From assembly GCA_003194525.1 (NCBI GenBank), contig NBIV01000188.1:1-64000 (forward strand): DNA of 64,000 bases. The letters run 5' to 3'. Under the pieces are notes generated by a model. It was not told the origin of the DNA. It worked only from the letters and a program-made list of their open reading frames with translations, and did not search any database. Numbering within the stretch: the first letter of the stretch is position 1; each line of letters begins with the position of its first letter. Of the stretch, positions 1 to 64,000 are shown piece after piece. Source of the stretch: Gracilariopsis chorda. Its lineage: Eukaryota > Rhodophyta > Florideophyceae > Gracilariales > Gracilariaceae. The position numbers and the translations under genes are program-made.

Positions 1-35
1 CGCACCCAGCGGTCGATTCGGCCGAGAAACTAATC

Positions 36-1266
36 TTGGGAGTCTCCCCCACAGGAGGGGTGTCTTCCAAGCCGAAGTTGAAGACGCCTGAGGCGCCACC
101 GCTTCGCTCCCCTGCCAAAATCCTTACGAGGAAACTGGCTCAAGAAGACGTGAGCTCGGACCACTTAGTGGCTCTGCGTCGTCTGTGGATACGGTCCCGT
201 AACCTCGCATCCCCGGATCGAGTTTTGGTAATGGCCAAGAGGAACTATAAAATTTATAGTGACCTCGGTCTCTCTAACCAGTTCATGGTTCGTCAGTTAT
301 CTGTCCTGGATACAGGGTGCCGCTCCGAACCTGATCAATATCGGGATTATTCCACCCGCCATGCGGAAATGCATTCGCATTGGTCCAAGTCTAGATCTGG
401 CGGACCGCTAATAACAACCCGCTCCAGACTCTTGGAACAATTCCTCTGGTACTCAGACTAGGCACCTACGTGGTGAAGTTGGACTTCATCGTATGCGATT
501 CTCTTGCTGCACCGGTCATCCTCGGTTGTGATTTCTGTGACGGCTTCGTGGAAGCTATCCGCCCTCGCTCCAGATCCGTGGAATTGGCCAACGGTTCGAC
601 CATCCCGATTGTACGGAAGCCCTTGCGACACGCCTTCCCGTAAACGGGTACCTTTTACCTGCTGCTCAGGAAGCGTCCAATGTGGATCGAGCATCTACGA
701 AGATTCGCGTCGCGGAACCAGTTTCGATCCCGAAGGAATCTCAGGTGTGGGTCTCGGTAACATCCAAACACCACGGGTTGCAGGTTGTTCAACCGCTCCC
801 CTCGCTCTACGAACAGCGCCGTCTCGCATTAGCAAATGGGATCGTATCCGTCGAGCCGGACAAACCCTTTAAGGTTCTCGTTGCTAACCTCGGAACTACC
901 ACTCAGTGGTTGGTTAAAAACCAGATTCTGGGCAACATGCTTCCGCATCCGTTGGCTATCCTTCTTACAAAGATTCCGATATCCGACGTTCTCGGAATAC
1001 AAGACCCTAAGGAGGGGGAGGAGGTCCCGTTCGTTCCATTGGATCCCGCCCGGGAAAGTTCAGATTCGACTGTCGAAGAAGCTCAGAAGAGCACGACTTC
1101 AGCATCGGCAGATACTGCGTTAGACCCAGAACAGGCTTTGGATAAGTTGGACCTGGATCACATTAATGAATCTCATCGTGAGAAGTTTCGTGACATGCTC
1201 AGGGACTTTACCGCCATGTGGGACGGTTCCCTGGGGACGATAGGGGTAACCGAACATCGGATTTGA
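36..1266 (+). pseudogene. Gypsy protease and RT linker region (broken)
   Basis: This is the N-terminal part of pol. The aspartic protease motif VLDTG is read near 300-318 and lines up with VLDTGAGPNFV in copy C. Just after it the frame shifts, so the reading moves to another frame (RLGTYVVKLDFIVCDSLAAP near 440-520) and shifts again near 640. From 682 the frame is open to 1266 and carries the linker before RT, ending in TEHRI where copy C has TEHRIDL. A one-base change there moves RT into the next frame. No functional protease can be made from this copy. Confidence 0.85.
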
Positions 1267-1267
1267 T

Positions 1268-2539
1268 TTGTTGCCGGATACACGGCCTATTGCACAGCAC
1301 CCGTATCGGGCAGGCCCTAAAGCAAGGGGGGAAGAGAAATCTCAGGTGGAGAAGATGCTGCGACCTGGAGTTATCGAAGCAGCACAATCCCCTTGGGCTT
1401 CTCCTGTTGTCCTTGTTCCGAAAGCGGATGGATCATGGCGTTTCTGTGTGGATTACCGCCGCCTGAATGCGGTTACCGTCAAGGAGGTCTATCCGATTCC
1501 ACGAATGGACGAGTACATTGACTCCCTGGGGAGCGCCACGGTGTTCACTACCCTTGATGCCAATTCGGGATACTGGCAGGTCCCTATTAGGAAAGAAGAT
1601 CGTGATAAGACCGCGCTTGTGTGCCATCAAGGACTATATCGCTTTAAGCGAATGCCGTTTGGACTAACGAATGCCCCAGCTACATTCCAACGGGCAATCG
1701 ATATCCTCTTGGCGAGGTTCAAATGGATCAGCTGTCTGGTATACTTGGACGACATTATAGTGTACTCCAATAACTTGGACGATCACCTGTCCCATGTCCG
1801 GGAAGTCTTGACAGTGCTCCGCAACGCGGGCATCACCCTGAAGCTGGGAAAGTGTGAGTTCTGCGCCGATTCGGTAAAATATCTGGGACACATCATCCGC
1901 CCCGGACAGCTTTCAATCGATGAAGCAAGAGTGAAATCACTTCGAGAGGCGAAACATCCGACTAATCAAACGGAGCTTTGATCCTTCCTAGGACTTTGCA
2001 ATGTATATCGCCGATTCGTTCCGAACTTCGCCGACTTGTCAGCACCGCTTAACGCACTCCTCCGGAAAGGACAACCCACCGAACTGGACGTCTTTGACGA
2101 GGCTGAGTCGTCAGCATTCTCGTCTCTTGTCGACGCTGTAACGTCCCCGCCAGTTCTGGCCTTACCGCACCCGGACTTACCCTTCGAAGTGGATACTGAC
2201 TCAAGTGCCAACCAGGTGGGTTGTGCGTTGTTTCAAGTCACGGAAGAAGGAGAAAGACATCCGATCGGATATTGGTCACGTTCGTTGAACGTTCACGAGC
2301 GCAACTACTCGGTGTCCGAGAAGGAGTGTCTTGCTGTTGTTTGGGCGTTGGCAACGCTTCGCCCATACCTTATGGGTAACCATTTCAAGGTTCACACCGA
2401 TCACTCGGCTCTCCGTTGGCTACTCGAAATTCGAGAACCGTCGGGCCGCCTCATGCGTTGGCGTCTCCGACTCTCGGAATTTACATTTGATGTCCTCTAC
2501 AAGAAGGGATCCCTGAATACTCAGGCTGACGCCCTATAG
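1268..2539 (+). pseudogene. Gypsy reverse transcriptase and RNase H (two nonsense mutations)
   Basis: The RT fingers and palm are visible: WRFCVDYRRLNAVT, TTLDANSGYWQVP and the catalytic YLDD box at about 1741-1752, followed by KLGKCEF and YLGHII. An in-frame TGA at 1979-1981 replaces the arginine of the conserved ELRSFLGL motif, and the frame continues open to 2539 through RNase H (DTDSSANQVGCALFQ, SRSLNVHERNYS, HTDHSALRWLL). A TAG at 2537-2539 replaces the serine in ADALSR. Sequence after each stop stays in frame, so these are point nonsense mutations rather than rearrangements. Confidence 0.92.
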
Positions 2540-2596
2540 CGCTTAGGAACATCAGCGGAAACCGAACTGGTCGACGATCTGGAAATACCATGTTTC

Positions 2597-4597
2597 ATGG
2601 CACAATCCCCGGAGGGAACGGAAGAAGACGACCCAGACGTGAATGGGGATGACATCTGTGATGATATTCTGGCTGCAAGCCCTACGGATCCTCCGGATGG
2701 CCAGGTTGTTCCCATATCCTCTGAGGAAATGATCCGTGAACAACAGCAGGATCCTTTCTGTGCCCAGATTCGTGCCCGTCTTAACGGGGGTGCACAGATA
2801 CCCTTTGCGGTGAACGATCGAGGCTACCTAGTCAGGTCGCTGACACGGGCCCCACAGATCGTTGTACCTCACACGCTGCAGCAGCGCGTCTTGCATCTAT
2901 CGCATTACGCGAAGTTGGGTGCACATCCCGGCGGGAGGAAACTATACCTGACCCTTCGCAGGGACTTCTATTGGCCTGCTATGGCATTTGACTGCTATGC
3001 AGTTTGCCGCTCGTGCGTGGAATGTGCGAAGAATACTGTGAAACTTCGGAAGTACTCGAAGAAGTTAACACTATTCCCGGCACGGGCGCCACTCGAATAT
3101 GTCGCTATTGATATCTTGGGCGAGCTTGTCAAAACCAAACGTGGTTACAAGTATCTTCTCGTCATTACTGACCGCTTCTCAAAGTTGGTGAGAACAGTAC
3201 CGCTTAAACGGATTACCGCGGACGTGGTTGCGCGTGCGTTCGTAACCCACTGGGTCTTTACTTACGGCCCGCCGGTACATCTACTCTCCGACAACGGATC
3301 TCAATTTACCTCAAAGTTCTTTCAGGACGTATGTAGAATCTTGGGAATCAAGAATATGTTTACTACCACCTACCACCCGCAGTGTAACGGACAAGTGGAA
3401 CGATTCAATCGTACTATGCTCAACGCACTCCGCGCTTATATCGCGGATCACCCCATGGAATGGGACTTGTACACGGACGCTATTACGTACGCGTATAACA
3501 CCCAGGTACACCGGGTCACGACCCTCGCTCCATTTGAGCTGGTCCTGTCTCGGATTCCGCCACCCATGGCTATTGAAGCGCAACCGAACGTCTCGGGGTA
3601 CCCTTCACCAAGGTTATATCGAGATTCCTGGAAGGAATGGTTGAAGAACATGGTCCCTACCGCCCGAAAGGCTATGGGAAAAGCCCAGGAGGCATACAAA
3701 CAGAACTTCGACGCCAAGATTCGTACCCCGATACCCCAGGTCTCGGAAGGGGATTCTGTCTTCCTGCGAAAGGAATATTATAATCCCGAAAAGGAGAAGC
3801 GTCACAAGTTGTCACCGATAGTGAATGGACCCTATCGGGTGGTTTCCGTCGCCGACGACACAGTCGTACTGGACATCGATAACCAGTTCGAACGCGTCTC
3901 ACGCGACCACGTAGCCCACGCGCCTGCGCCCCCTGAGGGCTCATCACCGCTCGTGACAATCCCGGAGGATGACCTCGTAACTCCGCCAACGGATAATCTG
4001 CTTCCGTCCCGCCCACCCGTCTTACCGCACCCGGAACGGGGACTCTCGGATCTTCCGATTGCCGATCAACCGGTTGAGCGCGCCGCGCGTATCGTGCAAC
4101 GCACGCTTGACCCCAAACGCCTAACCGTTACTCCGCCCGCGGAGGTCCTTCAGCCTGAACCCACCGCCCTCTCACCTAAAGAGGGGGAGGGACGGGAATC
4201 GATCGCGCCATCGCGGAAGGAAGCTCCGGCGTCGGACGGTGTCCCGTTTCATACGGCTTCGCGAGCGAGTTCCCTCGCGCCGCACTCTGCGCTAACCGAG
4301 GCCCTTCAGAGCAAGGGTACTGCCGTCACGGAACGCGTGGTAAGCCCGGCACGGGAGAAGGTTGGGAACAGTGGACGAGCCCGCATCGGGAATACGGCAT
4401 CGTCGGATGAGCACCCCCGGAGCAGGGAGGAGTTGAACGCATCACGAAGCGAGAAGGCCGTCTCCGCGGACCCGGATGCACCCCTGTCGAGCGAGTCGCT
4501 GGGTAGCGAAGGAGGAAGTAGTGAACCGGACTCGGTGTGGTCACTAATGTGGCGAATGATATCTCCGAGCACGGAGCACATACAACCTCGGTCATAA
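2597..4597 (+). pseudogene. Gypsy integrase, 666-aa open segment
   Basis: This continues the RNase H frame after the TAG at 2539. The zinc-binding HHCC module is at residues 103-143 (HYAKLGAHPGG, then CRSCVEC). The DDE core shows D172 (AIDILG), D232 (LSDNGSQF) and E268 (NGQVERFNR), with the DD(35)E spacing of retroviral-type integrases. GPYRVV near residue 400 fits the GPY/F module of chromoviruses. The C-terminal ~200 residues are a low-complexity Pro/Ser/Glu tail. The segment is long and uninterrupted, but it has no start of its own and would need read-through from the broken upstream region. Confidence 0.92.
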
Positions 4598-5034
4598 CCA
4601 GTTTCGTGGTGAGCTGAAAAGCAACCGCGGACACGGAGAGTGTGGTTGACACTGCGTGCGTTACTGCAGAGCCCCACAAATGGACACTGTGACGCCACTG
4701 TCACGCGGACGAAGCCCGAAATTCCAAACCGTGGAAAGGTGTACACGTACATATCGCCGGCCGGCGTCAGGAGTACAGTCAAGACCCGCGTCGTGGAAAG
4801 ACCGCGCGCGACACTTGCCGCCAGCGGCCAGCCAATCACAGTGTGTGATGCATGGCAATCCGCCTCCTGGCGTCGGAACCGTAGTGAACCGCCTCCCTCA
4901 CCGTGAACGGTCAAACTCACCAGAGTTGCACGGGTCGCGTGGGAGAAGAGCTCGCGAGCTGCAAGTCAATAGAGGAATCCGGTTAGAACGGAAGGCCCCC
5001 CACAAGGAGAGGATTAGGAAGCGGAAAGACCGCA

Positions 5035-5379
5035 ATGCGGTATCAAGTCCCAGCACTCGCAGCGTCGAGGAAAACTGACTTTGCCCGCAGGGTCGCGCCA
5101 ATTTCAGGCAAGTCCCCTCACAGGGTTCTCCCCTTAAGCCCTGCCATGACGGGTCAGGAGCCGGCTACGTACGACCAGGAGTTTGTCGTTGACCACATCG
5201 TGGATCATGTTCTAGACTCCAAAGGAGTGTGGTTTTACCAAGTCCGATGGTACGGATACCCCCCGGAAGAGCACACATGGGAGCCCATTCAGCACCTTCC
5301 TCGTTCCAAGGTGATAACCTACCACCGCCGGACGCGGTTCCCACTCCCATCCACTTTGGACATGGCCCAGGTTGGGTAG
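5035..5379 (+). pseudogene. Chromodomain at pol C-terminus (frame-shifted)
   Basis: Around 5176-5330 the frame reads EFVVDHIVDHVLD, then FYQVRWYGYPPEEHTWEP, then an HLPRS tail. That is the chromodomain pattern, with aromatic residues at the usual cage positions. Chromodomains of Ty3/gypsy integrases are known to steer integration toward modified histones. It is in a different frame from the integrase ORF that ends at 4597, so at least one frameshift lies between 4597 and 5035. The downstream 5380-5650 stretch is purine-rich and non-coding. Confidence 0.85.
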
Positions 5380-5673
5380 GACGATACACTGCACTATGCA
5401 GAAGATTCCGAAGACGGAAGAGAAGTCTCCGAAGAGAAGAGGACACAGGAAGAGATCTGGCTACAGAAGGTTACACGAAGTAATGGAATGGATAGGGAAA
5501 CCAATGGTCATTGGACGTCACAACCGCCTAGCGGTCCGACCGAAGTAACGGTTTAATGAAGAATACCGCCTAGCGGTCCAGCATGAAGATGCTATGAAGA
5601 AGAAAAAGAAGAGTCCGGACATACGGATATAGAAGAAGGAAGTCGTTTACCACAAGCTATGGAGCGTTAAGCG

Positions 5674-7616
5674 CTAACCTATATCAGGTGTGTGTGCCAC
5701 GGTCCAGGATCCTGACTTAGGATGAGCCGCTCGTTGGCGGTTGGTAGTTCGCAGACGCGAAAGCCAATAACCGCTCACGCTGGTGAGGTTGGAAGGCGCA
5801 ACCAATCCAATGGACTGGAGGTGAGCCCTGAGGGCAACGGCCTGAGGGTCCACGGGGACCGGAGATGCGGTAGACGGAGAAGCAGCCGCACTGGCGGCCA
5901 TATTCCAGCCATCTGGAGCAGCCACATGCTGGCCGGATCCGTCGAGATCGTCGACCATCGCCGCTCCCGGGGCTACGGCCTCCTCCACCTCATCGGGGTC
6001 GTCATCCACCATTGGATCATCCTCGTAGGAACCGTGCCAGTCATCGAAAAACATGAACCCAACCGGGTGGCCTCGCAGAACGGAGCGTGGTACATCGCGT
6101 AACGCTAGCGCGTGAGCCCGTGAAGTCACGGATACCTCCCAAGGGTCATAGAAGACGAAGTTGCCAGCGTTTGGATTTCTCCGGCCTGGAGAGCGATCAT
6201 GCCTGGAAGGCTCACCGTCAGGGACGTTGGAGGCTGGGACTGTATCCCAGTTAACCATATCCATGGTGTTCAGAAGGCACTGAAGCTCATCCACATTGGC
6301 TTCGGATCCCAGAGGGATATAGAGATCCAATCGGCGGATAACCTGGCGCAGGTGAGGAGGAATGTACCACAGACGGTTCTTGTCGTACACCTCCCAGAGG
6401 AGAAACGCGGCAACGCGAGCAGCCCATTCGGCGAGGAAGAGAGTCCAGTAACCGGAATCCGGATTGTTGATTAATCGTGAACCGATGTAGCTGAGGCACG
6501 GAGGCATCTCCGCAAAGCATCCCTCGGGACTTCGAACCTGCTCCACCAATGGGGAAGAGGTGCATACCGGCCGCGCATCCCGGATGGACGGAGCCTCTCG
6601 ACCTCGAGATTTTGGTATGGTACCAGGAACCCGAAGCGGGAGCGCGCCTTTCGCTCAAACCGGAGTCGGTCGAAGAAGGATCTGCGATGATTCGGACGAC
6701 GAAGATATCGGAACTCTGCACGCAGAATTGGGCGCCTCCAGAGGAGCATCCCGGCTTCTATTGGAGTGGACCGGAACGGTGTAGATGGCTGGTAGGCAGC
6801 AAGGTTCTCGCAGTATGAGACTTCACCCTAGGTACGGTACCGCGAGAGGTCAAAGCTGTATTCCATTGGTATCAGCTCATCCGGATAACTCGTGCGGGCG
6901 AGACGGTCGTAGGCGACCTTGGCCATCCCGGCACGGGCTTCATTCAGCGTCTCGAAACCATATCTGGTGCGCTTACGTGCGAGGAACTGTGGCTCTACCG
7001 CGATACGCGTCCTCCAGTCGAAGGAGTCGACCAAATCCCGGCCTAGTCCCCCTGGGAGCTCGCCCTCCTCCACATAGGAGTCGATGAGGTCCGAGTCGGA
7101 AACCCATGTGGGGTGGAACCAGGGCGCATGCGAAAAGAGGAGAGCGTCTTCCCGGGGATTGCGGGCCCAAAGTGTCGATGGTGACACCCAGCCGGCGGCG
7201 GTCGCAGTGATCGGTACCGCTTGAGCGGAATTCCAGGCGGAGATACTCGCGGCATCCGAGGCATCCAAGGTTGGAACATGAGACGATCCTCCAGGCAGAG
7301 GCAAGGAGAGGAACCCAGAGGTTGGGTGACGAACCCGCGACCCCGGCGTCGCGGAGGAAGGTTGTCCGCTCGCGGAAGTCCCCTGCGGGGCGCCCGCAGG
7401 CGGGTTGTTCGAAAACGGAGTGTTGGTCATAGTAGAGAGGGGCGCAGAGTCTGTTGAAGAAGGTACTGAGGGTTGATCAGTTGTAACCGTGTTGGTACGG
7501 GGGACCGGTATCTCGGCGATTCCCTTGTCGGGACTATTTATACCCTCGCGCCTCATCTCCTCACGCCTATACTCACGTTCGGTTTCGGCCCTTAAGGAGT
7601 GGGATGTGTAGTGCAA
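5674..7616 (-). pseudogene. Antisense ORF in the 3' region of copy A, broken
   Basis: On the strand opposite pol, between the chromodomain and the 3' LTR, an ORF reads from 7616 with an in-frame TAG at 6828-6830 and stays open to about 6471. A frame change near 6549 then leads into a second open stretch ending at 5674. The first part is Pro/Ser/Thr-rich, then globular (HAPWFHPTWVSDSDLIDSYV). The second part is globular (GYWTLFLAEWAARVAAFLLW) with an acidic C-terminal section. I recognise no domain. The first ATG lies inside the LTR edge; ATGs at about 7560 and 7430 are alternative starts. Copy C lacks this region, while copy B has an unrelated-looking antisense ORF in the same place (63046-63954). 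Confidence 0.55.
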
Positions 7617-8520
7617 TACATTCCCGCGTACGGGCGATGGTGAAACTCATATCTGAGGTGTACTCGGTGCGAGCGATGAAGCGGGATGCATGAATTTTAG
7701 CCCCCGTTTACCGGGCTAATTAGCGGTCGGGTTACCCAGGGTGGTTATGGGAACATTCATATTTTGTGGTACTTGCCTGCCAAGGGTGGTGGACACGTGG
7801 CTACAGCCCCGGCCAGGAGGCCCAAAATGGCTACTTATTTTAGTGTAGTTTAGGGGTTAATTTTACTTAGGCTAGTGCACTACCTACTTTACTGCACTGA
7901 GCTAGTACTTGAGCGTCGGCCGCACGACGGCGAGCTCACCAAGAAAAGAAAAGGAGAGTTCGGGTCTGACTCTATTCGCCATGCGAAGTGTCTAACTCCT
8001 CGCGGAGGTACACCGCTTGCCCGGTAGTTTCACCGGACTCGCACCACCGAGGAGACCGTGCTCGTCGTACCCAGTGGGTTGTGACCACTCGTGGTATTCA
8101 TTGTTGTCGTGTGACCGCCCGTACAGGCCCTATCTCCGCCCCAGTTTTGGGTATTGATATTACCGACGTGTGTCGTGAGACCGTGAGACCATCTCTTCCC
8201 CTCATATCCCCTAACCGCCGCGCGGTGCGTGTTCGTGTGTGTGTATCGGCACCCCCCTCCGGGGTCTGTTCCCGCTTTCCGCACGCCCCCGTCGGGTGGT
8301 CCCTTTCCCTCTTTTGTTCCCCTGCTCGCAGGCTACTTCCGTACCAGCCGTGGTTCCGACCCGTTCTAACCCCTAAACCTCCGAGGTACATGCAGGCTCC
8401 CGACGGAGTTACACCCGTCATACAGAACACGAAAGGCTCTACCCAGCTGGGCCTACCTCTCCAAGAGAGCAAGGCTTCGAGCTGCCTTGGGTGCCTTTCC
8501 CACAACGGGATTGCACCACA
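7607..8520 (+). repeat. 3' LTR of chromovirus copy A (914 bp)
   Basis: The LTR begins TGTAGTGCAAT and ends ATTGCACCACA, giving near-perfect terminal inverted repeats with the canonical TG...CA ends. A purine-rich tract (AAGGAGTGGGATG, 7594-7606) sits directly upstream, as expected of a polypurine tract. The last ~85 bp align with the LTR of copy C read on its own strand (shared blocks include CTACCCA..CTGGG and the TTGCAC terminus). The partner LTR is outside the window, so the age of the insertion cannot be estimated here. Confidence 0.82.
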
Positions 8521-10638
8521 GGCGCTCGTTAGTTGAGACACGTTCTGCGCTCTGTTTGGAGAAAGAGTTTTCGGCTTGGGAGATTCATCAGCTTCGGTAG
8601 AGATCTGTTGGATATGTTGGGATATACTCTGTGTGTTACTTGATTCTATGCTCTTGAGATGACAAAGAGTTAGACGACTGTAGAGTGCGATCAAGTAGAG
8701 AGCAAAACCAGTTCGCAACTGAAAGGAGAGAAAAGGTTGATCTCAAGGGAGGGACTGGCGCAGCAGAGTTTGGCCATGAAGAGTGGATGTTCTCATTTCG
8801 CGCTAAATTGTGTGTCAGGGTGGAATTTGAGTCATGCACAAATCGTCTCCGTAGTCCCTGAGAGGTCGAGCAATTCCATGATTTGGTCATGCTAAAAGCG
8901 ACAATTTTACACAACTTGTGTGTACACAAATCGGAAAATTGCATTTTCAGGAGTCGCTCAGTTGCGCGACAAAATACGGCTGCAAGTACAACGCCAGCGC
9001 CCGTTTTTTTAATGCAATTGTTCAATCAACCGCCCAATCAGAGAAGCTTGTGTATATTTCCAAAACTACTGAAGTTTTTCGCAAGTGGTGACAGTTCAGT
9101 TCAGTCTGTGCACATGGGCGCCGACTATCTGCCAGCATTGTGTTTATTTTCTGTGGCTGTATTTCAGGTTAAACTAAAAAAGTTGCCCCACTGGTTGACA
9201 TGCTGTTAACGCTGGATAGGGGACATTTTGTTCGTGTGGTGCTCGTATTCCACGCCATACAGCTTGTACACTCCTCCACGCACAAGAATGAGCTGCAGAA
9301 TGGGTGCTTCCTACGTCTTCCTCGCCAGTGTATGTTGTACTGTAGCAAGGTGCGCAAGAAACGGAGTGCCACAAGTGTGCTGCTCGACGCGCTGCGACGG
9401 TGCGAGACGGTGCTGTGGCAAAACGTGGGATGTGCGCAGCGCGCAGTGCTCGTGGAAAGTGTGCAACATGGGCGATTTGCGCAACGTGTCGAGAGTACAC
9501 TACTGATGTTTTGGGTACAAATGTGAGGTGTTGTGAAGCGTTGAGGTGCGTTGAGTAATGGCGCTTATCGAATCGATTGGAACAGTTATCATCAAGTTGG
9601 GGGGCAGTTGTGAATTGTGCTCTGACAGCAGCGCATTTGGTTTAAAGATAAGAAGCTAGGGTAGTAGAGGAGCGCACTGGAGGAGTGGTATTAAGCGGAT
9701 CGCGAGACAGTTCGGTGTGGGGTTGCGGTCACAAGACTGGAGTGCATGGTGAATGGAGTGGGATGTGGAGTGAAGGTGATGATGGTTATGTTTTTGTTGG
9801 TGTCATAATAATGTGCATGGAGGATGGAGGTACGAAAGGTGCAGTGATGAGTTGTTTGGGCTGGGGTGTTTCTGGTGGCAGATCGGGTGCCATGTATGTT
9901 CGCCTGAACGAGTGGGGACGCAAGTGAAGAGGACACATGAGTGCGGCATGGTGCAGTGCAGGGAGTGGCAGTGCGTTTGGATGGAAAATGAAGAGTGTGA
10001 TTGTGCAAGGAATGAACAGGGTGTGATGGCGAGTAACGATTGGGAAGAATGAAGGATGAGATGTTTGAAGTTGAAAGTGTGAACGTTGAAGATGCGGGGT
10101 AGGATACTGTTGTGCATTTTGGAATGAATGGGGCGGCTGTGCGTTGCGAGAGTGGGGGGGTGGAAGCATGAATGCGACGGGAGTGGTGTGGGTGGTAGTG
10201 GTGGAGGTGGTATGCGCAGGTTGCGTTGGGGGGCTGTTTGACATGCACGACGCAAGCAGATGACGCGTTGGTGACAGCTGTTTGCAGCTGGCGGCTGTTG
10301 CGGGCGAGTGAGCAGTTGGCGGGCGGGCGGGCGTCTTATTGGGTGCACTTGTCACAACTGCACATACAGAAAGCATTGCGACATTATGTCGAAAAAAAAG
10401 AAGAAAAAAAAAGGTGATGTTTATGTATTACTTTTGAAGCGTTTTCACTATAAGCGCATGTTCTCGGGCGATGACGTGTGGAAAGCCAGGGCGGAGGGCG
10501 AGCAGCTGGTAAGCGGTGAGGGCGCGACGCGCGGTGAAGGCTGCCACCGTCGCGATGAACCGCGCTTGGCGACGGCAGACGGAAGCACTCTAAGACTCTA
10601 CGGGGGCGGGACGGCACGAGGGACACACCCTGCGCCGC
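8521..10638. other. Intergenic, no supported gene
   Basis: This follows directly after the copy A LTR. Short overlapping ORFs exist on both strands, but none shows a recognisable domain or repeat. From about 9540 the + strand is rich in GTG and GGTG words, so the apparent minus-strand ORFs are His/Pro/Ser-biased compositional artefacts. A short A-rich run occurs near 10390-10412. Confidence 0.6.
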
Positions 10639-11157
10639 TCAGTTGGAAAGTTGGCGCGCAGCGGAGCGATCACGGCGGTGCTCGTGGTGGTGGTGGTGGT
10701 GGTGGCGACGATGACGACGACGCGGGCGGTGCGCGTGGGGGGGAGGGGAAGGCGATGGGGGCGGCGAGGGGGACGGCGGCGGGGAAGGCCAACCATACGG
10801 AGCGGCGGGCACAGCTGGCGCATGCTGTTGAAGCGGGGCGGGCACGGCGGGCGCTGCATACGCGTTCCGCCAGTCTTGGGGGCGGTACAGCGCGCCGTGG
10901 GCGTGGGAGCCGGCGGCGGCGGTTCCGTACGTTTGGGGCGACGGGACGAGGTGGAACATGGGCGGCATGGCGAGGGGGGGATGGTGCGGCGGCCGCGACG
11001 GCGTTGGCGGCGGACGGGTGGCATGCGCGATGTTTGGCGGGGGGGTTGGCTGGGGGGGGGCGGGGGGGGTGGCGGCGGGGGTGGCGGCGGGGGGGGGGGT
11101 GGCAGAGGCGCCACGGCGTGCGGAGAGTGCAGGCGGAGGCGGGGGGGACGACGGCAC
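10639..11157 (-). CDS. Proline/histidine-rich low-complexity protein (weak)
   Basis: A 172-residue frame reads on the minus strand. It starts with proline/alanine runs, then a less biased centre (MFHLVPSPQTYGTAAAGSHA, then YRPQDWRNAYAAPA), SPPP repeats, a run of seven histidines and an Arg-rich end (RRDRSAARQLSN). The centre reads like real protein, but the surrounding DNA is one long G-rich block with uninterrupted G runs near 11040-11100 and 11280-11300. In such DNA long ORFs arise in several frames by composition alone; a second minus frame (10590-11246) and a + frame (10308-11423) are also open. No domain is recognised. Confidence 0.25.
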   Translation of the reverse strand: MPSSPPPPPALSARRGASATPPPAATPAATPPAPPQPTPPPNIAHATRPPPTPSRPPHHPPLAMPPMFHLVPSPQTYGTAAAGSHAHGALYRPQDWRNAYAAPAVPAPLQQHAPAVPAAPYGWPSPPPSPSPPPSPSPPPHAHRPRRRHRRHHHHHHHEHRRDRSAARQLSN

Positions 11158-11330
11158 GGCTCGCGGGAGATCATTGCGCAGGCGGGGTGGTGGTGCGGGG
11201 CGGCGGTGGGGCTGGGCAGCGGCGAGCGCGAGCGCGCACGGGGCATTTTAAGGTGCGGGCGGGGGGGGAGAGAGGGCTTGGCGGGGGGGGGGGGGAGAGA
11301 GGGGGCTTGGAGATAGCGGCGTACTTAAAG
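10640..11330. repeat. G-rich low-complexity block
   Basis: This is a strongly strand-asymmetric G-rich tract on +, with a GGT trinucleotide run near 10685-10705, GAC repeats just after it, and homopurine G runs of 8-12 bases at about 11038-11100 and 11282-11295. The G runs could form quadruplexes. It separates the minus ORF at 10639-11157 from the + gene at 12082 and may cover a divergent promoter region. Confidence 0.7.
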
Positions 11331-12081
11331 AGAGCAGCCAAGACGGCGCGCAAGGCCGCGGTGCATCTGCCAACTGGGGCGCAGTTGTGTGGGGCGCGGG
11401 CTGTGGACTGGGCCGCGTTGTAAACGCGCCACCAGTGGCGACAGCGAGGCGCGTAAACTGTAATGCGGGCGCGGTGCGCGCCGTGTCCACTGCGGCGCGG
11501 GCCCATTCGACGCCAATTTTGACACCGCCATTGCGCGCTGCAGGCAGCCAGCGCTGCGCGCATCATCATCTTTTTGTGGTGGTTGATATACGTGTACCAG
11601 CTGCCACTATCATCACTTCACACCGCACATGTGGCGTAGTCGTTTTGACTACGACAATCTTCCACTGCGCGCGGCGGCGGCGGCGGCGGCGGTGAACGGC
11701 GCGCGTGTGTACACATGTAGCGCGGTACACGTGTAGTTGACGCCGCCTGTGTACGCGCGCCGTTGACGCCGCCCCCCGCCTTACGTGGCCGCCCCCCCAA
11801 CGTGCGCAAGCGAGCGCGGCGCATATACCGCCGCTCCCTCGCGAGAGCCGCGCCGTGCCGTGGCTCAGCCACCCTGCCCCGTCCTCTTCAGCGCGCACGC
11901 TCGCGAGAGCGTTGGCGAAGGTGCCGCGCTCAAAGGCTCTCGCGAGCCTGCGCGCTCGCCGCGTGCCGCACCTCCATACAAGACGCGTTGCGCGCTCGCC
12001 GCGCGTCCCCCCCCGCCCCACGCACCGACTGCCGCCACGCACCGCACCGCACCGCACCGCACCGCGCCGCCCTCCCAGCCC

Positions 12082-13110
12082 ATGGACGCGTTCATCCACG
12101 ACGACACCAGTTCGCAGTCGTCGTCTTCGTCCTCCGGCTCGACCACCATCAAGCCCATCTGCCGCCCGCCACAACTCCTGTACAGCTACAACGCCCACTG
12201 CAGGTACTCCACCATGGCGTTGATGTCCGTCTTCCCAACGCTGTTTGAGACGCCCTTTTCGCGCACCGTGCAGATCTTCTTCGACCTGGACGCCCACCTC
12301 GTGCTGCCGCCCAAGCAGCTGTCCGCCGACCACCACCTGCGCAACTCGTTCAAACGCGCCCTGCTGCGCACTTACATCACCTCCTTCTGCGCCCGCTCGC
12401 ACGCCTTTCACGACGAGCTCACCGTCATGTGCTTCCAGCTGGTGTTCCATCACATTGGCAGCAAGCGCGCGCTGTCTTCCTTCAGCAAGCAGCCGTCCTT
12501 CGCCGCGCTGGCAACCTGCGTAAACGCGTACCACCACCTTCTCACCCACATTGAGCTCAGCTTTCCGTCCCTTCAACTGCGCCACCACGCGGACCACATG
12601 CTGTACAAACACGCGCTGCAGCCGCACAGCAAGCACATTGCGCGTCTGTGCCTGTCGGTGGATCGCCATCAAAACGGCCAAACTCTCGCGTTGATCAGCG
12701 CGCAACTTCGTCGCGCCAACAAGAAAACGCTCCTGAAAAGCGTTCAAAACGCCTACAAGGCGCTCTACTACAGCACCTTCGACCACAAGTACGCGCACTT
12801 GCTGACCGAAACAACGCCCAGTCAAGTGCTGTCCATCATGCTCGACGACTATTGTCGCGAAGTAAGGCTGCTGAAAACGCTGTTCGGCGCGAGCGACTGC
12901 GAGCGATTGTCGCACTCGGTGCCGGCTGCCATGTTTGGGCAGCACGTTTGTGACCACGTCAATGCTCACCCCGAGATGTGGCGAGTGGCCTTGACCGCGC
13001 GTACCCACTCGCGGAAGGGCGTGCTCCGTCGCATGCTCATTGCAATGATGCCGGATGTGATGGCCACACTGAAACGCACTTTGGATCACTCCTCTCGCAC
13101 GCTCGACTGA
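12082..13110 (+). CDS. Uncharacterised 342-aa helical protein
   Basis: The frame is open from 11785, but the first part is Arg/Pro/Ala-biased GC-rich sequence typical of untranslated leader. The ATG at 12082 (MDAFIHDDTSSQ) starts normal-looking protein and is the chosen start. A short acidic/Ser-rich N-terminus (Ser run at residues 10-18) precedes about 310 residues of mostly helical, His- and Leu-rich sequence without transmembrane segments or signal peptide (for example FSRTVQIFFDLDAHLVLPPK, then VLSIMLDDYCREVRLLKTLF). No known domain is recognised. The stop is TGA at 13108-13110, about 200 bp before the tRNA gene on the other strand. Strong third-position C/G preference supports it as a real gene. 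Confidence 0.72.
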   Translation: MDAFIHDDTSSQSSSSSSGSTTIKPICRPPQLLYSYNAHCRYSTMALMSVFPTLFETPFSRTVQIFFDLDAHLVLPPKQLSADHHLRNSFKRALLRTYITSFCARSHAFHDELTVMCFQLVFHHIGSKRALSSFSKQPSFAALATCVNAYHHLLTHIELSFPSLQLRHHADHMLYKHALQPHSKHIARLCLSVDRHQNGQTLALISAQLRRANKKTLLKSVQNAYKALYYSTFDHKYAHLLTETTPSQVLSIMLDDYCREVRLLKTLFGASDCERLSHSVPAAMFGQHVCDHVNAHPEMWRVALTARTHSRKGVLRRMLIAMMPDVMATLKRTLDHSSRTLD

Positions 13111-13309
13111 TCACTACCCACCCTGGCCGTTGGCTACATGCGTGCTCTTCTTGTGTTTGTTCCGTGTGTAAAATCATACCGTCCATTTTTGATACCAGAC
13201 AAGCTTTTCACCTTCTCCCCTTCTCCCCTTCTCCCGCGCCCATCGGAGCAAGAGCTTCGCCGCCTCCGAACAAGCATGAAAAAACAGACAACAAAAAGAA
13301 AGAGGGACA

Positions 13310-13382
13310 AGCCACCACCGAGATTTGAACTCGAGACCTCTTGATTACTAGTCAAGCGCTCTACCAACTGAGCTATAGCGGC
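13310..13382 (-). tRNA. tRNA-Thr (anticodon AGT)
   Basis: The 73-nt cloverleaf reads on the minus strand. The acceptor stem pairs GCCGCTA with TGGTGGC, the D arm is AGCTCAGTTGGTAGAGC, and the anticodon stem-loop CTTGA-CTAGTAA-TCAAG gives anticodon AGT (threonine). The T arm is TCGAG-TTCAAAT-CTCGG, and the discriminator base is U. There is no intron and no encoded CCA. Box A and Box B sequences are canonical. Downstream on the same strand a TTTTT run near 13286-13290 serves as a Pol III terminator. Confidence 0.97.
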
Positions 13383-13422
13383 CACACCGCATCTGTGTCC
13401 ACACACAAGTGCCGCCGCTTGT

Positions 13423-14475
13423 GTGTTTTTAGCGGCGGCAGCCGATGCGGAGCTGCGCCCGCGCCCAGCTGCACCACCTCTCGCGCACATATTTGCGGGT
13501 TGCCCCGCCCCAGCCGCACGTCGCACTTCCTTGCATCCCACGCGGCGCAGCACGTCCATCTCCGCCAGCCGCCGCGCAGCGCCCGCCACAGCGCGCACCT
13601 CCGTCCCGCAGCGCGCCGCCTTCCGCAATGCGCCATCGCCACCTCACCTTCTCCCCCTCCCCGCGCCCCCGCCGCCGCCACCCGCCCCCCTTCACGCCCG
13701 TCTCCTCTCCTTCAAGCCCCCGCGCAGACCGGCCCCGCCCACGCCGCACGCCCCGGCGCGACCGCGCCGCGTCTCCACCTCCACTCCGCGTCGACCGCCA
13801 CTCTCGGACCCCGCCGCCGCCGCAGCCTCGCATCCGCCTCGTCCGCGTCGCGCAGTCCCGCTCTTTGCCCACCCTTGTCCGCCCGCCCATACCACCTTGC
13901 TTCGCGCCACCGTCATCTTCGCCGACTACTTGGGAGATCTTTGTGTGTTTGACTTGCTGCACGATGTGCGTTTGCTCGACTTGTCCGCTCGACCCGTCGC
14001 CGCGTTGCTGACCCTTCTGGGCGTCTTGTTGGGCACACAAGCCGCCCACCTGCTCACGCGCCTGTTCACCCTAATAGACACCTACGCAAGTAACTCGCTT
14101 CGATTCAAGCTATCACCCACGCTGAACACGCCCTCAGCTTCGCAACACTGCGCGTTGCCCCGAGCACCCCACCCACACGCCGTGCAGAAACCATGTGCGC
14201 CCATTCCCCCGCCGGATATTTTCTGCCGTCTTTACCACTCCTGTTCCGTCGTCACCATTCCGCTCACCTTGCTTTCGTGCTGGAGTTGTGAGCACTCCGG
14301 ATTGTCTGTCATTTTTGTTGAAAGCGTGTTTATTTCTACCTTATCTTTGTTCGCTCTGTCGCCCTTGCTGACACTTTCGCCCTGTTTGTTTTCCGCTTCC
14401 ATTCCGCCCTTGGCTCCAATTACCGCACTCTCCGATGCCTTTCTTCTCTTCCTTGTCAGATTCATTGCGCGGTAG
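13423..14475 (+). CDS. Possible Pro/Ala-rich protein with hydrophobic C-terminal half (weak)
   Basis: A 350-residue frame is open here. The first ~160 residues are an Ala/Pro/Arg mixture that GC-rich DNA produces in any frame; two other + frames are open over the same stretch. From about 13880 only this frame stays open. It encodes hydrophobic, less biased sequence (TTLLRATVIFADYLGDLCVF, then VAALLTLLGVLLGTQAAHLL), which could be membrane segments, followed by Ser/Leu-rich sequence. No domain is recognised. The true start is unclear, and the tRNA gene lies immediately upstream on the opposite strand. Confidence 0.25.
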   Translation: MFLAAAADAELRPRPAAPPLAHIFAGCPAPAARRTSLHPTRRSTSISASRRAAPATARTSVPQRAAFRNAPSPPHLLPLPAPPPPPPAPLHARLLSFKPPRRPAPPTPHAPARPRRVSTSTPRRPPLSDPAAAAASHPPRPRRAVPLFAHPCPPAHTTLLRATVIFADYLGDLCVFDLLHDVRLLDLSARPVAALLTLLGVLLGTQAAHLLTRLFTLIDTYASNSLRFKLSPTLNTPSASQHCALPRAPHPHAVQKPCAPIPPPDIFCRLYHSCSVVTIPLTLLSCWSCEHSGLSVIFVESVFISTLSLFALSPLLTLSPCLFSASIPPLAPITALSDAFLLFLVRFIAR

Positions 14476-17400
14476 CGATAGCGCCCAGCCTCGCCTCTGC
14501 TTTTTTTGTTGTTTTTTTTTTTTTGTTTGTTTGCTGTTGGCGTTGTTGAGCAGTGCATCGTTGCGTCAACGTCTTTCAACACTATGCTTCTTCAAGTTGA
14601 CGCCTGTGGTGAACGGCCTTGTAAACATCTCCTTGTTGTCGGATTGCGCGTCATCACCGCCTTGTGTACAAAACCCATGTTGAGCAGAAACCATACTCAC
14701 GCCGTGCACCCGCCGAAGCCTTGCTGCCACCGTTGCATCACGCTTCGTTACCCCAGCGCTCATGTATCTTTCAATCTGTCAGCCACTGCAACAACCGCAA
14801 ATTCAACCGCTTCTTTGACAATCATCCACTCATCACCAGCACCACTGCAACGATCCGCAACTGCGCACGAAACTCACTTCAAAACCCACCGCTGATAAGG
14901 ACGCACTGCGAAACGCGTTTCTCGACAACCCCCCCCCCCGTCCGGCAGTGCTCCACCGCCCCATGGCACTGCTGCCCGCTTGCTGCTATGACACCAACTT
15001 CGAACTTCGATATGCATAACCACCAGTTTACCCTGTGGGACACAACAACTTATCAAAAGGCAATCTGCACGCTTCTAGCGCATCGCGGGCATACCGACTG
15101 GTGATCGTTATGCTACCGTTGGTACCGTTGGTACCGATGGGTATAATATGCCGCCGCACACATTGCGTTCCAGGCTGTGATACGTCAGCTCATCGATATT
15201 ACGCCCTCCGGTACCTACTGCGACTTTTTGTCTCCGCCTTCTTTTTTTTTTTGAATGCCCACATGAAATCATTGAATTTCATTCAGATCCTTCGTCATCC
15301 ACGGTCCTTCCCAACGCGTATTTCTCGCGGGGGGGGCTCACGCGCGGCTGTACATGCAGCGATGCACCTGATTGTTGCCCTTGTGAGAGCTTGTCATTCG
15401 TTGCCCTCGCATTTGAACGCGCCTACCTCCGTTTTGCATTATCATCCTGTAAACAAAGGGTCACATTAAATGTTTCTCGAGGCACGCATCATGTCGATGA
15501 GATTGAGCGAACTTGCTCAGTGGTGAGCCTGTCCTCCTCTCTTTCGTGAAGCCCCTCGTGACCGTGCGTTGCCACCGTGCTGTAGGACACCACGAGTAGC
15601 CGACGCCTCACTTCGCGTATTAAATCGTGCTGGTTTGGCGTCAACAACCTTGTTGCTTTCGCTTTGCGCTTGTCCACAACCCCTGGCTTTCCAAGTACAC
15701 CACCGTCGTCACGTCGATGCGTGAGGGCACAAATTGTTTCGTTCCGATTGAACAGCTTTCAACTGCATGCTCACCGCGTTCCAATGATTTAATGCTGGCG
15801 TTCCGACACCCGTTTTTGCAGGTAACGGTGCGACCCTAGCCGTTCGATACAGCCCGCGAGTCGTTGTTGTTGCGCCTAAGGTTACCCCTGTCAGCCCTTA
15901 TGCTCACCCTTTTTCTCCCTGTACTGACTTCACCAATGCGGGCGTGGTACGTCCATTCTCCAGTGTCCGGCAGCACATGCATGTTCATTTTGGAACTGAG
16001 TTACATTGCGAACGATTGGCTTGTCTTGAGAGAGGTTGTACAGCCACATGACCAATGCTCCCGGTTTTTGCTTTTGGTGGCGGTGTCTCGGGTACGCACT
16101 TGCAAACACTTTGCAGCAAGCATAAAGTTGCAGTGCGGACAGCGGTGTGGTCTTCTCGAACCTTCCTTCCTCCATAATGCGTGGAGTCTGGTAAAGCCAA
16201 CAACCCCGAATGCTTGGGACGTGCCCGGTTTTGCTTCGTGCCCAAACGGCAGCGTAGAAACTACTCAGCGCTTTGACGAGCCATCACGCAGGTCCTCAAT
16301 CTACAGCAGGGAGCATCATGTTGCCCAACTTGGCGCTGGTTTGCCAAGAAAAAGTGTGTGTGAAAAATCCCTGTTGAGTCAAACTCGCTGTAGTGTGAAA
16401 TTGGTGGATCCGCTAGGCGTAATGCTGGGACCATTAGACGTCAAAGAAAGAGATAACCCTTACTGGTTAACCTTACCGCGGTATAGTCTTACCGAGGATT
16501 CGTATATTCAAGCCACAGAGAACGTTCTTGCCCAAGATATGAAATGAAACGCAATGCAGTGTCGCTAGAATACTTACAGCGCTATCGTTGCACAGTATGC
16601 CTGGAAGATGAATGATAAGCTCTGTCTTGGTCCGTACAATTGTTTTGCGGCTTGTCGGGTTATGTCATATCTCCCGTGCTTTGTTTTCACGCTTCCGCAC
16701 AAGCAAACGGGACAGCTCTACGCGTGAGAGAGATATGGTCAATAATCCCAAGCAAGATTTTGTAAGCTAAGCGCATCACGTGGTACAGTATATCTGTTTC
16801 TCCTAACCTTTACCCGCTGGGCTGTACCGCGCGTCGGGGATGATTGCATCAGCAAAAGTGCAAGGTCAGAGATAAACCACACGTCGATTCATCTGCTTTG
16901 AATACCCAAAGCCCAGATTTATTAGATCGAATAACTAACAAGAGCCAAGCGCAGTCGAAGAGTTTCTCTCTGCACATGCCACTACTCTCATACACAGTAC
17001 CCTTAGTCTCAAATCTAAACAGCCAAATTCCATTGTAGCAAGGACTCATGAGAACTTCTTCACACCGCTTTTTATATGTATTGCTGAACAAACAGCACAT
17101 CTCAACGCCCACGGACTCCAAAATCTCGAAAGAGACGCGAAAGAGATGTGCCGTAAGTTCTGCAAGTACCTTTGGTAGTACTCGTCACGGACCAAAAGGG
17201 ATCTAGCCTTCTCTGAGCATAGAGAATGTCACGCTCTCTATGACAACAATTCGACCTCGATGTACGAGGAGACGCCACGACCACATTCACAGTTACATGT
17301 GCGATAGAGAATCCACATCACCACGGGCAGTGCTAATGTCAAGCAAAAGGGAACGTAGACCAAAATGGGATTGTCGTTTCACGGATTTGAATACGGGCAA

Positions 17401-17610
17401 GAGTGAACTGAAGATTGCTGTATCCACTTCATCGCATCCCTGTACCTTGCTCATTAACGAGAAATACATCCACACTACACGAATGGCGATTCACAAGACC
17501 AAGCAGGTCAGAATCATACAAGCTGGCCAGGAGCAACAGCGTTTCTCGTCCAGGGAAAACGTTGAAAACAAGTTTCTTCTGTGTATACAGTTTGTGATGC
17601 ATTTCTCACA
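14476..17610. other. Intergenic, no confident gene
   Basis: The stretch includes poly-T runs at about 14502-14524 and 15241-15251 and a tandem TACCGTTGG array at 15114-15140. A 227-codon + frame (15864-16547) is open and begins with a hydrophobic stretch, but the rest has no recognisable domain and its end runs through AACCCTTAC/TTACCGCGG-type words that recur in this region, so I do not call it a gene. The segment from 16550 to 17610 shows nothing with gene-like features. Confidence 0.5.
15114..15140. repeat. Tandem 9-bp TACCNNNGG array
   Basis: Three head-to-tail 9-mers: TACCGTTGG, TACCGTTGG, TACCGATGG. Each junction creates the interrupted palindrome TACC-N3-GGTA. The same word pattern recurs at 18115, 26019, 27484, 27660, 31598, 32366, 39761 and 45283, mostly in non-coding DNA. 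Confidence 0.75.
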
Positions 17611-17859
17611 TCATCTGCGCATCCGTTTCGCCACCTTCACGTCTACTGTGGATTGATCCACCTCTTCCACACTTCCACGATTTCGCTTCTCACCTCTTCT
17701 CAGGTCGACACCTCCTTGATCATTCGTATGATTTTTATCGACTTCTCCCCTGGCGTTCATCCGAGATTCCATTGCTGCAATAATCTCTGGTATGGGTCGG
17801 TCAAAGTTGGCGAATAAGAGCTCGAAAGCCGTCCTTCTTGTCGTCGCCGGGAAGCACAT
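17611..17859 (-). CDS. Small 'FDRP' protein, paralogue of 22847-23068
   Basis: The 82-residue protein is MCFPATTRRTAFELLFANFD followed by RPIPEIIAAMESRM and a polar, charged tail ending VAKRMRR. Its core, FxxxFDRPxxEIIxxxxxxR, matches the 73-residue protein at 22847-23068 (FKAKFDRPLGEIIEERQAER), and both end in a basic KRM-containing tail. Two copies with the same architecture on the same strand 5 kb apart argue that both are genuine. There is no signal peptide or membrane segment; the tail could be a nuclear localisation signal. Function unknown. No clear TATA box is seen upstream, so this copy may be less well expressed or decaying. Confidence 0.5.
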   Translation of the reverse strand: MCFPATTRRTAFELLFANFDRPIPEIIAAMESRMNARGEVDKNHTNDQGGVDLRRGEKRNRGSVEEVDQSTVDVKVAKRMRR

Positions 17860-18667
17860 TGTCGAGCTGTGGTAGTTTGGGCGATAATACCGCTTACGCT
17901 TATTCTCTTTGGTGATGAGCGGAGCAGGAGCAGCTTGGATATGCTTAAGATGTTGTATGGACTTGTGAAGGTGTTCGCATGAAGTACTCGTCTAGACTAG
18001 CTTCCACCTGTGATTCGCTGCAGCGACGCTTGCGCTGCTCTTTCGCTAAAATTACACCCGGTCCTCTAAATTCAACCGTGACAGCTTCTACACAAAAGTA
18101 GGCCCCAATCTAAAGGTATCATACCAACGGTATCCCTATAACCCTTACCGTTTACCCATAGCATCACGGTATATCTACCGATACACCCAAATTTGACGTC
18201 CCAAGTTGAGACTCCCAACCGTGTTCACGCTGCATTCAAACGTGCACACCTCTCCGTGGTTCGCCGTCCGTAGTTTTCTGATCCTTAGTCTCAAGCGGAG
18301 GGAAGGCCCTATCCGCGATGCTCTTAACCGCAGTTCCTTTCCGATGCACACTGAAGATAAATGGGTTTGTCGGACAATAACCCTTACCCGTCGTGGCCAT
18401 ATACATCTTAAACAACCCAAGACGTCAATAGATTCGATCGGGCAGCGGGTCGATAGCCTTCACCGACCTTAGCGTTACAGTCGTGAGAAGGCGCTGCTAC
18501 ACTGCGTCAACAGTAAGCAAAGGGCACGTCTCCGGATGAAGATCTTGCCAACCTCCCTTATTTGTTCTTGACTGAGCTCTCGACTCCGAGGTTTCAGAGG
18601 GTGTTGTGGATAATGCGCCGAAATCCATGGTCAGTGCATGCTACTAGCCGATTGTACCATCATGTAT

Positions 18668-18890
18668 TGCCGAGAAATAAAAGGGAGAGATGTATGGGAT
18701 AATTGTCAATGCTTCTGGGCGGCGCAAACGTGGGACATTGGATTCCGCGCTGTCGTGTTGTGCCGCTCTGCTGGCGTACTCTGATGAAGGTGCAGGATGA
18801 AGAAATGGAAGAAAGGAAGAAGGAAAAGGTAAGCGTCAGTAGCGAAGTGCGCCCGTAGTTGAGACTTCCTGCAGAAGTTTGATTCCAGTT
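18668..18890 (+). repeat. Dispersed repeat, copy 1 of 2
   Basis: This aligns in direct orientation with 19990-20215. Shared blocks in the same order are AAAAGGGAG, TTCTGGG(C/T)GGCGC, AACGTGG(G/T)ACAT, TGTCGTG(T/G)TGT, CTGGCGT and C(T/C)GCAGAAGTTT. Identity looks like roughly two thirds, with small indels. Copy 2 in one frame reads LLGGANVVHGIRLVV and then GLPAEVL, and is followed within 250 bp by a (GAA)n tail, so the family could be the 3' end of a LINE. That assignment is tentative. Confidence 0.55.
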
Positions 18891-19989
18891 TGGCATCGTC
18901 TTCTCTCTCTCTCTTTTGCGGGTACACTAGTTTAATTCCTACTTGGTGCAGACCGCTTCAATTGAAAGTAGCCTTCTCTCGCTAGGAAAACCAACATTCG
19001 TTAAGGCCATTTTCTGATGAATTCTTGAACCCCAGTCCGTGTCTTCTTCTTCTTCTTCTTCAATGTGGGCCCTGGATGTCTAACTACGACATAAGGGTAA
19101 GACATATCTGGTTCAATATATATTTTTTCTCCGCAGGAAACCAAGGAATTTCCGCGGCCACTGGTCCGTGTTGTTCATGCATAGTTGGCAAACAAAGTCT
19201 TCTCGATGAAGTCCCCAAAGGACATCTTAAAAAACATACTGGTCTCCATCGTTTAGCACACCCGGTCTACATCTGCAAACCATTCGCCGTTCTGTTAAAT
19301 AAGGCTTCGTCTTGGTGTACTAGCATGTGAGCGTACATCTCTGCCGATGGATGGAGGTGAAGGATCCCATAGCTGTAGTAAGTTGTGGAATTAGGATGGT
19401 GAGAACCACTAAGAAGCCCTACGGGGAGGGAATAAGTTCGAGCCGGGGGGTGGGCTGAGAATCGTACCGTTTGGAATAGAGGGGCTGCCTGGCCTTTTAT
19501 GCTATGCTGAGATAAGTACTCCGACATGTGTTGACAGAGATATGCGGTGATTCTGGCGTGGTTCTACAACACATTCCGAAGAGCTGCAGGACCCGGGAGG
19601 TCGTTAAACTCGTCCAGGCGATCGGCGCACTGATCGCCTCCACGGACCCGGGATGTCCATAAAATCGCCCCGGCAGTCGGCGCACCGACAGCCTGAAGAC
19701 CTGGGCGCTAGCGTCGGAAAAAGACCCCCGCTTATCTGTGCGAAACAGAAGGGACGAGGCACGTGCAACACTGCGGATCTTACCAACGTTTCCCTAACTT
19801 TTCCCAGAAGGATCATGGAGGTTCCCACGGAAACTCTGGCGGGATCGCGGTGGGTCTCCAACGGAGACCAGGGGTTTTAGGAAGCGACAACACCGCCTGT
19901 ACAAGGATCTGAATGGTTTTACAGGGTTTTTCTGGACTTACGCTGAGATCTACAGCACACACGGGCCCCAACCCGATCTTACCGCCCTT

Positions 19990-20215
19990 TATCGCCAAGG
20001 GTAAAGAGAAAAGGGAGGGTAAGATGTCACCAGATCTTCTGGGTGGCGCGAACGTGGTACATGGAATCCGCCTTGTCGTGGTGTACCCCTTACCTGGCGT
20101 TCTCTCGAGTTGAGGAAGGATTAGCAGAGCAAAGTCTGGAAGAGGCGAAACGCGCCAGAACGAAATGGATTATACATTCGGGTCTCCCCGCAGAAGTTTT
20201 GTACCATTCTACTAC
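19990..20215 (+). repeat. Dispersed repeat, copy 2 of 2
   Basis: This is the partner of 18668-18890, better preserved as reading frame. The segment after it runs to a (GAA)n tail at 20445-20469 preceded by CCCATAAAGAAG, comparable to CACAATAAAGAAG at the end of the LINE fragment at 38061-39002. It is probably the 3' end of an old non-LTR element, but no RT, endonuclease or RNase H motif is visible nearby to prove it. Confidence 0.5.
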
Positions 20216-20444
20216 GTCTTGAAATACTGTACCAGTTGGTGAGCGTAACACGGCTGCTGCAGGGTGGGAGCAAGCAACAGCCATCAAGAATATTTTGAGT
20301 CGGAAGTTAAGACTGGTGTAACGGGGTAGAGAGAACTTGTCATTCACGAGGAGTAGCTAGCGGTTAACCTTAGTTGTTGAGAGATTGAGAAGGAATTATG
20401 ATAAGCTCTACCACAGCGTCGCAATTAGACAATGTGCGCCCATA

Positions 20445-20469
20445 AAGAAGAAGAAGAAGAAGAAGAAGA
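20445..20469 (+). repeat. (GAA)n microsatellite, possible LINE tail
   Basis: About eight GAA units follow TAAA. Position and flank resemble the LINE tail at 38984-39002. Confidence 0.7.
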
Positions 20470-22846
20470 GCTGCCGGCCTCACCACTAGGGTCTACGGTC
20501 CGTTGTACACCATTAACGTGCTTGGCGGTCAAAGAATTTAAAGAACAATTCTGTTCCTTGGTGTAGAACGCGTAACGGATCGTTAATAACGATGGTCAAA
20601 AATCAAAAGAAATCTCCTCTCCCATCCCACCAAACGATGCAGATACCATTTCTGAAGTCAAAAACTCCTTGCGTTCGTGATGGCAGGTATGTCGAGTGAA
20701 GCAGCATGGAGTGATCTGAACTAGGCGAATGTCCTGGCACGGTGCACGTGCCGACAAAGCACGCGCTGTGTTGTCTGGAACCTTTCTTGCAAGATACTCC
20801 ACCTGGCGGAAGACTGGTGGAGCGGTGATGTCCAGAACATCGGATGCTGATGAATTGTACGGCGAACGTAGGGAATGTCCGACGACTTAAAAAACATGTT
20901 TGCTCGGGTTTCTCCAAGGGTTTAACCCTTACCTGTCAAAAGGACTTGTCACGACCACAATTACTTCAAACAGGAACCAGGTGGCAACATGGACAGCTTC
21001 TGTGTACACCAACATTATTTCCTGTTTACAAGTTGTGGCAACATAACTCCTCGTAGTTGACGCGATTCTACATTGGTGGACAGGTCGGAGATATTCCGGT
21101 CCATCCCCCAGGAAGAGATTCGTGATCCCCAGGACATTTGTAATGGGGAAGAAACATCCTACAAGAAGAGAGGCTATCAAACGGATTGAGGCGCGATTTC
21201 ACGGGCGTGAGAGCTCCCATACCTGTCCCGAGAGTGTCAAGTAGGAGACTTTACTCGTGAGAGCAATAGTGAGTCAATTTGGAGAGCGTACGCATGTGGC
21301 TCTTCTCGGCGTACAAAATAAAAGGTCAAAGCCGTGTACCACAGCAGAGATCTTTAACATGAGCGGAGAGAGTGAGGATTTTGCGGCCGTTCCAACCATG
21401 GCATCCGATCTCTCGAGAAGAGCTTTCTCGAGCTGGTACTACCACCTGAAAAGAAACGACCCTGTTTCAATACAAGGCCAGAAAACTTGAGCAAGATTTT
21501 GGGCAACGAAGCCGCTGTGTGGAAGGATTCACGAACCGAACTGAAAAAGCGGCCAAACCATGTGCACTAGGCTTTCAGTACGATACTAGACCCGTGAAAG
21601 CCATAGTGTACCAATTGCAAGATGCCTAGAAATCACATAGGTCCTATCCTGGAAGCATGCGTCAAGTGAAGCTTGTTCCGTGCTTCAACAGAAGGACTGC
21701 TTCCAAGTAGGGTGTAGAACTTCATGTCTTACAAATGCCAGGAACGTATCAACGTCAAGTTACAAGTATCGTTAAAGTGCTGAACACCATGTGCGCTCCT
21801 GCTGATACGAACCAGAGGGAAGCGGGTGGATCAAAGATAAGGCTTAGCTAACCGAACCTTTGAAGGGGGCAGGAACGTGTGTCAAGTTCGGAACATACAA
21901 GGGTATGCCTCTTCCCAAAATAAAAAAAAGCGAGCTACTCTCTTCCAGAAGGCTCACCGGACAACCCAGTAATTCACTGGGCAAGCGCAATATCGTAACA
22001 AGTTGTCTTTGCCTGGGCTACCAACGAGTGCACCATTTGTTCATCTTGTGAAGCCGACTAAGCCTTATATGTCGAAAGAGAATATGGTGCACTCCTAAGA
22101 AAAATCAACCATCCAGACCTAATACTACTGCAGAGCCCTGGTCGCAGCCACCGAAAGAAAGGTGAGGGTCTTCATAATCACACAGCAACAGAGCCCATTT
22201 CGATGAAGCAAGACAAACGGGCGCTCGACGTGGACGTAGATGGTTATGGTTGCTGGTTCACCCTTTCCGCGAAAGCTTTGCGACCTGATGTTTGCGATTG
22301 GTGTATCTCTACAGCCGCATTCGCGATTTCAGCCCTCCTGTCATGCTATTGTCTGCAATCGTGTCTGTAATGGCTGGCCTCTTCGGGACACTGGTGACAT
22401 CATCGCAATGTGATACCTGGGTTCAAAATCTCCCATGACTGCTCTTGTGAACACCCGACCTGACAGGTCGACAAGCATAGATGGCTTTTTGGGCATGATT
22501 CTGTGCTATTTGTATTACTCATCAGCTTTATTAACAGTCAGGTTTCATGGGACTATGGTCTGAAAGTCTACAAAAGGCTCTTATAAAGTCAAAAGCTACA
22601 CATGTAATCTGCAATGATACCAAGGTCTTGCCAAGGACGCAAGACAAGAATACTTGAGAAACTGCAAATGGATCCATTTGGCAATCTCAACCGGTGTGGA
22701 TGTACAATACCAAATGTGCTCTTGGACGCGGATGAGAATGAGGAGTTAAGAGTTTTATCTGTGTGAAGCGAAGCAATCCCTGAGCGATGCGGAGTGATGG
22801 CAATAATTGATTAAGCTGAGAAGAGGTATACGACAACGTCATCGGA

Positions 22847-23068
22847 TCAGTCTGTGTGCATTCGCTTAGACGAGGGCATTAAAGATGATTGGTTGTCCTC
22901 TGCACCAGCTTCTTGCATTGTTCGTTTTCCCTTCGCCGCACGTTGAGCAGCTTCCTTGTCTGCCCTTTCAGCCTGTCGCTCTTCAATAATTTCACCTAGC
23001 GGACGATCAAACTTCGCTTTGAAGTTCTGCCATGACGGCGGTTGTTGAGCAGCGTTTGCGGGAATCAT
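22847..23068 (-). CDS. Small 'FDRP' protein with TATA-box promoter
   Basis: The 73-residue protein starts MIPANAAQQPPSWQNF, followed by KAKFDRPLGEIIEERQAER, an Ala/Lys-rich helix (ADKEAAQRAAKGKR) and a tail ending SSKRMHTD. The FDRPxxEII core is shared with the protein at 17611-17859. It is highly charged, probably a single long helix, soluble and possibly nuclear. A good TATA box (GGTATAAAAGCC read on the minus strand) lies about 125 bp upstream of the ATG, supporting real transcription. No known family is recognised, and function cannot be inferred. Confidence 0.62.
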   Translation of the reverse strand: MIPANAAQQPPSWQNFKAKFDRPLGEIIEERQAERADKEAAQRAAKGKRTMQEAGAEDNQSSLMPSSKRMHTD

Positions 23069-24121
23069 GGTGCTTCAGAAAGGAAACGAATGTGGATGTC
23101 AAAGTGCGAAAGTACCGCTAGTAGTGAACGACACGATACCGGTATGGAGGTGGAGTGAAAATGTTTTGGAAGACGGCACCGGCTTTTATACCGCAATGAA
23201 TAGCAATCCACGTGCCCGGCAGCGAGTGCTTGCAAGAAGCGTTTGATGCTGACAAAACGGCAAGACAGAGATACTCTTGGGTACGTTTTGGGTGGCTGTG
23301 AAAGTGCGGTGTGACAAGACTTGGCACACAGATTACAAGTGCAAGAAGCTCAGCCCAGAAGATTCGACGAGACAAAACAAGGCCGAAGGGCGCGCACATA
23401 CGCAGCGGACTTGTCGGCCGGCACGGAGAGAAAGGACGCGATACCGCTGCACAGAGGCGGGGGAAGGGGCAAATACGAAGGCACAGACGGTAGAACTTAC
23501 AACGATGCCATCACGGTGCAGGGCGCGGCTAAAATATTTTCGGGACAGCGTGGCGGTGCGCTGCATTTTGTTCAAGCGCTCGCAGAAAGGTGTGACGCGA
23601 GAGACAGGCTGGAACACGTCGCTGCATTTTCAATTCGAGTTGCATGGGAGTCGGAGCGATGCGCCACGACAACGAGCACAAACCGAGTCAGTGCAGCAGA
23701 GAAATGGTCGTCGCAATCTCTCGGGTGGCCACATTATGAACTTCGTGTAACTCCGAGCCGGACTTGAGCTAGAGCTACGTTAGTTGGGCGTGAAGTTGAC
23801 GGGCGCACGCAAATAGCAAGCATTGCTAAGACGGTTAGATACCCTTCGTACGTCTAGTCTACGAAAAGCAACTTTTCAGCTCTTTTAATTCGTTTCTCAA
23901 GCAGTCCTGCCTTGCGGTTGATTGGCTATACGTCGACCAACAGTGCGATAAACATATTATACTCAAAAACCCGTGCGATCACATGCCAGTCCTTCGATAT
24001 GTCGAAGAACGAGTAACTCCCACTAACAATGTGCCACCCTCCCACGGCCCGTTCCCCCTTCCAGCGCAGGCAAGCTGTTGTTATGTACAAGATGGTTATG
24101 TACAAGGTATATGGCGCTTAT
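23069..24121. other. Intergenic, no confident gene
   Basis: Besides the TATA box there are two overlapping + frames of about 150 codons (23277-23767) covering the same bases, neither with a recognisable domain. They run divergently from the small gene at 22847-23068, so a transcribed unit is possible but not supported. Confidence 0.4.
23191..23202 (-). promoter_or_regulatory. TATA box upstream of the 22847-23068 gene
   Basis: On the minus strand the sequence reads GGTATAAAAGCC, a consensus TATA element about 125 bp before the start codon at 23068. Confidence 0.55.
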
Positions 24122-24592
24122 TTATTGCTTGGAGTGAGCGACATTTACCTGATGCTTGCGCGTATTGAAGTGCACCTGCATGTTTTGTTTTGTGCCGAAC
24201 GCACAATGGCACACATGACACACAAACGGACGCAGCGCCTTGTGTATCAGCATATCGTGTCTCCTCAAGTGTTCTCGCTTATTGAATGACTTCCCGCATT
24301 CGCAGTGATGAATACGCGCCCTCTTCAATTTCCGTTGTGGTTTCAGCGATACGCTGCGGTGAGAGCTGTCTTGCGTCGGTTTCACGTCCTCTGTGTCTAT
24401 CCGTGCTGTGTTCGCGGATTGGCTTACCGCATCACCCACACTGCTATTCGGTACCCTTGCGGTCCGAAGCGTCGTAGGGACAGTACGACGCTTCGCCGAT
24501 TGAGCATCGGTCTGCGATCTTGCGGGCGGCGATTCCGGCGGATCCACGAGAAACGAAATGCTCATTCGGGAGTCTGAGGTTGGATTAGCCAT
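24122..24592 (-). CDS. Two-finger C2H2 zinc-finger protein
   Basis: The 156-residue protein has a disordered Ser/Thr/Pro-rich N-terminal two thirds, a basic patch (KPQRKLKRARIH, likely nuclear localisation signal) and two zinc fingers at the C-terminus. Finger 1 is CECGKSFNKREHLRRHDMLI plus H, with a single residue between the cysteines, as seen in some fungal-type fingers. Finger 2 is CHVCHCAFGTKQNMQVHF then NTRKH, a CX2C-X12-HX5H finger whose longer His spacing recalls RNA-binding or U1-like fingers. The likely role is DNA or RNA binding in the nucleus. The chosen ATG is the first in frame; a pyrimidine tract and CTGAC-N9-AG immediately upstream could be a 3' splice site, so an upstream exon cannot be excluded. 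Confidence 0.8.
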   Translation of the reverse strand: MANPTSDSRMSISFLVDPPESPPARSQTDAQSAKRRTVPTTLRTARVPNSSVGDAVSQSANTARIDTEDVKPTQDSSHRSVSLKPQRKLKRARIHHCECGKSFNKREHLRRHDMLIHKALRPFVCHVCHCAFGTKQNMQVHFNTRKHQVNVAHSKQ

Positions 24593-25674
24593 ACTGTGAT
24601 GATGTCAGCGATGGGGGGATGGAAAAGGACGACCGCCATTCGAGAGGGGAGGACGCCCTCTTGTACCGGTTGGCGTTGCGCGGGGAAGTGGGGCATGCGG
24701 TGTTTGAGCAGGGACATTGGCCGCCGCTACATTTGGCGGTAGATACGTCGTACTTGGGGAAAGAGGTGGGGTACTTCATGGGGAAGCGGAGCGGCAACAC
24801 GAGCGATGGACTGTTTCCAGCGTTCCGTTTCGCCGTTCGGGCGTGCAAGTCGTAGTGCTGGACGTTGCCCGAATAGGACGGCGCCGTTCTCATGCGCGGC
24901 GCTTGCATAGTTTGTATGGAGGGACCGGACGTTTCGGGCAGTGATGAAGCGTGGCGCGTGGCATATGGTTTCCGTGCGCCACTGTCGTTTGTGGGCGTTC
25001 GTTGTTCATGTGGTAAACGACCGTCGGCTTGGCGCTGAATACGTCTTCGTGCGCCCCATTTGTGCGGTTGTTGAACCCAGTTTTATACGCCGAGGTTGCG
25101 CTTGCCGGTTCGCTTGGCGGTGCGCTTTTACGGCGTGACAATTCGCACAACACTTGTGGAAACGGCCATGTGACTTGAATTTGTATCCACTGGTGAACGG
25201 TGATGGGATGATAGCTGGCGGTGATGGAATGGAGTCTCGAGGACACGGCGCGTTCAGTCACGATGAGAAGCGCTATTGTTAACCATGAAGCGTGGGTTTG
25301 CAAGAACCATGGACGTAGATACAAACGGTACGAAGGGGAACGATGTCTACGCTCGAACAGTGCTGGACAGATAGCCTCGGAGCTAAACTTCGTTGTAGTC
25401 GCCGTCACCGTTGTACCGTCTACAACTTCATCTGCGGTACGTTGTAGCCAAATGGAACTCTGTGTTTCCCGAATACGAGGCCGGAAGTGGCTGAAGACCT
25501 TGGCTATTCACGTCTGTTTCCTGTCGCGCATACCTCATTCCGGTTTCGTCGTACTTTCCATTAATGATACAGACAACAAGAATGGACAAACATGATTCAC
25601 ACAACTTGCAATCCTGCAAGACTCCATAGGCCAAGAGTGCTGCTTAAGCCTATAGCGTACCAAGCGTAAAGGGC

Positions 25675-25775
25675 ACACGCTGATCCGGCTTCACAAGGTG
25701 GGGCCATCTTCTCTCGCGTCTAGTGAGGTAAGCGAATGGACTCGCGACTGGGTCACCTCGGAGGACTGTACGAGT
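25675..25775 (+). repeat. GATCCGCCTTCAC repeat family, copy 1
   Basis: It reads CTGATCCGGCTTCACAAGGT, then CATCTTCTCTC, GTGAGGTAAGCGAATGGA and ACTGGGTCACCT. The same ordered blocks occur at 37304-37400 (+) and at 32200-32285 (read on minus). The copies are 60-75% similar by eye over about 90 bp. Confidence 0.6.
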
Positions 25776-27483
25776 GCCTTAGAGTACTCCGATACAGATT
25801 CGAAAGATAAGGCAAAAGGGACACGCAACAGGCTACGCGTACGTGCACAGCTAAAAGGTTAGACCGCTAACCCGTACCTTCTCTGTGTTTCGTGGCGACG
25901 CGACATGCTTCCACAGTGCACCGCTCGCTCGATGATACCTGTTTCAGATGAAATGATGTTGGAGAGTGGGAGGGTGATGTCAACTTAACAAAGCCAAGGC
26001 GATCGGAACGCTAGCCTTTACCTTGGGTATCAAAGGTATCAGGGGTACGCTCGACAACCTTGAATATACACAGAGTGCTCTAGCTTCATTACAAAAAGAC
26101 CAGTGACTTCAACAACTTCAACCACGATGTGGGGCAGATGCTTGCCACGGTTCAAGTGCGCATTGAGAATCCCACCTCGCTAGTAGTATTACAACGTACT
26201 TTCAATTCCAGGGATTGTGCAGGTGAATCATGCTTACCGTCATTCCATTTTCTCGATGCTGAAGCAGTCGACACAGACCCCTCTAGAGAGAGCAGTTTCC
26301 TTGCATCGCTTCCTTCTCAGGTCTTGTCCGGGCACACGGCACCACTCGCGATCCGTCCCACATGCCCAGATTGCGTACTAGATGTTGCTGTAGCACATAA
26401 GCCCCATAATGAAACGCTCTGTACTCAATTCAGCCGAAAGGACTAGACGTCCAACTCCGGTCTATGCAAGAAGTTTCCTTCGCGGAATCCTTCCACGGTG
26501 TTTCAGTCTTTTGTGTTGTTTTTCTCCAATCCACATGGAGAAACAAACCCGTTCCATTAGCTGTCGCGGGCCTTTGTGTGACGTACATGTTCGCTATGCG
26601 TAGACATAGTTTTCTTTTTTTCTTTCACTAGCGCAAGATCCAGGCCATCGCCACAGAAAGGCTTTTTAAACCAGCGTAGATGTGGATTGCGATGGTCTCC
26701 TCATCAGTTCTATCCTATATATCCATGCAGAGGGTTCGTGATATGGGAACTGAGGATTATGCTGGTGAGCAACGAAGTGTACGGGACCGGGGGATCAGCG
26801 TGGGCTCTGCGTTTCAAGTGCGAAACAACAGGGTCAAGATCAATGCAGCAGGATAATAGGAGCCTTCTGCATTGTGTCTTTGCAAGTACATGAGTCTGGG
26901 ACAGACAAGGAAATCTGAGTTAGACCCAAAGGATTCTACTACTCCCAAATCTGAGAAGTAGAACAGATAGGTGCAGCCCCTGCAGGGATAAAGAAAACCA
27001 CTTTTGCTCCACGCATACAAATACCCAGTGCACGTGGTGCATGTTTCTAAGCTTTTTGTAACGAACAGGCAAAATGAATACACCATTGCGGCAATGGCAT
27101 TGCCCTAAACTTGGAACGTACTAGGTATAAAAGAAAAAGCCAGAGCACTTGAAGGGCCGATGGGCTACACAGAAATCTTTCCAACAAGTTGCGCATTCAG
27201 AAAGGAGTCATTCGGTCGGAGCGATTTGGAGGAAGCACGCTAGAGGAAACCGTGATAGAAGACATGAGTGAAAGCTAGGGCCTTGAGCGCTGATTCTGCT
27301 CGCCACTAGTCGATGGTATGCGCAGGCTGCCGGCCGAAGTGTTCAAATGTAGCGGTTCAACCTCATCCACGGCAGCTTCCATGTATGAGGACCATTGTGG
27401 TTCTAAATGCCTTTGCTTGTGAAACAGCCCACAATGACTCTTTGTCCCGGTATGGCAGGGTACGAGCGTTACGCAGCAGAAGG

Positions 27484-27697
27484 CACCAAAGGTACCAACG
27501 GTACCGATAACGGGAGCTGTGCGGTATGGGATCCAGAGAGGCCAAGCACCAGTTTCCTTTCCACCTTTCCGGATCGCAACTCCTGCACGATCAGAGCTCG
27601 ATCAGCTCGACGTCAAATCAACGGAAATGGTGGACTACATCGGTCGCGCTCATGGCATCTACCAAGGGCAGAGTTACCAACGGTACCCTTGGTACGT
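27484..27697. promoter_or_regulatory. TACCNNNGG arrays upstream of PurE-PurC
   Basis: There are two arrays. The first is CACCAAAGG, TACCAACGG, TACCGATAACGG (27484-27513). The second is TACCAAGGG (27660-27668) and then TACCAACGG, TACCCTTGG, TAC (27675-27695). They end about 255 bp before the ATG at 27952. The overlap of TACC and GGTA half-sites gives dyads with a 3-bp centre, a layout suited to a multimeric DNA-binding protein. The regulatory role is inferred from position and recurrence only. Confidence 0.4.
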
Positions 27698-27951
27698 AAC
27701 ATTGCAGTACGAATCGTGGGTACGCAACCACGTAAAAAGACAAGCTGCAGATTTACAGCTCATCTCCTGACGACTTGGACAAGTATGCCACCGAAGCAAA
27801 ACTGAGATTGAGCGTTTCAGCTCCCATGTCTTTGCGGATGCATTGTTCTGCTTCCCGGGAGCTTGTGGCCTTGATCCGATCACCTCGTCGCGCACATCAT
27901 TCAAACCCCTTCCTCATCACCGTCGCCTCATTCCCAAAGACATCCTTAACA

Positions 27952-29622
27952 ATGCCCGCGTTTGTAACTTCGCTGCCGCTCACTCTCAAGAGCAGCTCCA
28001 CCTTTGTGTGCCCCATCCCCTCCGTCAGAGTCAACCGCACCTCCCCCCGCCATGTATTCCTTCCGAGACCAGCGTTTTCAATGTCCCTCACTCCGCCTGC
28101 TCCTCTCGTTCCCATTCTCATGGGATCAGCCTCAGACACACCGTTCTGCCGCAAGATTGCCACCGCTCTTTCGAACCTCGGCATCGAGTCTGAACTTCGC
28201 ATAGCCTCTGCTCACAAGGTTCCATCCCGACTTCTACAAGTTCTTGAGCAGTACGAAGCGCTCCCTCGTCCAAAGGTGTATATCGCTGTAGCTGGTCGCT
28301 CAAACGCTTTGTCAGGTGTTCTCGACTGTGCTGTTTCATCTCCTGTGGTATCATGCCCGCCGTATTCCGATGCTTTTGCAGGCGCTGATTTGTTTTCAAG
28401 CATTCGAATGCCATCTGGTGTGGCACCTATGCTTGTGCTGGATCCTTCAGGTGCAGCCTTAGCAGCAGCCAAGATTCTTTCCCTTGGCAATGATGCAATC
28501 CGAACAAAGGTCGACGCGTTGCAGCGAGCAAACAGGGATCGTTTATACGTGGATGATGCACAACTTACGTCAGAAACTTACCGTGAATCTATCGCACAAG
28601 TTCGCACAAATGCTCAGACGGTGACTGAGACGAGTAGCGCCCTGTTGTTTGGAGAACGTAACGACAGTGTTGTCACGGACGAAAGGAAAGGCAAAGTACG
28701 TGATCAGTACGCTTTTGAAGGCTTCCTTGACGGCAAGAAAATGCCTTTGCTCGCGCTGGTCACTACTGACCGACAAAGTGCGTTTGACCGCATTCTCGCC
28801 TCCATCCCCTTCAAAGGCGCTGTTCTAAACAAGACCGCCGCGTTTTGGTTCAACAGTACTCAGCACATCGTTCCGAACCATCTAATTACCGTACCGCACC
28901 CAAATGTCACTTTGGCTCGACGATGCAAGCCGTTCCCGATTGAGTTTGTGGTGAGAGGGTATATTACGGGCAGCACGTCAACATCATTGTGGAAGAATTA
29001 TTCTAATGGAGTACGCAACTACTGCGGTATCCAGTTCCCAGATGGCTTATTTAAGAACCAAAAGCTTGACAGCAATGTTATCACGCCTACCACAAAGGAG
29101 GAAGTTAATGATCGCCCGATTTCACCGAAGGAGATTGTTGAGGAAGGTTTCATGACACAGGAAGATTTTGACTATTGTGCTGACAAAGCCCTTAAGTTGT
29201 TCGAGTTTGGACAGAAGGTAGCCGCCGAAAACGGCCTCATTCTGGTTGACACCAAGTACGAATTTGGCAGGGATGAGGACGGCACAATTCGGCTGATTGA
29301 CGAAATCCATACACCGGATTCATCGCGGTATTGGCTTGCCACTTCGTACGAGAAGCGCTTAGCCGAAAAGAAGGAGCCAGAGAACGTTGACAAGGAATTC
29401 TTGAGACTGTGGTTCACGGAGAACTGTGATCCATATGATAAGAGCAAGGCCCTACCCGGAGCACCTGACGACCTAGTTGATGAACTTAGCAGGCGGTATA
29501 TAATGCTTTATGAGCTCATCACCGGTGGCTCTTTTGATGATCTAACCGTGGGTAGTGGTGTTACGAATGTGACGAACTGTTTGTCCGAGTTCGTAGGCGA
29601 ACTTTCTGCTGCGGCTCGGTAA
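27952..29622 (+). CDS. Bifunctional AIR carboxylase (class II PurE) - SAICAR synthetase (PurC), plastid-targeted
   Basis: Steps 6 and 7 of purine synthesis are joined in one chain. From the ATG at 27952 the protein is 556 aa. Residues 1-45 look like a transit peptide (MPAFVTSLPLTLKSSSTF, Ser/Pro/Arg-rich, no acidic residues, early Phe). Residues 52-180 are PurE: GSASD, ASAHKVP, AVAGRSNAL, SCPP and IRMPSG. These match class II PurE of animal PAICS, which carboxylates AIR directly with CO2 without PurK. Residues 230-556 are PurC of the plant/yeast type: GKVRD, TTDRQSAFDR, VVRGYITGSTSTSLW, VDTKYEFG and DEIHTPDSSRYW. Animal PAICS has the opposite domain order. An in-frame ATG at 27775 would add 59 unlikely residues. 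No introns, and all motifs are intact. Confidence 0.93.
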   Translation: MPAFVTSLPLTLKSSSTFVCPIPSVRVNRTSPRHVFLPRPAFSMSLTPPAPLVPILMGSASDTPFCRKIATALSNLGIESELRIASAHKVPSRLLQVLEQYEALPRPKVYIAVAGRSNALSGVLDCAVSSPVVSCPPYSDAFAGADLFSSIRMPSGVAPMLVLDPSGAALAAAKILSLGNDAIRTKVDALQRANRDRLYVDDAQLTSETYRESIAQVRTNAQTVTETSSALLFGERNDSVVTDERKGKVRDQYAFEGFLDGKKMPLLALVTTDRQSAFDRILASIPFKGAVLNKTAAFWFNSTQHIVPNHLITVPHPNVTLARRCKPFPIEFVVRGYITGSTSTSLWKNYSNGVRNYCGIQFPDGLFKNQKLDSNVITPTTKEEVNDRPISPKEIVEEGFMTQEDFDYCADKALKLFEFGQKVAAENGLILVDTKYEFGRDEDGTIRLIDEIHTPDSSRYWLATSYEKRLAEKKEPENVDKEFLRLWFTENCDPYDKSKALPGAPDDLVDELSRRYIMLYELITGGSFDDLTVGSGVTNVTNCLSEFVGELSAAAR

Positions 29623-30192
29623 ACTCGGTTCTTGCTGCAGCTTTTGTGCAGAAACCTACTGAAGATTCTAATAGAACACAGAGATCAAACTGAAGTACGC
29701 GTTTCTTTTTTCATGAACGTGACCCATCTTGTGAGGGTTATGGTTGTATTTGCGAAAAGGGGACTGGCACGTAAGTAACTGGCATCAAAGCGTTCTATGT
29801 TGTCCATCTGTACGCCGGTATCGCGTTAATCTTCAGGTGTCAGAACCACTTGTCCAGCGTCTTGCTCCGCAGCCGTATACCTCTTTGGATGACACTATGA
29901 AGTAAATGTACGAAGGGTAACGTATTATGCAGTATACAGTCCTGGGCGTTGATCTTCACGATGGCGTTTACAGACATCACTTGGGATACTGCATCTCTGA
30001 TCGATTTACCAAGAAAGATAACACATCGAGATTCACTTCCTCGCGGCGTTCATGTGGGAGCACTTCTTTGAAGCTCTCACCGAGCGGTGACTTGCGGGCG
30101 TCGAGTACATTAACACAGTGGGTAGTCTTTACCACACCTAGCTACTGATATACGACGTCATCTGAGAATGACGCCACACGAGACCAAAGTAC
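29623..30192. other. Convergent intergenic, possible decayed Hint/Hog tail of the lectin gene
   Basis: This lies between the stop of the purine gene (+) and the stop of the lectin gene (-). Read on the minus strand in frame with the lectin past its TAA, the sequence stays protein-like (VLWSRVASFSDDVVYQ, stop, then LGVVKTTHCVNVLDARKSPL and a further open stretch to about 29980). It could be the remnant of a longer C-terminal domain. No RNA gene or repeat is seen. Confidence 0.35.
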
Positions 30193-31245
30193 TTAGGTAC
30201 AGTTGCTTTGGTCGGTGAGATACGCAATGATCTTTCTTGTCTGCACACAAGCAACACTATCGCCTACTCGAAGGGTAGATACATCAACGCTTCCAGACAC
30301 CTCCCAAGCCTCCTTTTCCACGAACGCGCAACAATTACCTCCCGACACATCCCACACAAAACCAGTATCGCATTGCACGATTTGACAAGTGGTTGCACTG
30401 ACACCCTCCAAACACAGGGAAGAAGTAGATCGCGAGGAACAGCGGTCATAGCTGGCGCAATTGTCATCATCGTATGGCCTGTATCCGTCGGCTATGCTGA
30501 TGGAACCTACGAGAGTATGCAAAGCTCCCGTCTGATCCGGCGGGTTATACGCAGAAAAGCCCACAGCGTGGGCGCTGTTAATGTTAAGAACATTCCATAT
30601 GTCAACGTCACAATCAAGGGTAGCAGTTGTAGGTCGCGTACCATCAGTCGAAACGCGGACGTAAGCCTGTGTTGCAAAACCATTGTAATCTAGCCACACG
30701 GTATGCTGCGTGCCATCACCAAATGAAAATGCGGTGTTGGTCTTGCATATCTCCGCGCCCGACAGGTAGATAGCGATGTGACTGGAAGATACGTCCTGTT
30801 CATCAGTGCCAGAATTATACGAGTCGAATTCCACAACAAAGGCGTTTTGTCTTGACCATGCAGCCTGTCCGAATGCAGTGGTGCCGTCTGCGAAAGGCGG
30901 AGCGAAGAAGTTCTGATTGGTGCTTGCGGCTATGATCACTTCGAAGGCATCTCCCACGCCCTGTGACGAGTCATTTGACTGGGTGCTGAACTTGAGGGAA
31001 AAGCCGCCCGTGGCTTGGAAATCGGTGGCGGAGAAGAAGAAACCACCGTATGAACCCGCAGCTGCGGTGGTGAGTTCGGTGCCGGTGACGCCGATGGAGG
31101 CGTCACCGGACAGGGTGGCATCGGATGTGTACGCGGAGTTGAGGGCGGAGAGATCGGTGAAGATGATCTCGGAGATGGCGGATGAGCATTGCTGCGCGTT
31201 TGCGAGGTGGGGAAGTGTGATGGCGAGGAGGAGGATGAAAATCAT
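30193..31245 (-). CDS. Secreted L-type (legume-like) lectin-domain protein with Cys-rich C-terminus
   Basis: The 350-residue protein has a classic signal peptide (MIFILLLAITLPHLANA, cleavage before QQC). Residues ~30-255 resemble an L-type lectin beta-sandwich: GGFSLKFSTQ, VGDAFEVIIAAS, and FVVEFDSYNSGTDEQDVSSS with HIAIYLSG, the position where L-type lectins carry metal- and sugar-binding acidic residues, then VWLDYNG. After the sandwich comes a Cys-rich segment (CASYDRC, SLCLEG, CQIVQCDTGF) and then GGNCCAF with DVSTLRVGDSVACV, which looks like the start of a Hint/Hog self-splicing domain cut off by TAA after about 45 residues. Role: secreted or wall-associated carbohydrate binding. A TATATC element (minus) lies about 125 bp upstream. 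Confidence 0.75.
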   Translation of the reverse strand: MIFILLLAITLPHLANAQQCSSAISEIIFTDLSALNSAYTSDATLSGDASIGVTGTELTTAAAGSYGGFFFSATDFQATGGFSLKFSTQSNDSSQGVGDAFEVIIAASTNQNFFAPPFADGTTAFGQAAWSRQNAFVVEFDSYNSGTDEQDVSSSHIAIYLSGAEICKTNTAFSFGDGTQHTVWLDYNGFATQAYVRVSTDGTRPTTATLDCDVDIWNVLNINSAHAVGFSAYNPPDQTGALHTLVGSISIADGYRPYDDDNCASYDRCSSRSTSSLCLEGVSATTCQIVQCDTGFVWDVSGGNCCAFVEKEAWEVSGSVDVSTLRVGDSVACVQTRKIIAYLTDQSNCT

Positions 31246-31597
31246 GGCGGGTTAGGGCGGCGGAGGGGAAGAGGTGGATTGCAGGTGTGATGTGTGGTGG
31301 CTAAGTTGGGGAAGGAGAACGGATTTTGGTGGTGGGATGGGACGAATGGGGGGTCGGGCTCCATGCGCGAAGATATAGTGGGCATGGCGGTGGTGGGGGG
31401 GTAGTTGCATTTGAATGTGCATGGCGTCGGTGGTGAGGTGGTTGAATGGAAGATGATGACGTACTCGAAGCGGCGAGTCGGACGGCACCGCGGAGCGCGA
31501 GGCGGCGGCTGAGGCGCAATCGAAGCGCAACACGCGCGATTCTGCCACGCCGCACATGGCACTTTGCATTTGACACGAGGCCTATCTTCCGTGCACA

Positions 31598-31610
31598 TAC
31601 CAAGGGTAGT
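31598..31610. promoter_or_regulatory. TACCAAGGG-TAG motif upstream of lectin gene
   Basis: TACCAAGGG followed by TAGTT lies about 350 bp upstream of the lectin start. It is the same 9-bp word class as the arrays before the purine gene and at 32366. Confidence 0.3.
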
Positions 31611-32155
31611 TCTCGAAAGCGTTGCCACTTGTCAGCGATGTACACGTGGTGCAGGTCGACAGTACCGACTCCGCTACAAGGCCTTGACTCCGCCAACAAG
31701 GGACATGTCAATGACATCGCCTGTCAATTGCTTTATTGTAGAGAAGAATAGGGAGAGCAGACTCTGCAGAGTCAGCACTTTTTCGTCCCCCCTTTATTCT
31801 TTTCGCGCCTGTGCATACACATCTCGGTCCATCACATACCCATGGCACGGCCTTGAGGCCATAGTCGTGGTTCGTCTCCCCCCGTTGACGCTCGACTTGG
31901 ATCCCCACCACCAACGGTAGCACATCTCAAACGAACTGGCGTGCCACAACTCATTCTGATTGTGACGCACGCTCACATTAACCGTTTAGCCCTTTATAAC
32001 CCTCTGCATTCACCTGCACAATGGAGACGTGCAAGCATGCGACGTGGAAAACCTCCCACGTATACACCGCACGCTCCATTTTGCTCTTCTTTCCCAGTCG
32101 TCATCATTCGGTTGCAGTCTCGCACCTTTTTCATCCCGTGTTTGCGCCGTCTTGT

Positions 32156-32183
<28 letters not shown>
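32156..32183. repeat. (TC)n microsatellite
   Basis: About 14 uninterrupted TC units about 570 bp upstream of the start at 32755. Confidence 0.95.
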
Positions 32184-32187
<4 letters not shown>

Positions 32188-32199
32188 GAGTATTTTTCT

Positions 32200-32370
32200 C
32201 CGTTGGAGACCCAACCGCAGATCCGTTTCGCTTCCCTCAAGTAAAGGAAAGACAGGCACACCACGTGAAGGCGGATCGCTTGTGCGGCACAAGCGATCCG
32301 CCTTCACGTTGTGCCCCATCTTGTTTTGTCCCGTACTGTCCCTCACTGATTTCTAACGGCCCTGGTACCC
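32200..32370. repeat. GATCCGCCTTCAC repeat family, two copies head to head with perfect inverted junction
   Basis: The core 32263-32285 and 32287-32309 are perfect 23-bp inverted arms around one G (arm contains GCACAAGCGATCCGCC then TTCACGT on the + side). Outside the arms similarity continues weakly both ways. The left copy read on minus continues GTGTGCCTGTCTTTCC, GGGAAGCGAAACGGAT and GGTTGGGTCTCC, matching copies at 25675 and 37304. It is a candidate terminal inverted repeat or hairpin-end element. Confidence 0.75.
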
Positions 32371-32391
32371 TTGGTACTCCTAGTACTCTCC
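32366..32391. promoter_or_regulatory. TACCNNNGG array upstream of the 32755 gene
   Basis: TACCCTTGG, TACTCCTAG, TACTCTCC in 9-bp register, about 370 bp before the start codon. Confidence 0.35.
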
Positions 32392-32754
32392 ACTCTTTCC
32401 TCCCAATTCGCACCCTGCACAGAAGCTTTGTGTGCGCACGTCGGTTTTGGCTTGTTTCAACGCCATCACTTCATGCTTTTTGTAACACACGCGTGTATCT
32501 TGCCCACTTAGTGGGCCACAGCTGCTCCAACTAGCTTTCCAAAGGGACTGCAACATGCACTTCTTGAACTCACCTATGAAGGGCCCACCGCGTCACCAAC
32601 CGCCAAGACATTTGTGTTCGCGAACCGCTCCTGCTCTCTGCATCGCCGATACAAGACCTTCCTGTTGCCCGAAACCCCTACCCAACTGCAACATGTAACG
32701 CTCTACCTCGGCACATGTCGCGTGTTTCAGAAGAGCGCGCCCTGCTCATTGAAC

Positions 32755-35700
32755 ATGAACCTCGTTCTGGGCGAGAGCATCGGCTTCGTTTCTGGGGTAT
32801 ACCTTGTGGTTCTCATTCCATGGACTATTTTGTACACCGTTGACTTCATTTCCGCCAAGTGGGAAAGCATCGGGTCCACAATGGTGAACGGCTGGATTCA
32901 TCTGGTGATCATAACCATTCCTATATCTTCTATTATTGCATACGTTGTGCTGCAAACCCAGCTGCCGCAACCGGACTACAAAGAAATGTACACCGCTATC
33001 ACTGCTCTCATTCTGAGTGCATATCACCTTGCGAGAACTGTGTGGGGCCTTCGTCAACTACACTACTTCAGGGAATGGGCAGCGGCAGTTGAAACGATTT
33101 TGGAATCCGCCTCATATAACTGTGACATAGAGAGCAGAGAGCAAAAGAACAAAGTCTTCAGCTTTCTCTCTCCCCGCTTACGCAAGATAGAAACACTTCT
33201 TCAGCCGACTTTGTCACGTATTGTTCGACTTTTCTTTCCAGATGCTCATATCGTTACCGTATGCCAGTGCAATTCATGTTCACATAGCAGAAGGATCCGT
33301 AACAACGTTAATCGCTTGTTGGTCAACAATTCTCTAATTGACAACGACTTCTTTGCCGGCATTGCACCGCATGTGAAGCCTCGCCATTTGCTCAAACCAT
33401 TATCAATGAAACCGTCTAGACCATTCGTAACTTTTACCAGATGGGCCACAGCGCTCGTGGCGCAACTGGGTAGGGCGTGGCTGGAGGATACAAGAGTGAA
33501 AGAAAACAAAGGTGATCCCTGGCTTGAGAAACGTAGGAAGTTTGCAATGCAGGTTTTGACAACGGCCATGCTTCACATGGACCCTGAAGAGGAGCACGGA
33601 TACAAGTATCCAGAAAACACCCGCTTTTTATCATCTGATTCAGAATCCGTCTTGCCCCCACTCATATGGAAGAAGATCACACGACGCATGCATAATGGCG
33701 GTCACGTTTTCTCCCACAAAGAGGTTCTCACAACGTTTTTCAAAGACGGTAGGGGTCTGCCTTTTAGCTTTCCAGCTCTTGAACAAAACCAAGAGGTTGG
33801 TTCTCATAGATTTCTTTGGCCTGATCTCAAGGAAGCCAAGAGTGCGTTGCCTTCGAGAATGCAAGAAACGTTGGAGAATTTTGAACGCGAGCACTTAGAA
33901 CTCTTTTCCATATTCCTCTGGATCCAGAAGTACGCTCCAGAACGGCACAAGCCTCTGGATGGAATCATAGCTACTGGTCCAGAGTCAAGTTATCGTCTTC
34001 TTCAACGACAACTCGGACTGGATGAGGATGATCGAGCTTTGGATGACCTTCCGTACTCTTTTTGCATGCACGGAAGAAGCAGGCACCTTTGGTTTAACCG
34101 CAGTATTCTGGAGGTGAGTTGTCGCATTGACAACTGGCTCGCACTTTGCAACGGCGAACAAGTAAAATACAAGTTGCGTCAGATGGCTGCCATAAAGAAA
34201 GAAGCAAAGTCAGCCGGAATCCACACAAACTTGTATGATATTGCGAGAAGAGTACGAATTCCGTCTGACTCTAGCGAAAGAGAACCCATGCACTGGGAAA
34301 GTGGGAGAGACCAAGCGGATCAGTCGATGAGAAAAACGATGTTCCGAAAGAATGAAGAAGTGGAAGCAAAAAGCTTAAGATTTCAACTTGCAAACAAGGA
34401 TACACGTCATAGTCATGCAGAGCAGTCATTGACTTTTATGGGATGCGTGATGGAGAGTCTTCGGTCGGGACTGGCTGAGAATTCTTTTGCCATCACTCAT
34501 GCGCCCATGGGCGAGGACGAAAGCAACGTCAACTGGAAGGTCTCCATCCCTTCGGACAGAATTAAACTTCCCATATCACGGCAACTGCGAGAATGTCTAC
34601 TATCTCCCAAGGACGCAGAACACAAGCATCCGCATTCGGCTATTCAGGAGCGTTTGCTCTGGGAGTGCCAAGTGGGTACACATCATGTGTACCAGGAAGC
34701 TCTTACGCAACCAAATGCTCATCATCAACTTTCTTCAATGATTCTATTCATTCTTGGGTTTCCGAGCATTTTCGTAAGACGTCAAAAAGACGACTACATG
34801 AGTGGATTAGGTAAATGTGTGTCAATTCGAATTGAAGTGGCAATGGCTCCCCAACCCATATACATCTGTGTATCCGTTCCACTCAAAAGCGCTGATCCAC
34901 TCATAATTTTGAACATAAGACCAATACCGCATGTTTGGCATGCCAGCGAGGGGATGCCTTTGTTTGACTGGGATGCCTGGCGTTGCGCTTTTGAAGGCCG
35001 CTTGACTGCACGAGCATCGTGGCAGGAATCACATCGTATGATCAGTGTGCCATATGAGAGAGCGCAGAACAATTCAGATTTATGGAAACCAGTCAAACCC
35101 TTGGAGACAACTATATCCAATGGAAAGAGATCGAGACTATTTGTTTGGGATGGCTGGAAACCGTTTAGAGAAGGGATGGCAATTTTCGAACTCAAATACT
35201 GGTTCTATGCCGGATCGAAAGAGAATGCCAAACCCATAACATCTGCGGCATCGCTTGTCGAGATTGCTAATGAAAAGGTGACCTCAGTAAAGGAGAAAAT
35301 GAGAATTGGGGGTCAAGAGTATGGATTGTGTTCCACAGCAGTTCTGAACAATGGAATGTCACTCATCGACACAGTATTGGGAACGGGCGGGAGCGGAAGC
35401 CTTTGGAATAGGTTGCGAGACTCGGGAAACATAAGTCCTGATGAGAAGAGGAAGATCCTAGTGAAAGCACAGACCTTCCCTCAGTCAATTGGAAAGGGCT
35501 TCAGTATATTTACAAAGAAAATTCAAAATCTCCTTCCCATCCCAAACAATCAGTCCGAGCCCCGGGATCACACGTACCCATCGGACAAATCTCTGGACTT
35601 TGATTACCTCCAGGCGAAGAAACTGGAACCAAAGGCGATCTTCAAGGTAGCGGGCTGGGTTTTAAGAGGAGATAAGGGGTACAGGCAGGACAGAGAAACG

Positions 35701-36522
35701 GCTTTGACAATGATGGAATATGCTGTCCATATCGACAAGGACGTGAATAATGCCTGGTCGTATGTTAAGACCTGTCTCGAAGCAAGACAAGACTTGTTTA
35801 ATGCAAAGAGGGATGACTACTTGGATAGAGCATTTTCAGCTGTGAACGTTTTATGGACCGATGTTGAAACTCGACTCAAGCGCGGGACAAATGAATGGAA
35901 GAGTGCGGACGCTTACTATGAGACTAATCGCGTGAAGAAGATCATCGATATTCACCAGAAGCTTGTAGATGAGACTCACCGTGGTAATACACTCCAGAAC
36001 TTTGCGGATCGACTAGCCAGATGGTTTCACGTCACAGATAGACATGAATGGCAACAGAGTGCTCGCCAATTGTACGAAAGTGCAATCATTGCGGAAGGTG
36101 ATGTTTTTGCTATGATCAAACTTGCGCTACTGATCATTACAGAGAAAGAGGAAGATTTGAACCTGGCGTTGGGCCTGTACAGGAGGGCAAAGAATGAGTG
36201 TGACAGGAAAAAACATGACAATTGTATAGAGGGTAATCACTTTGACTTTACTAACTACTCTATGAGGTTTGTAAGCTTTAATGATGTTCACAAATATCTA
36301 AGTTATGAAAACGAGCAAGGCCATCGTGGAGTACAGCTTCTATTACTTCATTTGCAGCAAGCTGGGAGTGAGAGTGAGAAAGCATATGCGACGACAGAGT
36401 TAGCACGAATGGAACGTTTTCCTGCGTCAAGTCGTACAAGCAAAACATATTCCGAAGATGTGGAGAAAATTGAGAGTACTGATTCGGTGGCAAGTAACCA
36501 TGTTGCGATAGATCTGTTATAG
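32755..36522 (+). CDS. Large membrane protein with C-terminal Sel1-like repeats, function unknown
   Basis: From the ATG at 32755 the protein is 1255 aa (MNLVLGESIGFVSG). An in-frame ATG at 32614 would add 47 polar residues ahead of the membrane domain and is less likely. Three hydrophobic helices lie in the first ~120 residues (VSGVYLVVLIPWTILYTVDF; IHLVIITIPISSIIAYVVL; TAITALILSAYHLARTVWGL). About 850 residues of soluble sequence without recognised domain follow, then near the C-terminus Sel1-like helical repeats (KAIFKVAGWVLRGDKGYRQD; YESAIIAEGDVFAMIKLALL then LALGLYRRAKNE). A membrane-anchored scaffold or adaptor is plausible; no enzyme motif is seen. It is one exon of 3.8 kb. Confidence 0.82.
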   Translation: MNLVLGESIGFVSGVYLVVLIPWTILYTVDFISAKWESIGSTMVNGWIHLVIITIPISSIIAYVVLQTQLPQPDYKEMYTAITALILSAYHLARTVWGLRQLHYFREWAAAVETILESASYNCDIESREQKNKVFSFLSPRLRKIETLLQPTLSRIVRLFFPDAHIVTVCQCNSCSHSRRIRNNVNRLLVNNSLIDNDFFAGIAPHVKPRHLLKPLSMKPSRPFVTFTRWATALVAQLGRAWLEDTRVKENKGDPWLEKRRKFAMQVLTTAMLHMDPEEEHGYKYPENTRFLSSDSESVLPPLIWKKITRRMHNGGHVFSHKEVLTTFFKDGRGLPFSFPALEQNQEVGSHRFLWPDLKEAKSALPSRMQETLENFEREHLELFSIFLWIQKYAPERHKPLDGIIATGPESSYRLLQRQLGLDEDDRALDDLPYSFCMHGRSRHLWFNRSILEVSCRIDNWLALCNGEQVKYKLRQMAAIKKEAKSAGIHTNLYDIARRVRIPSDSSEREPMHWESGRDQADQSMRKTMFRKNEEVEAKSLRFQLANKDTRHSHAEQSLTFMGCVMESLRSGLAENSFAITHAPMGEDESNVNWKVSIPSDRIKLPISRQLRECLLSPKDAEHKHPHSAIQERLLWECQVGTHHVYQEALTQPNAHHQLSSMILFILGFPSIFVRRQKDDYMSGLGKCVSIRIEVAMAPQPIYICVSVPLKSADPLIILNIRPIPHVWHASEGMPLFDWDAWRCAFEGRLTARASWQESHRMISVPYERAQNNSDLWKPVKPLETTISNGKRSRLFVWDGWKPFREGMAIFELKYWFYAGSKENAKPITSAASLVEIANEKVTSVKEKMRIGGQEYGLCSTAVLNNGMSLIDTVLGTGGSGSLWNRLRDSGNISPDEKRKILVKAQTFPQSIGKGFSIFTKKIQNLLPIPNNQSEPRDHTYPSDKSLDFDYLQAKKLEPKAIFKVAGWVLRGDKGYRQDRETALTMMEYAVHIDKDVNNAWSYVKTCLEARQDLFNAKRDDYLDRAFSAVNVLWTDVETRLKRGTNEWKSADAYYETNRVKKIIDIHQKLVDETHRGNTLQNFADRLARWFHVTDRHEWQQSARQLYESAIIAEGDVFAMIKLALLIITEKEEDLNLALGLYRRAKNECDRKKHDNCIEGNHFDFTNYSMRFVSFNDVHKYLSYENEQGHRGVQLLLLHLQQAGSESEKAYATTELARMERFPASSRTSKTYSEDVEKIESTDSVASNHVAIDLL

Positions 36523-37303
36523 GTCCAACTGTCCAACGAGATTGTCCGTTTGCCTTGAAGCAAGAACAGGCATAAGGGTATCCTCTGCAGAGTGATTGTT
36601 TATTGTCGGTCTTTGTATGCAGACACACGCAAGCAGCCCGCCTTCACGTGGCGTGTTTGGCTCAACGTGGAGAGTGAGCGGCCGGGGCGAAGTTGGCTCA
36701 CGTGCGGTTCTCCCGCGTAAACCTGGGACTTTGGAAAGCATGTGAGCCGCTATTCTAACTCCGAGCACACGGTAGAGCAGGTTGCTCTCCGTGGAGTCCG
36801 TTTCTCCCTCTCTGTTCCGAAGATACCCTAACCGACTAACACTAAGGGCGGGGGTAATCTGTGACCGAATCCGGCAAACCTATGCCCCACGCACTGAGGG
36901 ATTAAACAGTGGGGATCTGATTAGGATGCTCGAGGTTACAAGAGTATCACAGGCACCAAAGCCTGAAGGGTATGAAGAGTATCCCTATCCCTTTACCCCT
37001 GTACCCCTGCAATATTGCAGAAAGAGAGTGCGAATCATTCAGAAAGATAATACCACGGATTACGGAGTCTTCGGCTCGTTTTCACCATAGGTGTCTGATT
37101 TCTGAGCCCGGCATTCTACTATGCAGTGCAGGGTCAAAGCTTACTTTCATGATGGAGTCAAGGAGGTGTCCGAAGCATTTCGATTGAAGGCGCTACACCT
37201 GAGGGATGAGCACACCACCAATATGATCCTTTCCAATGTGATGGTTCTCGTGTGCATGGTGTAACCCATGGCATGGCCCTTCATTTTGCAATCTGAGTGT
37301 GGG

Positions 37304-37400
37304 TGCAAGCCGATCCGCCTTCATGAGGTGCACCCGTCTTCCCTCCGCTAATGAGAGAAGCGAAATGGACAGGTGATTGGGCCTCTTACCGAGACCAACA
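37304..37400 (+). repeat. GATCCGCCTTCAC repeat family, copy
   Basis: Blocks in order are GCAAGCCGATCCGCCTTCAT, GAGGTGCACCCGTCTTCCCT, AATGAGAGAAGCGAAATGGA and GATTGGGCCTC. They match 25675-25775 and the minus-strand copy at 32200-32285. Confidence 0.65.
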
Positions 37401-37497
37401 ACCTTCCGGTCATCAAAACAAAAGAAAGAGAACACGGCCCGTGAAGTTACTGGTTTTATCTAGAGAGAGAGGAGTTCTTTTCACTGCAAGCCCTACC

Positions 37498-37568
37498 ATC
37501 GGGGTTGTGTTGCAATCGCTAGGATTGCAATCTGCGATGCATTTTGGTGATGAGATTGCAACCCCGAT
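37498..37568. repeat. Nested inverted repeats
   Basis: The outer 10-bp arms are ATCGGGGTTG (37498-37507) and CAACCCCGAT (37559-37568). Inside are TTGCAATC (37510-37517) and GATTGCAA (37523-37530). GATTGCAA-type words recur once more after the outer arm. Confidence 0.7.
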
Positions 37569-38060
37569 TGCAATTGAGGGGTTGAATTGAAACTTACAAG
37601 AGCTCTTAAGGACATCTTTTTTGAACCCTTTTGAGAAATTCAAGCATCTATTTTCGGTCAGAAGCAGTCATATGTCTCGTAAACAGTGCCCTTAAAACAC
37701 TCCGCAACATCGTGTAGACCTTCCCTGTAATATAGTGGCGCCCACTCAGGCATTACGACCATTAGATGTGATTACATCACGACCCGGGAGATAGTAAACG
37801 TACTGAGGTCGTTCTTCGAGTGACATTCTAGTCATCGGCAGTGTCACTGCAGCTCTGAGCTGTTGATCATCTGGTAAACATGTTGTACCCAATCCTTTCG
37901 CCTTCACTATCTTACATTCCCTCTTTATAGTCTATACAATTCTCGAACAGCAACCTGTCAATGCGCCACTACAAAGAGTCCCAAGCTCATCGTTCGATAT
38001 GTTCTCCAACCTGCACAATTTACAATCCACCTTCATCACCAATACCCAAAAAATTGGTGT

Positions 38061-39002
38061 GTGCATTGGCACATTACATATGCAAAGAACTTCGACCCAT
38101 CAAGAATAATGATTCGACACCTGTCAGCTGAGTACATTTTGTTTCTCAGTGCCCGAACCCTCATTTCACATCCGTTCTTGGCCTCCGTTGGAGATCCGTC
38201 TGCGTACGTCTGCTGCATACCAAGTCACTGCGGGACAACCCGCAATGAACGCGTGGACTGCTTGGCAAAATATGGACTTAGTTTGGCGATGCAGGAGCAA
38301 GTACGAGTTCCAATCGATATAATAGATGTCGTTGTGTAATACAGAGAGGAGACCTAGGGTGTAGGATGAAGGTATCGCTGGTTTCGAGGATAGGTTCGAG
38401 GTCTGACTGGTTGGCCTGGCTCTCAGGAGGAGCAGGCCAGGTCGTGCCTCTTTATTTATATTGCTCCTCGAAGAGAGCTTGTAGCTAAGATAGGTTGCGC
38501 TGTGACGCTGTTCTAGCTTGTAGCGTCAGGTTAAAGTATTGTAGTGACAATAACAGACATTCTAGCTTGTAGTATCGACTAGTTCGTTACGCGTTGTCTA
38601 TTAGGGGAAAAAAGCTTCTTCAGCATTGGCCTGCGTTTGTTACATGCGAAAGGGATGCAAGAAAGGCTGAAGTAACGCTTGGACAATTCTGCACGAAAAA
38701 CGTTTCCACCCTACATCCTGTGGCGACGTTTCTCGATAACAGAACCTTGAGATGTGACTGTGGAACGAACGTGAAGAAAGACTATGAGCACGTTGTGTAC
38801 CGATGCCCTTGAACAAATGCAGCCCGTAGAGAGATGTTAGCTGGTCTCCCAAGAAAATGTAAGGAAAGTATGCAGCAGTTAATCCGACATGAGCCACAGA
38901 AGTTCTTGGCCTTTCTGAAAAGAGAAAGCTTTTACTGAAAGCTCTCCTTCAGCTTTGTAATACAAAGCTGTTGTCCACAATAAAGAAGAAGAAGAAGAAG
39001 AA
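38061..39002 (+). mobile_element. Non-LTR retrotransposon (LINE) 3' fragment with (GAA)n tail
   Basis: 38061-38339 reads as the end of a LINE RNase H domain: SAEYILFLSARTLISHPF and then IPSHCGTTRNERVDCLAKYG, the PSHCGxxxNExxDxLAK signature. 38594-38812 reads as the C-terminal Cys-His region: LGQFCTKNVSTLHPVATFLD, then CDCGTNVKKDYEHVVYRCP, the usual LINE C-terminal knuckle. Between them 250 bp are non-coding with repeated TTCTAGCTTGTAG words, either an insertion or decay. The element ends in AATAAAG(AAG)n at 38980-39002, a microsatellite 3' tail typical of some LINEs. RT and endonuclease are absent (5' truncation). Confidence 0.8.
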
Positions 39003-39029
39003 CCCTCATTGCAAGGAATCAAACCAATG

Positions 39030-40500
39030 ATTCATTTTCAAACGGCAACGGATGCTGCAATACTTTTCGAAGTTTTAGAACTTGCTTACCAGATGGCAAC
39101 GAGTAGAGGTTACTACAAAGGAACCAAGACTGTCAAAAAAATGCGATCAGAGAGTGATAACCAGAAACAATCAGCCCGATTGTAAGAAAAACTTCCTGGC
39201 GATAGAGCCCTGCATGCCTACATTACCTTGATCGTAATAAATAATGTGCATTTAATATCGCTAAACACAAAGCCGTTCGAAGCCTCACAAAACAAAGTGA
39301 AGCATTTTCACGCAACACCGTTCAAACAAGGACGTTTAAGCTTTGTGACCTTATGGAGATGAGCATTGGAAAAGAACTTGTCAAATCAAACAAAGGGGCA
39401 ATCATGCAGGATTGGTGGACTTGTGCGGGGGTGCATTACATTGGTTTGTTTGTAGCGTACACACACAATCTCTGTATTTTGAACTCAAAGGAAAAGAGAT
39501 ACGGCAAAGGTGATATTACTTTGCTCTACTGCTCTTCGATTGCAAATAGCGAAGTAAAGGAGGGTAGAAGAAATGGCCGGATGGGGTGCTGAAAGTCTTT
39601 AGGAGAGAGGCATTTTTCGATAAGAACTCCTACCACACGTTCAGAGTTTGTGGCATGCCCCCCATAAACATATACACATGCATACATTCAAAGAAAGGTA
39701 AAGAAGAGAATAAGTACCAATCTGTGGAAGAATCTGCAAATTTTTCGGCAATAACCCACGTACCAAGGGTAGTACAATCAAGGAAATATTTCGATTCTAA
39801 TGAGTTGATGCCGAGAAATGGATTGTGTATCAGACTGCTGATAACTGCAAGACGAACAAATAACGCTTCTTTTGGAATTCCTTATATAGGCTGTAAAAGC
39901 CATCTGTTCGACTTAGAAGTGAACCAAATGATCGCGGTTACCCCATACTTAGAGCGCACAACCGATACGATCCACGAAACAATGCTGCAATGCAGGCCGA
40001 AGCAGACTTGCTGCTTTGTGAAGGAGCAATATCGATCTTCGTCCAGTAATCTAGAAAGATAGGTGTTTGTAACGCCAATATGTGATGCTTCAACGCTTTC
40101 TTCGTGTATGGGATGAGCACATTTTTGTTAGTCATCACGAGCGATCTGATCTGAACATCTGCCTCAAGGGTAAGGTAAAACGATACTGCAAACAGCTATT
40201 GCAGATTGAATATGCAAAAAAAGAATTGCAGACAAAAAGGTGTACTCTAACTAACCGTTAAATGTATTGGATCTGCTGGTGTCTGATACAGATCTTCAGA
40301 AACTAATATACTCTGCGAATTCAGTTTTTAGGAGTAAAGAGAGCAGCATCCAATAACAAAGATCATCGACGTTGACATAGGCAGAGAATCATGCTTTCAG
40401 GCAATTTTTTATTCCAATTGACATTTCTGACGATACGAATGACGATACTGCAAACTCTTCACTGCCTTTGAACACGTTTTGCATAGTTCGAAGCTTTTTA
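39030..40500 (+). pseudogene. hAT-like DNA transposase remnant
   Basis: Fragments spread over the three + frames appear in the order of hAT-type transposases. These are ITLIVINNVHLISLNTKPFE (near 39220), GAIMQDWWTCAGVHYIGLFV (near 39395), TNNASFGIPYIGCKSHLFDL (near 39860) with MIAVTPYLERTTDTIHETM, then YVMLQRFLRVWDEHIF (near 40080) and VLDLLVSDTDLQKLIYSANS (near 40270). Hallmarks are the DxWT-like motif, the GCxSHxxxLxV motif and the RWSS-like region, the latter eroded. At least five frameshifts or stops make it dead. No terminal inverted repeats or target duplication were identified. A TACCAAGGG motif lies inside at 39761. Confidence 0.6.
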
Positions 40501-40663
40501 AGGTGGTGTTACTGTCGTGAAATAATACGTTAAAAAAGGGGCGAATTATAGTGATAGCTAGAGACAACCCAAAAAAGAAGGTTCGTTTGCTTAGGGAAGT
40601 AAATTTGATGATGATAAACGGGTTAGAGAACAGACAAGCGCCAAGGGCCCAGCTCTGTCCCCT

Positions 40664-40672
40664 CCTTTTATA
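40664..40672 (-). promoter_or_regulatory. TATA box in the copia 3' LTR
   Basis: On the minus strand GAGTATAAAAGGAGG lies about 80 bp inside the probable LTR start at 40753 (TGCTTACAATGTCG). Position and strand fit the U3 promoter of an LTR. Confidence 0.5.
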
Positions 40673-40872
40673 CTCAGAGAGAAAAACAATAGTCGTCTTT
40701 CTTAGTAATTACAGTCCTAACATGCTCACACACAAAAGGCGACATTGTAAGCAGCCATCCCACCATCCTCGGGGACGTTTCACTACATCGCTCTCTTCCT
40801 TACCGTCTAAAAAGGACGGTGAGAGAAGATTTATCCTCAAATCCCGTTCTGTCTTTTTATTGCTTACAATTA

Positions 40873-41064
40873 TCACATAAAATCACGTACAACTAAATGA
40901 CCAATATCCAAAATGCATTTTAAAGTACTTAAAATTTGATTCAAAGTGTCAAAGTCCTTATCTTTGGTAAAACAATCAGCTTGGTGGTTCGTAGAGTTGA
41001 TATACCCAACATCAGAAATTTCGTGATTCGAGTAGGCTTCACGACCTGCTAAAATGTCGATCAT
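40873..41064 (-). pseudogene. Copia RNase H C-terminal fragment
   Basis: Reads VGYINSTNHQADCFTK then LNQILSTLK, matching the ...NxADxxTK end of copia RNase H. It ends at a TGA at 40873-40875. The upstream RNase H and RT sections are broken by stops. Confidence 0.7.
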
Positions 41065-41813
41065 TAGTCACTTTTCATATGTCGACGAGCTTTTTATTAT
41101 TAAGTTAAATAAGCTTTTTGAGTCAGTGAGCATTGTGACTGGAATTTTATTTCCAATTTTTGACTCTAATTCATGTTTAATAACGTAAACTATATCGAAT
41201 GCATCTGAAAATGGATAAACTTGTCCTCCTAAAATGGATCTGGTAACCTACCGACTTTTGTGACCTGAAAAATGAAGAATATTGCAGTTATCGAACTTAT
41301 CTACGAGAGGAATGATGAATTTGTTCTTAGATGAGTTGTCTGCGTTTTTGGCATATGACGAATCGTAGTATATCTTGAGTTGAAGTGATTGGACATCACT
41401 TTTGACCTATTTCAAACTTAAAATTTGACTTGTTGAATATGTGTTACGACTTTGTTCATGTTCTTCACATCTTCGTTTGAGAAAGATGGTTCCGTAACTA
41501 GAGCAGCCATGTTGACAGCACAGCAAATGTCTGTTCGCTTTTGAGTCAACCAAGCAGCTTTGTGTCTCAATGATAGGAAATAAGAGAAGGTGCAATCTTA
41601 TGGAAGAATTCGCAATCGCTTGGCATAATGTTCCTCACTTATTTAAAATCCGTTGTCGGTTTTGCGTACTCTTACGCCGGCAAATAGAGCGGAATCCATT
41701 TCTAAGGCATTTGATTCAAATTATGGAATTTTGAGGGTTGCCTGTTGCAGGAATTGATCGGTTGCGCATGGAAGGAGGTAATCCACGTAAACACCCGTTA
41801 AGCCAGTTAGCTT

Positions 41814-42357
41814 TTACTGTTCGTGTTTCATAAATAGTGACAAATCTCCTTTTATCGGTTTCATTCCTAGGTCTTCTTTCAAATGAGTTGTTGTTGTTCT
41901 GTACCAATAGTCTCCGAAGTCTGAAAGTCCATAAAGAGGGCGGAGAAATTCCAACAACATGTCTGCTGAAAGGTCCAATTCTTTTGGAGGCTTCAAGTAT
42001 ACTTTACGCATGAGTTTCTGTGCGGATTGTAAGTATGCTTGGCGAAAATCTGTGTTCCATACTCTATATCCAAGAATAGCGGCGATGGTAACGATAACTC
42101 ATGTTGAGTGTTGTCTTAGATTAGGTGAATTGTATACGAGAAGAGCTTTTTCTGGATCTTTGGGTCCGTGGGCGACAAATCTGGCTTTGAATATCTCTTC
42201 ATCAGTTTCTGGATTTTTGATGGCGAGCACAAATCGTCCAGCGAGAGTATTGGCGTCTTCTGACACTTCGGCTTGTCTAATCACTTTCCACTTTCCTCGC
42301 GATATTAATCCTGCCAGCTCTGTTCGTTTAGCTTCACTGAATGCTGATTGGTTCTAA
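41814..42357 (-). pseudogene. Copia reverse transcriptase fragments
   Basis: Two open pieces are seen. One is VIRQAEVSEDANTLAGRFVLAIKN region with FKARFVAHGPKDPE (the KARxVA.G motif that opens copia RT). The other is VYLKPPKELDLSADMLLEFL with RPLYGLSDFGDYWY (the copia LxxxLYGLxxxxxxW motif). The catalytic YVDD segment is not recovered in an open frame. Written pieces lie in different frames. Confidence 0.72.
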
Positions 42358-42997
42358 CGGTGATCGAAAGGACCTAAAACATCAGTGATTTGAACATCAT
42401 AGAGTTTAAAATCATTAGAAAGTATTGGTTGGAGACAAGTACGAAGTTTGTCCATTAGTTCGTCATGGTGGAAGGGTTTGACTTTGGCAATAGAATGTTG
42501 GACTGTTTCGCCATTGCGATTGATGAAGACTTGTGTGTTATCAATTCTTACAAGTTTGTAGGGTCCAGTCCATTTTATTTGCTTCAGATCTTCGCGATAA
42601 ACTTAAACTTCTTTTCCAACTGTCAAGTTTGTCGATCCGGCAGATGGGATACGAGCGACGATTGCATGGCGCAAACGAAGCAACGAAGTGATGGTTTTCA
42701 TCTCAGTGCGCGCGATTTGAAGAGCTCTCATTCGCTCGTCATGGTTTGGAAGTGCTGTGTTAAAGGTCGGGAAGCGGGAAATAACTCCAAATACGAGAAG
42801 CGAAGGTACAAGGGGGTTCATTGTATCGTTCATAGCCTTGACAGCAAGTCGGCGAGCTAAGGCGATGGGGATATCAGGCTCGCTGTATCGAATCTTTTGG
42901 TAGATACGATGTAGGGTTTCATGGTACCATTCGTCAGTTTCAAGGGAATTATGACTTTCAATGCCTGATAATTGTAAGGTGATTCCAGCCATGCTTG

Positions 42998-43366
42998 TCA
43001 GTTCTTCCATCGAGCGGATATGAATTGTCTGCCATTATGCAGTCTCATCTTGTCTGGATACCCGGTGTAAAATGTTGCCCAACAACCGAGAAATGCGTAC
43101 CAGATTGCTACAGTGGTCTGACTCTTGAGGAAAACTGCAGAGCTGAAGTGCGTTTGTGTGTCGACAACCTGTAGAACTGGCATTTTGTCCAAGAACATAA
43201 GATCCAGAGCAATTTCACTGTTTAATATTATTCTGCCTGGAATGGAGACTTGGAACGACTGTGGTCGGGGTGTAAAACGTTGGGACGTGGCACATGATTC
43301 TGAGATAGGCTCAATGAGTTTCGTGGTCTCAACCATGGCATTTTCTGGCTTTGCTCTGGAGATCAA
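42998..43366 (-). pseudogene. Copia integrase core fragment
   Basis: LDLMFLDKMPVLQVVDTQTH then FSSAVFLKSQT and MRLHNGRQFISARW correspond to the DDE core of copia integrase. The second catalytic aspartate (normally DNGxEF) is read here as HNGRQF, so this copy has lost an active-site residue. The zinc-binding N-terminus is not clear. Confidence 0.7.
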
Positions 43367-43402
43367 GTTGAAAAGCTTGTTTTGCGCTTGGATGATAGAA
43401 AT

Positions 43403-43805
43403 TTATATGCATTTTTCGGAGTTCACTCTTTGTGTAAAAATCTCAGAGAAGTCCCATTCTAAGTACATATTTTCGAATTTCCGCGTGATTGGTACTGACG
43501 AATTGAACTTTCTGTTGATTAACATGTTGTCCACATTGTCAGGTACAAGAGCGTGTAAGTCCAAGATATCGAGTCCAATAAGAAGAGGTACAGAGGCGTC
43601 GACGACGTCAGTCTCGAGTGGAAGAAAAGTGTTGCCAGGAAATGGAATGCGTATTTGCATGGTTCCACAGCTGAAGTATACGTCATCTCCAAATTCAAAA
43701 TCTTTGTTGGATTGGTTCAGCCTAAATAGAATTCCTACAAGTTTACAGTACGCCTGGGCGTGTTTTTTTCCTACTACAGATTGTTGTGCGCCAGAATCCA
43801 GACAT
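43403..43805 (-). pseudogene. Copia aspartic protease fragment
   Basis: The minus frame is open from about 43805 and reads CLDSGAQQSVVGKKHAQAY (catalytic DSG) on to VPLLIGLDILD, the LLxGLD motif near the end of copia proteases. It lies between the gag knuckle and integrase as expected. Confidence 0.68.
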
Positions 43806-44210
43806 GTGCCTTGAAATTAGCGTGTTGTTCTGGCGAATGAGCTTGTGTTCACGTTTTGAATATCAAGAAGGTTCCAACGAGTGTTCGTGAACTGTATGGA
43901 GCTTGCTTTCGTGTAAAAAAAAGAATGATTCGAGGTGAGCCATTGGAAGACTTGTCTGGTTCTTTCTCGTTCTGCTGCTTGGGAGGAGCAGTACGGCATA
44001 AATCGTTAGTACTACCAGTTAAAAGTCCTCAAAGCAGTTCGAGAAAGAAAGGTCGCTACTCAGCGTTCCACAATTGGATGCGAAGAATTGTTGGAAAGGA
44101 TGAGACTTTTCATCATTTGAAGTATTTTCTGCCGTTTCATTGCAAGCAAAAAATGTTTCTGCGCTTTCAAATTCATCCGAATCACTGGACTCCTCTAGTT
44201 GTTGGCAGAT

Positions 44211-44655
44211 TTAGTACAGGACGCGTTCCAAAGCCTTGTTCTGGTCCTTACAGCCATTGCGTTGCAAATATTGTACACGGCTGGCAGCGTTGTTGGTGAG
44301 GTCCTTGCGTTGCATGCAGTCGGCAATTACGTGTCCGAGTTTTCCACAATTCCAACAGTGAACGTTTCGTTGGTTTCTGGATTGACGAAAGGTTGCCTCG
44401 TTTGTGGAATGCGAGTGACGTACGTATCGGGATTGGCCAGCATAGAACGCTTCACTCGTGTCAGAGTTCTGAAAATCGTCGGTGGAAAGTGAATCCAACT
44501 GAAGGCTCTTTTGATCTCGCATGCGACCGATTTTCTCTTCTTGTTCCAGTTGACTTGCGGCTTCCAACTGACCGTAAAGTTCATGATAACTAATCAGTCC
44601 CACATTGGCTCTGCTGCAGTCATCTCGCGCCCAGGAATTACCAATTACAGAATGC
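44211..44655 (-). pseudogene. Copia gag C-terminal part with CCHC knuckle, truncated
   Basis: Readable from the copy B junction as VIGNSWARDDCSRANVGLIS then YHELYGQLEAASQLE, a polar linker, and the zinc knuckle CWNCGKLGHVIADC (CX2CX4HX4C) that binds element RNA. The N-terminal gag domain is missing because copy B is inserted here. Confidence 0.8.
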
Positions 44656-45613
44656 TGTAAGTGTAGTGCAAAACCCGGGAATGGATGACACTGAAGGATG
44701 TCCGGGTCCCTGCCCTCTTGCGAGGTAGACTCAGCGGTTGAGCCCTCCGTCTACCTAGGTGTCGGGTGTAAGACCGACGGTAGTTCGGAAATACCACGCG
44801 GGTGAAGAGGAACGGTAAAACCGGGAAATGGTGGAACACGCGTACGGTGGACCGGTGCGACCCCAGAAAAGGGGGCTATCCACAGACAGAACGGAACCAC
44901 CTGACGGGTCTTGCGGACAGCGGTAAACGACTCGACGGTGGGTGCAAAAGCAACAAGAAACAACAAAAGAATACCCAATACAGGGTCGATATCTGTAACA
45001 CGGAGAAAATAGAAGTAACACGACAATTAGTGAACACATTATATCTGCAGTCGTACCGAGCAGGTAGATAGTACAAACCGAATGCAGTGACTCTCCGGGT
45101 GGAGTAGTGCACGCTGCAAAGGCAATACAATCCAGAGTATAGTAAAATGGGTGCAATGTGGCACCCTGCCTTTGGAAATGACCCCTATGGGCTGGTTGGG
45201 TTGTTGGCACGACTGTGCAGGTCGTACACGTGGGCCTTGGCAAGCCCCAGTGGTTTTTTAATTTTTAACTATTAGTTTTAGAACCATAGGTAGTATAGGT
45301 AGTACACGTGGTGCACTGCGTTACAGTGCACTGCACCTGAGGTAGAGGAGCCTCGCAGCAGATACTTATGCTGCTTGAGCTGCGCCTCCCTCCTGAGGTA
45401 AAGTCAGAGACCCTCTTGAGTCTACCAGCCCTCCTTTGGTTGGTTTCACTCTAATTCCTTCAGGCTTCTACGTCGCTATTACGCCGCACGCCACCTCCTG
45501 TAGGCATGGCAGTTAGTATCGCCCGAGTGCGCCTTTCGTACCAGTGGTCTCGCCGGTGGCACAATTTCCTTTGGATTTCTCCGTGGGTAGCGCTCCGTGC
45601 TCGCTATCTTACA
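44656..45613 (+). repeat. 5' LTR of copy B (958 bp)
   Basis: It starts TGTAAG and ends CTTACA (6-bp terminal inverted repeat, TG...CA ends). The left junction interrupts copia gag coding sequence, and the right junction is followed by a 4-bp spacer and the primer-binding site. Inside is a perfect 8-bp stem hairpin GTGCACTG-CGTTA-CAGTGCAC (45311-45331) and TAGTATAGG/TAGTACACG 9-mers at 45291-45308. The partner LTR is outside the window, so the boundary rests on these local signals. Confidence 0.8.
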
Positions 45614-45617
45614 TTTT

Positions 45618-45635
45618 TGGTCTCCCGACCTAGAA
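45618..45635 (+). other. Primer-binding site of copy B
   Basis: TGGTCTCCCGACCTAGAA begins with TGG (pairs with tRNA CCA), 4 bp after the LTR end. Its complement fits a tRNA 3' end: T-stem strand CTAGG, acceptor strand TCGGGAG, discriminator A. The identical 18-mer is used by copy C (58304-58321, minus). It does not match the tRNA-Thr in this window. Confidence 0.75.
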
Positions 45636-45746
45636 CCATTGGATTCCGCACCGCTCACAGTTTGTGCACCATTGGAGTGACGAACTGCAGGAATCCTACC
45701 ATTGGAAGTTGACTACCGACGGACTGGTACTTGAAGCACCGCCATA

Positions 45747-47833
45747 ATGGATAACCAACCCCCCGTTCAGGAAGAACCCCGTACACCAGTGGCTCAACCA
45801 TTGGAAACTCCTCAGGCATCCACTACTGCCGCCGGATCCTCCGACGACAACTCGAGTGACCGCCGGAGCACCCACTCACAGCCACAGGTAAACCTCCTCA
45901 CACCAGTGGATAACCCAGATGATATCGCCCGTAACACCTCTTTGGCTGAGCGACTCCGTGGGAGGCTGGACGAGTACCACTCGCAATTCAATACACCCCA
46001 GGCAGGACCGCCGAATACCATTGGAGCTGTTACTACCAGTGGAATCGCTGACCTTCTATGGCCGAGGGTTCGCGAGATGCTCGAGGCCCGTTTGGAAACC
46101 CTTGTGGATCTCCGGGTGACAGTCGCCCTCGCGGAGCACGCAGACCAATTGGCTGAACGTGTACTTCCTCAGGTATTGGAGTCTGACTCCTTTGTGGACT
46201 TCCTCGCCATTGGTATTCGCCGTGAGGTGGAACGCCAGGTAGGCACAACGCCGCCCATCACGGGCGGAACTCAAAGTAACCCATTGGTATCCGTATGGCA
46301 ACCCCGTTCCGAGCCACCGGGAGCAGATGCTTTGCCAGCCCCTCGCCGGATTCAACCACAGGTGGACCAATCGGGCCCACGCCCAGGGATCAGAAAGGAT
46401 GCTCCTCGGCAAGAAAGCCTAATGGACGTGCAGCCCGTGAGGTACAACCGGGCCCAGCGCCCCGTCGACTCCATTGGTTTTGAGGCTGAATATGAAGAGC
46501 CACCATTGGATTCGAGCCGCGCTGACCGTAGGAAGAAGAGACGTAACCACAGGAAGAAGTCGAAGAACCAGAGGAAAAGCCGAAGGGACTCCAGCGGTAG
46601 CGAGTCTGATTCAGACTCGTCGAGTTCCAGTGACTCAGAGACGGATGAGGCAGCTGTTCGACGCCTCAAACCGTTGGCAACTACCAATGAACTCTTCAAG
46701 AAAGTATTGAATCACCGCACGTACCGTTTGGCTGATCGTTCCATTCGTTACACGACCTCGGTGGCAAAGAATGTCGCCAAGTGGGCCAAACGGATGCAGC
46801 TAACCATTACGGAGAAGTTCTCGGGCTCCGACCCAATTTCTATCCTACGGTTTCTGAGTCTGTTCCGCACGGTCTGCGACCAGAACGGTATCCACGAGGG
46901 TGCTGCTCTGTATCTTTTTCAGTTTCTCCTCCATGGGCAAGCGCACGACCATGTGGTTTCTAAGATTTCTGGGACTACTGACCCAGTGGATGCTACCGAC
47001 AGGGAGCTCCTAAGGTCTTACCCAGAGGTGGTGCATTACCTATTGGAAACATATGTGACGGACGACGTCATTATGGACGCCCATCAGGATGTGATCAACT
47101 TTAGGCAAAGTTCCAATATGGTCAAGAAGGACTTCGCCGATAACCTTTAGAGAAAAGCCCACACGTGCGGGAACGTGTTTTCCAAAGGTAGTTTGAAGCA
47201 GCATTTCATCGCTGGGTTGCTGCCTGCCATACGCACTCACGTTCGCAATCACCATATGGCTCATCAAGATATCTCCTATAGGCAATTGGTGAACTTCGCC
47301 GAAGGCTATGGCAAAACCTACAGGACATCCCGCCGGGCAACCGACCACGACCCCAGAGGAAGAGCGACTCCTGTCAGGAAATTATCTCATGCCAATATGG
47401 TCGAGAGCTCCGATGGAAGTACCTCAGAAATACTGAGGACAAGGGGAACATCCTCGCAGTTTCCTTTGGTTCAGTTCCTTCAGGTCCGCCGTCTATCCCG
47501 TCCACTGGTACTTGCACGACCACTCCTTCAGGTCAGCCCTCGCCAAGGTATTCGCTCAGTCAACCTCGTAGGGATACTTTTCAGGGCGCTCGTCAGGCTT
47601 GCTACATATGCTTGTCCATGGTTACACATTGTGACTGCATGAAGTTCTTACCTAAGGAAATGCAGGAGAAACTCCTTTCCTTAAGGAATGAGAACTACCA
47701 CGCTCGTCGTTCCGAAGGAATGTTCACCCGTCAGGCTCCGAGGTACACTTCATCCCCTGGTTCGTCCAGGTACGTTACACCAGTGGCTACGCCCTCCAGT
47801 GCTCCACAGGTCAACGTTGTCTCAATCCCGTAG
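45747..47833 (+). pseudogene. Copy B gag polyprotein (one stop, one frameshift)
   Basis: The first 467 codons are open (45747-47150): a Pro/Ser/Thr-rich N-terminus, a helical segment (LLWPRVREMLEARLETLVDL), a basic stretch (RRKKRRNHRKKSKNQRKSRR), an acidic Ser/Asp run, then the gag core (YRLADRSIRYTTSVAKNVAK, then FSGSDPISILRFLSLFR). TAG at 47148-47150 interrupts, but the same frame continues (FSKGSLKQHFIAGLLPAIRT) to 47642. A degenerate knuckle (CYICLSMVTHCDC) near 47600 spans a frame change into 47612-47833. It packages element RNA when intact; not functional here. Confidence 0.82.
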
Positions 47834-47989
47834 GATAATGGACGCCTGGAGATGCCAATGGATGCTCCAGAGGGAGCACCGACCACTGGTATTGAACCTG
47901 CCATTGGTGGAGAAACTATGTCGGAAAACGCCTAGAGGAGCGGTGCGAGGCGAACCGCCCCTCAGAGGATTCCCGCCTCACTGCCGAAG

Positions 47990-48709
47990 GTGATACGGTT
48001 TCCCCACAGGAATCTCGTTCTCCTTTGGGAACTCAACCGGAAAGCCCAACGGATGATGTCCTCATGGTGTGATGGAATGGAAACCGCTGGGGATACGCCA
48101 GTTTGTATCCTGCGGAAGGAGAATTATAAAGTACGACACACCGTTGGAATGACTGCCTCTAGGTCTCGGGTCGTCACAAGCGTCCTGGACACTGGGGCCG
48201 GTCCAAATTTGGTTTATCCGAAGGTTTTACCACCTGGTTGGGAGGATGCGGTGCAGGTACGGAAGACTCCTAAGGTTACAGATGCGTCGAAACGACCGAT
48301 GGACATTAAAGGAATCATTCCCCTTTGCGTACAGTTGGGTGACCTTGAGGTTCGCACTTGGTTCCTTATCTGTCCTACCTTAGGCACAGAATGTCTCCTA
48401 GGGACGTCTTTTATAGACCACTATGTCAAAGCGATCTATCGCGGCCTCCGGAAGGTGTCTTTCTACCGCACCCGTCCTGTGGCTATCATCGGTTCCAAAT
48501 CTGGTCCCGAGGCTAGCCCGCGTCGACCTCCACTGGCGCAGAATACCGTATCCAATAAGGTTCGGTTATCGAAAGCGATATCGATACCACCGATGACGCA
48601 GATTACCGCTCAGGTCACCTGCGAAACCGCTGGTCTCGTGACGCTGCAGAATCACCCTCGGACTATTGACCGCCATTTGTCCTTGATGGCCAACGGAATT
48701 ATGGACTGA
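47990..48709 (+). pseudogene. Copy B protease region
   Basis: VVTSVLDTGAGPNLVYPKVL contains the catalytic DTGA of a retropepsin, followed by ECLLGTSFIDHYVKAIY (the LGxxF flap-end motif). The segment ends at a TGA at 48707. The frame relation to the preceding gag is broken, as judged by the gap 47834-47989. Confidence 0.82.
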
Positions 48710-48967
48710 AGACCAATGGTACCCTTTCTGGTGCAGATAAGTAACTTTCGGGACCGCCCGGTACGTCTACCTAAAGGTACAATAATTGGGAAAGCGCTCC
48801 CAGCTCCAATGGCAATCATGGAAACCTCATGGGATGAACTCACCCCTACCTCGGACGAGGACGTCTAAAGTTGGGAGGGGGATGTAAACCTTGGGAAGGA
48901 ATTCGAATCCTATCGTCCTCAGGTTATAGAACTCCTCCGGGAATTCAAATCCATGTGATCTGGCCAA

Positions 48968-49431
48968 TTGGGCGAGATTCGTGCCACGAAGCACCGCATT
49001 GACCTTAAGGATGACGCCAAACCGGTGTTCCAACACCCGTATAGGACAGTCCTAAAGGGACGCGAAATCGTGGCGGAGCAGATGGCAAAGATGCGTAAAG
49101 CTAACGTCATCGAGCCAGCTCCGCTTCACGAATCCCAATGGGCAAGTCCCTTCGTACTTGCGGCGAAGAAGGATGGCTCTGTCAGGTTCTGCATTGACTA
49201 CCGAAGGTTAAACGCAATGAACAAATGGGACAGTTACCCGATACCTAGAATCGATGACTGCCTCGATTCCTTAGGTGAAGCAGCGGTATTCACAACGCTG
49301 GATGCCAATTGGGGCTATTGGCAGATACCATTGGATGACGACGCAAAGCCCCTGACCACGTTCACAACGCACGAGGGATTGTTCCGTTTTACACGGTGCC
49401 CTTTGGTTTAATGAACACACCCGCAACCTTC
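48968..49431 (+). pseudogene. Copy B reverse transcriptase, 5' half (split by copy C)
   Basis: Reads EIRATKHRIDLKDDAKPVF, ASPFVLAAKKDGSVRFCIDY with RRLNAM, FTTLDANWGYWQIPL and FRFTRCP. A one-base change near 49400 disrupts the frame at the PFGLMNTPATF motif. The coding sequence then stops at 49431 in the codon for the F of ATF, where the LTR of copy C begins. The other half resumes at 59150. Confidence 0.9.
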
Positions 49432-50256
49432 TGTTGTGCAACGCCCCAAAGGGGAGAAACACCGAAAGACGTTCGGGATCTTTCCTCCGTGGAGGTGAAC
49501 CCAGTTGGGTAGATCCCCTCTTGGGGTGGCACGGCGGAGCCTGTTTGTAAGACCGAGGCCACCCTTCGCGACTAGCGCAAGAGGGTTTAGGACAAGAATC
49601 GGTATCTGCGAGAGCGGGAATGCATCCTGGCCAGAGGTAGGTTTCCACGTAAGTGGGGGTGTGTGAGCGGATGCGCACACGACGGCCGCGGATAGCGGGA
49701 GGTGCTACCCTAAAAAGGGGAAAAGGAAGGGCGAAGAGGAGGAAGAGAGGACGAAATGAGTCGCGAGAGCGACGGGGGCGAACGGCGATGCCAGTAACAA
49801 TATCCCTATACAGGGCGAAATACCAATGCAATCGGAATAATATGACTCCCAGTGATGGGTCCCTTTAGATGTGCAAGGGGGTTAGATGTCGCGTGGTTCA
49901 CGGCGTTTCCCTCCAAAGAGGAGTAGAGCACGCTCGCAAGCGGTAACAACTAGAGCCAATTCCCCAGGTTGGGGTCCCTTGTTGGGGAAGGTTTACTGGT
50001 GCGACGGCAGTGCGCCGTCGCACTAAGTACTAGCTTCCCAGAAATGGGTGTGAAAATAATAAATAAAATCAACGAAAATACTCCACATTTCGTGGCAACA
50101 TCCACTACTGTGGCCAACCGCCAATTGACCCAAAACCGTGTCCCACGTGTTCATATCCACCGTTTTGGGGCGTAGTTCATATACACACTACAGAACCGAT
50201 AGTATCGGGAAAGCGTTCAAGTACCAAGAATCCCTCCCTGAGGGCGTTGCACTACA
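49432..50256 (-). repeat. 3' LTR of copy C (825 bp)
   Basis: On the element strand it begins TGTAGTGCAACGCCC and ends GGGGCGTTGCACAACA, with long terminal inverted repeats. It is nearly identical to 58325-59149. It is dense in short inverted repeats such as CCCC-TCTT-GGGG, GTCGC-GAGA-GCGAC, CCCCA-GGT-TGGGG, CCGATA-G-TATCGG and an 8-bp stem GCGACGGC/GCCGTCGC. Confidence 0.96.
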
Positions 50257-50270
50257 TATCCCCCCCCTAA
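50257..50270 (-). other. Polypurine tract of copy C
   Basis: On the element strand TTAGGGGGGGGATA directly precedes the 3' LTR. This is the primer for second-strand cDNA synthesis. Confidence 0.8.
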
Positions 50271-50475
50271 GACGGGAAAACGACCGTGGACGCGGAGGGT
50301 TCCCAGACGAAAATGGGTGATAAAAGGGCGTGCGCCGTCTGCGGTTCTTCTCTCCTGGCATAGCCAGCTATTGTAGTATTGTGTTGTGGGGAGCTAGCTG
50401 CTCCCTTGAATAAACTTTCCCGTTTAGAACGGTGATTCTCGTTTGAGTTCCCCGTCTCCGACGGACCTTGCTTTG

Positions 50476-50907
50476 TTATCCTTTCCTATCGCCCTCCGCT
50501 CGCGCGGCAATGTTACCCGACTTGGGCATTAACCAGCGTAGCTGGGGCTGCAGTTCCCGTTTGACGGTGGTATCGCAGGACCTGCGACCGTGGGAGGTGT
50601 TTGATTGGCTCCCACGTATCCCACTGGGGTCATACTCGTACCAGTGGACGCGGTATTGTAGAATACCATCCTGGTCCCAGGTGTGTCCGACAAGTCGGTC
50701 TACTACGAACTCTCGTTCGTAGACCTGCCGGCCGTGCCGGGTGGTGGTTGTATTCCCTTGTGAGGGTTGCCCACGGTGCGGTATAATGTCCCTTAGCAGG
50801 GTGTTCGGCGATAACTCCGGCGTTGCCACGCGCTGTGGTAGCGGCCGCTGCTCGTGCGGGAGGATATCCCTCAAGAGGGTGTTTGGAATCATGTTTTTCA
50901 CCGCCAA
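50476..50907 (-). pseudogene. Copy C chromodomain (frame-shifted)
   Basis: Reads YEREFVVDRLVGHTWDQDGI then LQYRVHWYEYDPSG, the first two-thirds of a chromodomain. The continuation WEPI..HLPRSQ is in the next frame, so one indel lies near 50615. Upstream the frame is repetitive (NTLLRDI twice, spaced 30 residues). Confidence 0.8.
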
Positions 50908-51343
50908 GTTATTCCCCAGAGGGGCGTCGTTGTTTCCGTCATCACGGTAGGCCGGGCGAACCGCCAGTCGGCGGGGACTTGATCTCCGCGAGTGCGGTCT
51001 TCTTCGCGAGCCGCGAGCTTGCGGGGTCTTTGCCGCGTATGCGGGAACGGCGTTTGCGACATCCTCTGTGGGGTCCCGTGTGACACGGTAAGTGGTAAGC
51101 GTTCCGCCTCCCCTGGAGGGTCACGAGCGTTCTCTGCCATACGTTCCGGCTGTGCCGTGGTGTCCCCGGCTACTGTGGGGTTGCCTAAGGCTAACTCCGG
51201 TACACCGTCATTGTGGTTAAAATTCCCCTTTGGGGGATGCCGGGCAGTTGCCGATGACACCCTTTTCAGGGGCCTTGCCGCTAAGCGCGGTGCACCGTCT
51301 CCATGAGAAGCGGCAGCGTCCGGTACGACCGGTTTCGAGCGTG

Positions 51344-53719
51344 TCATGGCGCGCGTTTTCCCGAGTTCCTCTGTTCTTCGCCGCAGCGTTGCGGAAGTTG
51401 GCTCATATTATTCCCCGGAGCGCGGGCTTCGATTCCGTCGACGACGGGTGGCGTTTCCGGCGCTTGCGCCCCAGGGCCTGAACCTTCGATTGCGGCTTGG
51501 CCGCCGTTTTCTCCAAGAGGGTTATGGGTATTTCCCAGCGGCGCTGGCGTATCTGGGCGCCTTTTCTCCGCGGGATGCAGGTCTGCTGGACCTAATTGGA
51601 CCGCTTCTGCGGGGCCTGCCGCCAATGGCGGCTTCGATGCATCGCTCTGCTCAGGGCATTGGGGGCCATCGTCACCATACTCCCGTATCGGGGATCCTTC
51701 CCTGACAGGGGTGTGCGGTAGTTGCGCAGCACTGCCTGAGAACGGGGGATTAGTGTCGTGTGACATACTCCGTGCTCCACGGTCAGTGTTCCGTATGTCA
51801 CGTGTTTCCCGTTGCGACGGCGATATCGTTCCTCGAAAACGAGTGTTCTCCTCCCCCTCCTTAGACGGAGCGGCGGGATAAGGGATAACATTCCCCGCCT
51901 GGCGGGTATAAATTCGCGCCAGGGGGGCGGGCGTGGTAGGGGCGGGCGTTGACAGGCCCGAATTACCCGGCTGAGCTGGTGAGTCCGACAGGGTCGGTAG
52001 GTCTGAGAGTCCCCGGCTGGGGTGTGGTAGTAACGTAGGCGTAGTACTCCCGGATGATTCCGTTGTTGCAGAGTCCGTAGAAACGGGGTTGCCTGGATCC
52101 AGGACTACCTCTGACGAGGGGGGAGAGGCAAGGACAACACGATCACGGGAAATCCGTTCCTGCGTTTCGCCCATCTCTACCACGACAGTGTCGGTGTTCA
52201 CAGAGATGACCTTGAATGGTCCATTCGCCACAGGCGAGAGTTTATGGCGCTTCTCCCGTTCCGGCTTGTAATACTCCTTCCTGATGAAGAAGTAGTTATT
52301 CGCCCGAATCGGGGACGGTTTCCCTCGCAAGCGAGCATCAAAATTCCGCTTGTAAGCGGCTTGGGCCCGTGCCATAGACTTCCGCGCATGGGGAACCAGC
52401 TTGGAAAGCCATTGCTTCCATCGCTGCCGGTAGATACCCACTGATGGGAAATTGTGCAAGGTAGCTTGGGGTTCCAGCGCCACAGGCGGGGGTGTTCTAG
52501 ATAGAACCAACTCGAATGGTGAAACTCCGGTAGTCCGGTGTACCTGCGTGTTGTACGCGTAGGTTAATGCATCAGCGTACATGTCCCAGTTCTTTGGGTG
52601 GTCTGCGACGTAGGAACGTAGCGCCACGAGTAACGTCCGGTTAAACCGTTCAACTTGCCCATTACACTGGGGGTGGTAGGTAGTCGTGAACAAGTTCTTG
52701 ACATCCAGGATGCGACAAACATCCTGGAAGAACTTGCTCGCCAACTGTTTCCCGTTATCGGAGAGAACCTCCACAGGGGGACCGTAGACAAAAATCCAGT
52801 GCGTCACCAGAGCCTGGGCCACCGTGAGAGCGGTTATCCTCCGAAGAGGGACACTCCGTACCAGCTTAGAAAAGCGGTCGGTAATGACAAGTAGAAACTT
52901 GTTTCCACGTTTCGTGGTGAGTAGTGGTCCGAGAATATCGATCGCGATAAACTCGAGCGGCGCCCTTGCGGGGAATAGTTTCATCTTCTTCGCATTTTTG
53001 CGGAGTTTCACGCGATTCTTCGCGCATTCGCTACAAAACCGCACGGTTGCGTAGCAATCCACCGCCATGGCGGGCCAATAGAAATCCCTTTGCAGGGTTA
53101 GGTAGAGTTTCCTCCCACCTGGGTGACCTCTAATGGGGGCGTAGTGTGATAGATGTAACATCTGCGACTGCAGAGAATGAGGTACCACAATCTGTGGGCG
53201 AGATTCGACCTTCCTTACGAGGTAGACTTTGTCGTTCACCCCGAAAGGGAGATCTTCACCACCGTTGATACGGGCACGAACCCTCTTACAGAATGGGTCG
53301 CCGAATTGTTCTCGGATCATTTCTTCCGGTGATACCGGTACAAAGTTTCTCGGTAACGGGTTCTCAGATTCATCTCGCGATGCGAGTCGTTCGTCAAAGT
53401 CAGCATCCTCGTCCCAGTTTTCTGGCCCAGCCTCGACGGCACATTCCGGATCATCCGGGTCTATGGCCATGAAACATGGGACTTCATCATCCTCCGTTGG
53501 GAGTGCTTCCCCACTTGTGGGTAAACGCGACAGAGCGTCGGCTTGGGTGTTCTGCGCGCCCTTTTTATAAATGACTTGAAAGTCATATTCCGCGACGCGG
53601 AGCCTCCAGCGCATGAGGCGTCCCGACGGGTCGGAGATATTCATTAACCACCTCAATGAGGAATGATCCGTGTACACGGTGAAGTGAACTCCCATAAGGT
53701 AGGGGCGCAGAGTGGTCAT
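51344..53719 (-). pseudogene. Copy C RNase H end and integrase (791-codon open segment)
   Basis: It opens in RNase H (YTDHSSLRWLM, ADALSRLPTSG), then the HHCC zinc module (HYAPIRGHPGG, CSECAKN), the DDE core (AIDILGPL, LSDNGKQLASKFFQ, NGQVERFNR) and a Pro/Ser-rich tail to the TGA at 51344. The first RNase H residues are upstream, separated by TAG codons at 53963 and about 53791 (the latter in place of Trp in GYWSHS). The region coding KFFQDVCRILDVKNL forms a near-perfect long hairpin at DNA level (52691-52736). Confidence 0.92.
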
Positions 53720-53962
53720 CGCCCATACGACGGCGAGGCGCTCTTTCTCCGATACGGAGTAGTTCCGCTCATGAACATTGAGCGAGTGCGACTAATAACC
53801 AATTGGGTGTCGTTCCCTCTCGGGGGTAGTTTGAAAAAGAGCACACCCGACTTGGTAGTCGTTCGAGTCCGTATCTACGGAGTATGGCAACCCAAGTTTT
53901 GGGAGATGTAGGATTGGTGCTGATGTGACAGCCTTCTCCAAGGAGTTAAAGGCTTCCGATTG

Positions 53963-56041
53963 CTAGGGCGTAAATGTTCCCAGTTTTACGGGGTTCCCCT
54001 TTCGCAAAAACCCGTTCAGGGGCGCTGCAGTATCCGAAAAGTTCGGGATAAACCGTCGATAGACGTTGATTAGCCCCAAAAAGGATCGCAGTTCCATTTG
54101 AGTACGGGGCTCTTTCGCCTCAACGAGGGACTTGACTTGAGCTTTCTCGATTGCTAACCGTCCAGTACGGATAATGTGACCCAGATACTTCACAGTATCT
54201 GTAAAAAACTCGCATTTCCTCAACTTGAGGGTAGTTCCCGCATCGCGGAGTACGGTCAGCACGTCTCGGAAGTGAGTGAGATGGTCGTCCAACGAGTTGG
54301 AGAAGATGATAATATCATCAAGGTAGACCAGATTACTCCGCCACTTAAAGCGGTTGAGTAGAATATCTACTGCACGCTGAAAGGTGGCGGGGGCGTTGGT
54401 TAACCCAAATGGCATCCACTTGAAGCGGTAAATTCCTGCGTGGCAGGTGAATGCGGTTTTGTCGCGATCCTCCTGTCTGACAGGTACTTGCCAATATCCC
54501 CAATTGGCATCAAGGGCCGTGAACACGGTGGCGTCTCTAAGGGAGTCAATGCACTCGTCCATACGAGGGATGGGGTACGTGTCCCTAACAGTCACGGCAT
54601 TGAGCCGGCGGTAGTCGACACAGAACCTCCAGGTTCCGTCGGCCTTTAAAGCCAGTACAACTGGGGATGCCCAGGGTGATTGAGCGGGCTCAATCACACC
54701 TGCGCGGAGCATCTTGTCCACTTGGGACTGCTCCTTTTCCCAAGCTTTCGGACCTGCCCTGTAAGGGGGCTGTGCAACCTGTCGCGCACCGGGGTATAAA
54801 TCGATCCGGTGTTCTGTTGCATTAATCTCGCCAAGCGAGCCATCCCACATTGTGGTGAATTCCCGTAACATTGTACGGAGTTTGTCGCAGTGCGACTCTG
54901 GCACGTGGCTGAAGTCCAGCGCTTCAAGTGCTTTTCCCGGATCAATCCGGTCGTTGCTCGATGGAGCATTGTCCTGTGGAACAGGTGTGGTTCGCAATTC
55001 CGAGTTACTCGGTATGTTCGACGCTGAAGTAGCGGTTTCCTCCCCCTCCTTAGACTTGACGTCTTCGGACGGCGGGGCGAACTCTTCAGAAGAGGTGGTA
55101 ACTCCGAGTACATCAGCGGCTTTCATCTTCGTTGGCAGCATTCCCATAGGATGGGGGGTTCCACTCCCAATTACTTGGTGCTTGACCAGATACTGGGGGT
55201 GTTTGCCGAGGTTGGCAACCAATATCCGGAAAGGAACATCCGGGGAAATGGAGACAATTCCATTAGCCAGCGCCAGCTGGGATTTCTCGTACAACGAGGC
55301 GAGGGGTTTTATAACCCGAAGACCGTGTCGACGGGAATTTACCTGCACCCAGACTTGCGACTCAGGTGGTATAGAAACCGAGGCAGCGACGCGGAGCTTG
55401 GTGGACTCGCGGGACGTGGGCGGTGGTTCCTGCGCAGCAGGGAGCGGAACTTGTTTCCGAGAGGACCGCTTTAGCGGGCGGCGAACAATCGGAAACGACG
55501 ATCCGTTGTCAAGTTCTACACGCCTGAGGCGGGGCCTGATTGCGTCGACAAATCTGTCGCAATAATCACATCCCAGTATGACTGGTGCTGCCAATGAACG
55601 GCAAACGATGAAGTCAAACTTCACCACAGAGGTGCCAAGTCTCACGACGAGGTCCACTGTGCCCACCGTTTGTAACGGATTATTGTTCGCATCCAAAATG
55701 TCAGGGACCGCGTCAGAGCGGATACGAGACGGCACAAGCGGGGGTAACAATGATTCCACAACAAAGTTGGGGCCTGCACCTGTATCCAGGACGATGAGAA
55801 ACCTCACCATAAACTGGGGATCAAGGCCAAGGTCGGCATAGACCTTGTAATAGCGCTTGGCCAAGACCAAGACTCTACCGGGAATCTGGGGATTTTTACT
55901 CCGTATCAACGGGCAACGCAACACACCGAGGTGCGCAGAGTCCGCGTCAGTGGTGTCTTTCTTCGAGAGGACTTTCAATGGGGAGCGAGGCGAGGACGCC
56001 TCGGACGCCAACAGCCTCTTGTCTGAGGACGCCTCTCCCAA
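53963..56041 (-). CDS. Copy C protease-reverse transcriptase ORF (692 aa, truncated in RNase H)
   Basis: This is the longest intact pol piece in the window. It has protease VLDTGAGPNFVVESLLPP, then LVVRLGTSVVKFDFIVC and APVILGCDYCD, a linker, and RT with TWRFCVDYRRLNAVT, TALDANWGYWQVP, MPFGLTNAPATFQRA, LVYLDDIIIF (catalytic YLDD), KLRKCEF, YLGHII and ELRSFLGLINVYRRF. All RT motifs are intact. It ends at TAG 53963-53965, early in RNase H; RNase H and integrase continue in the same frame beyond it. The start shown is the first ATG after gag; a frame change separates it from gag. Confidence 0.85.
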   Translation of the reverse strand: MGEASSDKRLLASEASSPRSPLKVLSKKDTTDADSAHLGVLRCPLIRSKNPQIPGRVLVLAKRYYKVYADLGLDPQFMVRFLIVLDTGAGPNFVVESLLPPLVPSRIRSDAVPDILDANNNPLQTVGTVDLVVRLGTSVVKFDFIVCRSLAAPVILGCDYCDRFVDAIRPRLRRVELDNGSSFPIVRRPLKRSSRKQVPLPAAQEPPPTSRESTKLRVAASVSIPPESQVWVQVNSRRHGLRVIKPLASLYEKSQLALANGIVSISPDVPFRILVANLGKHPQYLVKHQVIGSGTPHPMGMLPTKMKAADVLGVTTSSEEFAPPSEDVKSKEGEETATSASNIPSNSELRTTPVPQDNAPSSNDRIDPGKALEALDFSHVPESHCDKLRTMLREFTTMWDGSLGEINATEHRIDLYPGARQVAQPPYRAGPKAWEKEQSQVDKMLRAGVIEPAQSPWASPVVLALKADGTWRFCVDYRRLNAVTVRDTYPIPRMDECIDSLRDATVFTALDANWGYWQVPVRQEDRDKTAFTCHAGIYRFKWMPFGLTNAPATFQRAVDILLNRFKWRSNLVYLDDIIIFSNSLDDHLTHFRDVLTVLRDAGTTLKLRKCEFFTDTVKYLGHIIRTGRLAIEKAQVKSLVEAKEPRTQMELRSFLGLINVYRRFIPNFSDTAAPLNGFLRKGNPVKLGTFTP

Positions 56042-56058
56042 AGGGGAGACTCCCTCAG

Positions 56059-56383
56059 TTAGTTTTCCGCCTTCGGCAGTGGGTTGGGTTCCTCGACAAC
56101 GAGTGCTTCATCCCGTTGACGGGGGTTTCTATCTGCATAAGCAGGGGTTGCAATGGATGGTTGCGTGATCTCCCGAATCGGGGCGTATGAAGCTTGCCGC
56201 GCACGCGTGGTCTGTGGTAGGGAATGGGAAAAGTCCGTAGGAAGCCGTCGGGACGGAACGCTTCTCCCCTGGAGTGAGGGCCTCGTAGTTTGCCACCACC
56301 TTGGCAATATCCTTCAGTGAGCAGATACACTGAGGCGAGGTATGGCCATGGGCATAACAAAGGTGGCAAATGAGAGCCAACAC
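56059..56383 (-). pseudogene. Copy C gag zinc knuckle region
   Basis: CHLCYAHGHTSPQC is a CX2CX4HX4C knuckle. It lies in a different frame from the upstream gag core, and the frame shifts back before the pol ORF. Confidence 0.8.
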
Positions 56384-56553
56384 CGCGACACGCGGATTAT
56401 TATTCCGAGTATCGGAGAAGCGAACCGCAGGGCGGGTGTCAGTCCATCAAGGACGTTGATAACGGGAATGACCGTTTGGAAACGGGATTCGTTGGGGTTG
56501 GACCCGACCGTTACCACCGTATAGAACGGGATCTTCTCTTCCCGTATCACGGG

Positions 56554-58218
56554 TCATCTCCGTCGTCGACAACAAATCACTGGTGGGTATCGACACACCT
56601 TCCCCTGCACTAAATTCATGGTATCAAATCCCTGTCCAGGGTTCCCATCCGCAGTGAGCGGGAGTGAGGAAGCATCGCTTTCTCGCAACAACGCCTTGGC
56701 GGATTTAGACCGATTGTTCGGAGTTCTTGCACGAAGTGCATCCCCTTCCGCTCGAGCGTGTTGGACCAGCTCGAGATAGGTGATCCTCCGCTTGTCCTCC
56801 CGATAACAGGTAACTAAACTCCGGATTGCCGGGTCAAGACCATCGACGAACATGGTACTGCGCTCCTTAGCGGGGTATACGTTACCACATCTGTGGAAAG
56901 CCTTGTTAAGGCACACCGAGTAATCGGTCTCAGTCTCTCCAGCACGCTTGCGTGTATCTCGCAAAGCCAGGATAGCCTGCTGAATAGCGGTGTTTGTGGC
57001 GTAGGAGCGCAGAAGGTACTGCACAGCCTCCGGTCAGCAAGTAACCCCTCCCTCGGAGGCACGAGAAGATCCTCTGACGGAGTTGTATTGGTCCTCCGCC
57101 ACTCCCTGTAAGAAATATGGTAAAGCCAAATAGGCTTGTCCCTCATTCATACCGAGGATATCGGCCTCCGCTACAAAGCGGGATAGGAAATCCAGTACTA
57201 GGACTGGGTCCTCTCCAGTAAAATACTGGTTGCGGAGCGAGAGCTGCATTCGCTTAATGCATTCTCGCACACTTCCCGTACCACGGGGCGTACGTCCAAG
57301 TGACGAATCTTCGAGCCGGTAGTACCGGTATGATAAAAGCTTCCGGTAATCTGGGTTTGTTGGTTTCAATTCCCGGAGACCGAGGTGTCTTCTCCCCTTC
57401 TGGCGGGTGCGGATCACACCTTCAGTGGCCGATGACCGCTTCGAGCGGGAGCAGTAGCCTCGCTTCTCGTCCTCCGATTCGGAGTCTGAGGAGCTCGAGC
57501 TAACCGAATGGTTTCGGGATGAGTCCGACGATGTCGAAGAATCGGAGTCCGAATATTTTCAGTGGTGTTTCCGTTGATGACGGCGTTTCTTCTTCCCAGC
57601 AAGCTGGTCGTTGTGCGATGCCTCGTTTACTGGATCAGCCGGGGATGGTTTGTGCATGAGGAAGAACTGCTCCAGCGTCTCCAGGTGGGCACCAATCCGA
57701 TCAAATCGGGCTTCAACTCCTTCGATGAAGGTGGCGGGTTGTCCCAATCTCTCCAACACGGAGTTGGCGTCAGACCGTAAAATACGGAGTTCCTCGGCAA
57801 CCTCCTTTACGGGGGTTGCCAAGACCACCTCTTGGAGGGATTTTAGTTCCCCTACAAGGTTGTCATGGGTGGTCCACAGAGCGCGGACCTGGGATTCCAG
57901 GGAAGTCCTCTGGGGGGTGTTATCGCCCGTTCCACGGGGGCTTGAAGCCGCGACAGCGGGAGCAGGGTGGGGTGCCTGGGGCACTGTGGCAGCAGCCGGA
58001 GTCAATGCTGCATTCCCCTGCGGGGGTGATAAAGAGGGCAAAAGGAGGTTCCGGGGTTCCCGGTCGGGGGTATCATTCTGCAATAAAGCGGTGCCAGCAC
58101 GGCTGGAACTTGTCCGTATAGAGATAAGGGGTACGAACAGAACTTTGGAAGTGTCCGCGTTGTCGCGGGAGCGACTACGCGTAACCACTGGCTCCGCATC
58201 GGAGGGCTTTCTCGACAT
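56554..58218 (-). pseudogene. Copy C gag, N-terminal and core parts (interrupted)
   Basis: 219 codons are open from 58218: polar N-terminus, Pro/Ala-rich stretch, then a helix (LESQVRALWTTHDNLVGELK, LRSDANSVLERLGQPATFIE). After a stop at 57559 the same frame resumes (57417-57034) with the gag core YRLEDSSLGRTPRG, CIKRMQLSLRNQYFTGEDP and VLDFLSRFVAEADILGMNEG, and again at 57024-56554. Several nonsense or indel changes are present. The core aligns with gag of copy B (GSDPISILRFLSLFR). Confidence 0.8.
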
Positions 58219-58303
58219 GAGAAAATACCGTTACGACGGGAAACGATCACGGAACGTCCGGTGAGTGAAAACAAACCTCGTAAGAAGGAAAACAAAAAAC
58301 CGA

Positions 58304-58321
58304 TTCTAGGTCGGGAGACCA
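58304..58321 (-). other. Primer-binding site of copy C
   Basis: On the element strand TGGTCTCCCGACCTAGAA follows the 5' LTR after a 3-bp spacer. It is identical to the site in copy B at 45618-45635. Confidence 0.8.
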
Positions 58322-58324
58322 CTT

Positions 58325-59149
58325 TGTGGTGCAACGCCCCAAAGGGGAGAAGCACCGAAAGACGTTCGGGATCTTTCCTGCGTGGAGGTGAACCCAGTTG
58401 GGTAGAGCCCCTATAGGGGTGGCACGGCGGAGCCGGTTTGTAAGACCGAGGCCACCCTTTGCGACTAGCGCAAGAGGGTTTAGGACAAGAATCGGTATCC
58501 GCGAGACCGGGAATGCGTCCTGGCCAGAGGTAGGTTTCCACGTAAGTGGGGGTGTGTGAGCGGATGCGCACACGACGGCCGCGGATAGCGGGAGGTGCTA
58601 CCCTAAAAAGGGGGAAAGGAAGGGCGAAGAGGAGGAAGAGAGGACGAAGTGAGTCGCGAGAGCGATGGGGGCGAACGGCGATGCCAGTAACAATATCCCT
58701 ATACAGGGCGAAACACCAATGCAATCGGAGTAATATGACTCCCAGTGATGGGTCCCTTTAGATGTGCAAGGGGGTTAGATGTCGCGTGGTTCACGGCGTT
58801 TCCCTCCAAAGAGGAGTAGAGCACGCGCGCAAGCGGTAACAACTAGAGCCAGTTCCCCAGTTTGGGGTCCTTTGTTGGGGAAGGTTTACTGGTGCAACAC
58901 CAGTGCGCCGTCGCACTAAGTACTAGCTTCCCAGAAATGGGCGTGAAAATAATAAATAAAATCAACTAAAATACTCCACATTTCGTGGCAACATCCACTA
59001 CTGTGGCCAACCGCCAATCGACCCAAAACCGTTTCCCACGTGTCCTCATCCACCATTGTGGGGCGTAGTTCATATACACACTACAGAACCGATAATATCG
59101 GGAAAGCGTTCAAGTACCAAGAATCCCTCCCTGAGGGCGTTGCACTACA
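58325..59149 (-). repeat. 5' LTR of copy C (825 bp)
   Basis: Same length as 49432-50256 and about 96% identical, no indels seen. The outer edge abuts the target duplication CCTTT at 59150. Both LTRs keep the terminal inverted repeats. Confidence 0.96.
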
Positions 59150-59595
59150 CCTTTCAACGGGCAATGGATATAATCCTCTCTAGGGTTAAATGGAAGTTTG
59201 CGCTGGTTTACTTGGATGACGTGATCATCTTTTCAACAACCATACGGGAGCATTTCACCCACGTGAGGACTGTCCTAAGGAATCTCCGCGAGGCTGGAAT
59301 AACATTGAAGCTGCCTAAATGCTTCTTTTTCCAAGCCTCTGTGGATTATCTTGGCCATGTGGTTCATCCGGGTAAACTCGAGGTAGCCAAGCGGACAACA
59401 GATGCCATCCGCCAGGCGAAACGCCTGAGGACTCACACTGAACTGCGCTCCTTCCTTGGGCTTTGTAATGTCTACCGTCGGTTTGTTGAGGGCTTCTCCA
59501 AGATTTCAGCTCCCCTCAACGAGATGCCCAAGAAGGGCACGCCATCGGAATTTGATTGCATAACGGAAGCACAGTACAAGTCCTTTGATACCTAA
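59150..59595 (+). pseudogene. Copy B reverse transcriptase, 3' half
   Basis: Resumes as TFQRAMDIILSRVKWKFALV then YLDDVIIF (catalytic box intact), LPKCFFF, YLGHVV and ELRSFLGLCNVYRRF. It ends at a TAA at 59593-59595, in the place of a coding codon between RT and RNase H. The upstream ATG of the same frame lies within the copy C LTR and is irrelevant. Confidence 0.92.
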
Positions 59596-59622
59596 AGGGA
59601 TAAGCTACTGAACCCTCCGATA

Positions 59623-60282
59623 TTGGCGTTGCCCAAGCCTGGTAGACCGTACCTGCTGGATACGGACGCATCCGATGGACAGGTTGCATGTTCTATCCTT
59701 CAGGAACAAGAATCACCAAAGGATTATCGACCCATCGGATACTGGAGTAGGACCCTTAACACTACCAAAAGGAACTACAGTACTACCAAAAAGGAATGCC
59801 TTGCTATCGTATGGGCAGTTCTAACCTTAAGGCCTTACCTTGAGGGAGTTCGGTTTACCATTAGGACCGACCACCACTCGCTCTGCTGGTTGCTGAATAT
59901 GACTGATGCATTTAGTAGGCTCGCGAGATGGAGATTGCGGCTCTCCGAATTCGAATACGGAGTTACCTACACGCCAGGGGTCAAACACCAGACGGCTGAT
60001 GCGCTCAGCCGCATACTTACCGATGGAACAGACGAAACCCCTTTGGACGACGATATGCCAACTCCGAACCTCGAGGGATACCAGACAGACCCAGAGGATG
60101 ACGTACTGCTCGCCCAAGTGGTATGCTCCGATGGTGACGACGACGTTGATCCGGAGGATGTATACGTAATTGACTGGCCGCAGGACCCATTGGATGACGA
60201 TGTGGCCCTTGAGGTTAATGCCGTTGTGCCAGAGGAGAAGGAACTACTCCCTATCACCCTACAGGATCTCCTACAGGCGTAG
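59623..60282 (+). pseudogene. Copy B RNase H
   Basis: DTDASDGQVACSILQ, GYWSRTLNTTKRNYSTTKKE, RTDHHSLCWLLNM and ADALSRIL are the RNase H motifs in order, followed by an acidic linker rich in Asp/Glu. The TAG at 60280-60282 interrupts; integrase resumes downstream in the same frame. The segment is in the same frame as the RT fragment. Confidence 0.88.
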
Positions 60283-60381
60283 AAGGGTGATGAGTTCTGC
60301 CAATGGAAAGCGCAGCTTGCTGGAACCAGTGGATGTCTTTATGAATTTGACCAATTCGGATTACTATTCCGAAGGTCTCCT

Positions 60382-61317
60382 TTGGATGGTTCTATCCAGA
60401 AAGTCATTCCTAAGTCCCTACAGGCGCGGTTCCTTTACCTCGCTCACTACTCTCGATTTGCGGGACACCCTGGAGGCACACGCATGTATCAAACTCTTAG
60501 GAAGCACTTCTATTGGCCCTTCATGGCGAATGACCTTTGGAACACCTCAAGGACGTGCATTTCTTGTGCGAAGATCCGTGGGACACGAGCTCGCCATCAG
60601 GCTAAGCTAAAGTTCGTTCCAGCCGCTGGACCACTGGAGTTCATCGCAATGGACATACTTGGCCCACTGCCGAAGTCCACCCACGGGAACCAATTCATCT
60701 TGGTTATTACCGATAGGTTTACCGAGATCACACGGGCTATTCACTTGAGGACGACTACCGCTACGGATGTCACTATGGCGTTTCTTACCCACTGGGTCTA
60801 TCCTTATGGTTTGCCGCTTTATCTCCTGACGGATAATGGCACACAGTTCGTGTCGAAGTTCTTCTCGCACGTCTGTGCTACCTTCGGTATCAAGCACGTC
60901 ACCACGACGGCATACCACCCACAAACCAATGGACAAGCCGAGCGGTTCAACAAATTGCTTGCGAATCGTTTAGTACACTACACTGCTGAGCACCAATTGG
61001 ATTGGGACGACTACGTAGAACCATTTGTTTATGCCTACAACACACAGGTGCATAAGTCCACTGGCACTACACCGTTTGATCTCATCCTGACTCGGCAGCC
61101 GCTACCATTGGGAGTGGATGTGAAAACCTCTTGGTTCCCTCAGGATATAACCAAAGGAATGACACCTACGCAGGCTAAGAGATATGCTCGCCGGCGGATC
61201 GATTCTATCCTACAGGCAGCGAGAACTACGGTATCGCGATCGCAGTTAAGGTACAAAGCAAACTTTGCCAAAACTGTTAAGTTCACACCTACCTTCAAGG
61301 CAGGTGAACTAATATAA
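60382..61317 (+). pseudogene. Copy B integrase
   Basis: The HHCC module (HYSRFAGHPGGTRMY, CISCAKI) and DDE core (AMDILGPLP, LLTDNGTQFVSKFF, NGQAERFNK, with DD35E spacing) are complete. A TAA at 61315-61317 stops it before the GPY/F-like region, which continues at 61354 in the same frame. Confidence 0.92.
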
Positions 61318-61353
61318 CTGGACCGCGCGCCTACGGACAAGAATAATCCTCTG

Positions 61354-62274
61354 GTGGAAATTGAAATCGCCTCTAGGAAGCTCTTGCCTAAATCCATTGG
61401 CCCTTTCAAGGTGTTACGAGCATCTAGCCATACGGTTACGATCGAGCGCGATGGCCTTGAGGATACCGTCACCGTCGATCGTGTTTTACACGCTCCAATG
61501 GCTAGTGCTGCTCCATTAGAACCATCGGCACCGCCTCCAGATGACGCTCCTATCCCCGATGGATCCACACCAAAGGCTGGAAAAACTCGCTCCAGCGGTC
61601 TACCGAACGTTTCCTCCAGTGGTGTGACTCCTAAGGAAGTCTCTGTTGACTCCACGGTTGGTCCTGCCAGCGATTATGCTCCATTGGCAGAAATGGATTT
61701 ACCTGAGGAATCGTTTCTTCCACTGGAAAGCGCCAACTCCGTTGGTGAGGGAGATCTCCCATTAGGTTTTGCTCCAATGGATGATATGGACCTTCCAGAA
61801 GAAGCCTACGAGCCGTTGGATCAGGGCGACGAAGCGACTGCTTCGCCGCGCGATGCGCTTCCTGATGGTTTGCTGCGCCCGGCGCATCGTCCTGGACTCC
61901 TGCCCACCTTAGGAACAGTACCCGCGGAAAATTTTGGCATAACCTCCGGCGTAGGGAGCGAATTCTCCAATGGAACTGAGCCCCCAGGGCGTGGTAGTAG
62001 GTCTACAAGCTCGCGCCCAAAGAGCTTGGGTCCGACGGACACCATGGAGTTACCAGAGGAAGTATTAACAACGGAATATGTCGTCGAGGATATCCTCGCG
62101 GCAGAGGTTGACGAACACGGCAACCCCATCTACAAAGTTCGCTGGTATGGATATCCTCCGGAGTGCGACTCGTGGGAGCCGCGCCGGCACATCCCGGCGA
62201 ACTTTATCCGACGGTTCTGGCGAAAACAAGGGCGCACAGAGCGCGCATTTTTGGAGGGGGCGTATGACGCGTAG
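61354..62274 (+). pseudogene. Copy B integrase C-terminus with intact chromodomain
   Basis: GPFKVLRASSHTVTIE is the GPF/Y module. It is followed by a Pro/Glu/Asp-rich linker with repeated acidic MDLPEE-type motifs (three copies), then a full chromodomain: TEYVVEDILAAEVDEHGNPI, YKVRWYGYPPECDSWEP and RRHIPANFIRRFWRK, with the aromatic cage residues present. The ORF ends at the TAG at 62272-62274. Confidence 0.9.
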
Positions 62275-63045
62275 CACGCGTGTGCACGTGCACAGAACTA
62301 CACGCGCATGCTCTACCCACGTGTAATACGCCAACAGATCAGTCGATTACAAAAGGCTCAGTTTATTTCGAATCTTGACTGGCTAACCGCTAGCTAATCA
62401 TCTAACCACTGGCTTACTTACAGTGCGCGCGGCGCTTGCAACGGCGCCCGACGCTCGAAAAATCCACTGGTAATAGCCTCAATTTCTTGAGATGGCTTGC
62501 AACACGGGTTTTGGGCCTAAAACAGAGCATCGGCCGTACTCGGAAACGAGGCGGCGCACAGGCAAGCCGAAACCGGATTTGGAATCTCCTCCAATGGCCC
62601 TTTTCAACCCCGTTGAGGCGATTTCGCCGCTGAAGCGCGAGCCTGGCGCGGGCCAACGTTTGGAACGCCTAAAGAATTGGTCAATTACTTTATTTGATCA
62701 ACCACGGGCGCACACACGCGCGCTGGAACACCGCTGAAATGGCATGCAGACTGGTGGCTTTATTTGATTATCAATTTCCGACAGACTTGTGACCCCGAAG
62801 GAGCCTAAGTAGGATGCCCGAGGTACATGAAACCGTTAGAAGATCACCCCAGATTTTAGGCTTCCCACTGGCTCCTGAAAAGGCACGGCGGCCCACTACG
62901 CCGCCAAGGATAACCAATGGAATGCATGCAAAAGCTCAACCGTCACCGCCGGTCTCCATCGCGCCAATGGCGCGAGATAACTCACAAACGCATGTCATTT
63001 ACCTCAAGATATTCTCCCCTTACGGGAGCTACAATTACGGCCGCA
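62275..63045. other. Non-coding 3' region of copy B with minus-strand AATAAA signals
   Basis: No ORF is supported. TTTATT (AATAAA on minus) occurs at 62362, 62689 and 62759, all downstream of the antisense ORF, and could serve as its polyadenylation signals. CCANTGG words continue at the same density as in the coding part, showing that this DNA still belongs to copy B. Confidence 0.5.
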
Positions 63046-63954
63046 TTAGGAGGGCAGCGCGCCAGAGAAAGAAGGCGCTGGCGACGCACCACTGGAAGAC
63101 CCCGCACCGCCACCGGAAGCAGAAGCGCCGGAAGTACCACCCTTAGATGGGCGGTTGCGCTTACGACGCTTAAACTGGCTACCAATGGCTGGGGGCGGAA
63201 CCGACTCGGGAAGCGTTTCCGGATCAAGCGAACCTTTGGAATCCGCTAGGTGAACCAGATTGAGCCCAAACCGCTGGTCCAAATTCTCAGTCACCCGTTG
63301 GGAGAGCGACGCCATGTTTTCCTTGAGAACATTAGCCAGGTTGGAACGCAGCTCTTGCGTCTCCGCCTGTAGCGCTTCTAGCCTGCCCGAACGGCACAGC
63401 CAAGACCTGGCGGTCATCAGAATGGCTCCCAGGCGCCAATTGCCAGTGTAACCATTGGCGATCATTTCAGCTGACAGGCTCTCCGAAGCGGCATACGTCG
63501 CCACACCAAGCATGCTAGCGATCGGTTGCCTGGAGGGCTCAAGCAGCGGCGCCACGCTGACGCTGGCAGTGGTTACCTCAGGAACAATTGTGAGCGCTGG
63601 AGCTGCTGCCACTGGTTCAGCCACCGCCTCGGTAGCAGCTAACTCAACCACAGGAGGCGGAACAGCAATAGCTGGGGGATCCACCGTTGGCGCGACTACA
63701 GCCGGCACGAACGGCTCTGTAACCACTGGAGCAGAATGTGGAACGCCACTCGGGATGGGATCCGCAGGTTCGCCCCCAACGAGGTCCCCCACGCCGCTGG
63801 GTATTGCGGAGAGAGCCAAAGGGATGTCGTCAGGGGCCAGACAACCAACGGAGAACCCTCGAGCCTTTGGATAGTAATTCGCCACGTATTTACGGGGGAC
63901 TACATCCGGAACGGCTCGCAATGGGAACGCAGGGTAACTCTTACCGTCGTCCAT
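63046..63954 (-). CDS. Antisense ORF in the 3' region of copy B (302 aa)
   Basis: Intact on the strand opposite pol. MDDGKSYPAFPLRAVPDVVP begins a short globular N-terminus. A Pro/Val/Ala-rich linker follows (VVAPTVDPPAIAVPPPVVEL), then a globular part (MIANGYTGNWRLGAILMTAR), a coiled coil (RLEALQAETQELRSNLANVL, then ENLDQRFG), a basic patch (FKRRKRNRPSK) and a Gly/Ser-rich tail. No known domain is recognised. The coiled coil plus basic patch suggests an oligomeric nucleic-acid-binding or Gag-like protein; that is inference. Copy A has an antisense ORF in the same location. It could alternatively be the gag of another element, but CCANTGG words run through it as in the rest of copy B. Confidence 0.6.
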   Translation of the reverse strand: MDDGKSYPAFPLRAVPDVVPRKYVANYYPKARGFSVGCLAPDDIPLALSAIPSGVGDLVGGEPADPIPSGVPHSAPVVTEPFVPAVVAPTVDPPAIAVPPPVVELAATEAVAEPVAAAPALTIVPEVTTASVSVAPLLEPSRQPIASMLGVATYAASESLSAEMIANGYTGNWRLGAILMTARSWLCRSGRLEALQAETQELRSNLANVLKENMASLSQRVTENLDQRFGLNLVHLADSKGSLDPETLPESVPPPAIGSQFKRRKRNRPSKGGTSGASASGGGAGSSSGASPAPSFSGALPS

Positions 63955-64000
63955 GCCTGAAGGATTGTGTGGGATTGCCTGAAAGTTATCCGTTTCATAA

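What the first reader, a model, noticed from the sequence alone, without database searches (positions are those of the whole stretch)
49432..59149. Copy C is tiled with short interrupted palindromes in LTRs and coding sequence
In 54837-55012 (176 bp of pol) I find CTCGC-CAA-GCGAG, CCGTA-N6-TACGG, GTCGC-AGT-GCGAC, CCGGA-TCAA-TCCGG, TGCTC-GATG-GAGCA, CCTGT-GGA-ACAGG and CCGAG-TTA-CTCGG, one about every 25 bp, where about 0.7 five-bp stems with loops of 3-6 are expected. The LTRs show the same (4-8 bp stems, 3-5 nt loops), and copy A shows a milder version. Possible causes are templated repair of quasipalindromes during reverse transcription, or selection for RNA/DNA hairpins, for example in packaging or silencing.
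Basis: partly seen in the sequence, partly recalled or inferred. Interest (0 to 1): 0.82.

Follow-up and report, generated by a model that had tools for sequence, protein, structure and literature searches.

The report
Retrotransposon tiled with tiny Watson-Crick hairpins
A family of jumping genes in a red seaweed carries well over a hundred tiny hairpin-forming sequences along its whole length, apparently kept while the family spreads and lost once a copy sits still, and their pairing does not look like ordinary RNA structure.

Summary
Copy C (49432-59149, a Ty3/Gypsy LTR element on the minus strand of a gracilarialean red-alga contig) has 116 stems (5 bp or more, loops 3-6) in 50001-58000 against 28.6 expected, and the excess survives codon-preserving shuffles. 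The pattern is sharper than reported: 11-14 nt units, CC-N(2-3)-loop(3-4)-N'(2-3)-GG, 140 against 10.1 expected in 8.9 kb. Density is 15.6/kb in C, 5.7/kb in copy A, 0.36/kb in 39 kb between them.

Inner pairs are Watson-Crick, almost without G-U, and follow base composition rather than strength, which argues against selection for RNA stability.

In family C, changes private to one copy hit stems at about the neutral rate (59 of 328, 50.7 expected); variants shared by three or more copies almost never do (1 of 97, 15.0 expected). Family A shows no such depletion (4 of 41, 3.5 expected). Compensatory changes occur between families. No cluster of private changes looked like block copying of an arm (0 of 40), though one LTR anecdote could.

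Best reading: weak selection on each of many exchangeable hairpins during replication. Main rival: arm copying by reverse transcriptase.

The parts
49432..59149 (-). Copy C, Ty3/Gypsy LTR element carrying the array; near-matching 5-bp flanks CCTTC / CCTTT
   Evidence: Repeat pair; LTR ends and flanks; domains; CC-type hairpins 140 in 50001-59000
49432..50256 (-). 3' LTR (sense), 825 bp, TG...CA ends, 15 CC-type hairpins
   Evidence: 792 of 825 bases identical to the other LTR
58325..59149 (-). 5' LTR (sense), 825 bp, 15 CC-type hairpins
56055..58230 (-). gag region in several open pieces; a zinc-knuckle-like CX2CX4HX4C read by eye in the 56129-56446 frame; 36 CC-type hairpins against 2.7 expected in 56042-58220
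   Evidence: the motif comes from no family search
   Evidence: PF00078, E 6.4e-35; (5,3) stems 19 against 2.9 in codon-preserving shuffles
51344..53719 (-). RNase H-like and integrase part of pol
   Evidence: PF17917, PF17921, PF00665; (5,3) stems 17 against 3.0
54827..55012 (-). the seven palindromes of the finding
1..8500 (+). Copy A region: related Gypsy element, milder array; limits set by hairpin density only; pol reads on +, and ORFs at 5674-7646 read on -
   Evidence: integrase
60382..62274 (+). third, more distant Gypsy element (T3) without the array, used as a control

Best explanation
A group of Ty3/Gypsy LTR retrotransposon families in a gracilarialean red alga carries an element-wide array of 11-14 nt mini-hairpins: 4-5 bp stem, 3-4 nt loop, a C-C/G-G clamp at or next to the base. 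SHOWN: the array covers LTRs, gag and pol in all codon phases; pairing is Watson-Crick with almost no G-U and no preference for strong pairs; the older window copy has fewer hairpins than young copies; variants that propagated in family C avoid the stems; most positions differ between families, and those shared show compensatory changes. INFERRED: each hairpin is an exchangeable site under weak selection in the element's replication cycle (taking the 19-fold density of L010 as an equilibrium gives 2Ns near ln 19 = 2.9, my estimate). INFERRED MORE WEAKLY: what is read is a folded single strand in which only Watson-Crick pairs count, most likely cDNA during reverse transcription, by an element-encoded protein such as Gag nucleocapsid or RT, since the clamp position differs between families.
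For: Motif and density: 140 against 10.1, 82 against 4.3 in young copy L010, 14 in 39 kb of host DNA. Codon-preserving shuffles exceeded. G-U: 6 single-G-U against 4.5 expected beside 82 perfect hairpins, where RNA folding models predict 19-29% G-U among inner pairs; A-T share of inner pairs 148 of 398 = 37%, 38% from composition. Maintenance in C: singletons 59 of 328 in CC stems (50.7 expected), shared variants 1 of 97 (15.0 expected, P = 1.6e-6), loops 5 (5.7 expected), other stems 7 (12.4 expected); base- and position-matched 1 of 95 against 13.4; synonymous only 1 of 38 against 14 of 74 singletons, P = 0.018. Decay: 62 in the window copy against 82 in L010 over the same stretch. Covariation between families. 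Family-specific clamp; D575 has the array, D339 does not.
Against: Family A stems are not depleted of shared variants: 4 of 41 against 3.5; doubletons 6 of 38 against 3.2 (low power). C1 stems are no more conserved than the rest in the 20%-diverged integrase segment (15 of 70 against 145 of 619), though C2 stems are (6 of 51 against 157 of 645, P = 0.04). D339, with an intact ORF, does without the array. Indifference to pair strength is odd for selection on folding; the DNA model gets G-U near zero only at thresholds that predict fewer A-T pairs than seen. No experiment shows that the hairpins fold or are bound, and no strand was identified.
Confidence: 0.45

Rival explanations
1. Templated homogenisation: in reverse transcription the nascent strand folds back over a 3-4 nt loop and copies one arm onto the other, making and repairing perfect mini-palindromes in each cycle; the hairpins would be a by-product of the families' RT.
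For: Predicts Watson-Crick-only pairing indifferent to strength, as seen. Repair in each cycle would also keep stem variants from spreading. Arm homogenisation and spacer inversion by template switching are described for DNA polymerase (PMC8604942, abstract and introduction read). One LTR of copy C has three clustered changes that replace a 10-bp hairpin by a different 7-bp one. One loop pair fits inversion (TCGC in C2 and A, GCGA in L010).
Against: Of 29 C and 11 A clusters of private changes, 3 contain one site whose longest stem grew to 5 bp or more, none has two such sites. Loops at homologous hairpins match directly (mean 0.69), not inverted (0.25), n = 44. The 1 shared stem variant in C leaves no room for a double change in the stems scored. 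Between C1 and C2, double-changed pairs of CC hairpins that stayed paired: 0 of 2 and 0 of 1. Does not by itself explain CC...GG over GG...CC.
Confidence: 0.3
2. Selection on sense-RNA structure: dispersed packaging or dimerisation hairpins bound by Gag, or genome-scale RNA structure.
For: Many dispersed stem-loops sharing a motif are the pattern of the packaging-signal model (PMC6281560, passages). Flanks are asymmetric on the sense strand (-1 A/C, +1 A), partly a background trend. A zinc-knuckle-like motif is present in gag (by eye).
Against: G-U share near zero where 19-29% is predicted; one-sided departures show no G-U preference (158 G-U, 147 A-C); no preference for strong pairs.
Confidence: 0.15
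3. Escape from host silencing or nucleases: dense hairpins keep targets inaccessible.
For: Density-type, position-free selection would allow the turnover seen between families.
Against: No small-RNA data here. Gaps up to 143 nt between CC hairpins in L010 leave long open targets. RNA targets would tolerate G-U.
Confidence: 0.05
4. Chance, base composition, codon use, or a host process acting after insertion.
For: Copy C is somewhat GC-rich; host purC has 13 (4,4) stems against 7.1.
Against: Controls do not reproduce it; T3 and D339 lack it and Copia L072 is not clearly enriched (13 against 8.7, 23 of 300); the older copy has fewer hairpins, not more.
Confidence: 0.02

Closest known systems
Dispersed packaging signals of ssRNA viruses (PMC6281560, passages read)
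   Same: Many short stem-loops with a shared motif spread over coding sequence
   Different: There an RNA recognised by coat protein; here G-U pairs are almost absent, the shared bases lie in the stem, and no binder is known
Genome-scale ordered RNA structure, GORS (PMC7642675, PMC3695492: search listing only)
   Same: Structure pervading coding regions
   Different: Here one narrow hairpin size with a sequence clamp and no use of G-U; folding-energy excess was not computed
Quasi-palindrome correction / template switching between inverted-repeat arms (PMC8604942 abstract and introduction read; PMC3820800 listing only)
   Same: Produces perfect short inverted repeats, Watson-Crick, also in coding genes
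   Different: Loop inversion and multi-base events not seen in general here; density, size limit and CC clamp go beyond what was read there
Coding palindromes in Nematomorpha mitochondrial genes (PMC6649704, listing only)
   Same: Inverted repeats inside protein genes
   Different: Those are up to 284 bp, mitochondrial; here 11-14 nt, in a retrotransposon including its LTRs
Ty3 genomic RNA palindromes (PMC11381356, passages read)
   Same: A Ty3/Gypsy element; short palindromes tested for RNA dimerisation
   Different: Passages describe six palindromes in the 5' UTR and gag, not an element-wide array

Membership tests
Ty3/Gypsy LTR retrotransposon | Two LTRs with TG...CA ends and a short target duplication | tested here: met
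   825-bp LTRs, 792 of 825 identical, TG...CA; flanks CCTTC/CCTTT differ at one base
Ty3/Gypsy LTR retrotransposon | pol order RT, RNase H, integrase | tested here: met
   PF00078 then PF17917, PF17921, PF00665 along the sense strand; the Gypsy assignment rests on this order, no RT tree was built
Dispersed RNA packaging signals | Many stem-loops sharing a recognition motif | tested here: met
   CC...GG hairpins, 140 against 10.1
Dispersed RNA packaging signals | Stem judged as RNA, G-U pairs tolerated (my criterion, from RNA pairing rules) | tested here: not met
Dispersed RNA packaging signals | Binding by the element's Gag/coat protein | not testable with these tools
   needs binding assays
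Genome-scale ordered RNA structure | Folding energy in excess of sequence-order controls over long windows | not tested
   only hairpin counts and single-hairpin energies were computed
Quasi-palindrome template switching | Perfect arms independent of pair strength | tested here: met
Quasi-palindrome template switching | Multi-base changes that build an arm in one step | tested here: inconclusive
   0 of 40 private clusters with two changes in a new stem of 5 bp or more; one LTR case compatible
Quasi-palindrome template switching | Spacer (loop) inversion | tested here: not met
   mean identity 0.69 direct, 0.25 inverted, n = 44; one single inverted pair

The most novel reading that the evidence does not exclude
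These families read, or write, a Watson-Crick-only 11-14 nt hairpin code over the whole length of their own replicating nucleic acid, probably single-stranded cDNA, with a clamp that differs between families and about 140 exchangeable sites under weak selection: a distributed structural code laid over LTRs and genes, of a kind not filed under packaging signals, ordered RNA structure or quasi-palindrome repair.
Probability: 0.35. Interest if true: 0.88.

Novelty: new variant of a known kind. Interest (0 to 1): 0.74.

Why it matters
Dense hairpin tiling through LTRs and coding sequence, kept in a propagating lineage and decaying after insertion, would mean that a retrotransposon carries a second, distributed code over its genes. 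Its pairing rules (almost no G-U, no preference for strong pairs) point to DNA or to copying rather than to RNA folding, so it offers a natural test of selection on cDNA structure against arm copying by reverse transcriptase. Five literature searches aimed at such tiling and four on neighbouring topics showed no report of it among the titles and abstract openings listed (for the larger result sets only the top 8-12 were listed; open-access papers only).

Tried and rejected
Chance, composition and codon use: rejected. Codon-phase locking: all three phases are used, though (5,3) stems in C pol and IN are uneven (18, 9 and 9). Insertion of a mobile mini-hairpin: stem sequences differ from site to site, and insertions of 11, 13 or 14 nt would break frames (inference). 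Origin after insertion: rejected, young copies have more. Regular spacing: gaps in L010 average 43 with sd 36, no clear regularity. Wobble test on the window copy: single A-C near-hairpins 36 against 12.7, single G-U 13 against 9.1, which first suggested antisense folding; in L010 the A-C excess nearly vanishes (9 against 5.2) and G>A is the commonest private change, so I read it as decay. T3 and D339: no excess; Copia L072 not clearly enriched. Loop inversion: not seen on average.

Caveats. Copies are best-scoring matches, not a random sample. Of 30 C and 30 A loci, 29 and 29 were long enough for the variant tests; rows under 0.94 median identity were dropped piece by piece (C 28, 29 and 17 of 29 kept; A 29, 29 and 28 of 29; 16 to 29 of 29). 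The C rows dropped carry a second integrase segment. Cross-family counts use both directions of seven pairs, so they are not independent. One search used unoriented loci and was replaced. One search aligned C1 and C2 badly and was replaced. The relative labelled A85 is a near-identical copy with a shifted frame and was not counted. In one search a C2 segment partly duplicates C1 hairpins.
Full report
What is there. The window lies on contig C188 of a 91.3 Mb, 1081-contig assembly. The fusion protein (AIR carboxylase plus SAICAR synthetase) at 27775-29622 is closest, apart from its own entry, to Gracilaria domingensis (83%) and Agarophyton chilense (81%), so the host is a gracilarialean red alga; the species is not determined. 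Copy C is a Ty3/Gypsy LTR element on the minus strand: 825-bp LTRs at 49432-50256 and 58325-59149, identical at 792 of 825 bases, with TG...CA ends and flanks CCTTC and CCTTT; RT in 53963-56041 and RNase H-like plus integrase domains in 51344-53719; gag in open pieces at 56055-58230 with a zinc-knuckle-like motif seen by eye. Over the 4.4 kb compared, this copy is 92-98% identical to family copy L010.

Check of the observation. Stems of 5 bp or more with loops of 3-6 nt number 116 in 50001-58000 against 28.6 expected; 10001-50000 gives 176 against about 148. By loop length the excess is mainly at 1-8 nt. With codon-preserving shuffles, 0 of 200 reached the observed (5,3) and (4,4) counts for C pol, C IN and A IN.

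The sharper motif. In 8.9 kb of C (sense strand, one LTR left out), CC-N-loop-N'-GG hairpins number 140 against 10.1 expected: (5 bp, 3 nt) 45 against 1.1, (4,4) 56 against 4.0, (4,3) 29 against 3.9, (5,4) 10 against 1.1. The GG...CC orientation, of like strength, is near chance (for (4,4) 5 against 3.6). In L010 pairing fills inward until a loop of 3 or 4 is left. Flanks are strand-asymmetric: for (5,3), A or C at -1 in 78% and A at +1 in 50%, against 57% and 37% at unpaired CC...GG sites. Density per kb is 15.6 in 50001-59000, 5.7 in 1-9000 and 0.36 in 9001-48000 (14 in 39 kb); 60001-64000 holds 3.

Pairing rules. In young copy L010, 82 perfect CC...GG hairpins (4.3 expected) stand beside 6 with one G-U (4.5 expected), 9 with one A-C (5.2 expected) and 24 with another mismatch (18.4 expected). 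Of 398 inner pairs, 148 (37%) are A-T, where composition gives 38%. If stems were kept for RNA stability, the models I ran predict 19-29% G-U among inner pairs; the DNA models predict 0.5-23%, the low end only at thresholds that also predict fewer A-T pairs than seen. The criterion looks like Watson-Crick complementarity, not strength. It fits arm copying, or a strict reader of paired DNA, better than ordinary RNA structure.

Time course. Among C copies, changes private to one copy hit CC-type stems at about the neutral rate (59 of 328, 50.7 expected), doubletons likewise (5 of 41, 6.3 expected), but variants shared by three or more copies hardly do (1 of 97, 15.0 expected, P = 1.6e-6); loops (5, 5.7 expected) are not depleted and other stems little (7, 12.4 expected). 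With position and base class matched it is 1 of 95 against 13.4. At synonymous sites alone it is 1 of 38 shared against 14 of 74 singletons, P = 0.018. Three more shared variants lie where only a minority of copies has the hairpin. The window copy has 62 hairpins where L010 has 82. Against a general rule: family A, with a milder array, shows no depletion (shared 4 of 41, 3.5 expected; doubletons 6 of 38, 3.2 expected).

Turnover. C copies carry one of two integrase segments that differ by about 20-25% (12 of 29 copies have the second). Of the 8 and 7 CC hairpins there, 3 and 3 have every pair intact in the other; loops differ at 14 of 28 and 11 of 21 sites, stems at 15 of 70 and 6 of 51, the rest at 145 of 619 and 157 of 645, so C1 stems are not conserved above the rest and C2 stems are (P = 0.04). 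Over seven pairs of sequences in both directions, 63 of 355 comparisons keep the four inner pairs at the same columns (4.85 in shifted controls), 24 of them with a double change (4.75 in controls); double-changed pairs are Watson-Crick in 84 of 192, against 150 of 684 in the control. Most positions turn over; those that persist show compensatory change.

Distribution. In codon-preserving shuffles of integrase pieces, A (21 against 6.9), R69 (32 against 8.3), C1 (30 against 8.5), C2 (10 against 4.4, 3 of 300) and D575 (21 against 6.9) carry the excess; D339, with an open frame and in the same unresolved clade, does not (8 against 6.5), nor does the young T3 relative (8 against 5.5); a Copia piece is weak (13 against 8.7, 23 of 300). 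The clamp is at the base of the stem in C but mostly behind an A/T pair in the (4,4) stems of A and R69. The feature belongs to particular families, not to the host or to all its Gypsy elements.

Mechanism. I favour weak selection on each of many exchangeable hairpins during replication: density is raised, losses are rare in the propagating C lineage, and the clamp varies by family as if a family-encoded protein read it. A 19-fold density gives 2Ns near 2.9 if it is an equilibrium (my estimate). Arm copying by RT explains the pairing rules at least as well. Against it: of 29 C and 11 A clusters of private changes, 3 contain one site whose longest stem grew to 5 bp or more and none has two; loops are not inverted on average; and the shared variants of C left one hit in stems, so no double change there. 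For it: one LTR of copy C shows three clustered changes that swap a 10-bp for a 7-bp hairpin, and one loop is inverted between C1 and C2. RNA packaging signals are disfavoured by the missing G-U pairs. Which molecule folds, and what reads it, is not shown.

Known kinds. The array resembles dispersed packaging signals (PMC6281560, passages read), ordered RNA structure (PMC7642675, PMC3695492, listing only), template switching between inverted-repeat arms (PMC8604942, abstract and introduction read; PMC3820800, listing only), coding palindromes (PMC6649704, listing only) and Ty3 RNA palindromes (PMC11381356, passages read). For packaging signals and template switching one feature tested here was not met (see the membership table); ordered RNA structure was not tested.

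Limits. Copies are best-scoring matches; A and C were compared over 4.4 kb pieces; relatives in other algae could not be read as DNA; searches cover open-access papers only.

Noticed in passing
L010 and L027, about 3500-4401 (integrase part of family C): Family C is a mosaic: 12 of 29 copies share RT with the others but carry an integrase segment 20-25% different.
   Followed up: yes
58888-58912 against 49995-50023: Right LTR of copy C has three clustered private changes that replace the 10-bp hairpin of the other copies by a different perfect 7-bp one; compatible with a template switch, single case.
   Followed up: partly
L075 (D339 family): A related Gypsy family with an open frame lacks the hairpin array, so the trait can be absent within the clade.
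   Followed up: partly
5674-7646 (-): Open frames on the opposite strand to copy A's pol, inside the hairpin-bearing region; identity unknown.
   Followed up: no
30193-31245 (-): Protein with a legume-lectin domain, PF00139, E 1.1e-10.
   Followed up: no
27775-29622 (+): Fusion of AIR carboxylase and SAICAR synthetase domains, used to place the host.
   Followed up: partly
10001-14000: GC content up to 0.67 with GC skew changing from +0.28 to -0.28; a tRNA-Thr (AGT) at 13309-13383 (-).
   Followed up: no
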